Part shown: piece after piece, positions 1-64,000 of the stretch
How the letters are laid out: every line of letters starts with the position of its first letter
Position numbering within the stretch: the first letter of the stretch is position 1
Assembly: GCF_900105945.1 (NCBI RefSeq)
Contig: NZ_FNSO01000004.1
Span: forward strand, 992,001 to 1,056,000
Source of the DNA: Amycolatopsis tolypomycina
Lineage (GTDB): Bacteria; Actinomycetota; Actinomycetes; Mycobacteriales; Pseudonocardiaceae
Reading direction: 5' to 3'
Length of the DNA stretch: 64,000 nucleotides
Program-made: the position numbers and the translations under genes
The notes under the pieces: generated by a model
Databases searched by the model: none
What the model was told of the DNA's origin: nothing
The model's input: only the letters and a program-made list of their open reading frames with translations

Positions 1-70
1 TTCGGTGCGTCCAACGCACCGAACGCCACATTGGGTGCGTTGGACGCAACCAACGCCACATTGGGGCGCT
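1..70. repeat. Intergenic palindromic repeat, left copy (cut by window start)
   Basis: The unit AACGCCACATTGGG occurs at 22-35 and 52-65. Positions 1-23 fold into a hairpin with 10-bp arms (TTCGGTGCGT and its complement). Read on the minus strand, the stretch matches about 65 of 70 positions of the start of the element at 10528-10614. It lies directly downstream of the minus-strand GH43 gene, so it may act as its terminator. It probably continues left of base 1. Confidence 0.8.
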
Positions 71-75
71 TGCCG

Positions 76-3000
76 CTACCGCGGCGGCCGGACGCTCCCG
101 AGCGTCGGCACGACCTTCGTGATCAGCCCGTCGGCGCCGAAGCGCAGCCGGTCGATCGTCACCTCGCGGTGCGTCCCATCCCCGCCCGGGATGGCGAAGC
201 GGTGGTAGGCGATGTACCACTCGTCCTTGCCCGGCACCTGCACGATGCTGTGGTGGCCCGGCCCGAGGATGCCCAGCGACGGGTCCTTCTCCAGGATCAC
301 GCCCCGGTTCACCAGCCCCGCGCCCAGCGGGCTCGTCGCCGTCGCGTAGCCGACGCGGTAGTTCTCGCTGCCCGTGTCGTCGATCGACCACGTCAGGTGG
401 TACGTCCCCGCGCGCTTGGTCATGAACAGCCCCTCGCGGAAGCCGTCGAGGCCGGTCAGGCGGGTGATCTTCGCCGGGTCGTACGACGTCAGGTCGGCGT
501 TCAGGGGCACCACGTAGGCGTTGCCGTTGCCCCAGTACAGGTACGTCTGGCCGTCGTCGTCGGTGAACACCGCCGGGTCGATCGCCTGGCCGCCGCTCGG
601 GTTGGCCGCGATCAGCGGCTTGCCCAGCACGTCGGTGAACGGACCGGTCGGGGATGAGGACACCGCGACGCCGATCTTGGCGTCCGCGCAGAAGTAGAAG
701 TAGTACTTCCCGTTCTTCTCGGTGATCGTCGGTGCCCACGCCCGGCTGTCCGCCCAGGACACGTCCGGGCCGAGGTCGAGGATCTTCGGGTGCCGCGTCC
801 AGGTGACGAGGTCCTTGCTCGACCACGCGTCGAACGTCGTGCCCGACCAGCCGGGGTAGCCGTCCGTCGTCGCGTAGATGTAGTACGTGTCGCCGAAGCG
901 GACGATGTTCGGGTCCGCGGTGAAGCCGGGCAGGACCGGGCTGTTCATCACCACCGCGGTGACCGTCCACGTCCGCCGCTGCCAGCCGGCGCCGACGACC
1001 GAGTAGCCCACCGGGCCGGTGAAGTCCTGCCGCGACCCGTTGTGCGGGAACACCTGCGTGCCGTCGGCGACCTGCAGCACCGGCGCGAGCCGCCGCACGT
1101 CCGTGCCCGGCTTCACCGGCAGGACGATCGTGCCCTTCGCGCTGTCGATGATCGCCGGCACCTTGAGGGAGTCCAGGGTCACCGACCCGACGGCCGTCTC
1201 GTTGCCCGGCGCGCCGAGCACCTCCTTGGCGGTCAGGCCGCGGTTCCACACGGTGAACCGCCGCATCTTGCCCTGGAAGTACTTGTCGGCGCCGTAGGCC
1301 GAGCGCCCGAGGTAGTTCGACGTCGTGATGCCCGCGCCGAGGTCGCCGGGTTTCGCCGTGACACCGTCCACACGGGACACTTCGACGCCGTTGTCGTACA
1401 ACCGCGCCGTCCCGTTCGCCAGGGTGTACGTCAGGGTGTGCCAGGCGCCGCGGGTCAGCGCCCGCTTGCTGTCGGCGTTCTGCTCGGTCGACCAGTTGCC
1501 GGCGGCGATCGCGGCCCGGTAGGTGTCCCCGGTCGCGAACAGGTAGCCGTCACCGGCGTTGTCGGTGCTGTTGCCGAGGTTCCACAGGAAGTACGGCGTC
1601 TGCTGGCCCGGGTCGACCCACACCTGCGCCGACACCGTGATCCCGGAAAGACCGCTCATCAGGTTGTTCGGCAGGGCGACGTAGCCGTCCTTGCCGCCGA
1701 AGGCGAGTCCGTCCGCCGAGCGCGTGACGCCGCCGTGCACCGTGGCGTCCCGCCCGTTCCCGGAGACGTCGGTGACGGTGTCGCCGCGGCCCGCCGCCGT
1801 GAGGTCGTAGTCGGCGACGACACCCTTCTTGTCGGCGGTGACCGGCGGCGGTCCCTGGCGCAGCCGGGCCAGCTCGGCCTTCGTCACCGGCAGCACCGTG
1901 CCGTGGCGCGGGCTCTTCGGGAGCTGGTACTCCGCCGGGATCGTCCAGTTCGGCTTCGCCAGCGAATCCGTGACGAACGGGACGTACCCGCGTCGCGGCG
2001 TCTCGTCCATGAAGGCGTAGTACTTGTTACTGTCGTTGGCCTTGAACAGCGTCGGGCCCTCGACCCAGTCGGTGCCGAGCTTGGTGCGGATGCAGTCGCT
2101 GACCAGCTCCCAGTTGCGCGGCTTCGTCGTCGGGAGGTCCACCGCGCGCAGGTTCTTCGACCGCTCCAGCACGATGTCGCGCTCGCAGGAGCCGATGACC
2201 TTGCCGTCGGTGGTCAGCCGGTAGTAGTAGTCGCCGTCCTTGGTGACGGTGGAGTCGATGACGCCTTCGCCGGGGTCGTTCCACACCTGCGGCTTGCTGA
2301 AGGTCCGGAAGTCGCGGGTGGTCGCGTACATCATCCGCGGGTACGTCGCGCCGGTGTGGTCGACGTCGGTGGGGGCGTAGGGGCTGGTGGCCCAGTAGAC
2401 GACGTACGCGCCGATCGTGGGGTCATAGGTCGCTTCGGGGGCCCACGTCATGCCGGCGGTGTCGTCGGAGACCCGGACGTGCCGCTGGTTCGACCAGGTC
2501 ACCAGGTCGGTCGACTCCCAGATCTCCAGGTACTGGCTGCCGTGCCGCTGCGCCTGGTCCCAGCCGCGGCCGTCGTTGATCTGCAGGTCGGTGGCGACGA
2601 TGTAGAACCGGTCGCCTTCGGGGCTGCGCACGATGAACGGGTCGCGCACGCCGGTTTCGCCGTAGTTCGAGCGCAGGACGGGCTTGCCGCCGTTGAGCTC
2701 GTCCCAGTGCAGCGGGTCGTTCCCGCGGCTGGCCGCGAAGTGGATCTGCTCGGTGTCCTGCGTCGCCTCGCCGGTGAAGTAGGCGAACATGTAGCCCTCG
2801 AGCGCTTCCTTCTTCGGCAGCGGCAGCACGGTGAGGGTGAACGCGCGTTCCGCCGTCGCGGAGCCCTTGGTCGCGCGGACCGTCAGCCGCGCCTTGGCCG
2901 GCCGCGCGCCGGGCGCGGGCCGGGTCACCTCGCCGGTGGCGGTGACGACGCGGGGGTCCTGGCTGCGCCACGTCAGCGTGACGTCGCGGGCGCCCTTGAC

Positions 3001-4125
3001 CGGCAGCGTGATGTTGCCGCGGATCGCGTCCTGGTCGGGGATGACGATGTCGGCGAGCGCCTTGTCGACCTTCTGCCGGTCGGTGATGTCCTGCAGCACC
3101 GTGACGGTGAAGGTGCGGCTCGCGCTCTGGCCGGCGTAGGAGACCGCAGCCGTCAGGGTCACCGTCGCGTTGCCGGTGCCGGGAGCGGGCCGCGTCACCG
3201 CACCGGTCGCCGACACCACGGCCGGGTTGCTCGACGACCAGGCGATCGCCGAGCCGCCGGCCCCCGTCTTCGGGAGCGTGAGGTTGTCGGTGACGGCGGA
3301 GGTGTCGCCGAGGTCGAGGGCGGCCGCGTCGGCCGTCGCGCGCCCGGCGGCGGTGCGCTCGCCGAGGGCGCGGGCTTCGTCGGCGGTCACCGCGCGGTCG
3401 TAGACGCGGAAGTCGCGGACGTTGCCCTTGAGGTACTTGTCGCCGTCGTAGACCGACCGGCCGAGGTAGTCGGCGGTCGTGGTGCCGCCGCCGATCGAGC
3501 CGGGCGTGATCGTGATGCCGGTGTTGCGGGCGACTTCGATCCCGTCCTCGTACAGGACCGCGGTCCCGCCGCCGAGGGCGTAGGTGATCGTGCGCCAGCT
3601 GCCGCGCGCGAGGTTGCGTCCCGCGCTCGCGTTCTGTTCGGTGGACCAGTTGCCGGAGGCGATCGAGCCGCGGAAGGCGTCGCCCGTGGTGAACAGGTAG
3701 CCGTTCCCGGCGCCACCCGCCGTGTTGCCGAGTCCCCACAGGAAATACGGCGTGCCCTGGTCGGTGGCGATGTTGACCTGAACCGAAACCGTGATGTCCG
3801 TGAGACCTCGCATCAGGTTGTCCGGCAGCCGGACGTGCCCGTTCGTGCCACCCAGGCGCAGGCCTTCGTCGCCTTGCCACGTCGTGTCGCCGCTGACGCT
3901 CGCGTTGCGCCCGTGGCCGGACGCGTCGGGCACGGTGGTGCCGGCGCCGGCGGTGAGGTCGTAGCGGACGACCAGGCCGTCGTCCAGGGTCGCCGCGTGG
4001 CCGGAAGCGGCCCAGACAGTGGTGGACGCCGCGGCCACGGCCAGGGTGGCGAGGACCGTGGTCAGCGGGCGGGACCGCCGGAGGAACTTCGGCGACGACG
4101 TCGTCGCCGAGAGTCGAACGGGCAT
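76..4125 (-). CDS. Secreted double-GH43 arabinanase-like glycoside hydrolase with LamG and Ig-like modules
   Basis: Predicted secreted multimodular enzyme of 1349 aa acting on plant arabinan-type polysaccharide. After a signal peptide (basic start, hydrophobic run near residues 22-36, Ala-rich site near 44) come a LamG module (~45-250), two bacterial Ig-like modules (~255-432), a first GH43 propeller (~437-760), a second LamG (~770-970), another Ig-like module (~980-1055) and a second GH43 propeller (~1060-1349). Each propeller shows three candidate GH43 carboxylates: VRDPFIV, VIDSTV and VEGPTLF in the first; ADPNIVR, AIDPAVF and FREGLFM in the second. The two LamG modules are clearly similar to each other, sharing PYFLW, GNWSTEQNA and YLGRS, so LamG-GH43 was probably duplicated internally. 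Substrate is inferred from family only. It diverges from the GH43-AbfB gene across a LacI-type operator region. Confidence 0.85.
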   Translation of the reverse strand: MPVRLSATTSSPKFLRRSRPLTTVLATLAVAAASTTVWAASGHAATLDDGLVVRYDLTAGAGTTVPDASGHGRNASVSGDTTWQGDEGLRLGGTNGHVRLPDNLMRGLTDITVSVQVNIATDQGTPYFLWGLGNTAGGAGNGYLFTTGDAFRGSIASGNWSTEQNASAGRNLARGSWRTITYALGGGTAVLYEDGIEVARNTGITITPGSIGGGTTTADYLGRSVYDGDKYLKGNVRDFRVYDRAVTADEARALGERTAAGRATADAAALDLGDTSAVTDNLTLPKTGAGGSAIAWSSSNPAVVSATGAVTRPAPGTGNATVTLTAAVSYAGQSASRTFTVTVLQDITDRQKVDKALADIVIPDQDAIRGNITLPVKGARDVTLTWRSQDPRVVTATGEVTRPAPGARPAKARLTVRATKGSATAERAFTLTVLPLPKKEALEGYMFAYFTGEATQDTEQIHFAASRGNDPLHWDELNGGKPVLRSNYGETGVRDPFIVRSPEGDRFYIVATDLQINDGRGWDQAQRHGSQYLEIWESTDLVTWSNQRHVRVSDDTAGMTWAPEATYDPTIGAYVVYWATSPYAPTDVDHTGATYPRMMYATTRDFRTFSKPQVWNDPGEGVIDSTVTKDGDYYYRLTTDGKVIGSCERDIVLERSKNLRAVDLPTTKPRNWELVSDCIRTKLGTDWVEGPTLFKANDSNKYYAFMDETPRRGYVPFVTDSLAKPNWTIPAEYQLPKSPRHGTVLPVTKAELARLRQGPPPVTADKKGVVADYDLTAAGRGDTVTDVSGNGRDATVHGGVTRSADGLAFGGKDGYVALPNNLMSGLSGITVSAQVWVDPGQQTPYFLWNLGNSTDNAGDGYLFATGDTYRAAIAAGNWSTEQNADSKRALTRGAWHTLTYTLANGTARLYDNGVEVSRVDGVTAKPGDLGAGITTSNYLGRSAYGADKYFQGKMRRFTVWNRGLTAKEVLGAPGNETAVGSVTLDSLKVPAIIDSAKGTIVLPVKPGTDVRRLAPVLQVADGTQVFPHNGSRQDFTGPVGYSVVGAGWQRRTWTVTAVVMNSPVLPGFTADPNIVRFGDTYYIYATTDGYPGWSGTTFDAWSSKDLVTWTRHPKILDLGPDVSWADSRAWAPTITEKNGKYYFYFCADAKIGVAVSSSPTGPFTDVLGKPLIAANPSGGQAIDPAVFTDDDGQTYLYWGNGNAYVVPLNADLTSYDPAKITRLTGLDGFREGLFMTKRAGTYHLTWSIDDTGSENYRVGYATATSPLGAGLVNRGVILEKDPSLGILGPGHHSIVQVPGKDEWYIAYHRFAIPGGDGTHREVTIDRLRFGADGLITKVVPTLGSVRPPR

Positions 4126-4212
4126 ACCGGTTCTCCAGGAGTGGGCGCCGAAGGCGCGGGAAAGGAGGTGATGCGGCTGAATTCCGGGACCTGGGAACGG
4201 TCGCCGAGCGCG

Positions 4213-4228
4213 GAGTGAGCGCTAACAT
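4213..4228. promoter_or_regulatory. LacI-family operator, copy 2
   Basis: The core GTGAGCGCTAAC differs at one position from the GTTAGCGCTAAC core of the perfect operator at 4338-4353. It overlaps the -10 element of the minus-strand GH43 promoter, a typical position for repression. No LacI gene lies in the window. Confidence 0.75.
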
Positions 4229-4252
4229 AGCTGCCGATCCCCGCGGGGTCAA
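4224..4252 (-). promoter_or_regulatory. Promoter of the minus-strand GH43 gene
   Basis: Read on the minus strand: TTGACC (4252-4247), a 17-bp spacer and TATGTT (4229-4224), a good match to a housekeeping sigma promoter. The start codon is about 100 bp downstream, leaving a leader with a small GCGCC/GGCGC hairpin around 4145-4157. Confidence 0.6.
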
Positions 4253-4298
4253 TTGGCTGTTTTGCCTGGTGGTGTCCCGCGGCCCGACGATCGGCCCC

Positions 4299-4329
4299 TT
4301 GACACCCTGTGGCGCGGGTCACCTACACT
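4299..4329 (+). promoter_or_regulatory. Promoter of the GH43-AbfB gene
   Basis: TTGACA at 4299-4304 and TACACT at 4324-4329. The 19-bp spacer is slightly long. The palindromic operator lies 8 bp downstream of the -10, covering the expected start of transcription. Confidence 0.5.
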
Positions 4330-4337
4330 ACGACCGC

Positions 4338-4353
4338 TTGTTAGCGCTAACAA
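4338..4353. promoter_or_regulatory. LacI-family operator, copy 1 (perfect palindrome)
   Basis: TTGTTAGCGCTAACAA is a perfect 16-bp palindrome with the central CG typical of LacI/GalR-family operators. It sits between the promoter and the start of the GH43-AbfB gene. With the copy at 4213-4228 it implies joint sugar-responsive control of the two divergent genes. Confidence 0.8.
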
Positions 4354-4399
4354 TCCTGTTCGTACCCGGCACTCGACGACGAGATGGGTGGACGAGACG

Positions 4400-5773
4400 A
4401 TGATCAGTCGACGGGGACTGATGGCGGGTGCGGCGGGCGCCGCGGTCGCCGGCCTGCTCGGGAGCAAAGCCTTCGCCCAGACCGCCGCCGGTGCGTACGT
4501 CATGGCGTACTTCACCGAGTCGCCGTCCATGGCGGGCGCCGACTACGGGCTGCACCTGGCGGTCAGCACCGACGGTCTCGACTGGCTGCCGCTCAACCAG
4601 AACAACCCGGTCGTGACGCCGACGGCGGGCACCGGCGGGCTGCGCGACCCCTTCGTGCTGCGCAAGCAGGACGGCCGGTTCGTGGTGCTGGCGACCGACC
4701 TCAAGGGCACCGACTGGTCGCTGCAGAACCAGTACGTCCACGTCTGGGATTCCGCCGACCTGCGCGGGTTCACCGGCTACCGCCGGGTCAAGCTGCACTC
4801 GATGGCGACGCACAGCTGGGCGCCGGAAGCGTTCTGGGACCCGTCGCGCAACCAGTACGCGATCATCTACTCGGCGGCTTACGGCGGCCACGACGTCATC
4901 ATGGTCAACTACACCACCGACTTCACGACGGTCAGCGCGCCGCAGGTGTTCTTCGACCCCGGCCACGCGACGATCGACGGGACGATGGCCACCATCGGCG
5001 GGGTCAACTACCTGTACGTCAAGAACAACACGAACAGCACCCTGGTCGGCCAGCGCTCGAGCTCGCTCGCCCCGGGCAGCTTCACCACCTACAAGACCGG
5101 GATATCCCCCGGGCGGGGGGTGGAGGCGCCGCAGATCGTGCCGGCGCCGGCGGGGAACCGCTGGTACCTCTGGGGCGACACCTGGAGCCCCAACGGCCGG
5201 TTCTTCTGCTGGGAGACCACCGATGTCGCGGCCGGGAACTGGACGCTGCTCAACGACCGCGCCTACACGCAGCCGTTGAACTCCAAGCACCCCGGCATCA
5301 CGCCGATCACCGCCGCGGAGCGGTCCGCCCTCGTCGCGCAGTGGGGCGCCCCGGCGTGGCGGCGGCTCAAGTCCTACAACTTCCCCGGCAGCTACGTCCG
5401 GCACGCGAACTCCGTGGGCCGTATCGACGCCTACCCGTTCGACCCCTACCAGGACCAGCTCTGGAAGCTCGTGCCCGGCCTGGCGGACGCGGCCGGCGTC
5501 TCGTTCGAATCCGTCAACTACCCGGGCCGCTACCTGCGGCACTACAACTACGAGCTGCGGCTCGCCGCGAACGACGGCACGGCGACGTTCAAGGCGGACG
5601 CCACCTTCCACCAGACGGCGGGGCTGGCCGACGCGAGCTGGTCTTCGTTCCGCTCGCACAACTTCCCGGACCGGTACGTCCGGCACTTCTCCTCCGTGCT
5701 GCGGATCGACCCGCTGGGCAGCGCATCCTCCACTGTGGACAAGCAGGACGCGACCTTCCGCGTCGGCTACTGA
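4400..5773 (+). CDS. Secreted GH43 glycosidase with arabinose-binding AbfB domain
   Basis: Predicted secreted GH43 enzyme (457 aa) removing or cleaving arabinose residues. The ATG at 4400 is chosen because it gives a clean export signal (MISRRGLMAGAAGA..., Tat-like RRG, ending near AFAQ); longer readings have none. The GH43 propeller covers ~25-310 with candidate catalytic residues in LRDPFVL, TIDGTMA and VEAPQIV. The C-terminus (~320-457) is an AbfB/CBM42 beta-trefoil with three related repeats (SYNFPGSYVRH, SVNYPGRYLRH, SHNFPDRYVRH); this fold binds arabinofuranose side chains. LacI operators precede it. Exact linkage cannot be told from sequence. Confidence 0.85.
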   Translation: MISRRGLMAGAAGAAVAGLLGSKAFAQTAAGAYVMAYFTESPSMAGADYGLHLAVSTDGLDWLPLNQNNPVVTPTAGTGGLRDPFVLRKQDGRFVVLATDLKGTDWSLQNQYVHVWDSADLRGFTGYRRVKLHSMATHSWAPEAFWDPSRNQYAIIYSAAYGGHDVIMVNYTTDFTTVSAPQVFFDPGHATIDGTMATIGGVNYLYVKNNTNSTLVGQRSSSLAPGSFTTYKTGISPGRGVEAPQIVPAPAGNRWYLWGDTWSPNGRFFCWETTDVAAGNWTLLNDRAYTQPLNSKHPGITPITAAERSALVAQWGAPAWRRLKSYNFPGSYVRHANSVGRIDAYPFDPYQDQLWKLVPGLADAAGVSFESVNYPGRYLRHYNYELRLAANDGTATFKADATFHQTAGLADASWSSFRSHNFPDRYVRHFSSVLRIDPLGSASSTVDKQDATFRVGY

Positions 5774-5804
5774 CACTCTCGGCGAAGGAGTTTCAATGAT
5801 CGTG

Positions 5805-7019
5805 TCAAGCGGCGGCTGTGGCCGTGAGCGGTGGTGAGGGATGGAACTCGCGGCCGTCGCGCAGCAACGCCCAGATGACGTCGACCAGGCGGCGGGCCAA
5901 GGCGATCAGGGCTTGGGTGTGCCGTTTCCCTTCGCCGCGTTTGCGCAGGTAGAAAGCCCGAGAGGGACCGTCGGGGCGTTTGATGGCCGACAGGGCGGCC
6001 AGGTAGAACACCCGGCGCAGGCCGCGGTGGTAGCGCTTCGCCCGGTGCAGGTTGCCCCGTATCCGCCCGGAATCGCGGGGCACCGGCGCGAGACCCGCGT
6101 AGGCGGCCAGATGCGCGGAACTGCGGAACGCGGCCTGCAGGTCGCCGCCGGTCCCGGCGAGCAGCTGGGCCCCCAGGATGGGGCCGAATCCGTCGAGGCT
6201 GGTGATGGGCCCGGCGTCGGGGTGCTCGGCGAACCGTGCACCGAGCTGCTTGTCCAGGTCTTTGATTTCCCGGTCCAGTTCCAGCAGCTGCCGGGCCAGC
6301 CGGGCGATCAACGGTGCGGTCACCGATTCTCCCGGCAGGGCCACGGTTTGCTCCGCTGCCGCGGCGAGGGCCTTGTCCACCATGGCCGGAATGCCCTTGG
6401 TCCACGCACCATGCTCGGCCAGATAGGCCGACAGGCCAGTCGCTTCGGCCGCGCGGATGCCGGCCGGGGTCTGGAACCCGGTGAGCAGCACCAGCGCCGA
6501 GCGGGTGGAGTAGTCGAACGCCCGTTCCAGCGCGGGAAAAATCGAGGCCAGCAGTTCCCGGATCCGGTTGACCCCGCGCACCCAGTCGGCCATCAGGTCC
6601 TCGCGGCGCGCGGTGAGCACCTGCAGATCGGTGACGACCGCGTCGGGGCTGGTGATCGGGGCGAGATCGCTACGCAGGCGGGCGGTTTCGGCGATGGTGC
6701 GGGCGTCACGCGCGTCGGTTTTGCCTTCACCGGCGAACGCGCCGGCCATCCGGTTGACCAACCGGCCCGGCACCGACACCACCGGCTGGCCGGTGGCCAG
6801 CAGCAGCGTGATCAGCAGGCTCGCCGCACCGGAGGTCATGTCGACCGCCCACACCACCTCCGCGGCTTTCGCGGTGGTGCGGGTGATCAGCTGCTCGATC
6901 GCGGCTTGGCTGTTGGCGACCTTCCGGGAGAACACGATCTTGCCGGTCTCGTCCACCGCGCAGGCGTGGTGGAAGCCTTTGCCGACGTCGATCCCGACCC
7001 ACATCTTGTGCACTGCCAC
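5805..7019 (-). CDS. IS110-family transposase (bridge-RNA recombinase)
   Basis: Transposase of 404 aa with the two IS110 domains. The N-terminal RuvC-like DEDD domain shows WVGIDVGKG near residue 8, VVWAVDM near 56 and the TDARDA motif near 101-106. The C-terminal Tnp20 domain has a helix-hairpin-helix (SLDGFGPILGAQL) followed by SSAHLAAYAGLAP, the region that carries the catalytic serine. The frame is intact and full length, so the element may be active. Start is GTG at 7019 after GGGAGG; GTG 7013 and ATG 7004 are in-frame alternatives. Members of this family excise and insert by an RNA-guided mechanism in which the noncoding end encodes the guide. Confidence 0.92.
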   Translation of the reverse strand: MAVHKMWVGIDVGKGFHHACAVDETGKIVFSRKVANSQAAIEQLITRTTAKAAEVVWAVDMTSGAASLLITLLLATGQPVVSVPGRLVNRMAGAFAGEGKTDARDARTIAETARLRSDLAPITSPDAVVTDLQVLTARREDLMADWVRGVNRIRELLASIFPALERAFDYSTRSALVLLTGFQTPAGIRAAEATGLSAYLAEHGAWTKGIPAMVDKALAAAAEQTVALPGESVTAPLIARLARQLLELDREIKDLDKQLGARFAEHPDAGPITSLDGFGPILGAQLLAGTGGDLQAAFRSSAHLAAYAGLAPVPRDSGRIRGNLHRAKRYHRGLRRVFYLAALSAIKRPDGPSRAFYLRKRGEGKRHTQALIALARRLVDVIWALLRDGREFHPSPPLTATAAA

Positions 7020-7225
7020 GCAGCCTGTCCTCCCGTCTTCGCAGCTCAGCCCGGTGGACGACCCGCCGACAGCTCCATAAACAGCGACCGAGCGCAGATT
7101 TCAATCAGCGGCCAGGGCGTCCAGAACGACGGGGCGGCCACTCCTTCGAAGCCACCACACGAGGCAAGCCGTCATCAGCCACACCCCATCGCCCTGGGCA
7201 TCCAGAACATCCCGTCCTGAACACC
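7020..7225 (-). ncRNA. Candidate IS110 bridge RNA region
   Basis: The noncoding segment upstream of the transposase is where IS110-group elements encode their bridge RNA. The sequence is compatible with structure: CCAGGGCG (7112-7119) can pair with CGCCCTGG (7190-7197), and TCCAGAAC occurs in both halves (around 7120 and 7201). Ends and guide loops were not resolved. The assignment rests mainly on family knowledge. Confidence 0.45.
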
Positions 7226-7245
7226 AACAATCTTATGGAGCCGTC

Positions 7246-8682
7246 ATGCTACGACGACGTGGCACGGTTTTGTCCCTGCTCGTGCTCTTCACCCTGCTCC
7301 TCGGCGCACCCGGTGCGCACGCCGCGCCGGTGACGGTGACCAACGGGAGCCAGTTCACCGACACCTCCGGCGCCCTCGTGCACGCCCACGGCGGCGGGAT
7401 GCTCAAGGTCGGCGCGTACTACTACTGGTTCGGCGAGAACCGCAACGCCGACGACACCTTCCGCGCCGTCTCGGCCTACCGCTCGACCGACCTGAAGACC
7501 TGGGAGTTCCGGGGCGACGTGCTGACCCAGTCGTCGGCGGCCGAGCTGGGCCGGGCGAAGATCGAACGGCCGAAGGTCATCTACAACAGCTCGACCGGCC
7601 AGTACGTGATGTGGATGCACAAGGAGAACGGCGACGACTACGCGGAAGCCCGCGCGGCCGTGGCGACCTCCTCGACAGTCGACGGCAGTTACTCCTACCG
7701 CGGCAGCTTCCGCCCGTTCGGCACCCACATGTCGCGGGACATCACGCTGTTCAAGGACGACGACGGCACCGCGTACATGGCGTCGGCGGCCCGCGAGAAC
7801 GCCGACCTCAACGTCTACCGGCTCACCGCCGACTACACCGGCGTTTCGGCGCTGGTGCAGACGCTCTGGCCCGGCTCGTACCGCGAGGCGCCGGCGATGT
7901 TCAAGCGCAACGGCGTCTACTTCCTGCTCACCTCGGGTGCCACGGGCTGGTCGCCGAACCAGCAGAAGTACGCGACGGCGTCCAGCGTCACCGGCACGTG
8001 GAGCGCGCTGTCCAACGTCGGTGACGCCACCGGTTTCGGCAGCCAGACCGCGTACGTGCAGCCCGTGCAGGGCACGCAGGCGACGTCGTACCTCTACCTG
8101 GGCGACCGGTGGGCCGGCGCCTGGCAGCGTCCGGTCAACGAGTCGCGGTACGTGTGGCTGCCGCTGAGTTTCCCCAGCAACACCAGCATGTCCATGACCT
8201 GGTACCCGAAGGTCAGCGTCGACGCGGCCACTGGCGTGGTCGCGGGCGCCGGCACCGGCAGCGCGTACGAGACGTGGGTGGCCCGGCACAGCGGGAAGTG
8301 CGCGGACATCCCGAGTTCGTCCCGGAACGACGGCGTCGCGCTCACGCAGTACACGTGCAACAACGGCGCGAACCAGCAGTGGAGCGTGCTCGACCTCGGC
8401 GACGGCTACGTCAACCTGATCGCGCGGCACAGCGGGAAGTGCCTCGGCATCGCGGGCGCCTCGACGGCGGACGGCGCGGCGGCGGTGCAGAGCACGTGCA
8501 CCACGGGCACGAACCAGCAGTGGCAGGCCCAACCGGTGAGCGGCGGGTACGTCCGGTGGGTGGCCCGGCACAGCGGGAAGTGCCTGGACGTCGTCTCCGC
8601 GTCCACGGCCGACGGCGCCGCGGTCAAGCAGTACCCGTGTACCGGGGTGACGAACCAGCAATGGCAGCGGAAGGCGGCCTGA
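7246..8682 (+). CDS. Secreted GH43 exo-beta-1,3-galactanase-like enzyme with ricin-type lectin domain
   Basis: Predicted secreted enzyme of 478 aa. Signal peptide residues ~1-26 (hydrophobic VLSLLVLFTLLLG, then AHA). The catalytic part (~27-335) is a GH43 propeller resembling subfamily 24 exo-beta-1,3-galactanases: conserved stretches include YYYWFGENR, IERPKVIYN, MSRDITLFKDDDG and YREAPAMFKRNG, whose glutamates are the likely catalytic acids. The C-terminus (~340-478) is a ricin B/CBM13 beta-trefoil with three repeats, each with WVARHSGKC or IARHSGKC and NQQW. GH43_24 plus CBM13 is a known pairing. GGAG at 7235 precedes the ATG. The IS110 element immediately upstream may have cut it off from its native leader. 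Confidence 0.75.
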   Translation: MLRRRGTVLSLLVLFTLLLGAPGAHAAPVTVTNGSQFTDTSGALVHAHGGGMLKVGAYYYWFGENRNADDTFRAVSAYRSTDLKTWEFRGDVLTQSSAAELGRAKIERPKVIYNSSTGQYVMWMHKENGDDYAEARAAVATSSTVDGSYSYRGSFRPFGTHMSRDITLFKDDDGTAYMASAARENADLNVYRLTADYTGVSALVQTLWPGSYREAPAMFKRNGVYFLLTSGATGWSPNQQKYATASSVTGTWSALSNVGDATGFGSQTAYVQPVQGTQATSYLYLGDRWAGAWQRPVNESRYVWLPLSFPSNTSMSMTWYPKVSVDAATGVVAGAGTGSAYETWVARHSGKCADIPSSSRNDGVALTQYTCNNGANQQWSVLDLGDGYVNLIARHSGKCLGIAGASTADGAAAVQSTCTTGTNQQWQAQPVSGGYVRWVARHSGKCLDVVSASTADGAAVKQYPCTGVTNQQWQRKAA

Positions 8683-8762
8683 ACAGCGCCGTTCGGCCCT
8701 TGACGACGGGGTGACCGCTCGGTAACTTTTTGCGAAACTCCTTCACGTTTGGGGCCGCCATC

Positions 8763-10514
8763 ATGCGCATGCTCGTGGCTTTGCTCACCGCCGTGGCGAT
8801 GACGTCCGGCGTCGTCGCCTCCGCCGTCGCCGAAGACGTTCCGCAGCACCGGCTGACCGTGCGCGGCTCGGCGTTCGTCGACGCGTACGGCCGCGAAGTG
8901 GTCTTGCGCGGCTTCAACGTCTCGGGCGAGGTGAAGCTGGCAGAAAACGGTTTCCTGCCGTTCGCCAACGCCGCCGACGCGCGCCGCTCGGCTCAGGCGA
9001 TGAAAGCGCTCACCGGCGCGAACGCCGTGCGGATCCCGATCGCCTGGGCCGGGACGCAGCCGGTGCGCGGGCCGGTGAACACGCAGTACCTGGCGAAGCT
9101 GACCGACCAGATGAAGGCGTTCCTGGACGCGGGCTTCACCGTCCTGCCGGACTTCCACCAGGACCTGTTCTCCCGCTACCTGTTCAACCGTGGCAGCTGG
9201 TACACCGGCGACGGCGCGCCGAAGTGGGTCGTCGACCTCGGCGGCTACCCCGCGGAGAGCTGCGGCATCTGCGCGCACTGGGGCCAGAACATCACCCAGA
9301 ACGGCGCGGTCCAGGACGCCACGAAGGACTTCTGGCACAACGCCCGCGGCGTCCAGGACGAGTTCGTCGGCATGGCCGTCCAGACGATGACGTACCTGCG
9401 CACCAACCTGAGTGCCGCCCAGTTCGGCGGCATCGCGGGCATGGACCCGTACAACGAGCCGTTCGCCGGGCGGTACGACTCGGGCCAGGACAGCAAGGCC
9501 TGGGAGCAGAACGTGCTGTGGCCGTTCTTCAAGCGCTTCCGCGACGCGATGGATTCCGCCGGCTGGCAGGACAAGCCCGCGTTCGTCGAGCCGAACATGT
9601 TCTGGAACGCCAACATCTCCTTCCAGCTGCACCCCGGCGGCTTCCAGGACACCGGCGTCATGGGCCCGCGGTACGTGTTCAACACGCACTTCTACGACCA
9701 GCTCGCGCAGTCCGGCGTGTTCATGCCGGGCAAGGCGGGCGACGGCCAGTACAGCGGCGCTTTCGGCACGGTCCGCGACCGCGCGACGGCGCTGGGCACG
9801 ACGGCGATCGTCACCGAGTTCGGCCACCCGTTGACGGGGTACACCTCGGACAAGGCCCCGACCGTGGACAAGGCGATGTACCAGGCCCTGGACTCGCGGG
9901 TGTCCGGCGCGAACTGGTGGGGCCGGCCGGCGCAGTCGGGCCCGGTGCTCTCGGCGACGCAGTGGCAGTGGGACATCTACAGCGGCCGCCACCACGAGCT
10001 GATGAACGACAACCCGGACAAGGTCAAGACCGAAGGCGACGCCTGGAACGGCGAGGACTTCTCCTCGGCCCGCACGGCCGACGACGGGACGGTCCAGCTC
10101 CGCCAGGACGCCCGCCTGCTCGACCGCCTCTACCCGGCGGCGGTCGCGGGCCACACGCTGGCGTTCACCTACGAGGACCGGTCCCGCGACGGCAGCCAGA
10201 CGCTGACGTGGAACCAGATCCCGTCGACGATGCCGGCCACGGCGGCCCTGACGGGCACCGGACGCTACGGCGTCCTCGTGTGGCAGGGCGCGGCCGCGGG
10301 CGCCCCGACCGAACTGCACGTCCCGGCCGGCATGACCCCGACGGTGGTGACGGACCTGCCGTCGGCGACCCGCGTGGGCGACCGCCTGCAGCTGCCGGCG
10401 ACCCCGGGCCTGCACTACGCACTGGTCGCGGAACCGGGTTCGGCGCCGACCGCGGCCCAGCTGGCGGCGGTCCGCGCGGAACTCGCGGCCTGGGCGCCCA
10501 CGGCGGTGAAGTAG
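8763..10514 (+). CDS. Secreted GH5-family glycosidase, endoglycoceramidase-like
   Basis: Predicted secreted retaining glycoside hydrolase of 583 aa. The ATG at 8763 starts a signal peptide (MRMLVALLTAVAM..., cleavage near SAVAED); TTG 8730 would add 11 residues. The TIM barrel carries the GH5 signatures: VVLRGFNVSG near the start, DFHQDLFSRY, the acid/base glutamate in MDPYNEPFAG and the nucleophile glutamate in IVTEFGHP. The last ~100 residues look like a beta-sandwich (GRYGVLVWQGAA). This mix resembles endoglycosylceramidase-type GH5 enzymes. In a cluster of arabinan/galactan enzymes it could instead cut galactan or another glucoconjugate; sequence alone does not decide. Confidence 0.75.
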   Translation: MRMLVALLTAVAMTSGVVASAVAEDVPQHRLTVRGSAFVDAYGREVVLRGFNVSGEVKLAENGFLPFANAADARRSAQAMKALTGANAVRIPIAWAGTQPVRGPVNTQYLAKLTDQMKAFLDAGFTVLPDFHQDLFSRYLFNRGSWYTGDGAPKWVVDLGGYPAESCGICAHWGQNITQNGAVQDATKDFWHNARGVQDEFVGMAVQTMTYLRTNLSAAQFGGIAGMDPYNEPFAGRYDSGQDSKAWEQNVLWPFFKRFRDAMDSAGWQDKPAFVEPNMFWNANISFQLHPGGFQDTGVMGPRYVFNTHFYDQLAQSGVFMPGKAGDGQYSGAFGTVRDRATALGTTAIVTEFGHPLTGYTSDKAPTVDKAMYQALDSRVSGANWWGRPAQSGPVLSATQWQWDIYSGRHHELMNDNPDKVKTEGDAWNGEDFSSARTADDGTVQLRQDARLLDRLYPAAVAGHTLAFTYEDRSRDGSQTLTWNQIPSTMPATAALTGTGRYGVLVWQGAAAGAPTELHVPAGMTPTVVTDLPSATRVGDRLQLPATPGLHYALVAEPGSAPTAAQLAAVRAELAAWAPTAVK

Positions 10515-10527
10515 CCCGCCCGGCCCA

Positions 10528-10614
10528 AGCGCCCCAATGTGGCGTTGGTTGCGTCAGACGCACCCAATGTGGCGTTCGGTGCGTCCAACGCACCGAACGC
10601 CACATTGGGGCGCT
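10528..10614. repeat. Intergenic palindromic repeat, right copy; probable terminator
   Basis: Nested palindrome. The outer arms AGCGCCCCAATGTGGCGTT (10528-10546) pair with the end of the element. The inner hairpin has 22-bp arms beginning CCCAATGTGGCG and a CCA loop. It lies 14 bp after the GH5 gene and before a convergent TetR gene, so it can end transcription both ways. It is an inverted copy of the element at 1-70. Confidence 0.85.
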
Positions 10615-10649
10615 CGGCCTGAGCGGCGGGCAACTTCCGCGCGCGGCCT

Positions 10650-11297
10650 TCAGTGCAAGGTCGCGATCCCGGCCAGGAAGATGTCGACGCCCGCGAGGAA
10701 CTGCTCGCGGTCGTCGTGCTCCCGCAGCTGCGTCGCCGCCCGGTGGACGAACGGGTACCGCTCCGGATCGAGCGCCGCCCACTGGGCGGCGACGTCGCCC
10801 AGGAAGGCCGAGCGGTCCGTGGCGAGCAGCCGGGCGTTGGCGGCGTTCTGCCCGGCGACGCCGAGGACGTAGTTGACCAGCGCGCCCGCCGCGTCGAACA
10901 ATGCCTGCTCCGGCACGTCGAGCGCGACGAGCAGCCCGCCGATCCGCTCGTAGACCTCCAGCAGCGCCGGCCGCCACGGCTCCCGGGACAGCTGGGCGCC
11001 GACCCACGGGTGGGCGTCGATCGCGTCGAACAGGCCCAGTGACACCGTGCGCAGCGCTTCCCGGGGCTCGTCCTCGACGACGGCGTCGGCCATGACGCGC
11101 GCGATGACGGCGTCGGTCGCCGCCGCGAGCAGGTCGCTCTTGTTGGCGACGTGGTGGTAGATCGCGCCGTAGCCGGTCGACAGGCGGGCGGTGAGCGCGC
11201 GGAACGTCAGCGCGGCCTCGCCGCCGTCGTCCAGGATCGCGGCCGCCGCCTGCACGATCACTTCCTTGGACAGCCCGTCCGCGCGCCGTTTCGCCAT
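10650..11297 (-). CDS. TetR-family repressor of the adjacent FAD monooxygenase
   Basis: One-component regulator of 215 aa. The N-terminal TetR helix-turn-helix lies at ~10-58 (FRALTARLSTGYGAIYHHVANKS recognition region). The rest is an alpha-helical ligand domain with little family conservation. It is divergent from the FAD monooxygenase at 11381 with only 83 bp between them, and that gap holds two palindromes sharing TTGGA/TCCAA half-sites. This supports autoregulation plus repression of the monooxygenase until a ligand, perhaps the monooxygenase substrate, binds. Confidence 0.88.
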   Translation of the reverse strand: MAKRRADGLSKEVIVQAAAAILDDGGEAALTFRALTARLSTGYGAIYHHVANKSDLLAAATDAVIARVMADAVVEDEPREALRTVSLGLFDAIDAHPWVGAQLSREPWRPALLEVYERIGGLLVALDVPEQALFDAAGALVNYVLGVAGQNAANARLLATDRSAFLGDVAAQWAALDPERYPFVHRAATQLREHDDREQFLAGVDIFLAGIATLH

Positions 11298-11313
11298 GGG
11301 CTGATCATCGCAT

Positions 11314-11334
11314 GTTTGGAACGCCGATCCAAAC
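11314..11334. promoter_or_regulatory. TetR operator 1
   Basis: Inverted repeat GTTTGGA - 7 bp - TCCAAAC, perfect in its 7-bp arms, 16 bp upstream of the TetR start codon. It shares half-sites and spacer length with 11351-11369. Confidence 0.8.
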
Positions 11335-11350
11335 TCGTGCTAGCGTGGTG

Positions 11351-11369
11351 ATTGGAACGTCAATCCAAT
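11351..11369. promoter_or_regulatory. TetR operator 2
   Basis: Inverted repeat ATTGGA - 7 bp - TCCAAT just before the GGAGG ribosome site of the monooxygenase gene. Binding would block that promoter. Its centre is 36 bp from the centre of operator 1. Confidence 0.8.
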
Positions 11370-11380
11370 CGGAGGTATCC

Positions 11381-12484
11381 ATGACTGTCACGATCATCGG
11401 AGCCGGCCTCGGCGGTCTCGTCCTGGCCCGCGTCCTGCACCTGAACGGCATCCCGGTCGAGGTCCACGAGGCCGACGCCTCGGCGGACGCGCGCCGCCAG
11501 GGCGGCATGCTCGACATCCACCCCTGGAACGGCCAGCCGGCCCTGGCGGCGGCCGGTCTGCTCGACGGGTTCCGGGACCTCGTCCTGCCGGGCCGGGAAT
11601 CCACCCGGATCGTCGACCGCGACGGCACGGTGCTGCTCGACCGGCCCGACGACGGCACCGGCGAACGGCCCGAGGTGCAACGCGGCGAGCTGCGGCAGCT
11701 GCTGCTGGACTCGCTGCCGCCCGGCACCGTCCACTGGGGACACAAGGTCGCCGGCGTGCGGGCCCTCGGCGACGGCGCCCACGAGGTGAACCTGGCGAAC
11801 GGCGACCGCTTCGTCACGAACCTGCTGGTCGGCGCGGACGGCGCGTGGTCGAAGGTCCGCCCGCTGCTCACCACCGCCACGCCGGAGTACGTCGGCGTGA
11901 CGGTCGTCGAGACCTTCCTCTTCGACGGCGACACCCGGCATCCCGCCGCCGCGAAGGCGGTCGGGGCCGGCGCGCTCTACGCGCCGGCGCCGGGCCAGGG
12001 GATCGTCGCGCATCGCGAAAGCGGCGGGACCCTGCACACGTACGCGCAGCTGTTCAAGCCCCAGGACTGGCTCGCCGGTGCCGACGCCGCGACCGTGACG
12101 GCACGCGCTGCGGCGGAGTTCGACGGCTGGGCGCCCGAGCTGACCGCGTTGATCACCGAAAGCGACACCCCGCCGGTGCTGCGCCGCCTCTGCACGCTGC
12201 CGGCCGGGCACCGCTGGACCCGCGTGCCGGGGGTGACCCTGCTCGGCGACGCGGCGCACCTGATGCCCCCGAACGGCGAGGGCGCCAACCTGGCCATGCT
12301 GGACGGCGCCGAGCTGGGCCAGGCCCTCGCCGCCCACCCCGGCGACGTCGAGGCGGCGCTGGCGGAGTACGAGCAGGCGATGTTCGCGCGCGCCGCCGCG
12401 GAGGCGGCGGGCGAGGACGTCTACGCGATCATGTTCGGCGACGACGCGCCGCACAGCATGGTCGCCCTGTTCGACGGCGAGTAG
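11381..12484 (+). CDS. FAD-dependent monooxygenase, TetX/PHBH-like
   Basis: Predicted flavoprotein hydroxylase (367 aa) using NAD(P)H and O2 on an aromatic or polyketide-like small molecule. The Rossmann motif GAGLGG is at residues 7-12. GGMLDIH, shared with TetX-type enzymes, lies near 44. The second FAD-binding signature GDAAHLMPPNGEGAN is near 290. Start ATG 11381 has GGAGG 6 bp upstream; an in-frame ATG at 11312 lies inside the operator region and is rejected. The gene ends exactly where the next minus-strand TetR gene ends. Its closest visible relative is the monooxygenase at 13228. Confidence 0.85.
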   Translation: MTVTIIGAGLGGLVLARVLHLNGIPVEVHEADASADARRQGGMLDIHPWNGQPALAAAGLLDGFRDLVLPGRESTRIVDRDGTVLLDRPDDGTGERPEVQRGELRQLLLDSLPPGTVHWGHKVAGVRALGDGAHEVNLANGDRFVTNLLVGADGAWSKVRPLLTTATPEYVGVTVVETFLFDGDTRHPAAAKAVGAGALYAPAPGQGIVAHRESGGTLHTYAQLFKPQDWLAGADAATVTARAAAEFDGWAPELTALITESDTPPVLRRLCTLPAGHRWTRVPGVTLLGDAAHLMPPNGEGANLAMLDGAELGQALAAHPGDVEAALAEYEQAMFARAAAEAAGEDVYAIMFGDDAPHSMVALFDGE

Positions 12485-13162
12485 CTACCCGATGCTCGCC
12501 CCGATGCCGTCGAGCAGGAAATCGAGGCCGATCCGGAAGGTCTCGTCGGCGTCGTGGTGGGCGGCGTCGCGCACGACCGTCTCCAGCGCGGGGAACCGGC
12601 CGGTGGCGAACATCCGCACCAGGTAGGGCCCCAGTTTCGCCTGCCACTGCCGCTGGTCGAGCCCGCTGGCGCGTTCGGCCCGCCGCTCGGCGATCTCGCG
12701 GCGGACCGCGCCGATCACGTAGGCGTCGACGGCGGTGACCATCGGCATGACGACGTCCACGTCGACGCCGTCGAGCGCGGCCAGCACCGCCTCGCCCCTG
12801 GCCAGCGCGTTCGGCCCGAGCTGGGGCCGCCCGCCGATCAGGTCGGCGAACCACTCGTGCCGGTGGGCGGCCTCGCGCGTGGCCTCGGCCATCGAGGTCA
12901 GCACCTCGCGCCACCCGGATCCGGCCGGCCGGATCTCGGCGTGGACGGCGTCGACCATCAGGTCGAGCAGCTCGTCCTTGGTGTCGATGTAGCCGTAGAG
13001 CCGCATCGGCCCGACGTCGAGCGTGCCGGCGAGCTTGCGCAGCGACACCGCTTCGAGGCCGGTTTCGTCGGCCAGCTCGACCGCCGTCCGGACGATGAGG
13101 TCCCGGCTCAGCGGGGCCGGCGCCGGCCGGTTCGGCGGCTCGGGCCGCTCCCACACCAACAT
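12485..13162 (-). CDS. TetR-family repressor of the second FAD monooxygenase
   Basis: Regulator of 225 aa. The TetR-type helix-turn-helix is at ~22-70 (VSLRKLAGTLDVGPMRLYGYIDTKDEL), followed by a TetR_C_1-like helical domain (DLMVDAVHAEI onward), the class that includes TetR itself. It is not closely similar to the TetR at 10650. It diverges from the monooxygenase at 13228 over a perfect 21-bp palindrome. Its stop codon abuts that of the upstream monooxygenase with no spacer. Confidence 0.87.
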   Translation of the reverse strand: MLVWERPEPPNRPAPAPLSRDLIVRTAVELADETGLEAVSLRKLAGTLDVGPMRLYGYIDTKDELLDLMVDAVHAEIRPAGSGWREVLTSMAEATREAAHRHEWFADLIGGRPQLGPNALARGEAVLAALDGVDVDVVMPMVTAVDAYVIGAVRREIAERRAERASGLDQRQWQAKLGPYLVRMFATGRFPALETVVRDAAHHDADETFRIGLDFLLDGIGASIG

Positions 13163-13184
13163 GCGCGTGACAATACATCGACTC

Positions 13185-13205
13185 TCTCGATACAGTGTAT
13201 CGAGA
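13185..13205. promoter_or_regulatory. TetR operator (perfect palindrome)
   Basis: Arms TCTCGATACA and TGTATCGAGA around one central base. Related weaker elements flank it: ATACAGCGTAT at 13207-13217 and CAATACATCGA near 13171. The arrangement suggests cooperative binding by the divergent TetR. Confidence 0.85.
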
Positions 13206-13227
13206 AATACAGCGTATCGGAGGGTTC

Positions 13228-14337
13228 ATGACCATTGCCATCGTGGGAGCCGGCCTGGGCGGCCTGGCGCTCGCCCGGGTGTTGCACGTCCACGGCGTCG
13301 AGCCGGTCGTGTACGAGCGCGACGCTTCGCGCGAGGCCCGCCGCCAAGGGGGCATGCTCGACATCCATTCCGGGCAGCGGGCGCTGCGCGAGGCCGGCCT
13401 GCTCGAGCGGTTCCTGGCCATCGCCCGCGCGGAAGGACAGGACATGCGCCTCCTGGAGCCGGACGGCACGCTCCTGCTCCAGGAGGACACCCCCGACGAC
13501 GCCCCGGCCCTGCGTCCCGAGATCGACCGCACCGACCTGCGCAACCTCCTGCTCGACGCGCTCCCCGCGGGAACGGTCCGCTGGGGCCGCGCGTTCGACC
13601 ACGCCGAGGACGGCGTCCTGCACTTCGCCGACGGCAGCACCGAGCGCCACGACCTGCTGGTGGGCGCGGACGGCGCGAACTCCCGGGTCCGCCCGCTGCT
13701 CACCGACGCCCGGCCGGCGCACCTCGGCCAGAACGTCGTCGAGCTGTGCATCCCCGACATCGACCGCGCCCATCCCGACCTCGCGGCCATGGTCGGCCGC
13801 GGCAACTACTGGGTACTGGGCGACGGCAAGTCCCTGGCGGCCCAACGCAACGGCGACGGCTGCGTCCGCATCGGGCTGAGCTTCTACAACACGGGGGAGG
13901 ACTGGTTCGCGCGCAGCGGCATCCCCTTCGAGGACCCGGCCGCCGCCCGGGCGCGGTTGATCGAGCTGTACGACGGCTGGGACGCCCGCTTCACCGCCCT
14001 GATCGCGGCGGCCGACGACACGGTCGTACCCCGCTCCCTCACGGCCCTCCCACCGGGCTTGACGTGGCCGACGAACCCCACGATCACCTTGGTCGGCGAC
14101 GCGGCACACCTGATGCCCCCGGTGGGGGAGGGCGCCAACATGGCCCTCCTGGACGGCGCCGTCCTGGGCCTGGCGCTGGCGGAACACCGGGACGATTTCG
14201 GCGCGGCCGTGGCGGAGTACGAGCAGGAGATGTTCGAGCGCACCGCCGCGGCCGCCCGGATGTCGGCGGACATACAGGAGCTGCTGATGTCGCCGGACGC
14301 GAGCCGCCGGATGCTCGAGTTCTTCCAGCCGAGCTGA
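13228..14337 (+). CDS. FAD-dependent monooxygenase, TetX/PHBH-like (paralogue)
   Basis: Predicted flavoprotein monooxygenase of 369 aa, a paralogue of the gene at 11381: GAGLGG at residues 7-12, RRQGGMLDIHSG near 42, DLLVGADGANS near 150 and GDAAHLMPPVGEGAN near 290. ATG 13228 follows GGAGGG with good spacing; the in-frame GTG at 13195 lies inside the operator and is rejected. Together with its divergent TetR it forms the second of two side-by-side regulator/monooxygenase pairs. A role in modifying or inactivating an antibiotic-like compound is possible but unproven. Confidence 0.85.
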   Translation: MTIAIVGAGLGGLALARVLHVHGVEPVVYERDASREARRQGGMLDIHSGQRALREAGLLERFLAIARAEGQDMRLLEPDGTLLLQEDTPDDAPALRPEIDRTDLRNLLLDALPAGTVRWGRAFDHAEDGVLHFADGSTERHDLLVGADGANSRVRPLLTDARPAHLGQNVVELCIPDIDRAHPDLAAMVGRGNYWVLGDGKSLAAQRNGDGCVRIGLSFYNTGEDWFARSGIPFEDPAAARARLIELYDGWDARFTALIAAADDTVVPRSLTALPPGLTWPTNPTITLVGDAAHLMPPVGEGANMALLDGAVLGLALAEHRDDFGAAVAEYEQEMFERTAAAARMSADIQELLMSPDASRRMLEFFQPS

Positions 14338-14420
14338 CACGGCGGGCGTGCCCGGAATGTGACCCGGATCTCGGCCGGAGGAGGTCGACGCGCGATAGTG
14401 AACATCGTTAACTTCCGGCG

Positions 14421-15401
14421 ATGAGTCCTGACAGCCGGATGGCCGCGGTCCCTCGTGATCCGCGCGCCGACGAGTACCCCATGCCCTCGGTGCCGCACGG
14501 CTGGTACGCGCTTCTGCGGAGCAGGCAGCTGCCGCGCGGCGAGGTCGTGCCGCTGCACTACTTCGGCCGCGCCCTGATCGCTTTCCGCGGCGCGGACGGA
14601 AGCCCGGCCGTGCGGGAGGCCTACTGCCCGCACTACGGCGCGCACCTGGGCGCGGGCGGGAAGGTGGTGGACGGGACGGTGGAGTGCCCGTTCCACGGCT
14701 GGCGGTTCGGTGCGGACGGCCGGTGCACGCACGCGCCGTTCGCCGTGCGGCCGCCGAAGGTGTCCCTCGGCGGGTTCCCCGTCCGCGAGCACAGCGGGCT
14801 GATCTTCGCCTACACCGGGCCGGGTGCGCCGGCCTGGGAGGTACCGGAGATCCCGGAAGCCACGTCCCGGCAGTTCGCCCGACCGATCGACGACGTGAAC
14901 ACCGCGCGGATCCACATCCAGGAGATGCGCGAGAACATCGTGGACGAGTCGCACTTCCACTTCATCCACGGGCAGCGCGAGCCGCCGGTGCAGGACCTGG
15001 TCACGGACGGGCCGTTCGCCGAGGTCCGCGGCCGCATCCAGCGGCGGGTCCTGCGCTGGGACATCGACAACACCTTCGACGTGTTCATGTACGGCCCCGG
15101 CGTCATGGTGGTGCGAGTGCACGGCGCCCTGCTTTCCCTGACCGCCGTTGCGCTCACCAACCCGATCGACGACCGCACCAGCGAGCTGAGGATGCTCTAC
15201 CACGTCCGCAAGCCGGCCGGACTGCCGTTCCTGACGCCCGTTCTCAAGCTGGCCTTCCGGACGCAGGCCTTCGGCGAGGTCCGCGAGGAGATCGGGATCT
15301 GGGACCACAAGATCCACCGGGCCCGGCCGGTCCTGCTGCCGCACGAGAAGGGCATCAAGGCACTGCGCCGCTGGTACGCCCAGTTCTACCGCGGAACGTA
15401 G
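14421..15401 (+). CDS. Rieske non-haem iron oxygenase, KshA/Neverland-like
   Basis: Predicted oxygenase component of 326 aa. The Rieske [2Fe-2S] domain (~20-125) binds its cluster through CPHYGAH (Cys/His) and CPFHGW (Cys/His), about 18 residues apart. The catalytic domain has the mononuclear-iron motif [14 protein letters not shown] near 170-183. Overall shape resembles steroid-oxidising Rieske enzymes (3-ketosteroid 9-alpha-hydroxylase KshA, cholesterol 7-desaturase). Such enzymes need a separate reductase, and none is nearby, so a distant electron donor is implied. ATG 14421 is used; ATG 14439 is possible and neither has a strong ribosome site. It is monocistronic, 44 bp before miaB. Confidence 0.8.
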
Positions 15402-15430
15402 GGGACGCCGGGACGCAGGTGGGGGCGGGC

Positions 15431-15436
15431 TACTCT
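15431..15436 (+). promoter_or_regulatory. -10 element TACTCT, probable leaderless promoter of miaB
   Basis: TACTCT ends 8 bp before the miaB ATG and no Shine-Dalgarno lies between, so transcription probably starts at or next to the start codon. Confidence 0.5.
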
Positions 15437-15444
15437 GGAAGCCG

Positions 15445-16938
15445 ATGACCGAGAAGCAGGCACCCAGGGCGTACCAGATCCGCACCTTCGGCTGCCAGAT
15501 GAACGTGCACGACTCCGAGCGGCTCGCCGGGCAGCTCGAGGACGCCGGCTACGTCCCGGCCGCCGCCGGGGACAGGCCCGACCTGATCGTGTTCAACACC
15601 TGCGCCGTGCGGGAAAACGCGGACAACAAGCTGTACGGCACGCTCGGGCACCTGCGCCCCGACAAGGTCGCGAACCCCGGCCTGCAGATCGCCGTCGGCG
15701 GGTGTCTCGCGCAGAAGGACCGCGGGGAGATCGTCAAGCGGGCGCCGTGGGTCGACGTCGTGTTCGGCACCCACAACATCGGGGCGCTGCCCACGCTGCT
15801 CGAGCGTGCCCGGCACAACGCCGAGGCCGAGGTCGAGATCCTCGAATCGCTCGAGACGTTCCCCTCGACGCTGCCCGCGCGGCGCGAATCGTCCTACGCG
15901 AGCTGGGTGTCCGTTTCGGTCGGGTGCAACAACACCTGCACCTTCTGCATCGTCCCCGCCCTGCGCGGCAAGGAACGCGACCGGCGGCCCGGCGAGATCC
16001 TCGCCGAGGTCGAGGCGCTCGTCGCCGAGGGCGTGCTCGAAGTCACGCTGCTCGGCCAGAACGTCAACTCCTACGGCGTCGAATTCGGCGACAGGCTGGC
16101 GTTCGGCAAGCTGCTGCGCGCGTGCGGCACGATCGACGGCCTCGAGCGCGTCCGGTTCACCTCGCCGCACCCGGCGGCGTTCACCTCCGACGTCATCGAC
16201 GCCATGGCCGCGACCCCGAACGTCTGCCACCAGCTGCACATGCCGCTGCAGTCCGGGTCCGACCGGGTGCTGCGCGAGATGAAGCGGTCCTACCGCTCGG
16301 CGCGCTTCCTGAACATCCTCGACGAGGTCCGCGCGGCCATGCCGGACGCGGCCATCACCACCGACATCATCGTCGGCTTCCCCGGCGAGACCGAGGAGGA
16401 CTTCCAGGCCACCCTGGACGTCGTGGCGCAGGCCCGCTTCTCGAGCGCGTTCACCTTCCAGTACTCGAAGCGCCCCGGCACGCCGGCCGCGACGATGGAG
16501 GGCCAGCTGCCGAAGGAGGTCGTGCAGGAGCGCTACGAACGCCTGGTCGAGCTCCAGAACGCGATCTCGTGGGAAGAGAACAAGAAGATCGTCGGCCGCC
16601 GCGTCGAGCTGCTCGTCGCCGCGGGCGAGGGCCGCAAGGACGCCGAGACGCACCGGATGAGCGGCCGCGCCCGCGACGGGCGCCTGGTCCACTTCGCGCC
16701 GACCGGCGCCCACGTCGACCGCGCCGTCCGGCCCGGTGACGTCGTCGAGACGGTCGTCACCTACGGCGCGCCGCACCACCTGGTGGCCGACGGCGACCTG
16801 CTGGCCCACCGGCGGACGCGCGCCGGCGACAACGCGGAGGCCGGGCTGCGGCCGAAGACGAGCGGCGTCACGCTGGGCTTGCCGGGCTTCGGTGCCCCGG
16901 CCGCCCAGCCCGAACCGGTGAGTGGGTGCGCACTGTGA
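15445..16938 (+). CDS. miaB: tRNA-2-methylthio-N6-dimethylallyladenosine synthase
   Basis: Radical-SAM methylthiotransferase (497 aa) that adds the 2-methylthio group to i6A37 of tRNAs reading UNN codons, following MiaA. The N-terminal domain holds the auxiliary-cluster cysteines in [12 protein letters not shown] (~15), FNTCAVREN (~52) and GGCLAQK (~89). The radical-SAM motif CNNTCTFC is near residue 161. A TRAM domain for tRNA binding covers ~385-450. The last ~45 residues are a variable tail. It overlaps the next gene by 4 bp (GTGA). Gene order with miaA and dapF matches mycobacteria. Confidence 0.97.
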
Positions 16939-17408
16939 CCGAGTCCCGGGGCAACGGCGAGCTGGCCGAGCTGGCGGCCGAGATCGACGAAGCGGGCACG
17001 CGGGCGTCCCGCACGGTGGAGCTGGGCCGCCGCGGGTTCACCATCGCGGTGTTCACGTTCGTGCTGCTGATCTGCCTGATCCTGCCGTGGGTCGGCGCCC
17101 ACGCGGGCTGGCAGGTCCTGGCCGGCGAGGGCGGCGGCATCCCGCAGCTGTTCGCGGCGACGTCGACCGGCGTCGGCATCCTGGCCTCGGCCTTGGCGCT
17201 GGTGACCCGCCGCTGGTGGCTGGCCTGGGTCTGCGCCGCGGGCGGCTGGTTCGCCTCCGTCGACGGGCTGCTGGCGATCTGGTCGCAGCAGTCGTCGCAC
17301 GCCCCCGGTTCCGCGGGCGGCGGGCCCGGCATCGGCATGATCATCGCCTGGATCGCGATGATCTGCCTGGCGGCCTCGTGGATGCGCACGGCCTTTTCGC
17401 GGTCTTGA
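16935..17408 (+). CDS. Conserved four-helix membrane protein (Rv2732c-like position)
   Basis: Integral membrane protein of 157 aa, function unknown. An N-terminal cytoplasmic helix (~1-35, [26 protein letters not shown]) precedes four hydrophobic segments at about 36-57, 78-95, 98-118 and 133-150. Start GTG 16935 gives a GTGA overlap with the miaB stop; GTG 16926 would add three residues. The same type of gene follows miaB in mycobacteria (Rv2732c), so co-translation with miaB is a conserved arrangement, though no functional link is evident from sequence. Confidence 0.8.
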
Positions 17409-17426
17409 GGCCGGTGGGGACCGGGT

Positions 17427-17864
17427 TCAGCCGACGCGCAGGGTGAGCGTGCCGGCCGAATAGGCGGCGGCGTACAACGTCGTCTCGGGGTGGTAGAGCC
17501 GCAGCGAGACGGTGGCGCTCAGGCTGAAGCTGAGGCTGAGCGAGAAGCCGCCGTTGGGCCGGCAGGTCGTGTCGGCGATGTTCACCCAGGCCCCGGCCTG
17601 CAGCTGCTGCACGATGACGGCCTCGAGGGCCGTGTCGGAGCGGGCGGGGTCGAGCACCTTCAGGTTGCCCTTGAGGTCGACCTTCTCGTTGACCTTGACG
17701 TGGTCCTTGGCGAGCTTCCCGTCGACCTTCACCTTCCCCTTGCCGGCTTCGACGGCCGAGGAGAGCGGGGCGGCCCCGGCAGGGGCGGCGAGCGCGGGCG
17801 CAAGTCCGGCGAGAGCGACGCTGAGCGCCAGAGCTGTCAGGATTTTGCGGGGTGTGCTGATCAT
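17427..17864 (-). CDS. Small secreted protein of unknown function
   Basis: Secreted protein of 145 aa with no recognised family. ATG 17864 is chosen because it begins a typical signal peptide (MISTPRKILTALALSVALAG, Ala-rich cleavage region near APAGA); the upstream extension to 18002 runs through the terminator hairpin of the neighbouring gene. The mature part is first lysine-rich (GKGKVKVDGKLAKDHVKVNEK), then turns into beta-prone sequence rich in alternating Ser/Leu (GGFSLSLSFSLSATVSLRL). One cysteine remains in the mature protein. It converges on the membrane-protein gene and is downstream of the DUF349 terminator, so it has its own promoter. Confidence 0.6.
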   Translation of the reverse strand: MISTPRKILTALALSVALAGLAPALAAPAGAAPLSSAVEAGKGKVKVDGKLAKDHVKVNEKVDLKGNLKVLDPARSDTALEAVIVQQLQAGAWVNIADTTCRPNGGFSLSLSFSLSATVSLRLYHPETTLYAAAYSAGTLTLRVG

Positions 17865-17962
17865 GCTCGACAGTGGAGCACCGGCAGTGCCGGAAGGCGC
17901 GCGGTGGCCCCCGGTCAGGGAACGCGCGACCCCGCTTCGGGTGACACGTCGACCACCCGGCC

Positions 17963-18010
17963 CGTCGTGAGTGGTAAGGCGTGTTCTGACGCGCCTCACC
18001 ACTCACGACG
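17963..18010 (-). terminator. Terminator hairpin downstream of the DUF349 gene
   Basis: Arms of 19 nt, CGTCGTGAGTGGTAAGGCG against its complement, with one mismatch and a 10-nt loop. In the minus-strand transcript the mismatch becomes a G-U pair, so the hairpin is fully paired in the RNA of the DUF349 gene, which ends 10 bp before it. Confidence 0.75.
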
Positions 18011-18019
18011 TGGTCGGGC

Positions 18020-19333
18020 TCAGCGGTCCGCGACCGCCGCCTCGGCGGCCTGCAGCCACTCACGCCACTGCGCGGCCTGCTCGTCGGCCTTCTTCGCGCG
18101 CCGCTCGTCGCCGGCGGCCCGCGCCTTCGCGGCCTGGGACTCGAACTGCTCCACCCGCTCGCGGAACTGCGCCGCCCGGGCCTGGGCCTCCGGGTCCGTC
18201 TTCCGCCACCGGGAGTCCTCCGCGGCCTTGACCGCGTCCTGGACCGCCTTCAGCCTGCCGTCCAGCTCGCGGATCCGTTCGCGGGGGACCTTGCCGATCT
18301 CGTCCCACTGCTCCTGGATGCGCCGCAGCGCGCTCTTCGCCGCCTCCAGGTTGGCCGCCGCGTCGATCTTCTCCGCCTCGACCAGCAGCTCCTCCTTGCG
18401 GGCCGCGTTCGCGCCGAACTCCGCGTCACGCTCGGAGAACACCGCCGACCGGCGGGCGAAGAACTTGTCCTGGGCCGCCCGGAAGCGCTGCCACAGGGCC
18501 TCGTCGCTGTCCTTCGGCGCCCGGCCCGCCGCCTTCCACTCCGTCATCAGGTCCTTGTAGCGACCAGCCGTCTCGCCCCAGTCCTCCGACTCGCTGATGG
18601 CCTCGGCCTCGGCGATGAGCTCTTCCTTGCGCTGCTTGGCCGACGCGCGCTGCTTGTCCAGCTCGGCGAAGTGCGAGCCGCGGCGGCGGTTGAACGCCTC
18701 GCGGGCCTTCGAGAACCGCTTCCACAGCTCGTCGTCGGTCTTGCGGTCGACGCCCTTGACCGTCTTCCACTCGTCCAGGATCGCGCGCAGCCGGTCGCCT
18801 GCCGCCTTCCACTGGGTCGAGTCCGCCGCGATCTTCTCGGCCTCCTCGGCCAGCGCCTGCTTGCGGGCGACGGCGGCCGCGCGTGCTTCCTCGCGCTCCG
18901 CCTTCGCGGCGGTCAGGGCCTTCTCGGCGTGCGCGATGACGTACTCCAGCCGCGCGGCGAGCGCGGCCAGGTCGCCGACCACGGCCGCCTCGGCAAGGCC
19001 GTCGCGGATCTGGGTGGCGCTCGACAGCGCGTGCTTCGGGTCGCCGGCCCCGGACACCAGCCGGGTCTCCAGCAGCTCGACCTCGGTGCGCACGTCGTCG
19101 AAGCGACGCGCGTAGTGCACCAGCCCCTCGTCGGGGCTGCCGGCCTGCCAGACGCCGACCGCGCGCTCGCCCTCGGCGGTGACGACGTAGACGGTGCCCT
19201 CCTCGTCGATCCGGCCCCAGGTGGACGGGGTGGGTTCGGCGGGCGGCACGGGCGGGGCGGCGTGCCCGGCGTGCAGCGCGTGCGGCACCGGGTGCGGGGC
19301 CGGGGTACCGGTGGAAGTGTTCTCCTGGGCCAT
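18020..19333 (-). CDS. DUF349 repeat protein (Rv2731-like)
   Basis: Cytoplasmic, almost entirely alpha-helical protein of 437 aa, function unproven. After a ~30-residue Pro/His-rich linker and a short beta segment (WGRIDEEGTVYV), the body (~110-437) consists of successive DUF349 units recognisable by recurrent W-K and F-R-A patterns (TQWKAAGDRLRAILDEWK, LWKRFSKAREAFNRRR, LWQRFRAAQDKFFARR, RRIQEQWDEIGKVPRE). It is rich in Glu, Ala, Lys and Arg and likely forms long coiled coils. The same gene lies between miaB and miaA in mycobacteria. Two adjacent hairpins sit upstream of its start (19357-19393). Confidence 0.85.
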   Translation of the reverse strand: MAQENTSTGTPAPHPVPHALHAGHAAPPVPPAEPTPSTWGRIDEEGTVYVVTAEGERAVGVWQAGSPDEGLVHYARRFDDVRTEVELLETRLVSGAGDPKHALSSATQIRDGLAEAAVVGDLAALAARLEYVIAHAEKALTAAKAEREEARAAAVARKQALAEEAEKIAADSTQWKAAGDRLRAILDEWKTVKGVDRKTDDELWKRFSKAREAFNRRRGSHFAELDKQRASAKQRKEELIAEAEAISESEDWGETAGRYKDLMTEWKAAGRAPKDSDEALWQRFRAAQDKFFARRSAVFSERDAEFGANAARKEELLVEAEKIDAAANLEAAKSALRRIQEQWDEIGKVPRERIRELDGRLKAVQDAVKAAEDSRWRKTDPEAQARAAQFRERVEQFESQAAKARAAGDERRAKKADEQAAQWREWLQAAEAAVADR

Positions 19334-19356
19334 CGCAGGCTCCTTATCGCCTGTAC

Positions 19357-19393
19357 GCCCGCTCGCGCGGGCGCCCCGCCGTTCGGGCGGGGC
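19357..19393. other. Paired GC hairpins in the DUF349 upstream region
   Basis: GCCCGC-tcgc-GCGGGC (19357-19372) is followed directly by GCCCCGCC-gttcg-GGCGGGGC (19373-19393). They lie 24-60 bp upstream of the DUF349 start on the minus strand, so they could be in its leader. No poly-U tract is present. Confidence 0.45.
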
Positions 19394-19538
19394 CGGGTAA
19401 TGCGGTCGTCACGGGCCGTGCTCGGATGCTACGTCCCTTAGGCGGCATTCAAGCAGCTCAGCGCGCACCGTGGTACTGGATGGGCCACTCGAAGCTCGTG
19501 ATCCTACTTCCGGTGGACGCTGCGTGTCGGCCCGCAGG

Positions 19539-19544
19539 TATCGT
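19539..19544 (+). promoter_or_regulatory. -10 element TATCGT, probable leaderless promoter of miaA
   Basis: TATCGT ends 8 bp before the GTG of miaA and there is no ribosome site in between. Confidence 0.4.
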
Positions 19545-19552
19545 CAGCCGCC

Positions 19553-20455
<903 letters not shown>

Positions 20456-20465
20456 TCTTGCCCCC

Positions 20466-21293
20466 ATGGGCGGAATCGAGTTCCTCAAGGGGCACGGCAC
20501 GCAGAACGACTTCGTGCTGCTCCCCGATCCGGCGGCCCGCCTCGAGCTGACCGAGGCCAGGGTGGCCGCGCTGTGCGACCGCCGCCGCGGCCTCGGCGCC
20601 GACGGCGTGCTGCGCGTGGTGCGGGCCGCCGCGCTCGACGCGCCGTCCGCGGGCGAGTGGTTCATGGACTACCGCAACGCCGACGGGTCGATCGCGGAGA
20701 TGTGCGGCAACGGCGTGCGCGTGTTCGCCCGCTACCTCGTGGAAGCGGGCCTGGCGACCGAGGGCGAGTTCGTCGTCGGCACCCGCGCCGGCGACCGTCC
20801 GGTGGTGGTGCACCCGGACCGCTCGGTGACCGTCCACATGGGACCGGCGACGATCACCGGGACGTCGGTCACGGTGGTGGCGGGCCGTCCGTTCTCCGGC
20901 GTGGCGGTCGACGTCGGCAACCCGCACCTGGTGTCGGTGCTCGACGACGACGTGGCCGGGCTCGACCTGCGTGAGCAACCCGACTTCGACCACGACGTGT
21001 TCCCGCACGGCGTGAACCTCGAGTTCATCAACCGCCTCGGCGAGGGCGCGCTGCGGATGCGCGTCCACGAGCGCGGGGTGGGGGAGACGCGGGCCTGCGG
21101 CACCGGCACGGTCGCCGCGGTGGCGGCCGCGTTCCACCTGGCGGGCACCGACACCGGAAGCTCCACTGTGGACATCCCGGGTGGCCGGGTCGAGGTGACG
21201 GTGTCCCGCGGCGCGTCGACGCTGTCCGGGCCCGCGGAGATCGTGGCGCGCGGCGAGATCGACGAAGCCTGGTGGGCCGCCGCCGGTTCGTGA
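20466..21293 (+). CDS. dapF: Diaminopimelate epimerase
   Basis: DapF (275 aa) interconverts LL- and meso-diaminopimelate for lysine and peptidoglycan synthesis, without a cofactor. Both catalytic cysteines are present: [12 protein letters not shown] (~79) and [12 protein letters not shown] (~217), in the two mirror-image halves. KGHGTQNDF near residue 9 and MDYRNADGS near 64 are family signatures. Length is normal. The 3' end runs into a long GC hairpin shared with the convergent valS-like gene. Confidence 0.97.
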
Positions 21294-21308
21294 CCGGGGC
21301 GGCCCACC
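21271..21308. terminator. Bidirectional terminator between dapF and the valS-like gene
   Basis: Stem GGTGGGCCGCC, a one-base bulge, CCGGT, a 5-nt loop, then the full complement. The left arm lies inside the last codons of dapF and the loop contains part of its stop codon. The right arm ends 4 bp before the stop of the convergent gene. Confidence 0.75.
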
Positions 21309-21312
21309 GGCG

Positions 21313-23826
21313 TCAGACCTTGGCCTCGACCGCGAACTCGCCTTCGCGCGTTTCCACCGCACCGATCGCACCCGCGATGCGGATGTCGGGCTCGATCCGC
21401 CCGAACCGCGCCAGCACCTCCGCCGGCCCGGTCACCGTCAGGCTTTCCACCGCGGTGCGCATCGACACCTTCGCGTCCGTCTTCGCCCGGCGGACCGCGG
21501 CGATCACCTGGCTCGCCAGCGCCAGCAGCTCCGGGTCACCGTCGACGGCGGCCGGAGCGGGCCACGCCGCCCGGTGCACGGACCCGGGACGCCACCACGA
21601 CCACACCTCTTCGGTCGCGAACGGCAGGAACGGCGCGAACAGCCGCAGCAGGTCCGAGAGCGCCGTCACGAGCGCCGCCCGCGCGGACTGGGCCGCGTCG
21701 GGACCGCGGTCACCGTAGGCTCGGCCCTTCACCAGCTCGACGTAGTCGTCGCAGAAGGTCCAGAAGAAGGTCTCGGTGGCCTGCAGTGCCCGGGCGTAGT
21801 CCGAGGCCTCCAACGCCGCGGTCGCCTGCTCGACCACGACCGCCAGCGACGCCAGCAGCGCCCGGTCCAGCGGCTCGGTGGCCACCGCACCGGGCATCGG
21901 CACGCCCAGGCCGAGCACGAACCGGCTCGCGTTGAGCAGCTTCGTCGCCAGCCGGCGGCCGACCTTCATCTGGCCCTCGTCCACCGCCGTGTCGACGCCG
22001 GGCCGCGCGCTCGCCGCCCAGTACCGGACCGCGTCCGAGCCGAAGCGCTCCAGCAGGTCCACCGGAGTGATCACGTTGCCGATGGACTTCGACATCTTCT
22101 TGCGGTCCGGGTCGAGCACCCAGCCCGCGATCGACGCCTCCCGCCACGGCAGCACGCCGTGCTCCAGCTCCGCGCGCACCGCCGTCGAGAACAGCCAGGT
22201 GCGGATGATCTCGTGCGCCTGCGGCCGCAGGTCCATCGGGAACACGCGCGCGAACAGGTCGTCGTCGACGCTCCACCGGCCGACGATCTGCGGCGTCAGC
22301 GACGACGTCGCCCACGTGTCCATCACGTCGGGATCGGCGGCGAACCCGCCCGGGACACCCCGCTGCTCCGGCGTGAAGCCCGGCGGGACGTCGCTGCTCG
22401 GGTCGACCGGCAGGGTGTCCGGGAGCAGCCGCGCGGCGTAGTCGGGCTCGCCGTGGTCGTCGAGCCGGTACCACAGCGGGATCGGCACGCCGAAGAACCG
22501 CTGGCGGCTGACCAGCCAGTCGCCGGCCAGGTTTTCAACCCACGAGGAGTACCGGACGCGCATGTGCTTCGGCACCCAGTTCAGCTCTTCGCCCCGGGCG
22601 AGCATCTTCTCCCGGAACGCCGCGTCGGTTCCGCCGTTGCGCAGGTACCACTGCCGGCTCGCGACGATTTCCAGGGGCTTGTCGCCCTTTTCGTAGAACT
22701 TCACCGAGTGCGTGATCGGCCGCGGTTCCCCCCGCAGGGCCCCGGCTTCGCGCAGCAGGCGCACCATGATCTCGCGTCCCGTGTGGACGGTCTTGCCGAC
22801 CAGCGGCGCGTAGGCGTCGGAAGACACCCCGGACGGCGCCTCGGGCAGGAAGCGGCCGTCGCGGCCCAGCACCACCCGCGTCGCCAGCCGCAGCTCCCGC
22901 CACCACGTGACATCGGTCGTGTCGCCGAACGTGCACACCATCGCGATGCCGCGGCCCTTTTCGGGATCGGCGAGGTGGTGCGCCACCACGGGCACCTCGA
23001 CGCCGAACACCGGGGTCCGCACGGTCTTCCCGAACAGCGGCTTGAAGCGTTCGTCGTCCGGGTGCGCCACCAGCGCGACGCACGCGGGCAGCAGCTCCGG
23101 CCGGGTCGTCGCGATCACGACGTCTTCGCCGTCCGGCCCGGTGAACGCCAGGTCGTGGAACGCGCCCGGGCGCTCGCGGTCCTCCAGCTCGGCCTGGGCG
23201 ACGGCGGTGCGGAAGCTGACGTCCCACAGCGTCGGCGCTTCGGCCTGGTAGGCCTCGCCGCGTTCGAGGTTCCGCAGGAACGCGCGCTGCGAGATCAGCC
23301 GCGAGTCGTGCCCGATCGTCTGGTAGGTCATCGTCCAGTCGACCGACAGCCCGAGCTGCCGCCACAGCTGCTCGAAGACCTTTTCGTCGGTCTCGGTGAG
23401 GGTTTCGCACAGCTCGACGAAGTTGCGCCGCGAGATCGCGACGACGTCCTTGCCCGGCTTCTCCGGCGGCCGGAAGTCCGGGTCGTAGGGCAGCGACGGC
23501 TCACAGCGGACGCCGAAGTGGTTCTGCACCCGGCGTTCGGTCGGCAGGCCGTTGTCGTCCCAGCCCATCGGGTAGAAGACCTCGCGCCCGCGCATCCGCT
23601 GGAACCGCGCGAGGACGTCGGTGTGGGTGTAGGAGAAGACGTGCCCGATGTGCAGCGACCCGCTGACCGTCGGCGGGGGAGTGTCGATCGAGTAGATCTC
23701 GTCCCGGGTCTTGGTGCGGTCGAAGCGGTAGGCGCCGGTGGACTCCCATACGGGTACCCACTTGGCCTCCAGACCGTCGACACCGACCTTGTCCGGGACT
23801 CGTGGGCGCTCGTATGGGGTACTCAT
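21313..23826 (-). CDS. valS: Valyl-tRNA synthetase, type 2, lacking the C-terminal coiled-coil arm
   Basis: Class Ia synthetase (837 aa) charging tRNA-Val. HIGH motif [16 protein letters not shown] near residue 56; KMSKS motif [10 protein letters not shown] near 575; an editing (CP1) domain between them ([15 protein letters not shown]). [17 protein letters not shown] near 92 and the end without the usual coiled-coil arm place it with the archaeal-like type 2 enzymes, not the arm-bearing type 1 that I know as the housekeeping form in Streptomyces and Mycobacterium. It starts 9 bp after the MFS gene on the same strand, so the two are probably co-transcribed under the divergent ArsR. It may be a second, possibly inhibitor-resistant copy. 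Whether another valS exists is not visible here. Confidence 0.88.
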
Positions 23827-23835
23827 GAACCAACT

Positions 23836-25089
23836 CTAGGCGGCGGGAGAACCGGTTTTCGCTTCGGTGGGCAGGTCGCGCATGTGCCGCAACGGGGAGC
23901 AGACGACCCACAGCGCCGCGGCCGCTTCCCCGGCCACCGCGACCCACGCGGCCCCACGGAGCCCGAGCCCTTCGCCGAGCGCACCGCCGAGCAGCCCACC
24001 GAGCGGCAACGTGCCCCAGACCACGAATCGCGCGCTGGCGTTCATCCGGCCGAGCAGCCGGTCCGGGCAGATCGCCTGCCGGTAGGAGACCGAAGCGACG
24101 TTGTAGATGACGATCCCGAATCCGCCGAAGGCGGTGCCGAATCCGGCCAGGCCGAGCCGCCAGTCCGGCGCGGCCAGCGGGGCCAGCAGGTGCGCGGGCC
24201 AGGTGAGCAGGGGGATCAGCCAGATCGCGCGGGCGTGCCCGATCCGCCGCGTGACCGCGCCGGAACAGAGCGCGCCCACGATCCCGCCCGCACCGCCCAC
24301 GGCCAGCATGACGCCGACCGCCGCCGGGGGCAGGCCGACCGTGCGCGTCAGGAACAGCACTTCGACCGCGACGAAGGCGCCCCCGAAGAAATTCGCCGTC
24401 GCCGTGCACGCCACGGTGGCGCGTAGCGGCTTGTCGGAGAAGACGAACCGCAGGCCCTCGGCGATCTGCGGCAGCAGCCGCTCGTGCCCGGTCCGCTCCG
24501 GCTCCGGCTCGACCGCGCGGATCCGCAGCAGGCACAGCGCCGACGTCAAGTAGCCGAAGGCGGTGACGAGCACCGTGTTCGCCGCGCTGATCAGCTGGAC
24601 CAGCACACCCGCGCCGCTCGGCCCGGCGATCTGCGCGACCGACTGGACGGCCTGCAGCTTCGCGTTGCCCTCCAGGAGGTGCTCCCGGCCGACGAGCGAG
24701 GGCAGGTACGACTGGTAGGCGACGTCGAAGAACACCGTCGCCACACCCACGAGCAGCACGACCACCATCAGCTGGGCGAGCGTCAGCACCCCCGCCCACC
24801 AGGCGAGCGGCACGCTCAGCAGCAGCGCGAAGCGGACGAAGTCGGCGGCGAGCATGACCCGGCGGCGCCGCAGCCGGTCCACCCACACGCCCGCGGGCAG
24901 CCCGATCAGCAGGAACGCGAGTGTCTGCGCCGCGGTCAGCAGGCCCATCTCGAACGGCGTCGCGGCGAGGGTCACCGCGGCGAGGAGCGGGATGGCGGTG
25001 TACCCGACGGTGGTGCCGAACTGGCTGGCCGCATCGCCGGCGAAGAGCCGCCGGAAGTCGGCGTGGCGGAACAGTGACCCCCTGTGCAT
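23836..25089 (-). CDS. Major facilitator superfamily efflux transporter
   Basis: Membrane transporter of 417 aa with about 12 hydrophobic segments and the MFS loop signature GLPAGVWVDRLRRRR near residue 68. It has the look of MFS_3-type drug exporters (DFRRLFAGDAASQFGTTVGYTAIPLL at the start). It is divergent from an ArsR-type regulator over a palindromic operator and lies immediately upstream of the valS-like gene. Substrate unknown. Proton-driven export of a drug or metabolite is the family expectation. Confidence 0.88.
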   Translation of the reverse strand: MHRGSLFRHADFRRLFAGDAASQFGTTVGYTAIPLLAAVTLAATPFEMGLLTAAQTLAFLLIGLPAGVWVDRLRRRRVMLAADFVRFALLLSVPLAWWAGVLTLAQLMVVVLLVGVATVFFDVAYQSYLPSLVGREHLLEGNAKLQAVQSVAQIAGPSGAGVLVQLISAANTVLVTAFGYLTSALCLLRIRAVEPEPERTGHERLLPQIAEGLRFVFSDKPLRATVACTATANFFGGAFVAVEVLFLTRTVGLPPAAVGVMLAVGGAGGIVGALCSGAVTRRIGHARAIWLIPLLTWPAHLLAPLAAPDWRLGLAGFGTAFGGFGIVIYNVASVSYRQAICPDRLLGRMNASARFVVWGTLPLGGLLGGALGEGLGLRGAAWVAVAGEAAAALWVVCSPLRHMRDLPTEAKTGSPAA

Positions 25090-25107
25090 GGTCCCGAGTG
25101 TGCCGGG

Positions 25108-25131
25108 AGTGATTGGAAAGTGTCAATCACT
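25108..25131. promoter_or_regulatory. ArsR operator
   Basis: Perfect inverted repeat AGTGATTG - 8 bp - CAATCACT in the 62-bp gap between the MFS and ArsR-type genes. It is placed to control both. Confidence 0.75.
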
Positions 25132-25139
25132 GTTCGCTC

Positions 25140-25145
25140 TAGGCT
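25140..25145 (+). promoter_or_regulatory. -10 element TAGGCT, probable leaderless promoter of the ArsR-type gene
   Basis: TAGGCT ends 6 bp before GTG 25152. It supports that codon over GTG 25146, which would directly abut the -10. The operator lies just upstream. Confidence 0.45.
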
Positions 25146-25151
25146 GTGCGC

Positions 25152-25655
25152 GTGCCTGATGGGAAACGACGCCCCGCGACCGAAGCCGAGGCCGCCGCGC
25201 TGGCCTCCGGAATACGGCTGCGCATCATCCGGTTGACTTTCTCGGAGGCGCTGACGAACAAGGAACTCGCCGAAAGGCTGGGCCGGGACCCCGCGACGAC
25301 GCTGCACCACGTGCGCAAGCTCGTCGACACCGGCTTCCTCGCCGCGCAGCCCCCGCGCCGCGGAGCCCGGGGCGCCCGGGAAATTCCGTATCTTTCGACC
25401 GGGCTTTCGTGGACACTCGACTCATGCGGTGACAAGGGCTTGGACCAGGCGATGCTCGAGGCGTATCTCGCCGAGATCGCCGAGACCGGTTTCGACGGCG
25501 TGCACCAGACACGCCTCGTCGTCCAGGTGGCCCCCGAGGAGCGGGCGGAGCTGGAAACCCGGCTCAACGCCCTGCTCGAGGAGTTCCGCGCGCGCCCCCG
25601 CCGTCCCGGCGCCGAGCGCACCGCGATCTACCTCGCCACCTATCCCAGCACGTAA
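25152..25655 (+). CDS. ArsR-type winged-helix regulator
   Basis: DNA-binding regulator of 167 aa. A winged helix covers ~15-80: RLRIIRLTFSEALTNKELAERLGRDPATTLHHVRKLVDTGFL, with a proline/arginine-rich wing (AAQPPRRGARGAREIPYLS). The C-terminal half (~95-167) is helical with VVQVAPEERAELETRLNALLEEF, a pattern common in HTH_20/ArsR-like proteins with an effector-binding tail. No metal-binding cysteine cluster is visible, so the ligand is unlikely to be a soft metal. It probably represses the divergent MFS-valS pair and itself. Confidence 0.75.
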   Translation: MPDGKRRPATEAEAAALASGIRLRIIRLTFSEALTNKELAERLGRDPATTLHHVRKLVDTGFLAAQPPRRGARGAREIPYLSTGLSWTLDSCGDKGLDQAMLEAYLAEIAETGFDGVHQTRLVVQVAPEERAELETRLNALLEEFRARPRRPGAERTAIYLATYPST

Positions 25656-25697
25656 TAGTTCGGTTCCCGCGGCGAATCGTGGGAACATGGAGGCACG

Positions 25698-27140
25698 ATG
25701 ACAGAACTGACACACACCGAAGACCACGACGACGACCTGTACGACCCGTCGACCGGCGAGATGGAGCTCGAAGACCGCGCGTCGCTGCGCCGGGTCAGGG
25801 GACTGTCCACGGAGCTGGACGACGTCACCGAGGTCGAGTACCGGCAACTGCGGCTCGAGCGCGTCGTGCTGGTCGGCGTGTGGACCGAGGGCACGGCCCT
25901 GCAGTCCGAGGCGTCGCTGGCCGAGCTGGCGCGCCTGGCCGAGACGGCGGGCTCGGAGGTCCTCGAAGGCCTCATCCAGCGGCGGACCAAGCCGGACCCG
26001 GCCACCTACATCGGCTCGGGCAAGGTACGGGAGCTGCGCGACATCGTCGGTTCCACCGGCGCCGACACCGTGATCTGCGATGGCGAGCTCTCGCCGGGCC
26101 AGCTGCGGCAGCTCGAGGAGAAGGTCAAGGTCAAGGTCATCGACCGGACCGCGCTGATCCTCGACATCTTCGCCCAGCACGCCCGGTCCAAGGAGGGCAA
26201 GGCGCAGGTCGAGCTGGCCCAGCTGCAGTACCTGATCCCGCGGCTGCGCGGGTGGGGTGCGTCGCTGTCCCGGCAGGCCGGTGGCCGCGCCGGCGGCGCG
26301 AACGGCGGCGTCGGCCTGCGCGGTCCCGGTGAGACCAAGCTCGAGACCGACCGGCGGCGGATCAACAAGCGCGTGGCGAAGCTGCGCCGGGAGATCGCGG
26401 CCATGGACACCATCCGCGAGACCAAGCGCGGGCGGCGGCTGGCCAACGAGGTGCCCAGCGTGGCGATCGTCGGCTACACCAACGCCGGCAAGTCGAGCCT
26501 GCTCAACGCGCTGACCGGGGCCGGGGTGCTGGTGGAGGACGCGCTGTTCGCCACCCTCGACCCGACCACCCGGCGCGCGTCGACGCCGGACGGCCGCGGC
26601 TACACGCTGACCGACACCGTCGGGTTCGTGCGGCACCTGCCGCACCAGCTGGTGGACGCGTTCCGCTCGACGCTCGAGGAGGCCGCCGACGCCGACCTGC
26701 TCGTGCACGTGGTGGACGGGTCCGACCCGGCACCCGAAGAGCAGGTCAGCGCGGTGCGCGAGGTGCTCGGCGAGATCACGCGCAAGCGCAAGGAGCCGCT
26801 CCCGCCGGAGCTGCTGGTGATCAACAAGACCGACGCGTCCGACGAGGTCAGCCTGGCCCGCCTGCGCCACGCGCTGGCCGGGTCGGTGCAGGTCTCGGCC
26901 CGGACCGGGGCGGGCATCCCGGAGCTCGTCGAGGTGATCGCCGACCGCCTGCCGCGGCCGGAGGTCACGGTCGAGGTCCTTGTGCCCTACTCGCGCGGCG
27001 AGCTGGTCGCGCGGGCGCACGCGGACGGCGAGGTCCTCGAAGAGGAGCACGCCGAGGAGGGCACGCGCCTGCTGGTGCGGGTCCGCCCGGACCTCGCGGC
27101 GACCTTGCGCGAGTACGAGACCAACTCGACCAGGGCCTGA
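25698..27140 (+). CDS. hflX: Ribosome-associated GTPase HflX
   Basis: HflX (480 aa) splits or rescues stalled ribosomes. The N-terminal HflX domain (~45-200) contains ELARLAETAGSEVLEGLIQRR and DPATYIGSGKVREL. A glycine-rich linker (GGRAGGANGGVGLRGPGETKLETDRR, ~195-220) leads to the G domain with G1 GYTNAGKSS (~258), G3 DTVGF (~305) and G4 NKTD (~376). The extended acidic N-terminus (~1-35, HTEDHDDDLYDPSTGEMELED) is longer than in E. coli. GGAGG precedes ATG 25698. The gene ends 5 bp before a perfect hairpin. Confidence 0.96.
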   Translation: MTELTHTEDHDDDLYDPSTGEMELEDRASLRRVRGLSTELDDVTEVEYRQLRLERVVLVGVWTEGTALQSEASLAELARLAETAGSEVLEGLIQRRTKPDPATYIGSGKVRELRDIVGSTGADTVICDGELSPGQLRQLEEKVKVKVIDRTALILDIFAQHARSKEGKAQVELAQLQYLIPRLRGWGASLSRQAGGRAGGANGGVGLRGPGETKLETDRRRINKRVAKLRREIAAMDTIRETKRGRRLANEVPSVAIVGYTNAGKSSLLNALTGAGVLVEDALFATLDPTTRRASTPDGRGYTLTDTVGFVRHLPHQLVDAFRSTLEEAADADLLVHVVDGSDPAPEEQVSAVREVLGEITRKRKEPLPPELLVINKTDASDEVSLARLRHALAGSVQVSARTGAGIPELVEVIADRLPRPEVTVEVLVPYSRGELVARAHADGEVLEEEHAEEGTRLLVRVRPDLAATLREYETNSTRA

Positions 27141-27145
27141 CACGT

Positions 27146-27184
27146 CTCCGTAGTGTGCGGTCGGAGTGACCGCACACTACGGAG
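27146..27184. terminator. 17-bp perfect hairpin after hflX; its 3' arm overlaps the ribosome site of the next gene
   Basis: Arms CTCCGTAGTGTGCGGTC and its exact complement around a 5-nt loop (27163-27167). The hairpin ends with GGAG at 27181-27184; together with G27185 this is the GGAGG that is correctly spaced (7 bp) for GTG 27193. The hairpin can therefore act as hflX terminator and, in any read-through RNA, hide the ribosome site. Confidence 0.8.
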
Positions 27185-27192
27185 GTGGCTGG

Positions 27193-28200
27193 GTGCGCTG
27201 GGTTGTCGCGTTTGTCTTCATGGCCGTGCTGGGCGGGGCGGTTCCCGCCTGGGCGGCTCCGGCTCCGGAGCCGCTGTGCACGATGAAGGACTCGCGCATC
27301 GGCGAGCTGTCCGGCCTGGTCTCCGACGGGTCCAGGCTGTACGCGATCAACGACGGCGGCAGCAAGGTCCAGGTGTTCGTGCTGGGCCGGGACTGCAAGG
27401 TCCAGAAGGTCCTGACGGATCGCACGGATCCGTTCGACGTCGAAGACCTGGCCCGCACACCCGACGGCCGGCTCTGGCTGTCCGACACCGGCGACAACCA
27501 GAAGGGCCGGCTGACGGTCGCCCTGCTGGAGATGAGCCCCGAGGGCAAGGTCACGCTGCGCCGGCTCACGTACCCGGACGGCCAGCACGACACCGAAGCG
27601 CTGATCATGGACAAGGCGGGCACGCCGTACCTGATCACCAAGGACATCCTCGGCGAGGCCCGCGTCTACCGGCCTTCGGGGCCGCTGACGAGCCCGGGAC
27701 CGACCACCATGGAGAAGGTCGGCACGGTGAAGATCGCGACGACGGACACCCAGGGCGGCCCGGTCGGCTCGATCGGCTCGGTCCTGGTGACGGGCGGCGC
27801 TTCGATGCCGGACGGCAGCGCGGTGGCGTTGCGGACGTACACGGACGCGTACGTGTACGCGGCGCCGGACGGCGACGTCCTGGCCGCGTTGCAGCGCAAT
27901 CCCGTGCGGATCCCGTTGCCGGGGGAGAAGCAGGGCGAGGCGATCGCGTTCGACCCCGACGGGACGCTGATTTCGGGAAGCGAAGGCGTCGGCCAGCCCC
28001 TCCGCACGGTGCGGGGCGCGGCGGCATTGGCCGCTTCGGCGGCGCCCACGTCGGACGGAACTTCGGCCACGAGCGCCGGCGGTGGCGGCGGCTCGCCGGA
28101 CGGCGGGGGAGTGCCGGTGCTGCCGGCGGCGGGTATCGCGGTGGCGGTGGTGGGCCTGGGCTGGTTCGGGTTCAGCAGGCTGCGCCGCCGCCGAGGCTGA
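27193..28200 (+). CDS. Secreted, membrane-anchored beta-propeller-like protein
   Basis: Exported protein of 335 aa, function unknown. GTG 27193 is chosen for its GGAGG site and because it begins a signal peptide (MRWVVAFVFMAVLGGAVPAWA). The body (~25-285) has repeated short beta motifs typical of a propeller (SGLVSDGSRLYAINDGGSKVQVF, EDLARTPDGRLWLSDTGDN, EGEAIAFDPDGTLISGSEG), and two cysteines (LCTM, RDCK) may bond. A Gly/Ser/Ala linker is followed by a transmembrane segment (VPVLPAAGIAVAVVGLGWFGF) and a basic tail (RLRRRRG). So it is held at the outside of the membrane. Its 3' end is duplicated just downstream. Confidence 0.75.
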   Translation: MRWVVAFVFMAVLGGAVPAWAAPAPEPLCTMKDSRIGELSGLVSDGSRLYAINDGGSKVQVFVLGRDCKVQKVLTDRTDPFDVEDLARTPDGRLWLSDTGDNQKGRLTVALLEMSPEGKVTLRRLTYPDGQHDTEALIMDKAGTPYLITKDILGEARVYRPSGPLTSPGPTTMEKVGTVKIATTDTQGGPVGSIGSVLVTGGASMPDGSAVALRTYTDAYVYAAPDGDVLAALQRNPVRIPLPGEKQGEAIAFDPDGTLISGSEGVGQPLRTVRGAAALAASAAPTSDGTSATSAGGGGGSPDGGGVPVLPAAGIAVAVVGLGWFGFSRLRRRRG

Positions 28201-28428
28201 GCGCGCGCCGCCACCGGACCCCTCCGCACGGTGCGGGGCGCGGCGGCATTGGCCGCGCAGTCCGGCGCACCGGCGGAGGGAACGACCTCGACCGGAACGA
28301 GCGCGTCGTCCGGCTCGGCAGCGGACGGAGCCGGGCTCCCCGTCCTGCCTGCCGCCGGGATCACGCTCGCGGTGGTCGGTTTGGGCTGGTTCGGCTTCAG
28401 CAAGCTGCGTCGCCGCGCCCGCCGCTGA
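28201..28428 (+). pseudogene. In-frame tandem duplicate of the C-terminal anchor of the preceding gene
   Basis: Positions 28219-28256 repeat 27997-28034 exactly (38 bp). The rest, to 28428, is a diverged copy of the parent's linker, transmembrane segment and basic tail (GLPVLPAAGITLAVVGLGWFGF, KLRRRARR). It is in the same frame as the parent and separated from it only by the TGA at 28198-28200. There is no independent ribosome site, so it is expressed only if the stop is read through or an internal GTG (28231) is used. Confidence 0.8.
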
Positions 28429-28503
28429 CCTTCGGCTCCCCACAGCCGAAGATCATCCGATCAGGTGGTTCTCCCGGGCCGTGCGAAAGCCGGGATCGCC
28501 CTC

Positions 28504-29229
28504 TTAAAGGCGGCGCAGGACCGCGACGACCTTGCCGAGCACCGTGGCGTCGTCGCCGGGGATCGGCTCGTAGGCCTCGTTGTGCGGCATCAGCCAGATG
28601 TGGCCGCCCTTGCGCTTGAACGTCTTGACCGTGGCCTCGCCGTCGATCATCGCCGCGACGATCTCGCCGTTGTCCGCGTCCGGCTGCTGCCGGACCACCA
28701 CCCAGTCGCCGTCGGTGATGGCCGCGTCGACCATCGAATCGCCGGTGACCTTCAGCAGGAACAGCTCGCCCTCGCCGACGATCTCCCGCGGCAGCGGGAA
28801 GACGTCCTCGATGGCCTGCTCGGCGAGCACCGGGCCGCCGGCGGCGATCCGGCCGACCAGCGGCACGTACGCCGCCTTCGGCATGACCGGCTGCTGGTCC
28901 ATCTCGATGCCCATGGGGTTGTCGTCGGTCGCCGCGAGCACGCCGACCGCGCGCGGGCGGTTCGCGTCCCGGCGCAGGTAGCCCTTGCGCTGCAGCGCGC
29001 GCAGCTGGTGCGAGACCGACGACGTCGACGTCAGCCCGACCGCCTCGCCGATTTCGCGGACGCTCGGCGGGTAGCCGAACCGGCTCACCCACGTGCGGAT
29101 CACGTCGAGCACCTGCTGCTGGCGGACGGTGAGGGTCTCGTCCACGTCGTACACCTCGGGCATGGCGTGCACCTTGCCCGAGCCGCCGGGGGACCCGCTG
29201 GTCCTGCCCGCCTTGTTCTCCTTCGCCAC
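28504..29229 (-). CDS. lexA: SOS repressor LexA
   Basis: LexA (241 aa) represses DNA-damage genes until RecA-stimulated self-cleavage. The winged helix lies at ~30-92 ([25 protein letters not shown]). The cleavage site is the Ala-Gly in [13 protein letters not shown] (~125). The catalytic serine is in [11 protein letters not shown] (~163) and the lysine in [11 protein letters not shown] (~200). GTG 29229 follows GGGAGG with good spacing and adds a 22-residue Gly/Ser/Lys-rich tail before MPEVYD; ATG 29163 is the alternative. An SOS box lies 132 bp upstream and a second one serves the divergent LysM gene. Confidence 0.96.
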
Positions 29230-29360
29230 TGCGTCGCCTCCCAGACGTTCGCTGCACGTATTGCGCGCCGGCCGCCGCCCGCGGGTGCGGGCAGCCTCGC
29301 CGGCGGCATCTGCCCGGCAGATGCCCTGGTCACCGACGTTAGCCCCCGGGCACGACGATT

Positions 29361-29376
29361 TCAAACATCTGTTCGA
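29361..29376. promoter_or_regulatory. SOS box (LexA site) for lexA
   Basis: TCAAACATCTGTTCGA matches the actinobacterial consensus TCGAAC-N4-GTTCGA at 11 of 12 defined positions. It implies autoregulation of lexA. Confidence 0.85.
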
Positions 29377-29440
29377 TCGACACGCCGTGTCCGCTCGATT
29401 TTGTCGGTGGTAGGTGGTAGACCTTCGCACGAGCGTTCGA

Positions 29441-29456
29441 TAGAACGCCTGTTCGA
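29441..29456. promoter_or_regulatory. SOS box (LexA site) for the LysM gene
   Basis: TAGAACGCCTGTTCGA matches the consensus at 10 of 12 defined positions. It lies 66 bp before the start of the LysM gene and 64 bp from the other SOS box, so the two could be bound together. Confidence 0.82.
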
Positions 29457-29521
29457 CCTTGATCCACGGGCCGCTCCCGGTCCGGGAAACGGGCGGACAC
29501 CAGGGTTTCGAGGAGGTTCGG

Positions 29522-29977
29522 ATGTCCATTCTGGCCGAACGCGGGCACGTGCGCCCGGCGACCCCGGTCCCGGCGCCCCTCCGGCCGGTGCGCCTCCTGC
29601 GCGGACGCCGCGGCGAGGTGCACCGCCCGCCGACACGCGCACGGGTCGTGGCCGGCCGCCGGGCGGCCGGCGCGCCCTGCGCGGCCCCGCGGAGGGTGTC
29701 GGTGCGGTGGCCGTGGCTGGTGGCGCTCGCCGTCGGAAGCTGCCTGGTGGTGACCGGCCTGGGCCTCTTCGGCGGCGGGGTATCGGGCGCCCCGGTCCCG
29801 GACCGCACGGCGACGGTGTCGGTCGAGCAGGGCGACACGCTCGCATCGCTGGCTGCGCGGTTCGCCCCGGAGAGCGAGGCGGGTGCCGTGGTGGCCCGGA
29901 TCAAGGAGCTGAACCGCCTCGACGGCGCGGCTTTGGTGCCCGGCCTGCCGCTGACGGTCCCGGTTTCGGGGCCGTGA
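29522..29977 (+). CDS. SOS-induced LysM membrane protein, DivS/ChiZ-like
   Basis: Small membrane protein of 151 aa, probably a DNA-damage-induced division inhibitor. After a basic, Arg/Pro-rich cytoplasmic part (~1-60) there is one transmembrane helix (~63-84, [21 protein letters not shown]) and an external LysM domain (~100-147, [16 protein letters not shown] ... [24 protein letters not shown]) that binds peptidoglycan. Gene position (divergent from lexA, before nrdR) and the SOS box match mycobacterial Rv2719c (ChiZ) and corynebacterial divS. ATG 29522 follows GGAGG. The hydrolase activity reported for ChiZ is not evident from this sequence. Confidence 0.85.
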
Positions 29978-30388
29978 TCCCTGTCCCGGCCGGGGGCGGG
30001 TTCCGGCGAGGCCGCTTTCCCGTGGGTCCAGTCGAGGTGGGCAATGCCGAGGTGACGGCTCGGCTGCGGGAGGGCTGACGCTGGTGCAGTGAATGACTCA
30101 TTCATGACGCCGCAGTCCGCACGAGCCCGCCCGGCTCCGCGAACCCCGCCGCAAGATCACCCGCCCCAGTGAAACCTGTGCCCACCGGAACCGCCCGCGC
30201 ACCCGTTCCGAGGCGCCCCGTCGCGCCACCCGAACAGACCAACCCCGCCCCGACCTGGGCGCGCGCCCCGCGACCGCCTCGCCACCGCCGTCGCGGCTTC
30301 TCCGAACGTGCCGAGCCGACCTCACCCGGGCGAGGTGGGAGCCGTCGTGTCGCTTGCGCACACTCCCGCCGGGTTCTACGCTCGCCCG
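29978..30388. other. Long intergenic region upstream of nrdR, no gene seen
   Basis: About 600 bp separate the LysM gene from nrdR. Open frames here have no ribosome site and no recognisable protein. The first ~400 bp hold nothing I can identify; the last ~190 bp hold the nrdR regulatory elements listed separately. Confidence 0.6.
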
Positions 30389-30398
30389 CTATATGTAG
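30389..30398. promoter_or_regulatory. Candidate NrdR box
   Basis: CTATATGTAG matches the core of the NrdR-box consensus (CWATATATWG) at 9 of 10 positions. It lies upstream of a TAGACT -10-like element (30434-30439) of the nrdR-nrdJ operon. A good second box at the usual spacing was not found. Confidence 0.6.
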
Positions 30399-30416
30399 TA
30401 GTTACACCGCTGTAGT

Positions 30417-30489
30417 TGGTCCACAGGTTGGGGTAGACTGGGCAGCAGTTGTCCACAGCTGGTCGGCTTTTACCCACCGGATGTCCACA
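30417..30489 (+). promoter_or_regulatory. Array of three DnaA-box-like sites at exact 32-bp spacing
   Basis: TGGTCCACA (30417), TTGTCCACA (30449) and ATGTCCACA (30481) share GTCCACA on the same strand and the same helix face, each start 32 bp after the last. TTGTCCACA is the DnaA-box form usual in high-GC actinobacteria. They surround the likely nrdR-nrdJ promoter. Confidence 0.55.
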
Positions 30490-30576
30490 AAACGATCACC
30501 AGGTGCGCAGGGGTTGCGTGGTGGCCGCGGGGGCGTCGACCGGGGCGGCCGACTTGGAGGGGAAGGTGATCGGCGG

Positions 30577-31071
30577 ATGCGGTGCCCGTTCTGCCGGCAT
30601 GCGGACTCTCGGGTCGTCGACTCCCGAGAGGTGGATGAAGGCCAGGCGATCCGCAGGCGGCGCTCGTGCGCGTCGTGCGGGCGGCGGTTCACGACGTCGG
30701 AGACGATGGTGCTCGCCGTCGTCAAGCGGTCCGGGGTCACCGAACAGTTCAGCCGGGACAAGGTGGTGAGCGGCGTCCGCCGCGCCTGCCAGGGCAGGCC
30801 GGTCGACGACGACGCGCTGCAGCAGCTCGCGCAGCGCGTGGAGGAGTCGATCCGCTCCGCCGGGCTGGCGGAGATCCCGAGTCACGAGGTCGGCCTGGCC
30901 ATCCTGGGCCCGCTGCGTGAGCTCGACGGGGTCGCCTACCTCCGGTTCGCCAGTGTCTACCGCTCCTTCTCCTCGGTCGAAGACTTCGAGAAGGAGATCG
31001 CCGACCTCCGTGAGGCCATGGCGGGTGCTGCTGCCCAGAAGGACAGCGATCAGCGCGAAGACGGCGACTGA
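30577..31071 (+). CDS. nrdR: Transcriptional repressor NrdR
   Basis: NrdR (164 aa) represses ribonucleotide reductase genes when its ATP-cone senses ATP/dATP. The N-terminal zinc ribbon has CPFCRH (3-8) and CASCGRRF (~31-38). The ATP-cone covers ~46-136 ([43 protein letters not shown]). ATG 30577 is chosen as the conserved MRCPFC start; the upstream open frame is noncoding leader. It is followed 30 bp later by nrdJ, which it should control together with itself. Confidence 0.96.
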
Positions 31072-31101
31072 GCCGTCCCGCTGCGGGAGAGGGTTCAACC
31101 G

Positions 31102-34100
31102 ATGACGGAAACCGTGGGAACGGGGGCCCGCGCGGCCGCCGGCAAGAAGAGCAAGGCCGCCGGCGGGCTGAGCGTGCAGCGCGTCTTCACGACCGAGGGG
31201 CAGCACCCGTACGACCAGGTCACCTGGGAGCAGCGGGACGTCGTCATGACCAACTGGCGCGACGGCTCGGTCAACTTCGAGCAGCGCGGCGTCGAGTTCC
31301 CCGAGTTCTGGTCGGTCAACGCCACCAACATCGTCACCAGCAAGTACTTCCGCGGCGCCGTCGGCAGCCCGCAGCGCGAGCGCAGCCTCAAGCAGCTCAT
31401 CGACCGGGTCGTGCACACGTACGTCAAGGCCGCGCGCGACCACGGCTACTTCGCCACGCCGCAGGACCTCGAGATCTTCGAGCACGAGCTCACCTGGATG
31501 CTGCTGCACCAGGTCTTCAGCTTCAACTCCCCGGTCTGGTTCAACGTCGGCACGCCGTCAAAGCAGCAGGTCAGCGCCTGCCAGCCGTACGACGCCCTGG
31601 TGAGCACGCCCGGCGGTGCCGTGCCGATCGGCCGCTTCGTCGAGCTGAACGCCGTGGGTGCCAAGGTCTACGACGCGCACGGGCTGACCAAGGTCGTCGC
31701 CACCAAGGCGAACGGGATCAAAGAAGTCCTGCGGGTCACGACGAAGTCCGGCCACGTCCTCGACGTCACGGCCGACCACCTCGTGTGGCGTGCGAGTGCG
31801 GGCGGCGGGAAGTTCGTGCCCGCCGGCGAGCTGCGGGTCGGAGACCAGCTCGAATGGCACCGCCGCAGCGCGTTCGGCGAGGAAGAGATCCGGGAAACCG
31901 ACATCGCCGAAGCCGCGCTCGCGGGCTGGTTGCAGTCGGACGGCTTCGTCGGCCAGTACCAGGGAACGAATCGCTCGCTCACCATCGAAGCCATGACAGT
32001 GAACGACGCCGAACTGGCGTGGGTGCGTGACGCGCTCGACCGCGTCTTCCCGGATGTCCACCGCCACGAACGCGCCGTCGAAACCCAGGACGAAACGCTC
32101 GACTGCCGCCGTACCCGGCTTTACGGCAATGTTCTCGAGAACTTCGTCGAGACCTGGGGCCTGCGCGCCCGGGGAACCGAGATGGCGGTACCGGAGCACC
32201 TTTACACGGCGCCGCTTCCGGTCGTGGCCGCGTATCTGCGAAGCATCTTCCAGGCCGAGGGCTACGTCTCCGCGCGGGAACGATCCACCTTGGTCGCGCT
32301 GGACATGATCGGCGAAGACCTCGTCCGTGGCCTCCAGCAGTTGCTGGCCCGGTTCGGCATCTTCGCTCGCGTCGGCCGCAAGAAGGAGAGCCGTCCGAAC
32401 CGGCACGACCTCTGGGGTCTCCGGATCCAGAACGCCGGCGACCGGCGGATCTTCGCGGACGAGATCGGCTTCATCGATCCGGTGAAGACAGCGAAGCTCG
32501 AGGCGTCCTTCGAAAAGCCCGGCCTGCCCGCCCACGAGCGGAAGCGGCTGGAGATCGCCGCGATCGAGAGCCGCGGCGAGATGCCGGTCTACGACATCCA
32601 GACGGAATCCGGGGAGTACCTGTCCGGAAACCTCCGCGTCCACAACTGTTTCATCCTCGCCGTCGACGACACCATGGAGTCGATCCTCAACTGGTACCGC
32701 GAAGAGGGCCTGATCTTCAAGGGCGGCTCCGGCGCCGGGCTCAACCTCTCCCGCATCCGCTCCTCGAAGGAACTGCTCACCTCCGGCGGCACCGCGTCCG
32801 GCCCGGTCTCGTTCATGCGCGGCGCCGACGCGTCCGCGGGCACCATCAAGTCCGGCGGCGCCACCCGGCGCGCGGCGAAGATGGTCGTCCTCGACGTCGA
32901 TCACCCGGACATCGAGGAGTTCATCCAGACCAAGGCGCGCGAAGAGGAGAAGATCAAGGTCCTCCGCGACGCCGGGTTCGACATGGACCTCTCCGGCGCG
33001 GACATCTCCTCGGTGCAGTACCAGAACGCGAACAACTCGGTCCGCGTGTCCGACGAGTTCATGCAGGCGGTCGAGAACGGCACCGACTTCGGCCTGCGCG
33101 CCCGGCTCACCGGCGAGGTCATCGACCGCACCGACGCGAAGAAGCTGTTCCGCACGATGGCGCAGGCCGCGTGGGAGTGCGCCGACCCCGGCATCCAGTA
33201 CGACGGCACGATCAACGACTGGCACACCTGCCCGGAGTCGGGCCGGATCACCGCGTCGAACCCGTGCAGTGAGTACATGCACCTCGACAACTCCAGCTGC
33301 AACCTGGCGTCGCTCAACCTGCTGAAGTTCGTCACCCCGCAGGGCACCTTCGACGCGCCGCTGTTCGCCCGCGCCGTCGAGTTCGTCATCACGGCGATGG
33401 ACGTCTCGATCTGCTTCGCCGACTTCCCGACCGAGCCGATCGCCGACACCACGCGGAAGTTCCGCCAGCTCGGCATCGGCTACGCCAACCTCGGCGCGCT
33501 GCTGATGGCGCTGGGCCACGCGTACGACTCCGACGGCGGCCGCGCGCTCGCGGCGGCGATCACGTCGCTGATGACGGGCGTGTCGTACCGGCGTTCGGCC
33601 GAGATGGCCCAGGTCGTCGGCGCGTACGAGGGCTACGCGCGCAACGCCGAAGCCCACCAGCGCGTGATGCGCAAGCACGCGGCGGCGAACGAGCTGGTCC
33701 GCACCTACCACTCCAACGACGCCGCGGTCCGCGCGCTCGCGACGGAGGAGTGGCAGAAGGGCATCGAGATCGGGGCGAAGCACGGCTGGCGCAACGCGCA
33801 GGCGTCGGTGCTCGCGCCCACCGGCACCATCGGCTTCATGATGGACTGCGACACCACCGGCATCGAGCCGGACTTCTCGCTGGTGAAGTTCAAGAAGCTC
33901 GTCGGCGGCGGCTCGATGCAGATCGTCAACCAGACGGTGCCGCGCGCGCTGGAGGCGCTGGGCTACCCGGCCGAGCAGGTCGAGGCGATCGTCGAGTACG
34001 TGGCGCAGCACGGCCACGTCGTCGACGCGCCGGGGCTGCGTCCCGAGCACTACGAGGTGTTCGACTGCGCGGTCGGCGAGCGGTCGATCGCGCCGATGGG

Positions 34101-34989
34101 GCACGTCCGGATGATGGCCGCGGTGCAGCCGTTCCTGTCCGGCGCGATCTCCAAGACGGTCAACATGCCGGAGTCGGCGACGGTCGAAGAGGTCGAGGAG
34201 ATCTACTTCCAGGGCTGGAAACTCGGCCTCAAGGCGCTCGCGATCTACCGCGACAACTGCAAGGTCGGCCAGCCGCTGTCGACGGCCAAGAAGACCGCGG
34301 AGACCGCCGCCGCCGAGCCGGAGAAGGTCGTCGAGTACCGCCCGGTCCGCAAGCGCCTGCCGAAGAAGCGCCCGAGCCAGACGGTGTCGTTCACGGTCGG
34401 CGGCGCGGAGGGCTACCTGACGGCGGGCTCGTACCCGGACGACGGCCTCGGCGAGATCTTCGTCAAGCTGGGCAAGCAGGGCTCGACCCTGGCGGGCGTG
34501 ATGGACGCGTTCTCGATGTCGATCTCGGTCGGCCTCCAGCACGGCATCCCGCTCGAGTTCTACGTCTCGAAGTTCTCCAACCTCCGCTTCGAGCCGGCGG
34601 GCATGACGGACGACCCGGACATCCGCATCGCGACGAGCGTGATGGACTACCTGTTCCGCAGGCTGGCCCTGGACTACCTCCCGTACGACAAGCGCTCCCA
34701 GCTGGGCATCCTCTCCGCCGACGAGCGATCGGCCGAAGTAGAGGCGACGTACGGCAACCCGGGCGTCGACCTGGAGGCCCTGCAGTCCACAGTGGACGCC
34801 TCACCCGAGCCGCACGCGGACGCCCCGGAGCACCCCCACCGCGAAGCCCAGACGACAACGGAGCTGATGGAGCTCCGCCTCGGCAAGGCAGCGGACGCCC
34901 CGTTGTGCATGACGTGCGGAACCAAGATGCGCCCGGCAGGTTCGTGCTACGCCTGCGAAGGCTGCGGCGCCACATCCGGCTGCAGCTGA
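31102..34989 (+). CDS. nrdJ: Adenosylcobalamin-dependent (class II) ribonucleotide reductase with intein
   Basis: NrdJ makes deoxyribonucleotides using adenosylcobalamin. The 1295-aa precursor contains a 356-aa intein (residues 160-515); the spliced enzyme is about 939 aa. Catalytic cysteines by analogy with Thermotoga NrdJ: C516 (first residue after the intein, in SA/CFILAVDD), C722 in NPCSE (thiyl radical) and C733 in SSCNL. C722 and C733 have the same 11-residue spacing as in that enzyme. The C-terminus ends in a zinc-ribbon-like CMTCGTK...CYACEGCG motif that re-reduces the active site. GGGAGAGGG precedes ATG 31102. It sits in one operon with nrdR. No cobalamin riboswitch was seen. Confidence 0.96.
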   Translation: MTETVGTGARAAAGKKSKAAGGLSVQRVFTTEGQHPYDQVTWEQRDVVMTNWRDGSVNFEQRGVEFPEFWSVNATNIVTSKYFRGAVGSPQRERSLKQLIDRVVHTYVKAARDHGYFATPQDLEIFEHELTWMLLHQVFSFNSPVWFNVGTPSKQQVSACQPYDALVSTPGGAVPIGRFVELNAVGAKVYDAHGLTKVVATKANGIKEVLRVTTKSGHVLDVTADHLVWRASAGGGKFVPAGELRVGDQLEWHRRSAFGEEEIRETDIAEAALAGWLQSDGFVGQYQGTNRSLTIEAMTVNDAELAWVRDALDRVFPDVHRHERAVETQDETLDCRRTRLYGNVLENFVETWGLRARGTEMAVPEHLYTAPLPVVAAYLRSIFQAEGYVSARERSTLVALDMIGEDLVRGLQQLLARFGIFARVGRKKESRPNRHDLWGLRIQNAGDRRIFADEIGFIDPVKTAKLEASFEKPGLPAHERKRLEIAAIESRGEMPVYDIQTESGEYLSGNLRVHNCFILAVDDTMESILNWYREEGLIFKGGSGAGLNLSRIRSSKELLTSGGTASGPVSFMRGADASAGTIKSGGATRRAAKMVVLDVDHPDIEEFIQTKAREEEKIKVLRDAGFDMDLSGADISSVQYQNANNSVRVSDEFMQAVENGTDFGLRARLTGEVIDRTDAKKLFRTMAQAAWECADPGIQYDGTINDWHTCPESGRITASNPCSEYMHLDNSSCNLASLNLLKFVTPQGTFDAPLFARAVEFVITAMDVSICFADFPTEPIADTTRKFRQLGIGYANLGALLMALGHAYDSDGGRALAAAITSLMTGVSYRRSAEMAQVVGAYEGYARNAEAHQRVMRKHAAANELVRTYHSNDAAVRALATEEWQKGIEIGAKHGWRNAQASVLAPTGTIGFMMDCDTTGIEPDFSLVKFKKLVGGGSMQIVNQTVPRALEALGYPAEQVEAIVEYVAQHGHVVDAPGLRPEHYEVFDCAVGERSIAPMGHVRMMAAVQPFLSGAISKTVNMPESATVEEVEEIYFQGWKLGLKALAIYRDNCKVGQPLSTAKKTAETAAAEPEKVVEYRPVRKRLPKKRPSQTVSFTVGGAEGYLTAGSYPDDGLGEIFVKLGKQGSTLAGVMDAFSMSISVGLQHGIPLEFYVSKFSNLRFEPAGMTDDPDIRIATSVMDYLFRRLALDYLPYDKRSQLGILSADERSAEVEATYGNPGVDLEALQSTVDASPEPHADAPEHPHREAQTTTELMELRLGKAADAPLCMTCGTKMRPAGSCYACEGCGATSGCS
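31579..32646 (+). other. NrdJ intein with LAGLIDADG-type homing endonuclease domain
   Basis: Protein-splicing element of 356 aa. Block A: Cys1 in CQPYDALVSTPGG. Block B: VLDVTADHLVW (T-x-x-H). Blocks F/G: MPVYDIQTESGEYL and VHN followed by the +1 Cys. All residues required for class 1 splicing are present. Two degenerate LAGLIDADG motifs, ALAGWLQSDGF and LRSIFQAEGY, mark a homing endonuclease domain of about 200 residues; each keeps an acidic residue near its end. Confidence 0.92.
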
Positions 34990-34995
34990 GGAGTT

Positions 34996-35034
34996 TCCGG
35001 CTGAACCGGGCGGTCGGCGCCCGGTTCAGCCGGA
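34996..35034. terminator. Bidirectional terminator between nrdJ and the WD40-KAP gene
   Basis: Perfect 17-bp arms TCCGGCTGAACCGGGCG and complement around a 5-nt loop, starting 7 bp after the nrdJ stop. The right arm includes the stop codon and last codons of the convergent gene. Confidence 0.85.
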
Positions 35035-38000
35035 GATGTAGTGCGCGTAGGTCTCGAAGCCGTACCGGGCGATCTTCAGCGACCACGCGTGGTAGAGCGC
35101 AGTACAGCGGCCGGCCACCGTCACGTGTTCGCCGATCAGGCTCGCCAGTGCGGTGGCCAGCTTGGCGCAGCCGGGGCCGGCCGCGCGCAACGTTTCGACG
35201 ACGTCCTGGCGGCAGTCGCGGTCGTGGTCGCAGGTGCGGGCCTCCGCCAGGCAGGTGATCAAGGCCGCGAACTCGCCGGGCGAGCGGACGAGCCCGGTCG
35301 CGAGCACCGCGGCGACCTGGTACTCGGCCCGGACGAACTCCGCTCGGCGCGCGTATTCGCCGACGAGCACGAGCCGGTAGATGTTGGTGAGCTTCTTGAC
35401 CGCGCGTGCGCCCGGGAGCGCCATGGCGAGCGACGAGAGCAGCGCGAGCTCGGCCGTGCCGATCCGCAACAGCCGGCCGGGCGGTGGCCCTGGCCGAGGC
35501 GCGGTGAGCGACAACAGGCGGCCCGGAGTGCCCGGCATCGGCCCTTCCGGCGCGGTGACCCGCGTCCCGGGTACCTCTGCCGGCTCGGCGGCCACCAGTG
35601 CCGTGGTTTCCTCCTCGGCGTCCGCCGCGATGTCGTGCAGCAGCCGCCGGAGGAACTGAGGTGCCCGGGCACCCAGCGGGCGCAAGGCGAACACGACGTT
35701 GAACACCTTGTCCAGCAAGCCGAAGTCGAGGATCTGCCGTTCTTCCGGGGTTTCCGACGCCGCGTTCGGGCGCGCGGCCTTGAGGGCGCGGAAGAGCGAC
35801 GGCGGGTCCACCGCGACCACGACGAAGAACATCGGGATCGACATCAGCAGGTTCACCGCCTGCAAGACGTCGGTGACGCGGGCAGGCGGACACCGATCCA
35901 GATCGTCGATGTAGACGACGATGCGCCGGACCACCGGGGTCGTGCCCGACGAGCCGCCGGCTTCGGCCTTCTCGACGGCGTCGGCCAACCGCCGCAGGTC
36001 CTGGTGGACGAACCCGGTGAGCCCGCGGAAGTGCGCGTACCGGTCCGGCTCCGACAGTTCGGTGACCAGTTCGTTCATCCGGAAGACCGGGTCCACCTCC
36101 TTCAGGTGCCGGGTCTCCTCGTCGATCCGGTCCTGGAGGCGTTTCTTCTTCTTGCCGAGTTCCTCGGCGAGCCGGTCGTTCTGCCTGGAGAGCCACGGCA
36201 GCGCGATCTTGAGTTCGCCGGCCACGCCGATCCCGCCGGCCACCAGCGACGCCGCCCATCCGTAGCCATCCGGCAGCCACTGCCTCACCAGGAACCAGGC
36301 GGCGGCCGCCGTCGCGGCGAGTGACAGCGTCCAGGCGGCCGTTCCCCAGCGGCGGCCGCGGAGCTGCTTGCGGATCTTGCGTACCTGTTCGGTGGGCGCC
36401 GGGGTGGCGGGGTCGGCGTGGAACTTGAGGATCCGGCCCACGGCCCGGCTGAGGTACGCCGCGCGCCTGATCGGCCCCGCTGGGGGCAGCCCGGTGCCCG
36501 CGGACTCGGCCGCGTCGAGTTCCCGGGCCAGGCTCTGGTGCAACCGCAGCAGGCCATCCCGGCTTTCGTGGGCGCGCCTGCTCGCGGCCAGGTCGGTATC
36601 GGAAGGGGGACGGCGGGTGCGGAGGTCGGCGTCGTCGTCGGGGTGCTGCCGGAGCGCGGCCAGCAGCTGCTCGATGAGCCCGGTCCAGAGGTGGTCGTCG
36701 CTGTAGTGCCAAGCGTTGAAGCGCACCTGACGTACTTCGCGCACGAAGAACGAGTCGTCGCGGTGGGTGAGATCGTGCACGTAGTTCTTGATCTGCAGGA
36801 TCAGGCTCGACTTCCCGGATCCCCAGTCGCCCAGCAGCGCGACCGACAGTGGCGCACGGGTGTGCTCGGCGGCGATCAGCTCGGCGATCGCGCGGACGTC
36901 GTCGGTGGTGCCGACGGCGTCCTGGGCCGTCGGCGCGTCACTGGTCAGGAAGGGGTGCGGCCGGCGGCCGAGCGCGGTGACACCGCCCTGCTCCGCCTCT
37001 TCGTCGCGGGTGGTGTCGATGGTCCGCACGAGTTCCAGCTCGCCGCGGCTGCCGCCGGCCACGACCAGCTCCCCGTCCGGCATCAGGGCGATCGTCTCGA
37101 CGGCGTCGACGAAGTCGGACTGCACCTGGCCCAGCAGCTCACCGGTCGTCACGCTGCGCCGCTCGACGGCACCGTCGGCGCCGCAGGAGATGATCGACTT
37201 GCCGTCCCGGGACAGCAGCACCTTCCGCACGTCGCGGTGCCCGGTGGGCACCGGATCCAGCAGCCGCCGCCCGGAGGGGAGCTCCCACACGGTGATGGCG
37301 CCGTCGTTCCCGCCGACCACGGCGACGTGCCCGTCGAAGTCGACGGCGACCGAGCGGACCTGCCCACCCTCGACGGCGACCTGCTGGAAGCCCCGCTCGG
37401 TGCGCACGCCCCGGCTGAGGTCCCGGAAGGTGACGTGGCCGGAATCGTCGCCGACGACGGCCGCCTTGCCGTTGCCGGACAAGGCGATCGCCGACACGGC
37501 CTTGGTCGTGACCTCCCACGGAGGGCCGATCGGGTCCCAGGTGGATGCGCTCCACACCTTGATCCGGCCGTCGTTCCCGGCCGAGAAGACGCGTTTGCCG
37601 TCGGGGCTCACGGCGACGGCCCACACCTTCGCCCCGTGCACGAGCGGCAGCTTCCGGTCCACCGGTGCCCGTTGGTACTTGTCCCAGACGATAACCGTTC
37701 CGTCCTCGCTCCCGGAGACGATCAGCGCCCGGTCGCCGGGCCACGTGCTGACGGCCGACACCGGCGCGTCGTGCCCCTCGAAGACGAGCTCCTGCTCACC
37801 CGTTGCGGTCCACACCCGGACGGAGTGGTCCGCGCTCCCGGTCACCACGAAGTCGTACTTCTCGTCGGCGACGATCGCCCGGACCGCCGCCGTGTGCCCC
37901 ACGAACGGCCGCTTCCGACGGCGGTCGCCGTAGCCGTCCCCGGTGAACTGGTCGAGCATCCCCTGGCCGCCGGCCACGATGGTCACCGGTTTGCCGGCGG

Positions 38001-38838
38001 CTTCGGGCACCGCGAGCGCGAAAACTCCGGCGCCGTCCTCGGCGACCAGGATCTCCTCGGTCGGGACGGTGCGGTTGCCGAGGTGCCAGCTCCGGAGCAT
38101 GCCGTCGTTGCTGCCGGAGACGAACCGGCTGGCCCCGGACGCCGCGAGCGCGTGCACGACGTCACCCGGCACCGAACGGATGATGTCGAGCTCTCCCGTC
38201 TCCGGGTTCCAGAGCGCGATCCGGCCGCCGTCGCCGCCCACGAGCGCCTGACCGCCGGGTACGGGGAGCAGGCACCGGAACGTGCCGCCCTGGGCGAGGA
38301 GCAGTTGCGGGCCGAGTTGTTTCGGTGTCCGACCGCTCAGGTCCCACACCTGAGCCACCGCGTCGCGGTCACGCGTCCCGGCGACGACGGCCCGGGCGTC
38401 GTCGGCCAGGAACACGGCGGTGTGGATCTCGATCCCGGTCTCGGCGTCGGCGACGAGGACACCGTCGAAGTCGCAGATCCTGATCCGGCCGTCCTCACCG
38501 CCGCTCAGCAGGTGGTCTCCCGCGATGTGGAGCGCGCGGATCGGACCTGACCCGCGGATTTCGGGCAGTTCGGTGCTGCTCGTCCAGGTGTCCTCCGCGA
38601 ACTGGGACCGGAACACCCGCCCGTCGGCGCCGGCGCTGAAGACGAGCCCGGCGCTCTCCACCATGGACAGCGCCAGCGTGCCGCCGGGGTGGACGAACGT
38701 CGAGTCCCGCCGGCGGAACGGGTCGGTGCCCCACAACCGGATCGTGCCGTCGTCCGCGCCGGTCACGAAAAGCCGACCGTCCGCCGTGGCGGCGAGCGCC
38801 CTGATATCGGTCGAGGTTCTGGTTCCTGGGCTGAGCAT
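35026..38838 (-). CDS. WD40 repeat - KAP-family membrane P-loop NTPase
   Basis: Large protein of 1270 aa that probably couples a repeat sensor to a membrane NTPase. Residues ~10-600 hold about 14 WD40 repeats (VTGADDGTIRLW, VTGSADHSVRVW, VSGSEDGTVIVWD, SAGNDGRIKVW), enough for two seven-bladed propellers. The KAP P-loop domain follows: Walker A LLGDWGSGKSS near 672, two adjacent transmembrane segments near 840-870 and Walker B VVYIDDLDRC near 974. Helices inserted between Walker A and B are typical of KAP NTPases such as Kidins220/PifA. ATG 38838 is chosen (GTG 38844 possible); the open frame beyond it has no such features. It is divergent from the VWA-tubulin-GTPase operon. Confidence 0.85.
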   Translation of the reverse strand: MLSPGTRTSTDIRALAATADGRLFVTGADDGTIRLWGTDPFRRRDSTFVHPGGTLALSMVESAGLVFSAGADGRVFRSQFAEDTWTSSTELPEIRGSGPIRALHIAGDHLLSGGEDGRIRICDFDGVLVADAETGIEIHTAVFLADDARAVVAGTRDRDAVAQVWDLSGRTPKQLGPQLLLAQGGTFRCLLPVPGGQALVGGDGGRIALWNPETGELDIIRSVPGDVVHALAASGASRFVSGSNDGMLRSWHLGNRTVPTEEILVAEDGAGVFALAVPEAAGKPVTIVAGGQGMLDQFTGDGYGDRRRKRPFVGHTAAVRAIVADEKYDFVVTGSADHSVRVWTATGEQELVFEGHDAPVSAVSTWPGDRALIVSGSEDGTVIVWDKYQRAPVDRKLPLVHGAKVWAVAVSPDGKRVFSAGNDGRIKVWSASTWDPIGPPWEVTTKAVSAIALSGNGKAAVVGDDSGHVTFRDLSRGVRTERGFQQVAVEGGQVRSVAVDFDGHVAVVGGNDGAITVWELPSGRRLLDPVPTGHRDVRKVLLSRDGKSIISCGADGAVERRSVTTGELLGQVQSDFVDAVETIALMPDGELVVAGGSRGELELVRTIDTTRDEEAEQGGVTALGRRPHPFLTSDAPTAQDAVGTTDDVRAIAELIAAEHTRAPLSVALLGDWGSGKSSLILQIKNYVHDLTHRDDSFFVREVRQVRFNAWHYSDDHLWTGLIEQLLAALRQHPDDDADLRTRRPPSDTDLAASRRAHESRDGLLRLHQSLARELDAAESAGTGLPPAGPIRRAAYLSRAVGRILKFHADPATPAPTEQVRKIRKQLRGRRWGTAAWTLSLAATAAAAWFLVRQWLPDGYGWAASLVAGGIGVAGELKIALPWLSRQNDRLAEELGKKKKRLQDRIDEETRHLKEVDPVFRMNELVTELSEPDRYAHFRGLTGFVHQDLRRLADAVEKAEAGGSSGTTPVVRRIVVYIDDLDRCPPARVTDVLQAVNLLMSIPMFFVVVAVDPPSLFRALKAARPNAASETPEERQILDFGLLDKVFNVVFALRPLGARAPQFLRRLLHDIAADAEEETTALVAAEPAEVPGTRVTAPEGPMPGTPGRLLSLTAPRPGPPPGRLLRIGTAELALLSSLAMALPGARAVKKLTNIYRLVLVGEYARRAEFVRAEYQVAAVLATGLVRSPGEFAALITCLAEARTCDHDRDCRQDVVETLRAAGPGCAKLATALASLIGEHVTVAGRCTALYHAWSLKIARYGFETYAHYISG

Positions 38839-39018
38839 GGCCACACTATCGGCCGGTCGCCGGGATTTGTTTCGGATGTCCGGCCGTCGTGACATCGGCG
38901 TATCCGGGTGAATCGTGATCTCGGATTGTCGCACTTTCCCGTAACGGCCCGTGCAAGAGCGTCGACTTGGGTGGGTGAACCGGATCAGCCGGATGAACCA
39001 GCCACGGTGGAGGACCCC

Positions 39019-41310
39019 TTGATCGGCCGGGTCGGCATGGAAAAGAAGACGCGGGACGCGGTGACTGTCCTGTTCTGCGGACTGTTGCTCATCCTTTCGG
39101 GTGGTTTTGCCGATGCGGCTTCCCCGGCGAGCCGCCAGGGCTCCGCGGCGGCGCCGGAGGTGGAGGTGAAGCCCGCGCAGATCGTGCTTCTGGTCGACGA
39201 ATCGGGCAGCATCAGCGCCGAGGACATGGTCCGGGAGCAGGACGCGGCCAGCTTGATCGCGCAGGCGGACCTGTCCGCCCGCTCGACGGTCTCGGTCGTC
39301 GGGTTCGCCAGTGACAGCGGCACCAAACCGCCGGTGGACGTCGTTTGCCCGCCGCTGGTGATGGCCGGCCCGGCCGAGCGGGAGCGCATTTCCCAATGTG
39401 TCCGTGATCTGCGCAAACGCACGACGGCCGAAGGTGCGGGAACAGATCACGCGGAAGCGCTCAAACAGGCCATGAGTTATCTTGGCAACGGCTCTTCTGA
39501 CGACGGGCCGAAATTGATCTTCCTGCTCACCGACGGTGTCCTCGACGTCAGTGACAGCCCGCGTTACGGCGTCGGCAAGACCGCGCAACAGCGCAATGAC
39601 GCAGCTCACGAAGTGATTCGTCAGAATCTGGCTGCCGCCAGGGAGCACCACGTCCAGATCTGGCCGCTGGGCTTCGGGAAAGTCGACAAAAACGCGCTGG
39701 ACGAATTCGCGCGGGGCGGGTTCCAGAGTTCCTGCGGGCCGCAGGCGCCGACGCCGCAGGCCACGGTGGTGTCGGGCTCGGCGGATGTCGCCGAGGCGTT
39801 GCTGCGCTCCTTCAGTTCGGGGCGGTGTGCCGGCGTCGGCCCGGTCGCGAAGAACGAACTGGGGTCGGGAGGGAACCTCGAGGTGCCGGTCACGGTCCCG
39901 GCCATTGCCACCGACGGGTCCATCGTGGTCGTCAAACACGATGGCCGGGTCGTCGTCGACTACACGGACCCGGAAGGCAAGCCGGTGCCCAAGTCGGGCC
40001 AGAACGCGAGCGGCAAGTTCTCGGTGAGCGGTGAGAGCGGCGGGGTCGAGGTGCTGCACATCGTCGACCCCGTGCCGGGGGACTGGCGGGTCCGCCTGAC
40101 CTCGCCGGCCGGTGTGCCGCCCCAGGACGTCCTGACCACCGTGACCTGGCAGGGTGCGGCGCAGGCCGCCCTGCTGATCGACCCGCCGTCACCCGCGGTG
40201 GGGCAGCAGGTGACGGTGTCACTGCAGGTGCTGCTGCGCGGCGGCAAGGCGGTCACCGATCCGAAGCTGTTGCAGGGGTTGAGCTTCGGCGTGCAGCTCG
40301 CCGGGGACAAGCTGCCGGCGCGGCCGGTGAACGTCCGCGACGACGGTCAGGACCCGGATGCCGCCGTGGACGGCACCTACACCGGGCGGACGACGATCCC
40401 GGCCGACGTGCCCGGTCAGGCGACCTTCCGCGGCCAGGTCACCGGGCTGGGGATCAGCGCGGCCGACGCGGTCGCCACCGTCCGGACCGCGCCCGGCGTG
40501 CCCCAGGTGCTGGCCACCGCGTCCCTGCCCACACTGGCCACGATGATCGCGCCGGGCGGGTCCACGGCGGCCCAGGTGAGCGTCACCAACAACTCGGGGC
40601 AACGGCGCCGGCTACGCGTCGAGGTGCGTGCCGACAGCGGGGCGACGATCACCGTGCCCGACCCGGTGCACGAGGTGGACCCGGGCACGAGCGTGTTCCC
40701 GTTCCAGCTCGTGGTCGGCCCGCAGAGCCCGATCGGGCTCACCTCCGGCACGGTGCGGATCGTCGACGACGCGAACCCCTCGCAGGTCTTCCACGAGAAG
40801 CCGTTCAAGTTCGCCGTCGGTTACCCGCCACCGTTCCCGTGGGTGCCGATCATCGCCGGAGTGGTCCTGCTCGCCGGGGTGGCCGTCATCGCCCTCGCGG
40901 TCTCGCGCCGGCGGACCCAGGAGGTGAAGGGGCTGACGGTGCAGGCGATCCGGCACGGCCGGCGGACCTACCTGGACACCGAATCCCGGCGCGCGAAAGC
41001 TTTCCGGTTCACCGTCGCGATCGACGCGCAGGTCCCGGTGCTCGACCACGCCCGTCCCGGTGACCCGGCGGCCTACCTGCTCACCCGGTCGCGGGCCGGG
41101 CTCAAGATCAAGACGCCCTACGGGGAGACCCGGTCGATCCAGCTCGGCGAAGAGGTCGAAGTGGACGAAGGCCTGACGCTGGTCGTCACGCCCACGGCGA
41201 GCGGCGCGGACACGCCGACGGCGGTCTACCCGGCCGGTCCGGCGACGGTCGCCGAGGACTACCCGGACCCGGACGCCACGCGGCCGGTCGCGCATGACCC
41301 GCTGCTCTGA
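39019..41310 (+). CDS. Exported von Willebrand factor A domain protein with C-terminal membrane anchor
   Basis: Surface-exposed protein of about 763 aa. TTG 39019 is favoured because GGAGGA ends 4 bp before it; ATG 39037 (MEKKTRDAV) has no ribosome site. A signal peptide (~8-32, VTVLFCGLLLILSGGFADA) is followed by a VWA domain (~50-270) with an intact metal-dependent adhesion site: DESGSIS (~60), the TDHAEAL threonine and LLTDGVLD. Three or four beta-sandwich domains follow, then one transmembrane helix (~607-630, WVPIIAGVVLLAGVAVIAL) and a ~130-residue cytoplasmic tail predicted all-beta. First gene of the six-gene operon. It may bind an extracellular ligand and signal inward. Confidence 0.82.
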   Translation: MIGRVGMEKKTRDAVTVLFCGLLLILSGGFADAASPASRQGSAAAPEVEVKPAQIVLLVDESGSISAEDMVREQDAASLIAQADLSARSTVSVVGFASDSGTKPPVDVVCPPLVMAGPAERERISQCVRDLRKRTTAEGAGTDHAEALKQAMSYLGNGSSDDGPKLIFLLTDGVLDVSDSPRYGVGKTAQQRNDAAHEVIRQNLAAAREHHVQIWPLGFGKVDKNALDEFARGGFQSSCGPQAPTPQATVVSGSADVAEALLRSFSSGRCAGVGPVAKNELGSGGNLEVPVTVPAIATDGSIVVVKHDGRVVVDYTDPEGKPVPKSGQNASGKFSVSGESGGVEVLHIVDPVPGDWRVRLTSPAGVPPQDVLTTVTWQGAAQAALLIDPPSPAVGQQVTVSLQVLLRGGKAVTDPKLLQGLSFGVQLAGDKLPARPVNVRDDGQDPDAAVDGTYTGRTTIPADVPGQATFRGQVTGLGISAADAVATVRTAPGVPQVLATASLPTLATMIAPGGSTAAQVSVTNNSGQRRRLRVEVRADSGATITVPDPVHEVDPGTSVFPFQLVVGPQSPIGLTSGTVRIVDDANPSQVFHEKPFKFAVGYPPPFPWVPIIAGVVLLAGVAVIALAVSRRRTQEVKGLTVQAIRHGRRTYLDTESRRAKAFRFTVAIDAQVPVLDHARPGDPAAYLLTRSRAGLKIKTPYGETRSIQLGEEVEVDEGLTLVVTPTASGADTPTAVYPAGPATVAEDYPDPDATRPVAHDPLL

Positions 41311-41360
41311 CGAACTCGCGCCGCCTCAGGATTTCCGGCCTCGCCGGCAGAAGGAGAGAA

Positions 41361-44300
41361 ATGCAGATCTACCAGCCGATGTTGTTCGTGGGGCTCGGCG
41401 GCACCGGCTGCCGGATCGGCGCCGAGCTCGAACGCAAGCTCCGTGAAGAGCTCTGCGGGCCGGACGGGAACGCGCTGCGGGACCGCATGCCCGGCGAGCA
41501 GATGGCGTCCTACCAGCTTCCGGGGTGTCTGCAATTCGTCTACGCCGACCTCGCCGAAGACGAGTTCGGCCACATCGAAAACCGGGTGGTGCCCGACCGG
41601 ACGCATCTGCCCGCCGCCGAGCGGACCTACACGATGGTCCGTGAACTGGTGCCGCCGTACGACACTTACCCCGAGGTGGCCCGCAGCCTCCGGCTGAGCG
41701 CCGCGCCGGTCGTCGAAGGCTGGCTGCCGCCGCCGCAGAACGAGCCGCGGGTCGGGCCGCTCGCCAAGGGAGCGGGCCAGCTGCCCACGGTCGGCCGGGC
41801 GGCGCTGTACGAGACGTTCCGGCACGGGCTCGCCCCGGCCCGGACGTCCTTGCTCAAGGCGATCGGGCAGATCAGCAACTCGGGCGGGCAGCTGTCGCGG
41901 CTCGGCGGGAAGCTGCGTGAGTCGGTCGACGTCTTCGTCGCGTTCTCGGTGGCGGGCGGCACCGGCGCGGGCCTGTTCTACGACTACCTTCACCTGGTCG
42001 GTGACGTCCTCGCCGCGGAGAAGTACAAGGCGCGGATCTTCCCGCTGGTCCTGATGCCATCGGCGTTCCAGGAAGGCCTCGGCGGCGGGCGGGCCGCCGA
42101 GCTGAACGCCGCCTGCGCACTGCTCGACCTGTTCCGGCTGGTCGACGACCAGAACTCCCAGGTCGCCGGCACGGCGCTGGACCGCCGGGGCATCAACGGC
42201 GCCCTGTCGGTGAGATACCCGGGTGGCAGCGAGATCCGGCTGCGGGCTTCGACCGTCCAGACGGCATTCCTGTTCAGCCTGACCGCCGGTATGCACCGCG
42301 ACGACCTGCACCGGTCGGTGGTCTCCCTGCTGCTGTCCCTGATCGGCACCGATCTGCCCGCCGACGCCGAAGGCGTGAAGTACCTGGACCGCAATTTCCA
42401 GTCGTTCGCCGACAGCTTCATCAACAGCGCGAGCGAGCGTGGCGTGGCCGCTCCGACCGGCGTGGGCAGGCGCGGGGTGTCGACGAGCGCGGTCGCGTCG
42501 ATGACCGTGCCGGTCGAGGATCTCGCCGACATCGTGAGCTCGCGGCTGCTGGCGGAGGCGATCGACGAGATGGCCACCCCCGGCGGCATGGCGGGGGAGA
42601 ACAACCGGGACCTGATCACCCGGATGTTCCAGGACGCCAACATCGACCCGCTGCTGCACCGGGCGCCGCTGCCGATCGCGTCCCCGCCCGCGGTCGACGG
42701 CGGGGAAGCGATCCTGGCGATGCTCAACACCCGCAAGCGCACCATGGAGTCGAGTATTCACGCGCTCGAGCAGACCCTCGCCCAGGAGGTCCCGGAGCTG
42801 GCCGAGCAGTGCGATCCCGCCCGCGCGGCGAGCATGCTGGTCGGTGAACTCGGTGCCTTCCGGCTCGGCCGCGTGGTGCTGGGGGAAGCTGCGCTGACAG
42901 ACCCGTTGAGCCGGATGGGGTTCCTGAAGCTGGTCGAAAGCCGCCGGGGGGAACCGCCGGCGCCCGCGGGCATCACGCTGGGCGGGCCCGAGCCCGAGGT
43001 GCGCAAGACCAAGTGGTGGAAGAAGATCCGGTTCTCGGACCCGATCGTCCGGGCGTCGTTGCAGCGCCAGGAGGAGTGGTTCAAGTGGCGCGCACAGCGG
43101 GCCTGGCACGCGGCGTGGAACGCGCAGGCGCCGCGCTGGGAGCGGAAGCTCCGGTCGGCCGAGCGGGAGATTTCCGCCCTGCTGGAGGGCTTCCGCGAGC
43201 ACGCCCGGACCGAGGACGCCCGGTTCGCCCGCCGGGCGAAGGCGCTCTACGAGCCACGCGTCGGCGTGTCGTACCTGCTGCCGCGCCAGGGGCAGCTGCC
43301 GGCGTTCTACACGGCGGTGGTCCGCCGGCTCGTGTCCGTCTACGCCGACCAGAACCGGCTCCGGCCGACCGCGACGCCCGCCGCCGTGGTGGACGCGATC
43401 ATCGGCCCCCAGGGCTGGAACGCGGTGCTGGCGGAGTTCGCCGACCACGACGTCAAGGAAGGTCCGATCCGGGCCGTGGCCAAGGTGCGCGAGCTGGTCA
43501 AGACCGAGATCATGCGGCTGTTCCGGTACCACGACGACGTCTACCAGCCACTGCTGGCCGGGCTGCACGAGCTGCTGTCCGCCGCGGCCGGGCGGAAGTC
43601 GGGCTCCGTCGACGAGGACGACCTCGCCCAGTTCCGTGAGAAGCTCGCCGGCCTGGTGCCCGGTGGGTTCGCCCCGAGCGGCCGGGGACGGCTGAAGATC
43701 CTGTTCTCGTACCCTTCGCCCGCCGGGAAGCGGGACGCGGGACTCGAAGAGTTCCTGCGCAAGGAAGTGAACCTGCCGCGCGAGGTGGACGCGGTCCCGG
43801 AGTTCCGGCCGATCGACGCCGAGTCGATCGCGGTGGTGCTCTTCCGCTCGTCGATGGGGCTCACCGAGGTACCGGAGGTGCAGAAGGTCCTGGTGCACTG
43901 GGCGGACGCGGTCGCCGAAGGGCGCAAGAACGACTTCCTCCCATGGCGCCAGCGGACCGGGTACCGGTTCGGCTACCTCGCGACCACGGCCGAGGACCGG
44001 GCCCGGATCCTGCACCACGTGCTGTGCGCCGCCTGGAACGGCTTCCTGCAGGTGTCCGGGGACGAGACGTCCCCGGACTCGGTCAACCTGTTCCTCGGCG
44101 ACTCCGAGATCAACATGCGGCTCGACCTGACGTCGTACGCGCGGCTGTCCAGCTGGAGCAGCCTGCTGGCCGAGTACGAGCGCTGGGTGCTGGCCGACTC
44201 CGAGCAGATCCGCCAGGACTTCTGCGACCGCCTGATGGAGACCAAGCCGCTCGGTCTCAACGGCACCGTGACCGAACCCGCGCCGGTGTTCCACATGCTG

Positions 44301-44498
44301 ATGGCGCTGGCTCGTGACGAGGCCGAGAAGACGGCCAAGCTGCTCGCCGAAAACCGCAACGCGGGGCGACGGCGGTTGGAGCTGGTGCACGAGTTCTGGA
44401 CGACGACGTTCGAGTCCGCGCTCACGCTGGACTTCATGGGCGCCGAGGACGCCCCCGAGGACAACCTGGCCCGGCTGTACGAGTGGGTGGCTCGATGA
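41361..44498 (+). CDS. Tubulin/FtsZ-like GTPase (Tubulin_2 type)
   Basis: Cytoplasmic protein of 1045 aa. The N-terminal ~450 residues look like a tubulin-superfamily nucleotide domain: LFVGLGGTGCRIG at 8-20 (first glycine loop) and VAGGTGAGLFYDY near 195-207, the counterpart of the tubulin/FtsZ signature GGTGTG. The remainder (~450-1045) is mainly helical without a known domain. It is much longer than FtsZ (~400 aa) and is not a cell-division gene by context. ATG 41361 follows GGAGAG. It overlaps the next gene by 4 bp. It could form filaments or act as a GTP switch within the system; neither is shown by sequence alone. Confidence 0.75.
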   Translation: MQIYQPMLFVGLGGTGCRIGAELERKLREELCGPDGNALRDRMPGEQMASYQLPGCLQFVYADLAEDEFGHIENRVVPDRTHLPAAERTYTMVRELVPPYDTYPEVARSLRLSAAPVVEGWLPPPQNEPRVGPLAKGAGQLPTVGRAALYETFRHGLAPARTSLLKAIGQISNSGGQLSRLGGKLRESVDVFVAFSVAGGTGAGLFYDYLHLVGDVLAAEKYKARIFPLVLMPSAFQEGLGGGRAAELNAACALLDLFRLVDDQNSQVAGTALDRRGINGALSVRYPGGSEIRLRASTVQTAFLFSLTAGMHRDDLHRSVVSLLLSLIGTDLPADAEGVKYLDRNFQSFADSFINSASERGVAAPTGVGRRGVSTSAVASMTVPVEDLADIVSSRLLAEAIDEMATPGGMAGENNRDLITRMFQDANIDPLLHRAPLPIASPPAVDGGEAILAMLNTRKRTMESSIHALEQTLAQEVPELAEQCDPARAASMLVGELGAFRLGRVVLGEAALTDPLSRMGFLKLVESRRGEPPAPAGITLGGPEPEVRKTKWWKKIRFSDPIVRASLQRQEEWFKWRAQRAWHAAWNAQAPRWERKLRSAEREISALLEGFREHARTEDARFARRAKALYEPRVGVSYLLPRQGQLPAFYTAVVRRLVSVYADQNRLRPTATPAAVVDAIIGPQGWNAVLAEFADHDVKEGPIRAVAKVRELVKTEIMRLFRYHDDVYQPLLAGLHELLSAAAGRKSGSVDEDDLAQFREKLAGLVPGGFAPSGRGRLKILFSYPSPAGKRDAGLEEFLRKEVNLPREVDAVPEFRPIDAESIAVVLFRSSMGLTEVPEVQKVLVHWADAVAEGRKNDFLPWRQRTGYRFGYLATTAEDRARILHHVLCAAWNGFLQVSGDETSPDSVNLFLGDSEINMRLDLTSYARLSSWSSLLAEYERWVLADSEQIRQDFCDRLMETKPLGLNGTVTEPAPVFHMLMALARDEAEKTAKLLAENRNAGRRRLELVHEFWTTTFESALTLDFMGAEDAPEDNLARLYEWVAR

Positions 44499-46684
44499 GC
44501 GGCGATCGCCCGTCGGCGGTCAAGGTCCTGGACATCCGCGACGGCGGAGCCGATCTGTCCTTTCTGGACAAGCTGAACCGGGCCAGCGCCCACCGCCTTG
44601 GCCTGACCGCCCGGGTCGTGGTGGTCGACAACACGCAGTCGCTGCTGGACAACCACCTCCGGTTCCAGCGGCTCGTGTCCTTGCACCACGTACGCGCGGT
44701 GATCTGCGTGGCCGTCGGCCCGATCGACGTCGGCGGCGAGATCTCCCTGCGCCAGTCTTCGGCCTTCCGGGCCGCCGGCGTGACGCTCTGGGTCGGGGAC
44801 GAGTGGGGCAGCACCTGGGCGGGGGGCGGTGCCCGGCCGGAGCCGATCGTCGACGGCACCCCGGCCCTGCCACTGCTCGTTGCCGCGCTGGGCAGCCCGC
44901 AGGTCTTCGACGAGGTGTACGAGACCGTCCGGCGCGTGCCGTACCAGGCCGCGTGCCCCGGGCTCGATGTCGTGCGCCCGCGGACCGGCGGGGCCGACCT
45001 CGACGCCGTGCGCGCCACGCTCCTCGAAGAGCTGGCCCAGCGCAGCCGTTCCGCCGGCCCGGTCGCCGGTGTTCCCGGGCCGGCCCGGGCCAGGTCGCCC
45101 CTCGATCCGGTGCGTGACGTCGTCACGGCGGGGTCCGATCTGGACGTCGGCCGGCGTGCCTTGCGCGACGCGGTGGCGGCCATGGCGGATCAGGCGGCGG
45201 CAACGGCCGCCACGACCGGCCTGGTCCGCGCCGGAGGTGCCGTCGACACGGACCGGCTCCGTCGGGCGGCGGCGGGGCATTTCGGCGCCTTGGACCGGAT
45301 GCTCAACCTGATGGACCGGGAGTCGGCGGGCCAGGACGCGGGCGCGGACCTTCGCCGCCTCGGCGTACCCGCCGCCGACCCGCCCGATCATCCCCGCCTC
45401 GCGGGACTGATGGCCGGCCTCGTCCGCGAGGAACTGGGCCGAGGCCGGTCGCTGCGCGACCTGAGCACGGCGCTGCGCCGGGTTTCGAACCGCAGCATGA
45501 TCCGCGACACCGACGTCGTGCGAGCCGAACTCGCTTCGCTGCGCGAGGTCTTCGAAGCCCGCCCGGCCGCGGCGCCGCGGCGGGTGTGGGCGGTTCCCGC
45601 GGCGATCGGCTCGGCCGTCGCCGCACTGCTCGCCGCCGGGGCGGCGTGGGCGAGCGCCTCCGTCGTGGCCGGCGGGGTCGCCGCGCTGCTCTGGAGCGCA
45701 CTCCTCGCGCTGTTCCTGTTCCACCTGCCCGGCACCGGCTCGGCGACCGGGACGCGGGCCGGACTGCTGGGCGTGGGCACGGTCGCCGTCGCGGCCGCGG
45801 CCTACGGGGGCTGGACGGGTGCCACCGCCGAGGTGGTGCCCGCGCCCGGGGCCGCCGCGGCCGCGGCAGCTGGGCTCGTGGTGCTCACCGCCGTGCTCTG
45901 GTGCCGGGCCGCCACGGCCTGGCTCGTCGCGCTGGGACTCCCGGACCTGGATCGGGCGCTCGGCCGGGCCGAAGCCATCACGACCGAGCGGGTGGCCGAC
46001 CACGTCCGCTCGCTCGAGCACCGCAGGCGGCTTTCGGATGCGGCCCTCCTGCTCGCCTCCGACGGCAACGCGCTGGCCGATTTCTACCTCGCCCGGGCGG
46101 CCGAACGCCGGGCGGGGGGCCAGGGCCGGACCGCGGAAATCCCGGCCGAGCTGCGCGCCGTCCTGCGTGGTGACCTGGTCTCCCTCGTGCTCCGGGCGCT
46201 CGACGAGCATCTGCGGGCCATCGGCTCGGCCGCCGTCCTCGCCGCCGATCCGTCCGGCGTCACCACGAAGGCCGCCCGGGATCTCGCGGCCTACGAAGCG
46301 TTCGTCGCCGGTCACGGCGTCTACGACCGCCCGCCGATGATCGAGGACGACGGCTTTCGCGCCGAGCTGAACCAGGGCTTCTGGCAGAGCTCCGACGCCG
46401 CCAAACGGATCCTCCGCTCCGACGGCCGCGCCGAGCTGACCCAGCTCTGCCAGGTGGGCGACATCCATGCACTGGACGTCTCGTGGGATCACGTCCAGGT
46501 CCTGAGATTCGCACCGGCGCCCGCCCAGCGGGTGCTCCTGGAAGCCGGCTCCGGGGCCGACGTCGTGACGACCAACCTGGACATGGCAGGCGTGCTGCGG
46601 CTGGTGCCGCTGGGTGCCGGCCGGGTCACCCACGAATACCCGGCGACGGCCGACGGGCCTGACGAACAGGAGCACGCCCGGTGA
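44495..46684 (+). CDS. Four-helix membrane protein of the tubulin/GTPase operon
   Basis: Membrane protein of 729 aa, no recognised family. The N-terminal ~180 residues have an alternating beta/alpha pattern (KVLDIRDGGADLSFLDKLNRAS, LTARVVVVDNTQSLL, AVICVAVGPIDVGGE) of a small nucleotide-binding-like or receiver-like fold without a P-loop. A helical region (~190-360) leads to four transmembrane segments at about 366-386, 388-407, 420-440 and 455-480. The C-terminal ~240 residues are cytoplasmic. ATG 44495 gives an ATGA overlap with the tubulin-like gene, so an earlier in-frame ATG (44483) is rejected. Likely a membrane platform for the other components. Confidence 0.7.
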   Translation: MSGDRPSAVKVLDIRDGGADLSFLDKLNRASAHRLGLTARVVVVDNTQSLLDNHLRFQRLVSLHHVRAVICVAVGPIDVGGEISLRQSSAFRAAGVTLWVGDEWGSTWAGGGARPEPIVDGTPALPLLVAALGSPQVFDEVYETVRRVPYQAACPGLDVVRPRTGGADLDAVRATLLEELAQRSRSAGPVAGVPGPARARSPLDPVRDVVTAGSDLDVGRRALRDAVAAMADQAAATAATTGLVRAGGAVDTDRLRRAAAGHFGALDRMLNLMDRESAGQDAGADLRRLGVPAADPPDHPRLAGLMAGLVREELGRGRSLRDLSTALRRVSNRSMIRDTDVVRAELASLREVFEARPAAAPRRVWAVPAAIGSAVAALLAAGAAWASASVVAGGVAALLWSALLALFLFHLPGTGSATGTRAGLLGVGTVAVAAAAYGGWTGATAEVVPAPGAAAAAAAGLVVLTAVLWCRAATAWLVALGLPDLDRALGRAEAITTERVADHVRSLEHRRRLSDAALLLASDGNALADFYLARAAERRAGGQGRTAEIPAELRAVLRGDLVSLVLRALDEHLRAIGSAAVLAADPSGVTTKAARDLAAYEAFVAGHGVYDRPPMIEDDGFRAELNQGFWQSSDAAKRILRSDGRAELTQLCQVGDIHALDVSWDHVQVLRFAPAPAQRVLLEAGSGADVVTTNLDMAGVLRLVPLGAGRVTHEYPATADGPDEQEHAR

Positions 46685-47691
46685 CCGAGACGACCGACCC
46701 GCGGACCCTCGACGGCCATGACATCGACGGCCGGGTGTCGCAGTGGAAGATCACCGGCGCCGAGCCGCTGCCGGCGGCCGGCAGGCTGGCGGCCACCCGG
46801 GTGCACCTGGCCGACGGTGCCACCTACGTGTTGCGTTCGCCCCGGGGCCGGGCCGACGAACAGGCCCGGCGCGCGCTCGACAACGAAATCCGCGTCCTCG
46901 CCCGGCTCACCCTCGCCTTCGGCACGTGGCGGCCGCGGCCGTTCCCGGCGCTGATCGGCTACGACATGGACAGCTCCGAGCCGTGGGCCCTGGTCGGTGA
47001 CTACCGCGGGATCCCGGCGCGCGAAGCGACGGCGGCGCTGCTCGGAACCGGGCTGATGGAGTTCACCGGCGGCTTGTTCGAAGCGCTCGCCCACCTGCCG
47101 CTCGCCGAGGTGGTGCACGGCGGCATCGGGCTGGACACGGTCTACGTGTCCGACGGCCGGATCCAGCTGGTCTCCTTCGACGACGCCGGGCTCATCGGGG
47201 AGCCAGGGCCGCGCCGCTCCGGCCCGATGGCCCCGGACCAGGACATGCTCGCATCGGGGCTGCTGCTCTACGAGGTGTTCACCGGCACACCCGCGTCGTC
47301 GACCCGGCCCGACCTCTCCGACGTGCCCCTGCTCGCCTCGCAGCTGCCGGACCTGTTCGCGGAACGCCGGGCGCGGCCGTCGGCGGTCGCGGTGATGGAA
47401 CGACTCGGGCGCCGGGACTTCCCCAGCGTCGACGGGCCGGACGAACTCGACGCGGGCCGGGCCGCCTTCGAGGAGGCTCGCCGGCGCAAGCTGCCGCCCG
47501 AGCCCCCGACCGTCCGAACCCGGTCGGTGCCCCCGCCGGCGCGGCCGGTCCGAGCGGTCGCGGTGCCGCCGGCGGCGAGCCCCCCGAAGAGCTCGCCGAC
47601 GAGCCGGTCCACGGTCGTCCTGCTGACGATCGGGGTGCTCCTGGTCCTCGCGGCCGTGGCGTATTTCGCTCTGGAGGGAATGCCGTGGTGA
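46681..47691 (+). CDS. Membrane-anchored protein-kinase-like protein, probably a pseudokinase
   Basis: Protein of 336 aa with the outline of a serine/threonine kinase fold but degraded catalysis. A small beta-rich lobe (~15-60) with TYVLRSPRG replaces the usual VAVK lysine strand; no clear glycine-rich loop is visible. The catalytic loop reads VVHGGIGLDTVYV in place of HRDLKPxN, so the catalytic Asp and Asn are missing. The DFG region reads VSFDDAG. A proline-rich linker (~270-305) and one C-terminal transmembrane helix (~312-331) follow. GTGA overlap with both neighbours. It may be a scaffold or ligand sensor, not an enzyme. Confidence 0.65.
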   Translation: MTETTDPRTLDGHDIDGRVSQWKITGAEPLPAAGRLAATRVHLADGATYVLRSPRGRADEQARRALDNEIRVLARLTLAFGTWRPRPFPALIGYDMDSSEPWALVGDYRGIPAREATAALLGTGLMEFTGGLFEALAHLPLAEVVHGGIGLDTVYVSDGRIQLVSFDDAGLIGEPGPRRSGPMAPDQDMLASGLLLYEVFTGTPASSTRPDLSDVPLLASQLPDLFAERRARPSAVAVMERLGRRDFPSVDGPDELDAGRAAFEEARRRKLPPEPPTVRTRSVPPPARPVRAVAVPPAASPPKSSPTSRSTVVLLTIGVLLVLAAVAYFALEGMPW

Positions 47692-48782
47692 CGCCCGCCG
47701 TACGACACGTCACGTGTCCGACCTGCCTGGATTCGTTCGCCTGGCAGGAGACCGAGCTGCTGGAGTACTCGCCAAAGGAGGGCAAGTACAACCCTGTCGT
47801 CTGGCCCGACGGGAAGAATCCGGCCAAGGTCGCCGACGCCCGCAGCCGCTGGTACGTCCGGTGTCCCAACCCGTCCAAGGACGGCGCCAACCACTACCTG
47901 CCGGCGACCTACGTCGACTACGACGATCCGTTGGTGATCGCCCTGGTGGGCCGGCCACGGTCGGGCAAGACGCACCTCGTCGTCGCGATGATCCGTGAGC
48001 TGCTCGGCGGCGCGGCCGCCGTCGCGTCCGGGCTGAGCGCCAAGGCGCTCGACTACCACCAGCACGTCACGTTCAAGCGGACGTTCCTCGACACGTTCGA
48101 GCGCGGGTACCAGCTGCCGGCGACGATGAACGAGTCGGGCAGCTACCTGGCCTGGCTGGTCGTCGAGGTGGGCGCGGTGAAACGGCCGGTGGTCTTCTTC
48201 GACGTGGCGGGGGAGGACTTCCGCAACCCCGGGGAGAACGGGCGCCACACGCGGTTCCTCGTGGCGGCGGGAGCCCTGTTGTTCGTCGAGGACGCTCCGC
48301 ACGTCCTGCCCGCTTTCGCGGAACCGGAGGACCTCACCCTGGACCCGTCGTTGTCGAGCCCGTTCGGGGCGAACGCGACCAACGAGTACGTCCAGGAGGC
48401 GGTCAGCAGGCTGCCGGAGGGTGGGCGGCGGCTGCCGGCCGTGGTGGCGCTGACCAAGTCGGACCGGTTGCGCTACCTCTCGCCCGCCGATCGCTGGCTC
48501 CGGCACGACACCGGCGGCCACGTGCACGCGAAAGACCTGCTCGCCGAGAGCCGGGACGTCTACGCGCTGCTGCACCGGGCCAACGCGAGCTCGATCACCC
48601 GGCTGTACCACGAATTCGAAAGGTGCACGATGCACTTCGTCTCGGCCACGGGGGGCGCGGTCGGCAAGGACGGGCGCTACCGGTCCGGGACCCGCCCGGC
48701 CCGCGTGCTCGTCCCGTTTCTGTCCCTCCTCGCGATGGCCGGCGTCCTGACCGGCGCCGACGTCGAGGGAGCGGGCCGATGA
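47688..48782 (+). CDS. Zinc-finger P-loop GTPase (TRAFAC-like, double-GTPase type)
   Basis: Cytoplasmic NTPase of 364 aa. An N-terminal zinc-ribbon-like part has CPTC at ~10-13 and a later RCPNPS. The G domain has G1 LVGRPRSGKTHL near 84-95, G3 VVFFDVAGEDF near 164-174 and G4 ALTKSD near 249-254, the order and spacing of TRAFAC GTPases. The long insertion between G1 and G3 resembles the double-GTPase proteins described computationally with GTPase-associated protein 1. GTG 47688 gives the 4-bp overlap seen throughout this operon and lies downstream of GGAGGG. It is probably the core switch of the system together with the next gene. Confidence 0.72.
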   Translation: MTPAVRHVTCPTCLDSFAWQETELLEYSPKEGKYNPVVWPDGKNPAKVADARSRWYVRCPNPSKDGANHYLPATYVDYDDPLVIALVGRPRSGKTHLVVAMIRELLGGAAAVASGLSAKALDYHQHVTFKRTFLDTFERGYQLPATMNESGSYLAWLVVEVGAVKRPVVFFDVAGEDFRNPGENGRHTRFLVAAGALLFVEDAPHVLPAFAEPEDLTLDPSLSSPFGANATNEYVQEAVSRLPEGGRRLPAVVALTKSDRLRYLSPADRWLRHDTGGHVHAKDLLAESRDVYALLHRANASSITRLYHEFERCTMHFVSATGGAVGKDGRYRSGTRPARVLVPFLSLLAMAGVLTGADVEGAGR

Positions 48783-50092
48783 CCCATGCCGGGCCCGTTG
48801 GGCACATCCTGTTCGGCATGATCCCCCGAGGGGGGATCGGGGTCGTCGACCACTCACCGGAGATCCCCGCGGTCCGGGCCGAGGAGTGGGACGGCCGCCT
48901 CAACAAGCACAACCGGCTGACTCCCACCTTCGGGCAGAACGGACCGCAGCTGCCCGATCGAGCGTTCTCCTACCTGGAGTTCCGGGACGGCACGGCCGCG
49001 CTGCTGGCCAGGTTCGGGGGTGTCACCAGCGGGCGGAACAACTCCCACGCCCTGGTCGGCCCGGCCGCCACCCTGCGGCCGCACGCGTTGTTCCTCTCCG
49101 AGTGGGACGGCTGGCTCGACGGCGCGCGGCCGATGCCGCTCCGTCCGCCGCACGCTGAGGAATGGCGCCACCTCAAGGCACCGTGGCTGAACCGCGCTGA
49201 GGCCGCCGCCCACGCCGACCCGGCGCGGCTCACCGCGCTTGTCCGATCGATGTTGAGCCGTCAGGACGTCTACCTGACCCTGTCCGGATTTCCCGAACCG
49301 TTGCTCCTGCTGACCGCCGCGCACGAGGTGCTCGACCCGGCCTTGTCCACTGTGCACGATCCGTTCGACTGGACGTACTCCACGTACGAGGACTCGGACA
49401 CGCGACCGGAGGCGTCCCCGCAGGTCGAGGGGGCACCGCGGTTCCTGTGCGTGGACGAGCTGCCGACTTCGGGCGAGACCGGCCGGGAGCGTCTCGGCGG
49501 ATCGGATGCGCCGCCGCACGACAGCTACACCGACACGGCGTCCGCGCTCGTCGAGCACTACCTGAAGGACCCGCGGAGGCACCGCCAGGCGCTGGACACC
49601 CTGCTCGCCCGTGCGCACGACCGGAGCCGGCGGCTCGCGGTGATCATGCAGCACTTCCCGGAACGCCGCCCCACCCTCGGCGGCCGGAAATCGTTCGCCG
49701 ACGGCGGCAGGCACGCCACGGTTCCCGTGGGCTCTCCGGTCGAGCTGCCGCCGAAGCCGTCACCGAAACCGTCGCCGAAACCGCGGTCGGGCGAGGAGGC
49801 CGTGGTGGGCGAACGGCAGCTGCCGCAGCCGTCCGGTCCGCGGCCGATGGCGGAGCCGGCGCGACCCGAACGGGTGCCTGCGCTGCTCGCGCAGCTCGGC
49901 GAAGCCGACCTGCGCGACGACGTCCGGCGCGAGCTGGTGACCCGGCTTGCCGAGGCGTGGCACGCGCGCGGCGAGCACTCCGACCGTGCCCGGCTGGATG
50001 ACGTCATCATCGGCCTGCGGCGGCAGAATGCCGTCTTGTTCGCCATCCTGCTGCTCAGCACGATCGCCGTCGTGGCGGCGTTCCTCCGGTGA
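48779..50092 (+). CDS. GTPase-associated protein 1-like protein with C-terminal membrane helix
   Basis: Protein of 437 aa. The N-terminal ~250 residues resemble the N-terminal domain of GTPase-associated protein 1: a start with GHILFGMIPRGGIGVVDHSPEIP, then FSYLEFRDGTAALLARF and SGRNNSHALVGPA, then W-rich segments (EWDGWLDG, EEWRHLKAPWL). This comparison is from memory and needs a profile search. A proline/lysine linker with PKPSPKPSPKP (~322-340) is followed by a helical segment and a terminal transmembrane helix (~418-436, NAVLFAILLLSTIAVVAAFL). ATG 48779 overlaps the GTPase stop (ATGA). It is the last gene of the operon. It would place the GTPase at the membrane. Confidence 0.6.
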   Translation: MTHAGPVGHILFGMIPRGGIGVVDHSPEIPAVRAEEWDGRLNKHNRLTPTFGQNGPQLPDRAFSYLEFRDGTAALLARFGGVTSGRNNSHALVGPAATLRPHALFLSEWDGWLDGARPMPLRPPHAEEWRHLKAPWLNRAEAAAHADPARLTALVRSMLSRQDVYLTLSGFPEPLLLLTAAHEVLDPALSTVHDPFDWTYSTYEDSDTRPEASPQVEGAPRFLCVDELPTSGETGRERLGGSDAPPHDSYTDTASALVEHYLKDPRRHRQALDTLLARAHDRSRRLAVIMQHFPERRPTLGGRKSFADGGRHATVPVGSPVELPPKPSPKPSPKPRSGEEAVVGERQLPQPSGPRPMAEPARPERVPALLAQLGEADLRDDVRRELVTRLAEAWHARGEHSDRARLDDVIIGLRRQNAVLFAILLLSTIAVVAAFLR

Positions 50093-50102
50093 GGCGAGGC
50101 CG

Positions 50103-50651
50103 CTAAAGCGCCCCGGCCGCCAGGGCGCGGAGTGACGCTGTGATCCGCTCCGGCGTCACCCCGCGTGACGTCTGGTGCAGGAACAGTTCCGGAGCCAACG
50201 GCGCAAGCAGCACGTCCGCCAGCACCTCCGGGTCCGGCGCCCCCGCCGCCTCCGCCAGCACGCGCACATGCGTCCGCCAGAACCCGTACGCGCCCGTCGT
50301 GAACCGCGAATGGCCCACCTCCGCACCCAGCACCAACGGCGCGTGCCGCGTGAGCAACTCCACCATCGCCTCGTAGAACGCCGCCAGCCGCTCGGCGGGC
50401 GGTGCGCCCGGGCCCAGTGGTGGGTCGCCGCGCAGCAAAGACTCCTGGAGGCGGCGCTCGTGCTCGTCCAGCAGCGCCACCGCGATCGACGCTCGGTCCG
50501 GGTAGCGGCGGTACAGCGTTCCGCGGCCCACCCCCGCCGCCCGGGCGATGTCCTCCATGGTCACCTCGGCCGCGCCGCGGGTGGTGAACAGCTGCTCGGC
50601 CGCCGTGAGGATCTTGGCGCGGTTGCGGGCCGCGTCGGCGCGTTCGGGCAT
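50103..50651 (-). CDS. TetR-family repressor of the azoreductase/SMR operon
   Basis: Regulator of 182 aa. The TetR helix-turn-helix is at ~10-56 (VTMEDIARAAGVGRGTLYRRYPDRAS); the ligand domain is of the smaller type with a TetR_C motif near the end (HQTSRGVTPERITASLRALA). It is divergent from azoR across a perfect 23-bp palindrome and a weaker second site, which supports control of the divergent operon. It converges on the GAP1-like gene with a gap of 10 bp. Confidence 0.87.
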   Translation of the reverse strand: MPERADAARNRAKILTAAEQLFTTRGAAEVTMEDIARAAGVGRGTLYRRYPDRASIAVALLDEHERRLQESLLRGDPPLGPGAPPAERLAAFYEAMVELLTRHAPLVLGAEVGHSRFTTGAYGFWRTHVRVLAEAAGAPDPEVLADVLLAPLAPELFLHQTSRGVTPERITASLRALAAGAL

Positions 50652-50673
50652 GTCCGGAGCCTAGGGAATAAGC

Positions 50674-50686
50674 GGACGAAGCGTCC
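50674..50686. promoter_or_regulatory. Weak second TetR operator
   Basis: GGAC - GAAGC - GTCC resembles half of the strong site at 50695-50717. It lies 22 bp from the TetR start codon. Confidence 0.4.
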
Positions 50687-50694
50687 AGTTGAGG

Positions 50695-50717
50695 CAAGTG
50701 GACACCGTGTCCACTTG
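50695..50717. promoter_or_regulatory. TetR operator upstream of azoR
   Basis: Perfect palindrome with 11-bp arms CAAGTGGACAC around one central base. It ends 1 bp before the AGGAGG ribosome site of azoR, so a bound repressor would cover the promoter/start region. Confidence 0.85.
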
Positions 50718-50727
50718 AGGAGGAATC

Positions 50728-51351
50728 GTGCCCCACCTGCTGCACCTCGACTCCAGTGCCCGCCGCGCGTCGTTCTCGCGGGAGCTGTCCGCCCGGTACG
50801 CCGCCGGCTGGAGCGGCACCCGGACCTACCGCGACCTCGCCGCCGAGCCCGTTCCGGTGATCGATGCGGCCTGGACCGAAATCTGCGACGCTCTGCTCGC
50901 CGCAAGAATCACCGACCCCGCGCGCTACGCCGACGTCGTCGAGACGCCCGATCAGCAGCGGGCCTGGGCGGTCGTCGAGCCGCTGCTGGCCGAGCTGCTC
51001 GAAGCCGACGTCGTGCTGATCGGTGCGCCGATGTACAACTTCTCGATCCCGGCCGCCCTCAAGGCCTGGATCGACCAGGTGACGTTCCCGAAGATGTCCC
51101 TGCGCGGCAAGGAGTTCGTCATCGCGGGCGCCCGCGGTGGAACCTACGCCGAGGGCACGCCGCGAGCGCCGTTCGACCACCACGAGCGCTATCTGCGGGA
51201 CTTCATCGCCGGGCACTACGACGTCGACGACGTCCGGTTCGTGCACGCCGAGCTGACCAACGCCCTGGTCGACCCGCACCTGGCCGCGCGCGACGGCGAA
51301 CGGAAGGCGTCGCGCGAAGCCGCACTGGAGGCGATCTCGTGGGCTGGGTGA
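50728..51351 (+). CDS. azoR: FMN-dependent NADH:quinone oxidoreductase / azoreductase
   Basis: Flavodoxin-fold reductase of 207 aa. HLDSSARRASFSRELSARY at the start is the FMN phosphate loop. APMYNFSIPAALKAWIDQV (~97-115) and GARGGTYAEG (~133-142) are the other AzoR signatures. It reduces quinones and azo or related electrophiles with NAD(P)H. GTG 50728 follows AGGAGG. It is operonic with the SMR transporter, overlapping it by 13 bp, and controlled by the divergent TetR. The pairing suggests detoxify-and-export of quinone-like or cationic toxicants. Confidence 0.9.
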   Translation: MPHLLHLDSSARRASFSRELSARYAAGWSGTRTYRDLAAEPVPVIDAAWTEICDALLAARITDPARYADVVETPDQQRAWAVVEPLLAELLEADVVLIGAPMYNFSIPAALKAWIDQVTFPKMSLRGKEFVIAGARGGTYAEGTPRAPFDHHERYLRDFIAGHYDVDDVRFVHAELTNALVDPHLAARDGERKASREAALEAISWAG

Positions 51352-51653
51352 CGCTCGTCTTCGCCGGGCTCGTCGAGATCGCCTGGTCGCAGAGCATCAA
51401 ACCGACGGAGAACTTCACGCGGCCGTGGCCGACGCTGCTGTGCTTCGTGCTCGGCGCCGCCGCCGTGTACCTGCTGTCGCGCGCGATGGAAACCGTCCCG
51501 GTGGGCACCGCCTACGCGGTGTTCACCGGGATCGGTGCCGTCGGCGCGATCGTGCTCGGCGTCGTCGTCAACAAGGACCCGCTGAGCGTCGGCCGGGTGG
51601 CCGCGCTGGCCCTGATCGTCGGCGGCGTCGTGCTCGCACGCGTCACTTCGTGA
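51339..51653 (+). CDS. Small multidrug resistance (SMR) family transporter, Gdx/SugE-like
   Basis: Four-helix transporter of 104 aa acting as a dimer. The essential membrane glutamate is Glu13 in LVFAGLVEIAWS. The rest follows the SMR pattern: PTENFTRPWPTLLCF, YLLSRAMETVPVGTAYAVFTGIGAVGAI, LGVVVNKDPLS. The Gdx/SugE side of the family is suggested by the N-terminus and KPTENFTR. GTG 51339 has GGAGG 7 bp upstream; GTG 51348 would give a 4-bp GTGA overlap instead. Its 3' end overlaps the convergent peptidase gene by 11 bp. Confidence 0.88.
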   Translation: MGWVTLVFAGLVEIAWSQSIKPTENFTRPWPTLLCFVLGAAAVYLLSRAMETVPVGTAYAVFTGIGAVGAIVLGVVVNKDPLSVGRVAALALIVGGVVLARVTS

Positions 51654-53655
51654 GCTGCGCCCACAGGAACTCGAAGACCAGCGCCCACTTGAACGCCAGC
51701 TGCTCGTTGTCCGCCGCGGCGCCGTGGCCGCCCTCGATGTTCTCGTGATACCGGACGTCGTGCCCCTGCTCACGCATCCGCGCCACCATCTTGCGGGCGT
51801 GGGCGGGGTGCACGCGGTCGTCGCGCGTCGACGTCACGAACAGCGACGGCGGATACGGACGTCCACTGTGGACGTTCTGGTACGGCGAGTACTGCGAGAT
51901 GTACTCCCATTCCGCGGCGTCGTCCGGGTCGCCGTACTCGGCCATCCAGGACGCGCCGGCCAGCAGCAGGTGGTAGCGGCGCATGTCCAGCAGCGGCACC
52001 TGGCTGACGATCGCGCCGAACCGCTCCGGGTAGCGCGTCAGCATGACGCCCATCAGCAGCCCGCCGTTGCTGCCGCCCTGGATGCCCAGCTTCTCCGGGG
52101 TGGTGATGCCCCGCGAAACCAGGTCCTCGGCCACGGCCGCGAAGTCCTCGTACACGCGGTACCGCTGCGCCTTGATGGCCTGGGTGTGCCAGCCGGGCCC
52201 GTACTCGCCGCCGCCGCGGATGTTCGCGACGACGTACGTGCCGCCGCGGGCCAGCCAGCCGCGGCCGATCATGCCGCTGTAGGACGGCGTCAGCGAGACC
52301 TCGAAGCCGCCGTAGCCGGTCAGCAGCGTCGGGCCGCCCTCGGCGCCGGACGGCCGGACGACGAAGTACGGGATCTTCGTGCCGTCCTCCGACGTCGCGA
52401 AGTACTGCGCCACGCTCATGCCGGAAGCGTCGAAGAACGCCGGAGCCTGCTTCAGCACTTCGACCTCTTCGCCGACATGCCCGTAGCTCAGCGTCGACGG
52501 CTGGAGGAAGCCGCTGGAGTTGATCAGGTACTCGTCGCTGACGTCGGGGTCGGTGTCGAAGATGTCCGCGCTGCCGAACTCGGGCCCGCCGGCGAGGGGC
52601 TCCCCGGTCCAGGCGCCGGGGCCGGGCGTCAGCGTGCGCAGCTCGGTGCGGACGTCGCGCAGCGTGCCGAGCAGCAGGTGGTGGCGCGTCCAGGCCCAGT
52701 AGCTCAGCGAGGTGTGCTCGTCGGGCGTGAACAGCGTCGTGAAGTCCCGGTCGCCGGCCAGGAACGCGTCGAAGAGGATGGCGATCAGCGAACCGGCCGG
52801 GTGTTCGGTGCCCCCGGTGGTCCACGCCGTGCGCGGCCGCACCAGCAGCCACTCCCGGTGCACCGACGCGCTCGCGTCGTCCGGGACGTCGATCTTGACC
52901 AGCCCGCCGGGCGTCCGCAGGTGCAGTTCGGAGCGGTAGAAGTCGATCGCGCGGCTGACGAAGTCGCGTTCGAAGCCTTCGGTCGGGTCGTGGGACGCGC
53001 CGATCGAGACGTCATCGGGCTTGCCCTCGAAGACCGTGACGGCTTCGGAGAGCGGCGTGCCGCGGCGCCACTCCTTGGCCAGCCGCGGGTAGCCGGAGCT
53101 GGTCAGGGAGCCTTCGCCGAAGTCGGTGCCGATGTAGACGCGGTCGGTGTCGATCCAGCCGATCCGCGTCTTCGCCTCCGGGACGGTGAAGCCGTCCTCG
53201 ACGAACTCGTGCGCGTCGAGGTCGAACTCGCGCACGACCGTGGCGTCCGCGCCGCCACGGGACAGCTCGACCAGGCCGCGCCGGTAGTCCGGCCGCAGCA
53301 CGGTCGCGCCCTGCCAGACCCAGTTCTCGCCCTCCGCCTCGGCCAGCGCGTCGACGTCGAGCAGCAGCTCCCACGCGGGCTCGGCGGTGCGGTAGGACTC
53401 CAGCGTCGTCCGCCGCCACAGGCCACGCGGGTGGCTCGCGTCCTGCCAGAAGTTGTAGAAGAACGCGCCGCGGCGGCGCACGTACGGGATCCGGTCGTCG
53501 GCGTCGAGCACCTCGCGCAGCTCGTCACGCAGTTCGGCGAACCGCGCGCCGGCGGTCAGCTCGGCCAGCGTCTCGTCGTTGCGGGCGCGCACCCAGTCCA
53601 GCGCGTCGTCGCCGGTCACGTCTTCCAGCCACAGGTAAGGGTCCTCGACACTCAT
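51643..53655 (-). CDS. Prolyl oligopeptidase (S9A serine peptidase)
   Basis: Cytoplasmic serine peptidase of 670 aa cleaving short peptides after proline. DPYLWLEDVTGDDAL at the N-terminus starts the S9A propeller (~70-400). The alpha/beta-hydrolase part holds the nucleophile in IQGGSNGGLLMGVML (~515), the acid in TSTRDDRVHPAHARKM (~598) and the histidine in NIEGGHGAAADN (~637). ATG 53655 is used; no convincing upstream ribosome site is visible and the longer open frame has no homologous start. Length is normal for bacterial members. Confidence 0.93.
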   Translation of the reverse strand: MSVEDPYLWLEDVTGDDALDWVRARNDETLAELTAGARFAELRDELREVLDADDRIPYVRRRGAFFYNFWQDASHPRGLWRRTTLESYRTAEPAWELLLDVDALAEAEGENWVWQGATVLRPDYRRGLVELSRGGADATVVREFDLDAHEFVEDGFTVPEAKTRIGWIDTDRVYIGTDFGEGSLTSSGYPRLAKEWRRGTPLSEAVTVFEGKPDDVSIGASHDPTEGFERDFVSRAIDFYRSELHLRTPGGLVKIDVPDDASASVHREWLLVRPRTAWTTGGTEHPAGSLIAILFDAFLAGDRDFTTLFTPDEHTSLSYWAWTRHHLLLGTLRDVRTELRTLTPGPGAWTGEPLAGGPEFGSADIFDTDPDVSDEYLINSSGFLQPSTLSYGHVGEEVEVLKQAPAFFDASGMSVAQYFATSEDGTKIPYFVVRPSGAEGGPTLLTGYGGFEVSLTPSYSGMIGRGWLARGGTYVVANIRGGGEYGPGWHTQAIKAQRYRVYEDFAAVAEDLVSRGITTPEKLGIQGGSNGGLLMGVMLTRYPERFGAIVSQVPLLDMRRYHLLLAGASWMAEYGDPDDAAEWEYISQYSPYQNVHSGRPYPPSLFVTSTRDDRVHPAHARKMVARMREQGHDVRYHENIEGGHGAAADNEQLAFKWALVFEFLWAQLTK

Positions 53656-53767
53656 GGGTTCAGTCTCGCCTGGTCCGCGGCCCGGTGGCCACCCGGTGGC
53701 GTTTTCGTTTCGTGATCCCTGCCTCCCGGGGTGTCCGTATGCTGGTGCGACACAGCAGGGGGAGAAC

Positions 53768-54745
53768 GTGAACGACACCGAGCCGTCATGGCCGGGGCCG
53801 GGGCGGCCGCCGGAGCCCGCGTGGGCGCCGGAGCCGAACCCGTGGGCGCCCAACTGGGCGGCGGCCCCGCCGGTCCCCATCGCGCCCCCGCGCAACCGGC
53901 TCTGGGGTGCGGTCACCGGCGTGCTGATCGTCGTCGTCTCCGCCTCCCTGATCGCCGCCACCATCCCGCGCCGGGTGGACGGCCAGGCGTTCGCCGCGGC
54001 GGGTGCCGACGCCGGCCGGGCCTACGGCAACACCGGGAAGACCCCGAAGGCCGTCCCGGAGCTGGCGGGCAACCCGCTGCTCGGCGACGGCATCAGCCCC
54101 GGGCCCGCCGACTGCGCGCTGCCCGAGCTCGGCCGGGACCCCGAGCAGCTCAAGGCTTACTACCGCGCGCTCGTCGGCTGCCTGGAGCAGTCGTGGCGCC
54201 CGGCGCTGGAGAAGGCGAACGAGCCGACGCTGACCGCGACCGTGTCGGTGACGCTGCCGGAGCACAGCGCGTGCGGCGAGGCACCCACGGAGAACGAAGC
54301 CGTCGCCTACTACTGCGGTGGCGACACGACGATCTACGCCCCGACCGACTGGATGCTGTCGGACGCCGGGCTCAACAAGGCCCGGCACATCGCGACGATC
54401 GCCCACGAGTACGGCCACCACGTGCAGCGCGAGAGCGGGATCCTCGCCGCGGCGTCGGACAAGATGACCTCGCCGGACGAGAACAGCCCGGCCGACAAGG
54501 AGGCCGTGCGCCGGATCGAACTGCAGGCCAACTGCTTCGGCGCGCTGTTCCTCACCGCCGTGGCCGGCTCGGGCTCGATCAGCCGGTCGCTGGCGAACGC
54601 CGCGGTCGCCGACTACGGCCGGGCCAACGACAGCGACACGCACGGCTCGCGCGAGCACCAGCTGTCCTGGGCGAAGGCCGGCTACGACGGCAAGGCGACG
54701 AAGGCGTGCAACACGTGGAGCGCCCCGGCCGGCGAGGTCAGCTGA
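53768..54745 (+). CDS. Membrane-anchored putative zinc metallopeptidase (PF04228-like)
   Basis: Type II membrane protein of 325 aa. A proline/tryptophan-rich cytoplasmic tail (~1-42) precedes one transmembrane helix (~46-68, LWGAVTGVLIVVVSASLIAAT). The external domain carries the zinc motif IAHEYGHH (HExxH) near 218 with a third ligand probably in RRIELQANCFGALF. Four cysteines (DCAL, VGCLEQ, SACGE, YYCGG) are placed to form disulfides. GTG 53768 follows GGGGGAG. This is the neutral zinc metallopeptidase family of actinobacteria, whose substrates are unknown. Its stop overlaps the convergent gene by 8 bp. Confidence 0.87.
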   Translation: MNDTEPSWPGPGRPPEPAWAPEPNPWAPNWAAAPPVPIAPPRNRLWGAVTGVLIVVVSASLIAATIPRRVDGQAFAAAGADAGRAYGNTGKTPKAVPELAGNPLLGDGISPGPADCALPELGRDPEQLKAYYRALVGCLEQSWRPALEKANEPTLTATVSVTLPEHSACGEAPTENEAVAYYCGGDTTIYAPTDWMLSDAGLNKARHIATIAHEYGHHVQRESGILAAASDKMTSPDENSPADKEAVRRIELQANCFGALFLTAVAGSGSISRSLANAAVADYGRANDSDTHGSREHQLSWAKAGYDGKATKACNTWSAPAGEVS

Positions 54746-55310
54746 GCGTCCAGGCGGGGTCGCGGCCGAGGAGGGCGAGGAACCGGTCGAGTTCGCTCGC
54801 GCCCGCGGGCACCTCGACCCGGCGGGCGAACGAGCCGTTCTGCTCGCGGCCTTCGTCCGGGATCCGCTCGGCCAGCTTCGTGGCGATGTACACGGCTTCG
54901 GCGTCGGGCTCGTAGGGCAGGCCGAGCGTGCGGGCCAGGTCCCAGCCGTGCGCGACCGTGTCGACCAGGTGCATGTGGGCGGCGATCGCGCCGGGGAACG
55001 TGCCGAAGTGGTTGATGACGAGCGGCCGGTCCAGCACGGCGTCGTCGGCGAAGGCGTCGAGGAAGTCGTCGACGGACGCCCGGTAGGCGGCGTGGACGTC
55101 GTCGCCGAGGACGCCGGCGTCCCAGTCCGGGGCCGAGCCCTCGCGGGCCGCCGTCGCGAAGGCGTGGTTCTCGCTGACCTGGTGGCGGAGCAGGTCGGCG
55201 AGCGTCCAGCCGGCGCACGGGGTGGGGCGGGCGAGGTCGGCGGGTGTCACGCCGGCGACCAGCTTGTCGAGGAGGAGCAGGGTGCGGCGGTCGAGTTCGC
55301 GGAGGTCCAT
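54738..55310 (-). CDS. TIGR03086/DinB-superfamily metal-binding protein
   Basis: Helical-bundle protein of 190 aa of the mycothiol-dependent maleylpyruvate isomerase/DinB superfamily, function unknown. TPCAGWTLADLLRHQVSENHAF (~29-50) and HMHLVDTVAHGWDLARTLG (~115-133) carry the histidines expected to bind a divalent metal. DLRELDRRTLLLLDKLV at the start is the first helix of the bundle. ATG 55310 is chosen with GGAG upstream; an extension to 55364 runs over the regulatory gap. It is divergent from the MocR gene, 83 bp apart, so it may be a target of that regulator. Confidence 0.82.
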   Translation of the reverse strand: MDLRELDRRTLLLLDKLVAGVTPADLARPTPCAGWTLADLLRHQVSENHAFATAAREGSAPDWDAGVLGDDVHAAYRASVDDFLDAFADDAVLDRPLVINHFGTFPGAIAAHMHLVDTVAHGWDLARTLGLPYEPDAEAVYIATKLAERIPDEGREQNGSFARRVEVPAGASELDRFLALLGRDPAWTLS

Positions 55311-55334
55311 GCCGGGCACGTTAGGCGGGCCAGC

Positions 55335-55376
55335 GGACCACGAACAGTGCCAAAACCGCGGCAACCTTCGTGGGCC
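55335..55376. promoter_or_regulatory. Possible MocR operator
   Basis: GGACCACGA (55335-55343) and TCGTGGGCC (55368-55376) form an imperfect inverted repeat (8 of 9) with starts 33 bp apart, between the divergent genes. It is weak evidence by itself. Confidence 0.3.
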
Positions 55377-55380
55377 AATC

Positions 55381-55386
55381 TAGACT
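55381..55386 (+). promoter_or_regulatory. -10 element TAGACT, probable leaderless promoter of the MocR gene
   Basis: TAGACT ends 7 bp before GTG 55394 with no ribosome site between, so the mRNA probably begins at the start codon. Confidence 0.45.
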
Positions 55387-55393
55387 GGCGCGG

Positions 55394-56803
55394 GTGGAGA
55401 TCCACATCGACCTGACCGGGCCGCGCGGCCACCGCGACGCGATCTACCGGCAGCTGCGCGCGGCGATCCTGGCCGGCCGGATCCGGCCCGGCGAGGCGTT
55501 GCCGCCCACCCGCGAACTCGCGCAGCGCCTGGCGGTCTCCCGCACCACGGTGAGCGCGGCCTACGACCGGCTCACCGCCGAGGGGTTCCTCGCCGGGCGC
55601 GTCGGCGCGGGCACGTTCGTCACCGCGTCGCCGGTTTCCGCCGAGCCGGTGCCGGACGTTCCGGGCGTGCGGCCACTGCCGGAGTGGGACGCCGTCCCGC
55701 CGCCGCCCGCGCCCTTCGCCCCGGCGCCGGAGTTCGACTTCCGGCCGGGCGTCCCCGACCTGTCGCGGTTCCCGTTCGACACCTGGCGGCGGCTGGTCAC
55801 GCAGCGGCTGCGGGCCGGCCAGGCCGACCTGATGACCTACGGCGACCCGCAGGGCCACCCCGCGCTGCGCGAGGAGATCGCCCGGCACGTCGGCGTTTCG
55901 CGGGACGTCCGCGCGAGCGCGGCGCAGGTCGTCGTCACCGCCGGCGCCCAGCAGACGACCGACCTCGTCGCGCGGGTGCTGCTGCGGCCCGGTGACCTCG
56001 CCGCCGTCGAGGACCCGGGGTACCCGCCGCCGCGGCTGGTGCTCGGCGCGCGCGGCGTCCGCGTCGCCCCGGTACCGGTGGACGCCGCCGGGATCGTCGT
56101 CGGCGCCATCCCGGCGGGGACGCGGCTGGTGTACGTGACACCGTCGCACCAGTACCCGCTCGGCCTGGCGATGTCGCTGGACCGCAGGCTGGAGCTGCTC
56201 GACTGGGCCGAGCGGACCGACGCGGTGCTCGTCGAGGACGACTACGACACCGAGTTCCGCTACACCGGGCGGCCCCTGGAACCGTTGCACAGCTTGGATT
56301 CCCGCGGCCGCGTCGTGTACGTCGGCTCGTTTTCCAAGGTGCTTTCGCCTGCGCTGCGGCTGGGTTTCCTGATCGCGCCGCCGTCGCTGGTGCCGGCCCT
56401 GGTCAAGGCCCGCTACCTGACCGACTGGCACGCGCCGAACGTCGAGCAGGCGGTGCTGGCGGCGTTCATGGCCGAAGGCGGTTTCGCCCGGCACGTCCGG
56501 CGGATGCGGAAGGTCTACCGCGCCCGGCACGAGATCCTGTCCCGGTCGCTGGCTTCGTTCGCGGACTTCCTGACGCCGTTGCCGTCGTCCGCGGGCCTGC
56601 ACCTGAGCGCGGTCGCGGCCGCGGACTGCGGCCCGCTGGTCCGCGCCGCTCGCCGTCGCGGCGTCCGGCTGTACTCGTTGGGGGACTTCGGGGTGGGGGT
56701 GCGGCGGCACGGTCTCGTCTTCGGTTACGGTGCGGTCGCGACCGAGCGGATCGAGCCCGGACTGGCCCGGCTGCGCGCACTGGCGGACGAAGGAGCGGCA
56801 TGA
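55394..56803 (+). CDS. MocR/PdxR-type regulator (GntR helix-turn-helix fused to aminotransferase domain)
   Basis: Regulator of 469 aa binding pyridoxal phosphate. The GntR winged helix lies at ~10-75 (IYRQLRAAILAGRIRPGEALPPTRELAQRLAVSRTTVSAAYDRL). The class I aminotransferase-like domain covers ~110-469; the PLP lysine is in VYVGSFSKVLSPALRLGFL (~316), with EDDYDTEF (~285) and TPSHQYPLG (~253) also conserved. Such proteins control PLP synthesis (pdxST) or amino-compound catabolism. No pdx gene is adjacent, so the target is open. It has an ATGA overlap with the following TPR-like gene. Confidence 0.92.
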   Translation: MEIHIDLTGPRGHRDAIYRQLRAAILAGRIRPGEALPPTRELAQRLAVSRTTVSAAYDRLTAEGFLAGRVGAGTFVTASPVSAEPVPDVPGVRPLPEWDAVPPPPAPFAPAPEFDFRPGVPDLSRFPFDTWRRLVTQRLRAGQADLMTYGDPQGHPALREEIARHVGVSRDVRASAAQVVVTAGAQQTTDLVARVLLRPGDLAAVEDPGYPPPRLVLGARGVRVAPVPVDAAGIVVGAIPAGTRLVYVTPSHQYPLGLAMSLDRRLELLDWAERTDAVLVEDDYDTEFRYTGRPLEPLHSLDSRGRVVYVGSFSKVLSPALRLGFLIAPPSLVPALVKARYLTDWHAPNVEQAVLAAFMAEGGFARHVRRMRKVYRARHEILSRSLASFADFLTPLPSSAGLHLSAVAAADCGPLVRAARRRGVRLYSLGDFGVGVRRHGLVFGYGAVATERIEPGLARLRALADEGAA

Positions 56804-57246
56804 CCGACGACGTGATGGTGGCGATCGACGCCGGTCTGCGGCAGCACATCGGCGGCGACCGCGCCGGCGCGTACGCGACCTTCAAGCAGCTGTGGGCCTC
56901 GATCGGCGACGGCGGCGACCCGCTGCACCGCGTCGCGCTGGCCCACCACATGGCCGACGTCTGCGACGACCCGGCCGAGGAGCTCGAGTGGGACCTGCGG
57001 GCCCTGCACGCGGCCGACGCGCTGACCGACTCGCGGGCCCAGGAGTACCACTCGTCCCTGGCCGTGCGCGGGTTCTACCCGTCGCTGCACCTCAACCTGG
57101 GCGAGGACTACCGCAAGCTCGGCGACCTCGCCGCCGCGCGCGAGCAGCTGGCGCTGGCGCGGGCCCGCCTGGACGCCCTCGGCGACGACGACTACGCGGC
57201 CGGGATCCGGCTGGCACTGGACGGCTTGGCCGAACGGCTGGGCTGA
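56800..57246 (+). CDS. TPR-like small protein, translationally coupled to the MocR gene
   Basis: Helical protein of 148 aa, function unknown. The sequence reads as helix pairs like tetratricopeptide repeats (GDRAGAYATFKQLWASIG, HMADVCDDPAEELEWDLRALHAADAL, LHLNLGEDYRKLGDLAAAREQLALARARL), the last being the clearest TPR. No signal or membrane segment. The ATGA overlap with the MocR gene indicates co-expression. A role as a partner of the regulator is only a guess from position. Confidence 0.75.
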   Translation: MTDDVMVAIDAGLRQHIGGDRAGAYATFKQLWASIGDGGDPLHRVALAHHMADVCDDPAEELEWDLRALHAADALTDSRAQEYHSSLAVRGFYPSLHLNLGEDYRKLGDLAAAREQLALARARLDALGDDDYAAGIRLALDGLAERLG

Positions 57247-57348
57247 ATCGGTTCGAATACCACGAAGACGCCCCGTTTGCCGGACTTTCGCGGGGCGCCG
57301 GAGGGCCCTAACCTGTGGTGATCCAGCTCACCGACGGGAAGGATCGCC

Positions 57349-57780
57349 ATGCGGATTGCGGATCTGCTGCGCACGAAGGGGTCGGCGGTCGCGACGGTCA
57401 CCCCCGACACGACGGTGACCACGCTGCTGGCCGGACTGGCCGAACACAACGTCGGCGCGATGGTGGTGGTCGCGCCGGACGGGACGATCGCCGGAATCGT
57501 CTCGGAACGCGATGTCGTCCGGCGCCTGCACGACCACGGCCCGGCCCTCCTCGACGGCCCGGTCTCGGAGATCATGACGAAACTGGTGGCGAGCTGCACC
57601 CCGGACGACTCGGTCGAGGGGCTGTCGGTCCTGATGACCGAACGCCGCATTCGCCACGTCCCGGTTCTCGCCGACGGACGGCTGGCGGGCATCGTGTCCA
57701 TCGGCGACGTCGTGAAGAACCGGATGGAACAGCTGGAGCAGAGCCAGGAACAGCTGCAGGCCTACATCTCGCAGGGCTGA
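57349..57780 (+). CDS. CBS-pair domain protein
   Basis: Protein of 143 aa made of two CBS motifs only (~1-62 and ~70-130): VATVTPDTTVTTLLAGLAEHNVGAMVVVAPDGTIAGIVSERDVVRRL and its second-half counterpart VASCTPDDSVEGLSVLMTERRIRHVPVLADGRLAGIVSIGDVVK. CBS pairs bind adenine nucleotides and act as energy or ligand sensors, often as dimers. A short Gln/Glu-rich helix ends the protein. GAAGGA precedes ATG 57349. It is monocistronic in context; similar stand-alone CBS proteins in actinobacteria are linked to hypoxia or stress responses. Confidence 0.92.
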   Translation: MRIADLLRTKGSAVATVTPDTTVTTLLAGLAEHNVGAMVVVAPDGTIAGIVSERDVVRRLHDHGPALLDGPVSEIMTKLVASCTPDDSVEGLSVLMTERRIRHVPVLADGRLAGIVSIGDVVKNRMEQLEQSQEQLQAYISQG

Positions 57781-57818
57781 ACGGCCGTGGTGGCGCCCGC
57801 GGGGCTACGCTCTCGCGG

Positions 57819-58112
57819 GCGCTCTACGGGTATTTCGCAGCGGCGGACGACGACGCCGCGGTCCGCGCCTTCGACCTCGACGGAAGCGGTCCTCAGGAGC
57901 TGGTGGTCAAGAACGCCGACCCCCTCGACGACCTGCTGCCGGCCGAGATCCACCTGACCGGCCGGACGGCTGCCGAGGTCGAGGCGGACCCTCGGCGCGG
58001 GCAGCTCGTCCAGGAGTTCCACGACGGCGAACTCGTGCTGCTGTCGCTGTCGGACGAGCTTTCGGTGCTAGCGCGCCGCGGAGAACGGTTGTACTGCTGG
58101 ATTTCCCTGTAG
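57819..58112 (+). pseudogene. Probable truncated gene without a start codon
   Basis: An open frame of 97 codons reads like a real protein (ALYGYFAAADDDAAVRAF, PQELVVKNADPLDDLLPAEI, HLTGRTAAEVEADPRRG, DGELVLLSLSDELSVLA) and resembles, from memory, C-terminal parts of longer actinobacterial hypothetical proteins with an LTGR-EV-DPR pattern. Between the CBS stop codon and this stretch there is no ATG, GTG or TTG in frame, and the expected initiator position is GCG. TACGCT at 57806-57811 could be a -10 of a former leaderless promoter. I treat it as a degraded gene; a non-standard start is the alternative. Its stop is 2 bp from the convergent MuiA gene. Confidence 0.45.
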
Positions 58113-58114
58113 CG

Positions 58115-59674
58115 CTATTCCCGCCAGCCGGACAGTTCCACGCCCTTCGCGACATCCACCCGGTACGACAGCGTCACGGTCTTGGTCTCGTTCGGCGCCA
58201 GGGTGAGCTGCCACGTGAACTCGCCCAGCGCCGACGTCTCCACCGGTTCGGGGGACGTGCGGACGTCCTTCACCGTGATCGTGTCGTCCCGGGAAACCGG
58301 CGCCTGGTCCAGCACGGTCACCACCGCTTCCCGCGGCCCGTGGTTGCCGACCGAGATCCGGTACTCCGCCTCGCGCCGCTTCTGCCCGGACAACGTGGCC
58401 TTCGAAGCCGTCCGCCGCACCAGTTCCCGCTCGACCCGGATCCGGTCGTCGACCCCCAGTGCCAGCTCCAGCTCTTCGCCGGGGGCCCACGGTTCCAGCA
58501 CCGTCGTCCCGACGAACTCCGCGTCGTGGAACACCGAAGCGCGCCCGGGCCGCAGGGCCTGCTCCGACGTGTTCACCACCGTGGCGCGCAGGTACGCCTC
58601 CTCCGCCAGCACCGGTGCGGTGACATACCCGAGCGAAGCCGTGAGCGAAAGCTGCGCCAGCGTGGTCCGGTGGCCGGAAGCCCCCGACGGGACCGCCACC
58701 GGCCGCGAAGGCCGGTAGGTGACCGCCGTCGTGCCCTGCTCGACCGTGGCCGGTTTCGGCGCCATCGCCGGTGCCGCCGGCGCGAACTGCCGTGCGCGTT
58801 CCGGCATCGCGGCGGCCGAGTCGCCGTACGCCGCCGCGGAGGCCACGTACGCGCCCGGCTCCGGCAGGACGCGGTCCAGGTACCACGGCCGCAGTTCCGG
58901 CACCACCACCGACACCGCGGGCCGGGCCGTCGACAGCGCCAGCTCGCACTCCGGCCAGTCCTCGCCCGTGTGCTGGCTGACGAGCCCGTACGACACCACG
59001 GTGACTTCCGTGCCGCGCACCCGGACGTCGTAGCCCGGTTCCCAGCTCGCGCCGGGGACCACATAGGACAGTTCCAGCTCGGCTTCCGCAGTGGTGTCGG
59101 AGATCTCCAGCTCGACGATCACCGACGTGCTGTCCTGGCCGGACTGCGCGCGGTGCGTTTCGATCCGCCGGTCGAGCGCGGCGAGGTCCTCGCGCAGCCG
59201 CGCGATCCGCTCGGTGAGCACCCGCCGCGCCTTCAACGCGGACGCCAGGCGTGAGCTCAGCGCGTCGGTGACCTCGGCGACGCGCGAAGGTTCGGCGGTA
59301 CCGGCGGCCAGGGCCTTCGCAAAGCTGCCGCCGCTGCGCTTCGCGAGCGAAGTCAGCAGGTCCACCTTCATCGTTTCGGCCGCTTCGTCGTCCAGGACGC
59401 CGTCGAGCGTCGCCTGGTCGGCACGCCGTTGCTCGACGAGCGCCTCCAGGGCGGGGTCGGCCGGGGCGGCGTGCCATGCGGTGCGCACGTCGACGCCGGT
59501 GATCAGCGCCGGTCCGCTGCCGGTGACGCGCACCGAACCCGGGTCGAGCGCCGGGGGCAGTCCGGCGAAGGTGACGCGCGGCCCGCCGCCGAGCGGGGTC
59601 GTGGCCCGGCGGGTGATCCGCGCCTGCTGCGGGTAGACGGTCACGGCGGTGATCGGCGCTTCGACGGTCGGCAT
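58115..59674 (-). CDS. MuiA-family protein (DUF4140/DUF4139)
   Basis: Protein of 519 aa of the mucoidy-inhibitor MuiA group, function unknown. The N-terminal DUF4140 region (~1-110, APITAVTVYPQQARITRR, VTFAGLPPALDPGSVRVTG) leads through a long helix (~110-165, LKARRVLTERIARLREDLAALDRRIE) to the DUF4139 domain (~180-519, ELSYVVPGASWEPGYDVRV, LATARPAVS-like segment, WQLTLAPNETKTVTLSYRV). No signal peptide is seen. ATG 59674 begins the family's conserved start; its GGAGG lies unusually close. An in-frame open stretch continues far upstream without features and is excluded. Confidence 0.87.
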   Translation of the reverse strand: MPTVEAPITAVTVYPQQARITRRATTPLGGGPRVTFAGLPPALDPGSVRVTGSGPALITGVDVRTAWHAAPADPALEALVEQRRADQATLDGVLDDEAAETMKVDLLTSLAKRSGGSFAKALAAGTAEPSRVAEVTDALSSRLASALKARRVLTERIARLREDLAALDRRIETHRAQSGQDSTSVIVELEISDTTAEAELELSYVVPGASWEPGYDVRVRGTEVTVVSYGLVSQHTGEDWPECELALSTARPAVSVVVPELRPWYLDRVLPEPGAYVASAAAYGDSAAAMPERARQFAPAAPAMAPKPATVEQGTTAVTYRPSRPVAVPSGASGHRTTLAQLSLTASLGYVTAPVLAEEAYLRATVVNTSEQALRPGRASVFHDAEFVGTTVLEPWAPGEELELALGVDDRIRVERELVRRTASKATLSGQKRREAEYRISVGNHGPREAVVTVLDQAPVSRDDTITVKDVRTSPEPVETSALGEFTWQLTLAPNETKTVTLSYRVDVAKGVELSGWRE

Positions 59675-59758
59675 GCCTCCGACGTTAGTCTCTTGACACC
59701 CCCGCGGGCGGAGCGGAAGTGTCTTGAAGCGTCCGCTTCGCCCGGCTTGGGGGTTTGA

Positions 59759-61555
59759 GTGAAAGCCGCAGTCCTGCTCGCCGCCGTCCTCGCGCTGCCG
59801 CTGACCGCGGGTATCGCCGAAGCCGCGCCACCCGCCCCGGTGTTCACCGGCGGCCAGGCGCAACCGGTGTTCGACCCGGCCGACGTCGTCCGCGAGGACG
59901 TCTGGGTCACCGCGCCCGTCGACAGCGACCACGACGGCGCCGACGACCTCGTGCACGCCCAGGTCGTGCGCCCGCGCGCGACCCAGCAGGGCCTGAAGGT
60001 GCCCGTCGTCTACCAGGCCAGCCCGTACTACGCCGGCGGCAACGACGTCGCCAACCACAACGTCGACGTCGAGCTGTCCGCGCCCGGGTTCGCGCGTGGT
60101 CCGGAAGGCCCGCGCGTCGCCGCGCACGGCGTCGGCCCGGCCACCCCGATCAACTGGCGCTACCAGGACTACTTCACCGCGCGCGGGTTCGCCGTCGTCT
60201 ACGGCGAATCGCTCGGCACCGGGCTGTCGACCGGCTGCCCGACCACCGGGGACGTCAACGAGACGATCGGCGCCCGCTCGGTCGTCGACTGGCTCAACGG
60301 CCGGACCGCCGCGAAGGACGCGAATGGCGTCGCGGCGAAGGCGGACTGGACGACGGGCAAGACCGGCATGATGGGCGTCTCCTACAACGGGACGCTGCCC
60401 AACGCCGTCGCGAGCACCGGCGTCGAAGGCCTCGAGACCATCGTGCCGATCGCGGCCATCTCCAGCTGGTACGAGTACTACCGCCACGACGGCGCGGTGG
60501 TCGCGGCCGGCGGGTTCCAGGGCGAGGACGCCGACGTGCTCGCCGAGTACGTCTACACCCGGGCCGACCGGCAGGTCTGCCGCCCGGTGATCGACGGGCT
60601 GACTCGCGACCAGGACCGCGTCACCGGCGACTACACGCCGTTCTGGGACGTCCGCAACTACCGCAACGACGTCGGCAAGGTGCGCGCGTCGGTGCTCGCG
60701 GTGCACGGCCTCAACGACTGGAACGTCAAGACCGAGCAGGTCGCGACCTGGTACGAGGCGCTGAAGGCCCGCGGCGTCGAGCACAAGATCTGGCTGCACC
60801 AGGCCGGGCACGCCGACCCGTACTCGCTGCGGCGCGACGTCTGGCTCGCGACGCTGAACAGGTGGATGTCGCACTACCTCTACGGCATCGACAACGGCAT
60901 CCAGAACGAGCCGAGGGCGACGATCCAGCGCGAGGACAAGTCGTGGGTCGACGAGGCCGACTGGCCGGCGCCGGGCACCGCCGACGTCCGCGTGTACCCC
61001 TGGCCGGGCGGCCGGGCGAAGGGCACGATCGACACCCGCAACCCGGTCCCGGGCACCGCGGCCGCCGAGACCCTCGCCGACGACTCGGCGAAGACGATCG
61101 AGCAGCTGGCCGGTCTCGCTTCGTCGGGCAACCGCCTGCTGTACGCGACTCCTGCGGCGAAGCAGTCCGTACGCCTTTCCGGCACGGCCCGCGCCGACCT
61201 GGCGCTGGCGTTCGACCGGCCCGCGGCGAACGTCTCGCTGATCCTCCTCGACCGCGCCCCCGACGGCACGTCGCACGTGATCACCCGCGGCTGGACCGAC
61301 CCGCAGAACCGCACGTCGCCCGCCCGCACCGAGCCGATCACGCCGGGGCAGACCTACCGGATCGGCGTCGACCTGATGCCGAAGGACTACGTCCTCGCGG
61401 CGGGGCACCGGCTGGAGGTCCTGGTCGCCTCCAGCGACCACGACTACACGCTGCGGCCGAAGCCGGGCGCGGGGCTGGCCCTCGACCTGACGAAGACGTC
61501 GATCACGCTCCCGGTCACGGGCGGTAAGCCCGCGCTGCGGGCCGCGTTCGGCTGA
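59759..61555 (+). CDS. Secreted Xaa-Pro dipeptidyl-peptidase-like S15 peptidase
   Basis: Secreted serine peptidase of 598 aa. Signal peptide ~1-22 (VKAAVLLAAVLALPLTAGIAEA, first codon GTG). The alpha/beta-hydrolase domain has RYQDYFTARGFAVVYGESLGTGLSTGC, the nucleophile in TGMMGVSYNGTLPNA (~206), the acid in AVHGLNDWNVK (~317) and the histidine in LHQAGHADPY (~350). The C-terminal ~200 residues form the jelly-roll typical of X-Pro dipeptidyl-peptidase/CocE enzymes. It removes dipeptides with penultimate proline outside the cell. The gene is monocistronic. Confidence 0.9.
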   Translation: MKAAVLLAAVLALPLTAGIAEAAPPAPVFTGGQAQPVFDPADVVREDVWVTAPVDSDHDGADDLVHAQVVRPRATQQGLKVPVVYQASPYYAGGNDVANHNVDVELSAPGFARGPEGPRVAAHGVGPATPINWRYQDYFTARGFAVVYGESLGTGLSTGCPTTGDVNETIGARSVVDWLNGRTAAKDANGVAAKADWTTGKTGMMGVSYNGTLPNAVASTGVEGLETIVPIAAISSWYEYYRHDGAVVAAGGFQGEDADVLAEYVYTRADRQVCRPVIDGLTRDQDRVTGDYTPFWDVRNYRNDVGKVRASVLAVHGLNDWNVKTEQVATWYEALKARGVEHKIWLHQAGHADPYSLRRDVWLATLNRWMSHYLYGIDNGIQNEPRATIQREDKSWVDEADWPAPGTADVRVYPWPGGRAKGTIDTRNPVPGTAAAETLADDSAKTIEQLAGLASSGNRLLYATPAAKQSVRLSGTARADLALAFDRPAANVSLILLDRAPDGTSHVITRGWTDPQNRTSPARTEPITPGQTYRIGVDLMPKDYVLAAGHRLEVLVASSDHDYTLRPKPGAGLALDLTKTSITLPVTGGKPALRAAFG

Positions 61556-61643
61556 GGTCCTCACCCGGCCGCGCTCATGCGTGTAACGGTTCTCGCAGGT
61601 CAGGCGACTAACGGGCGCTCTGTCCGCTGCGAGAGGACCCGTC

Positions 61644-63041
61644 ATGACCTCGACCGCCGAACCCACCTTGGAGCGCCTGCGCACCCAGCTGTCCGGAACC
61701 GTGCTCACTCCCGGTGAACCGGGCTACGACACCGCCCGGTCGATCTGGAACGGGGAAATCGACCGCCACCCCGCCGTCGTCGTGCAGCCCGCCGTCGCCG
61801 CGGACGTGGCGGTCGCGCTCGCGTACGCGCGCGAAGCCGGCCTCGACGTGTCGGTGCGCGGCGGCGGGCACAACTTCGGCGGTGCCGCGGTCGTGGACGG
61901 CGGCCTCTGCGTCGATCTGAGCTCCCTCGACGCGATCATGGTCGACCCGGAAGGCCGGACCGCCCGGTGCGGCGGCGGGACGACCTGGGCCCAGCTCGAC
62001 GCCGCCACGCAGGCGCACGGGCTCGCGGTGCCGGGCGGCACGGTCAGCCACACCGGCGTCGGCGGGCTGACCCTCGGCGGCGGCTTCGGCTGGCTCACCG
62101 CCAAGCACGGCCTGTCCTGCGACAACCTGCTCTCGGCCGAGGTCGTCACCGCCGACGGCGACATCCTGCGCGCGTCGGCCGAGGAGCACGCCGACCTGTT
62201 CTGGGCGCTGCGCGGCGGCGGTGGCAACTTCGGCGTCGTCACCGAGTTCGAGTTCCGGCTGCACCCGGTCGGCCCGATCGTCCACCTCGGCCTGTTCTTC
62301 TGGGGGCTCGAAGACGGCGTGGCCGCGCTGCGCACGGCCCGCGAGGTGCTCGAAACGCTGCCCGGCGAGATGGGGGTGCTCGTCGCCGGGCTCAACGCGC
62401 CGCCCGCGCCGTTCGTGCCCGAGGCCCACCACTTCCGGCCCGGCTACGCCCTGCTGATCGCCGGGTTCGCGGGGGAGGACCAGCACGCCGAGGCGATCCG
62501 GCCGGCACGGTCGGGACCGGCGCCGCTGTTCGAGTTCGTCTCGCCGATCCCGTACGTCGAGCTGCAGCGGATGATCGACGACGCCGCGCCGTGGGGCATC
62601 CTCGGCTACGAGAAGGCGGCCTTCGCCGAGGCCTTCAGCGACGAGCTCATCGAGGTGATCGCGGACTTCCTGCCGCGCAAGAGCTCGCCGATGTCGATCA
62701 TGCCGATCTTCGCGCTGCGCGGGGCGTTCGCCGAGGCCGCCGACGAGAGCACGGCCTTCGGCGGGGCCCGGCGGCCGTGCCTGGCCGTGAACATCGCCGC
62801 GCTCGCGCCCGAGCCGGAGCCGTTCGCGGCCGACCGCGCCTGGGTGCGGGACTTCTGGGCGGCGGTGGCGCCGTTCTCGGCCAACGCGGGCGGCTACGTC
62901 AACTTCATGGCCGAGTACGAAGCCGATCGCGTCCGGACGTCGTACGGTGCCGAGAAGTTCGCGCGGCTGGCCCGGATCAAGGCGGCCTACGACCCGCGGA
63001 ACGTCTTCCACCACAACGCGAACATCCCGCCCGCGCCGTGA
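61644..63041 (+). CDS. FAD-linked oxidase of the berberine-bridge (BBE-like) family
   Basis: Flavoprotein oxidase of 465 aa. The PCMH-type FAD domain (~35-205) has SVRGGGHNFGGAA (~71-83), whose histidine is the usual covalent FAD attachment, and GGLTLGGGFGWLTAKHGLSCDNLL (~141-164); the cysteine in this segment is where bicovalent members attach the flavin a second time. The BBE C-terminal motif is present (RLARIKAAYDPRNVFHHNANI). Such enzymes oxidise sugars, alkaloids or secondary metabolites with release of hydrogen peroxide; the substrate is unknown. No signal peptide. ATG 61644 follows GAGAGGA. Confidence 0.88.
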   Translation: MTSTAEPTLERLRTQLSGTVLTPGEPGYDTARSIWNGEIDRHPAVVVQPAVAADVAVALAYAREAGLDVSVRGGGHNFGGAAVVDGGLCVDLSSLDAIMVDPEGRTARCGGGTTWAQLDAATQAHGLAVPGGTVSHTGVGGLTLGGGFGWLTAKHGLSCDNLLSAEVVTADGDILRASAEEHADLFWALRGGGGNFGVVTEFEFRLHPVGPIVHLGLFFWGLEDGVAALRTAREVLETLPGEMGVLVAGLNAPPAPFVPEAHHFRPGYALLIAGFAGEDQHAEAIRPARSGPAPLFEFVSPIPYVELQRMIDDAAPWGILGYEKAAFAEAFSDELIEVIADFLPRKSSPMSIMPIFALRGAFAEAADESTAFGGARRPCLAVNIAALAPEPEPFAADRAWVRDFWAAVAPFSANAGGYVNFMAEYEADRVRTSYGAEKFARLARIKAAYDPRNVFHHNANIPPAP

Positions 63042-63045
63042 GCGG

Positions 63046-63687
63046 TCAGCCCGCGATGCCCGCCCGGTAGGCGAAGGCGACGGCCTGCGCGCGATCGCGC
63101 AGGCCCGCCTTGGCGAACAGGTGGTTCACGTGGGTCTTCACGGTGGCCTCGCTGACCACCAGTGCGCGGGCGATCTCGGTGTTCGACAGGCCCGCCGCGA
63201 TCAGCCGCAGCACCTCGACTTCGCGCGCGGTCAGGCCTTCGACGGCCTTGCCGAGCGGCGGGGTGCCGCGCGCGGCGGCTTCGACGAGCCGCCGCTGCAA
63301 CTCGCCGTCCACTGTGGACTGGCCGGCGGCCGCCGAACGCAGCGCCCGCGCGATCGACTCGGCATCGGCGTCCTTGGTGAGGAACCCGCGGGCCCCGGCG
63401 CGCAACGCGGCCAGCAGCGACTCGTCGTCGGCGTAGGTGGTCAGGACGACGACCTCGGTGCCGGGGTGCTCGGCGCGGATCCGCTCGGTGGTCTCCACGC
63501 CGTCGCAGCGCGGCATCCGCAGGTCGACCAGCACGACGTCGGGGTGGTGTGCGGCGACGAGGTCGAGTGCGGCCAGGCCGTCGGCGGCGGCGCCGACCAC
63601 CTCGACGCCGGGCAGCAGCCCGAGCAGCGTGACCAGGCCTTCGCGGACCACGGCCTGGTCGTCGGCCAGCACGACGCGCAGCGTCAC
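63046..63687 (-). CDS. NarL/FixJ-family response regulator
   Basis: Two-component response regulator of 213 aa. The receiver domain (~1-118) has the acidic pair in LADDQ, the phospho-acceptor Asp in VVLVDLRMP (~54), TTY (~82) and the conserved Lys in FLTKDAD (~104). The LuxR-type helix-turn-helix covers ~148-207 (LTAREVEVLRLIAAGLSNTEIARALVVSEATVKTHVNHL). GTG 63687 is preferred because it gives a GTGA overlap with the sensor kinase gene upstream; ATG 63714 would add nine residues. The kinase and regulator form one operon. Confidence 0.93.
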   Translation of the reverse strand: MTLRVVLADDQAVVREGLVTLLGLLPGVEVVGAAADGLAALDLVAAHHPDVVLVDLRMPRCDGVETTERIRAEHPGTEVVVLTTYADDESLLAALRAGARGFLTKDADAESIARALRSAAAGQSTVDGELQRRLVEAAARGTPPLGKAVEGLTAREVEVLRLIAAGLSNTEIARALVVSEATVKTHVNHLFAKAGLRDRAQAVAFAYRAGIAG

Positions 63688-64000
63688 GCCGGCACCGTCA
63701 GGTGAATCCGCCATCCGTCCTCCCCCGGCCCGCTGTCCAGACGCCCGTCGAGCAGTGCGACCCGTTCGCCCATCCCGCGCAAACCGTAGCCTGCCGCCGC
63801 CGCGTCCGGCGGGCGCCTGCCCTGCCGGTCGGCCACGGTCAGCTCCACCGACCCGCCGGCGTAGCCGAGCGTGACGTCCACTTCGGCCTGCGCCGCGTGC
63901 TTGCGGGTGTTGGCCAGCGCCTCCTGCACCGCGCGGACCAGCGCGGTGCCGACCGCCGGGGCGAGCTCGCGCGGCTCGCCTTCGACCGCGAGGTCGGCGC
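63684..64000 (-). CDS. NarL-type sensor histidine kinase, C-terminal part (cut by window end)
   Basis: Only the ATPase end is in the window: ~105 codons up to the stop at 63684. The N-box ALVRAVQEALANTRKHA and the G-box region GYGLRGMGERVALLDGRL identify a HisKA_3/HATPase_c kinase of the NarX/DesK type. The sensor and dimerisation domains lie beyond base 64000. The 4-bp overlap with the response regulator gene shows they are a pair. Signal unknown. Confidence 0.88.
   Translation of the reverse strand, partial: ADLAVEGEPRELAPAVGTALVRAVQEALANTRKHAAQAEVDVTLGYAGGSVELTVADRQGRRPPDAAAAGYGLRGMGERVALLDGRLDSGPGEDGWRIHLTVPA

Follow-up and report, generated by a model that had tools for sequence, protein, structure and literature searches.

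A tubulin-family GTPase gene block of Amycolatopsis tolypomycina: a candidate membrane-anchored conflict system with variable effector-like neighbours

The gene block and its products

The window analysed here is a 64,000-nt stretch of DNA from the soil actinobacterium Amycolatopsis tolypomycina (GCF_900105945.1, NZ_FNSO01000004.1, 992,001-1,056,000, forward strand). An initial annotation had placed a block of seven genes at 35026..50092, and we found that all seven are present (Table 1), with the last four forward genes each overlapping the preceding gene by exactly 4 bp. A promoter scan of the divergent intergenic region gave no promoter-like site and no sigma-70-type match, and a terminator scan gave fewer terminator-like sites than shuffled sequence, both scans being poorly informative in GC-rich DNA.

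Table 1. Features of the block (window coordinates).
Feature	Position	Strand	Details
WD40–KAP P-loop NTPase, accessory, candidate effector	35026..38895	-	1289 aa; Pfam; start set by VWA-gene overlap
KAP domain / WD40 domain of WD40–KAP	~35026–36948 / ~36949–38895		Walker A GDWGSGKS
Divergent intergenic region, WD40–KAP / VWA genes	38896..39036	.	gene coordinates
VWA membrane protein	39037..41310	+	757 aa; Pfam VWA_2, MIDAS, hydropathy
Tubulin_2 / FtsZl1-family protein, long C-terminal part	41361..44498	+	1045 aa; PF13809
4TM protein	44495..46684	+	729 aa; no Pfam family found
Tail-anchored pseudokinase	46681..47691	+	336 aa; TM residues 312–330
Zn-ribbon TRAFAC GTPase, DO-GTPase type	47688..48782	+	364 aa; DO-GTPase2, motif columns
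GAP1-N2-like tail-anchored protein	48779..50092	+	437 aa; TM residues 418–436; profile–profile match

Pfam VWA_2 and hydropathy give the VWA protein a signal peptide, a predicted VWA ectodomain, a transmembrane (TM) segment at residues 605–623 and a cytoplasmic tail of ~134 aa, and its MIDAS residues (DxSxS, Thr and Asp) are kept in all 34 alignment rows. The initial annotation had made this protein a sensor; we adjust that claim to the statement that the VWA domain probably lies outside the cell, because a signal peptide is combined with a single TM segment. The tubulin-like protein matches PF13809 over residues 8–402 (E 8.9e-60), has both the GxGGTG and AGGTGxG loops in 34/34 rows, and gives the sole Tubulin_2 match in its own genome. 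The 4TM protein comprises an alpha/beta N-terminal part, four TM helices at ~residues 362–480, a long helix and a C-terminal part. Its AF2 model has a mean pLDDT of 72 and a pTM of 0.53, with much of the N-terminal part below pLDDT 60, and none of its 38 Foldseek matches in the PDB reached E<=0.001.

For the pseudokinase a kinase fold is supported, and the catalytic-loop Asp is present in just one of 34 rows and missing in the window protein. Pseudokinase and GTPase form one fused protein in nine loci, where a polar linker replaces the TM anchor, and this points to a physical partnership of the two. All 13 alignment members of the GTPase match DO-GTPase2 at E<=0.1, the window protein itself lying below the curated cut-off. 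Gly93 and Lys94 of Walker A, Asp172, Gly175 and Glu176, and Lys257 and Asp259 are found in 34/34 rows, Glu176 being the Walker B Glu of the DO-GTPases in the TRAFAC clade; the Thr of TxKD is found in 29/34. Cys10, Cys13 and Cys59 are invariant across 34 rows and His69 across an alignment of 13, which are signs of one zinc ribbon only; the GTPases of Kaur et al. (2020) are described with two at the N terminus. Profile searches thus support the tubulin and GTPase folds proposed in the initial annotation.

The last product is collinear from residue 1 with the GAP1-N2 alignment in a one-template profile–profile comparison (prob 93.7, E 1.8e-7, 193 columns), in which five unrelated controls all scored <1%. 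The GAP profile had 24 rows (L076, L080 and L081, where GAP falls in two frames, were left out), and the GAP1-N2 comparison set kept 19 of 24 loci, L135, L136, L137, L140 and L144 having missed the N-terminal motif filter. The Pfam model PF20013 matched neither the 13 alignment members, the window protein included, nor anything in the own genome; it did match in two of nine class genomes with the core, both times on another contig. No GAP1-M or GAP1-C was found by Pfam after GAP1-N, and the GAP1-N2 alignment ends at column 219 of 680. SLATT_1 is present in 8/13 GAP alignment members; the window protein has no SLATT domain.

Gene order, genomic slot and neighbours

One gene order recurs across relatives: VWA, Tubulin_2, 4TM, pseudokinase and Zn-GTPase are lined up in this way in 47 of 49 loci, and contig ends cut the remaining two; the conserved linkage on which the initial annotation had staked its reading is therefore found. 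All six genes are in order in 13/13 complete named loci (L014, a 3.3-kb contig, left out), and the five-gene core is found in 20/20 further family loci, 7/9 class loci (a contig end interrupts each of the other two) and 7/7 others, the sixth gene, a remote GAP1-N2 relative, following it in most loci. Also left out of the counts were L246 (= the L002 locus) and the fragments G170 and G230, and neighbour tallies are partial at L149 and L152, which are cut by contig ends, and at L163, which has no extended flanks. Mean identity of the window proteins to the five nearest loci is 80% for the tubulin, 70% for the GTPase, 62% for VWA, 47% each for 4TM and pseudokinase and 38% for GAP. Horizontal transfer to Rhodococcus was considered for L005, which is labelled 'Rhodococcus rhodnii'; by family and genus it groups with G147 (= L003, Kibdelosporangium), and we read it as mislabelled. 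We conclude that there is a conserved chassis made up of a VWA membrane protein, a tubulin-family GTPase, a 4TM protein, a tail-anchored pseudokinase and a Zn-ribbon DO-GTPase, to which most loci add a GAP1-N2-like protein with a tail anchor.

In 13/13 same-genus genomes compared, the slot is occupied by other DNA and lacks the block. Four of these 13 carry a divergent copy elsewhere, so the slot taken alone overstates how strictly the block is absent. The tubulin occurs in nine of 80 genomes of the genus, as three divergent types, and family-wide the count is 35/297. A phylum-wide search with the 4TM alignment gave 2/296, namely the own genome and a partial match (E 2e-4, rejected); it was insensitive, as the core-bearing G407 was missed, and is excluded from the distribution figures. 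As to carriage by mobile elements, there was no match in phages (viral_contigs gave three pattern matches, with no relative among them), and the single 'plasmid' match fell in a Nonomuraea record of 11.85 Mb that is clearly chromosomal.

The effector-like genes beside the chassis differ by relative: WD40–KAP in the window, and TIR, lipoprotein–CHAT (LP–CHAT) or GAP-linked SLATT elsewhere. TIR adjoins GAP in 12/50 loci, with a possible start -4 to +3 bp from the GAP/SLATT stop in the 11 loci measured. A lipoprotein and a CHAT peptidase occur together in 11/50 loci in three arrangements, the lipobox of the lipoprotein-like partner having been seen by eye in 11 loci. SLATT_1 is found at the GAP place in 11/41 genomes, which accounts for 11 of the 44 SLATT_1 matches there, and no effector-like gene was recognised beside the core in 24/50 loci. 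TIR and CHAT are common in these genomes (at least 523 TIR_2 matches in 41 genomes; CHAT in 41/41), and as a control the TIR, LP and CHAT seeds matched nothing in 13 nrdJ loci of ~20 kb each. Label changes needed on the tree number two each for TIR, LP–CHAT and KAP, indicating few independent effector events; the tree was built by a quick method with SH-aLRT only, carries a long-branch warning (the L083 group with the L090 group; L145), omits the CHAT of L251/L252 and labels L004, which has a remnant, as KAP. A PADLOC scan of nine neighbouring or slot proteins gave two weak matches, the L007 TIR (E 5e-7) and the L013 TIR–STAND (E 2e-6). The exchange of effector-like neighbours points to killing or arrest of the infected cell as a purpose.

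Outside this tally, among the matches listed, TIR_2 directly follows CHAT in L005 (G093:C30:71296), L078 has TIR_2 ~4 kb and CHAT ~5 kb away, and CHAT lies beside L087 on the opposite strand (G296:C23:145216). A RelA/SpoT synthetase was rejected as an effector: it adjoins GAP in the Lentzea loci L009, L012 and L013, yet lies ~5 kb past TIR in L007, L008 and L010, and is a flanking gene.

The WD40–KAP protein matches KAP_NTPase (E 3.5e-23) and WD40 (E 3.6e-47) in Pfam, and two weakly hydrophobic stretches lie inside its KAP domain. It also matches PifA (E 1e-14) and the QatA model (E 5e-16, but at 58.4 bits against the 600 bits of the NCBIfam equivalog cut-off). The KAP P-loop domain is shared with the KAP NTPase defence proteins PifA, QatA and Tmn, the last being assigned to the KAP family in the accessible text of PMC11846954, whereas WD40 repeats in front of it are peculiar to WD40–KAP. 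The initial annotation had given its WD40 part a sensing role; we do not take the protein as a fixed sensor of the system: it is full-length in only three of 50 loci (L152 outside the search), other relatives have other effector-like genes, and WD40–KAP is not core. A potential explanation for its position is that the six-gene core is a conflict system and that the divergent gene merely shares the variable slot with it as an unrelated passenger, and the finding of some match to the protein in 49 of 53 genomes searched, mostly elsewhere in the genome, argues together with its rarity beside the core for this. However, the window, L002 and L006 all carry the gene in this divergent position and L004 carries a remnant of it, across two genera and with differing neighbours; the gene is absent from the sister loci L003 and L005, which have LP–CHAT instead. 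We regard an independent passenger as possible, if on the unlikely side.

Comparison with described systems

Our best reading of the protein families is that the block would be a variant both of the GTPase-centric and tubulin systems predicted in Kaur et al. (2020) and of the operons built around FtsZl1 in Makarova and Koonin (2010). In its accessible text, the former (PMC7159879) predicts GAP1-N2-type GTPase-centric conflict systems with a tubulin theme, already describes the sharing of effectors across systems, and gives SLATT as a pore-forming effector. The likeness lies in a DO-GTPase with the Walker-B Glu, a Tubulin_2 protein with a C-terminal extension, a membrane VWA protein, a remote GAP1-N2 homologue and, in relatives, SLATT joined to GAP. 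In contrast to those systems as described there, the GAPs found here are missed by PF20013, and the block has no GAP1-C; it has the 4TM protein and pseudokinase and no HRDC protein, neither HRDC nor FN3 (compare the actinobacterial FNIII–HRDC tubulin theme) matching the window proteins (for WD40–KAP, among the best 25 of 40 families) or the 4TM set. The pseudokinase–GTPase fusion and the LP–CHAT module are likewise absent from the accessible main text, which uses neither 'CHAT' nor 'pseudokinase'; caspase-superfamily peptidases, TIR, RelA and inactive kinase domains do figure in it, for other system types. A locus of the usual type is seen in the same order (L154, genome G529), where Tubulin_2, a related GTPase and GAP1-N2 lie within ~13 kb; unlike in our block, its tubulin is missed by the block-family full-length profile at E 0.01, and there is no 4TM or pseudokinase match.

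For FtsZl1 operons, membrane remodelling is the predicted function in the accessible text of Makarova and Koonin (2010; PMC2875224), and a membrane-remodelling or vesicle/differentiation machine, in which tubulin assembles on the membrane and shapes it with the GTPase and VWA protein and has no defence role, would suit both the shared families (FtsZl1/Tubulin_2, VWA with MIDAS intact, GTPase with TxKD, protein-kinase-like and TM proteins) and the four of six forward genes whose products are predicted membrane proteins. The block differs from those operons, as described there, in that none of the seven window proteins matches OmpA and the kinase-like protein lacks the catalytic residues of a serine/threonine protein kinase. 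Against a remodelling machine, 71 of the 80 genomes of the genus have no tubulin match, the block sits in a variable slot, several of its parts are fast-evolving, and TIR, CHAT and SLATT would be unusual company for shape-giving housekeeping machinery; we consider this explanation unlikely.

Searches of open-licence PMC text showed nothing on this gene combination closer than these two papers, in line with the initial annotation's remark that it knew of no experimental characterisation of the exact set, although predictions of the general class date back to 2010 and 2020. In their accessible parts, a 2023 paper on haloarchaeal hyphae (PMC10067837) concerns MoxR–VWA and not this gene set, and a PSP paper (PMC11237479) refers to a DO-GTPase with a predicted part in membrane stress.

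A proposed function

With the linkage conserved and the folds supported, a membrane-associated conflict system, as the initial annotation had proposed, remains the best-supported reading. We consider it somewhat more probable than not that the block works as an accessory conflict system anchored in the membrane, with phages as its most probable target. The VWA ectodomain, its metal-binding motif intact, would sense an envelope perturbation or a ligand, and the signal would pass via the VWA TM segment to a cytoplasmic tubulin/4TM assembly. The pseudokinase may serve as a scaffold that tethers the DO-GTPase to the membrane, a threshold would be set by the GTPase/GAP1 pair, and GTP-dependent tubulin assembly would spread the signal; for both the trigger and the filament step we rely on inference. 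Output in the window would come from the WD40–KAP NTPase, as a relative of the PifA/QatA/Tmn-type membrane NTPases, its activation leading to membrane damage or a growth stop of the infected hypha. The tie of WD40–KAP to the chassis consists of three loci and one remnant, and this counts against our explanation, as do the 24/50 loci with no recognised effector, the commonness of TIR and CHAT in these genomes, the small number of independent effector events, the two weak PADLOC matches among nine proteins and the divergent copies elsewhere in four of the 13 genomes.

In described systems the site of action of SLATT, TIR and KAP is the interior of the cell that makes them. This speaks against a surface-contact or kin-recognition system that is triggered through the VWA ectodomain and directed at other bacteria rather than phages, as does the finding of no Pfam toxin family in the scanned proteins (for WD40–KAP, among the best 25 of 40 families). 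The predicted extracellular VWA domain with its intact MIDAS and the lipoprotein-like partner of the 11 loci would fit such a system, which we nevertheless judge improbable.

The anti-phage reading can be taken further, to an outside-in immune receptor in which an extracellular metal-binding VWA domain would act through a tubulin-family polymer and a pseudokinase-tethered GTPase on suicide effectors that can stand in for one another (a membrane KAP NTPase, a SLATT pore, TIR or a CHAT protease), the cytoskeletal GTPase being the amplifier of an immune signalosome; in this full form we offer it tentatively and think it rather unlikely to hold. The analysis delimits a coherent system around a branch of the FtsZ/tubulin family that has had no settled function since 2010. 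If the proposal is true, it would place a tubulin homologue in bacterial immunity, and not in division or DNA segregation.

Gene block and its linkage in relatives

The window's genome (10.36 Mb in 4 contigs) carries, between nrdJ and a TetR gene, a WD40-KAP NTPase gene on the reverse strand and six forward genes that encode, in order, a VWA-TM protein, a Tubulin_2 protein, a 4TM protein, a pseudokinase-TM protein, a Zn-GTPase and a GAP-like-TM protein. Each of the last four forward genes has a 4-bp overlap with the preceding stop, which suggests that these genes are translationally coupled. Hydropathy analysis gave the VWA protein a signal peptide and a single C-terminal TM segment; the VWA domain is therefore predicted to lie outside the cell with the tail in the cytoplasm. 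By the same analysis the pseudokinase and GAP-like proteins have C-tail anchors. The structural model of the 4TM protein places approximately 360 residues N-terminal and 250 residues C-terminal to its membrane part.

We found all six genes in identical order in 13/13 complete named loci. The first five were also present in 20/20 further loci of the family, 13 of which had a GAP profile match. Tubulin_2 was detected in 13 of 246 genomes of the class, including the window's own, and nine of the other 12 have the same locus type, seven with all five core genes and two truncated at contig ends; a GAP-like gene, assigned by position and, as a set, by profile, comes next in seven of these nine. Nonomuraea locus L163 has the five core genes, and six more loci of the window's genus have all six. 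The remaining three class loci with Tubulin_2 (L154-L156) gave no 4TM or pseudokinase match at E 0.01. Since the 4TM/pseudokinase-type order is seen in 47 of the 49 loci besides the window, and L154-L156 have no such match, we conclude from gene linkage that this type is a distinct, coherent system. One clade (L082-L085, L088, L249-L252) has approximately 2 kb extra between the VWA and tubulin genes, with one or two unassigned ORFs where it was read.

A variable slot and a patchy distribution

The interval between nrdJ and TetR is a variable slot. nrdJ is found in 80/80 genomes of the genus, and in 13/13 same-genus loci compared the window's nrdJ and right flank have aligned counterparts while the block is absent, with 1.8-4.8 kb of other DNA in its place; alignment of the right flank resumes at 50.1-50.2 kb in nine loci and at 50.7-51.6 kb in four. 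Of eight slot proteins scanned, three matched no Pfam family and another three were identified as an FAD hydroxylase, an MFS transporter and a DUF2293 protein; the remaining two are a TIR-like protein (L107, below cut-off) and a protein with NB-ARC (L108). In four of the 13 genomes (G298, G314, G331 and G340) a divergent copy of the system is present at another site. The tubulin occurs in 9/80 genomes of the genus, the eight non-window copies being 45-83% identical to the window's, and the nine fall into three separate clades on the tree. Across the family, matches were found in 35/297 genomes and 8/46 genera, two of the genomes by fragments only.

The window's nrdJ is interrupted by 355 residues that start at Cys160, end in HN before a Cys and are absent from most of the same-genus relatives listed; we identify this insertion as an intein with a LAGLIDADG-like motif. 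In relatives, nrdJ has insertions at other sites, around residues 723 and 910.

Coordinates of the slot, its left neighbour and additional genes beside other loci
Feature	Sequence	Coordinates
nrdJ	window	31102-34989
nrdJ-TetR interval	window	34990-50102
MoxR-like AAA ATPase gene	L011	21248-22147
TIR-STAND-WD40 protein, 1369 aa	L013	214-4323
EF-hand protein	L083	1679-2335

Fusions and effector-type neighbours

The pseudokinase and GTPase form a single reading frame in nine loci, L089-L095 in the family and L145 and L147 in another family, with a polar linker at the position of the pseudokinase TM anchor. Because the two fused groups are widely separated on the tubulin tree (built by a quick method, root not fixed), the fusion has probably originated two or more times. 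Its occurrence is an argument for binding between pseudokinase and GTPase. LP-CHAT, a lipoprotein-like protein (LP) plus a CHAT peptidase, is present in L089-L095, seven fused loci with no detectable GAP; L145 and L147 retain a GAP-like gene.

SLATT_1 stands at the GAP place in 11/41 genomes, accounting for 11 of the 44 SLATT_1 matches across these genomes. In L076, L080, L081 and L247 the GAP matches are split over two overlapping frames, and GAP and SLATT may therefore be separate genes. A TIR gene directly follows the GAP/SLATT place in 12/50 loci, with a possible start from 4 bp before to 3 bp after the GAP/SLATT stop in 11 of the 12. The two-gene LP-CHAT module was found in 11/50 loci, either downstream (L003, L005), upstream on the same strand (L089-L095) or upstream and divergent (L251, L252). 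LP is 937 aa long in L095 and 1076 aa in L005, and homologues of the L005 protein are encoded in L089, L093, L095, L251 and L252 (E 3e-152 or better). Pfam identified CHAT in L095 and L236 and also, among the matches listed, beside L090, L091 and L093. The genome collection groups L005, whose label reads Rhodococcus rhodnii NRRL B-16535, with Kibdelosporangium; the strain or record is probably mislabelled.

Within the window's six-locus clade, WD40-KAP (window, L002, L006 and a remnant in L004) and LP-CHAT (L003, L005) do not occur together. None of these effector types was recognised adjoining the core in 24/50 loci, and the TIR, LP and CHAT seeds gave no match in the 13 nrdJ control loci. 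TIR and CHAT genes have a high background frequency in these genomes. As the tree needs few effector changes, independent evidence from effector swaps is limited.

Three loci have further neighbours. In L011 the MoxR-like gene (AAA_5 match at E 3e-12; bpMoxR match at E 1.6e-4, below cut-off) lies immediately 3' of the TIR gene, a possible meeting point of MoxR-VWA and GTPase-centric systems. The Lentzea L013 protein is encoded upstream of the core, and that of L083 (EF-hand_1 E 2e-24) on the same strand immediately 3' of the GAP-like gene.

Relation to described systems and proposed mechanism

From the sections of Kaur et al. 2020 (PMC7159879) considered here, the locus is nearest to the tubulin theme of GAP1-N2 systems, and profile comparison with clean controls makes the window's GAP a remote GAP1-N2 homologue. 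However, PF20013 is blind to this GAP, and neither GAP1-C nor an HRDC partner was found when looked for; we therefore call the locus a variant, rather than a member, of these systems. It also matches the FtsZl1 operons, for which Makarova & Koonin 2010 (PMC2875224, in the part consulted) proposed membrane remodelling; a reviewer of that paper states that the VWA proteins he checked have signal peptides, an observation consistent with their acting as receptors.

The comparisons established gene content, motifs, linkage, fusions and variable neighbours at the sequence level. In the mechanism that we propose, the VWA domain would sense outside the cell, the tubulin would assemble in a GTP-dependent manner, the GTPase/GAP pair would provide thresholding and KAP would be the output. 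The phage-excluding PifA is a KAP protein, as is QatA, and the window's WD40-KAP matches both profiles weakly. Tmn is likewise described as a KAP protein in the portion of PMC11846954 consulted. Those sections of Kaur et al. 2020 (PMC7159879) also set criteria for conflict systems, with which the system agrees in its fixed sensor-switch chassis, patchiness, variable slot, fast-changing parts and exchangeable effector types.
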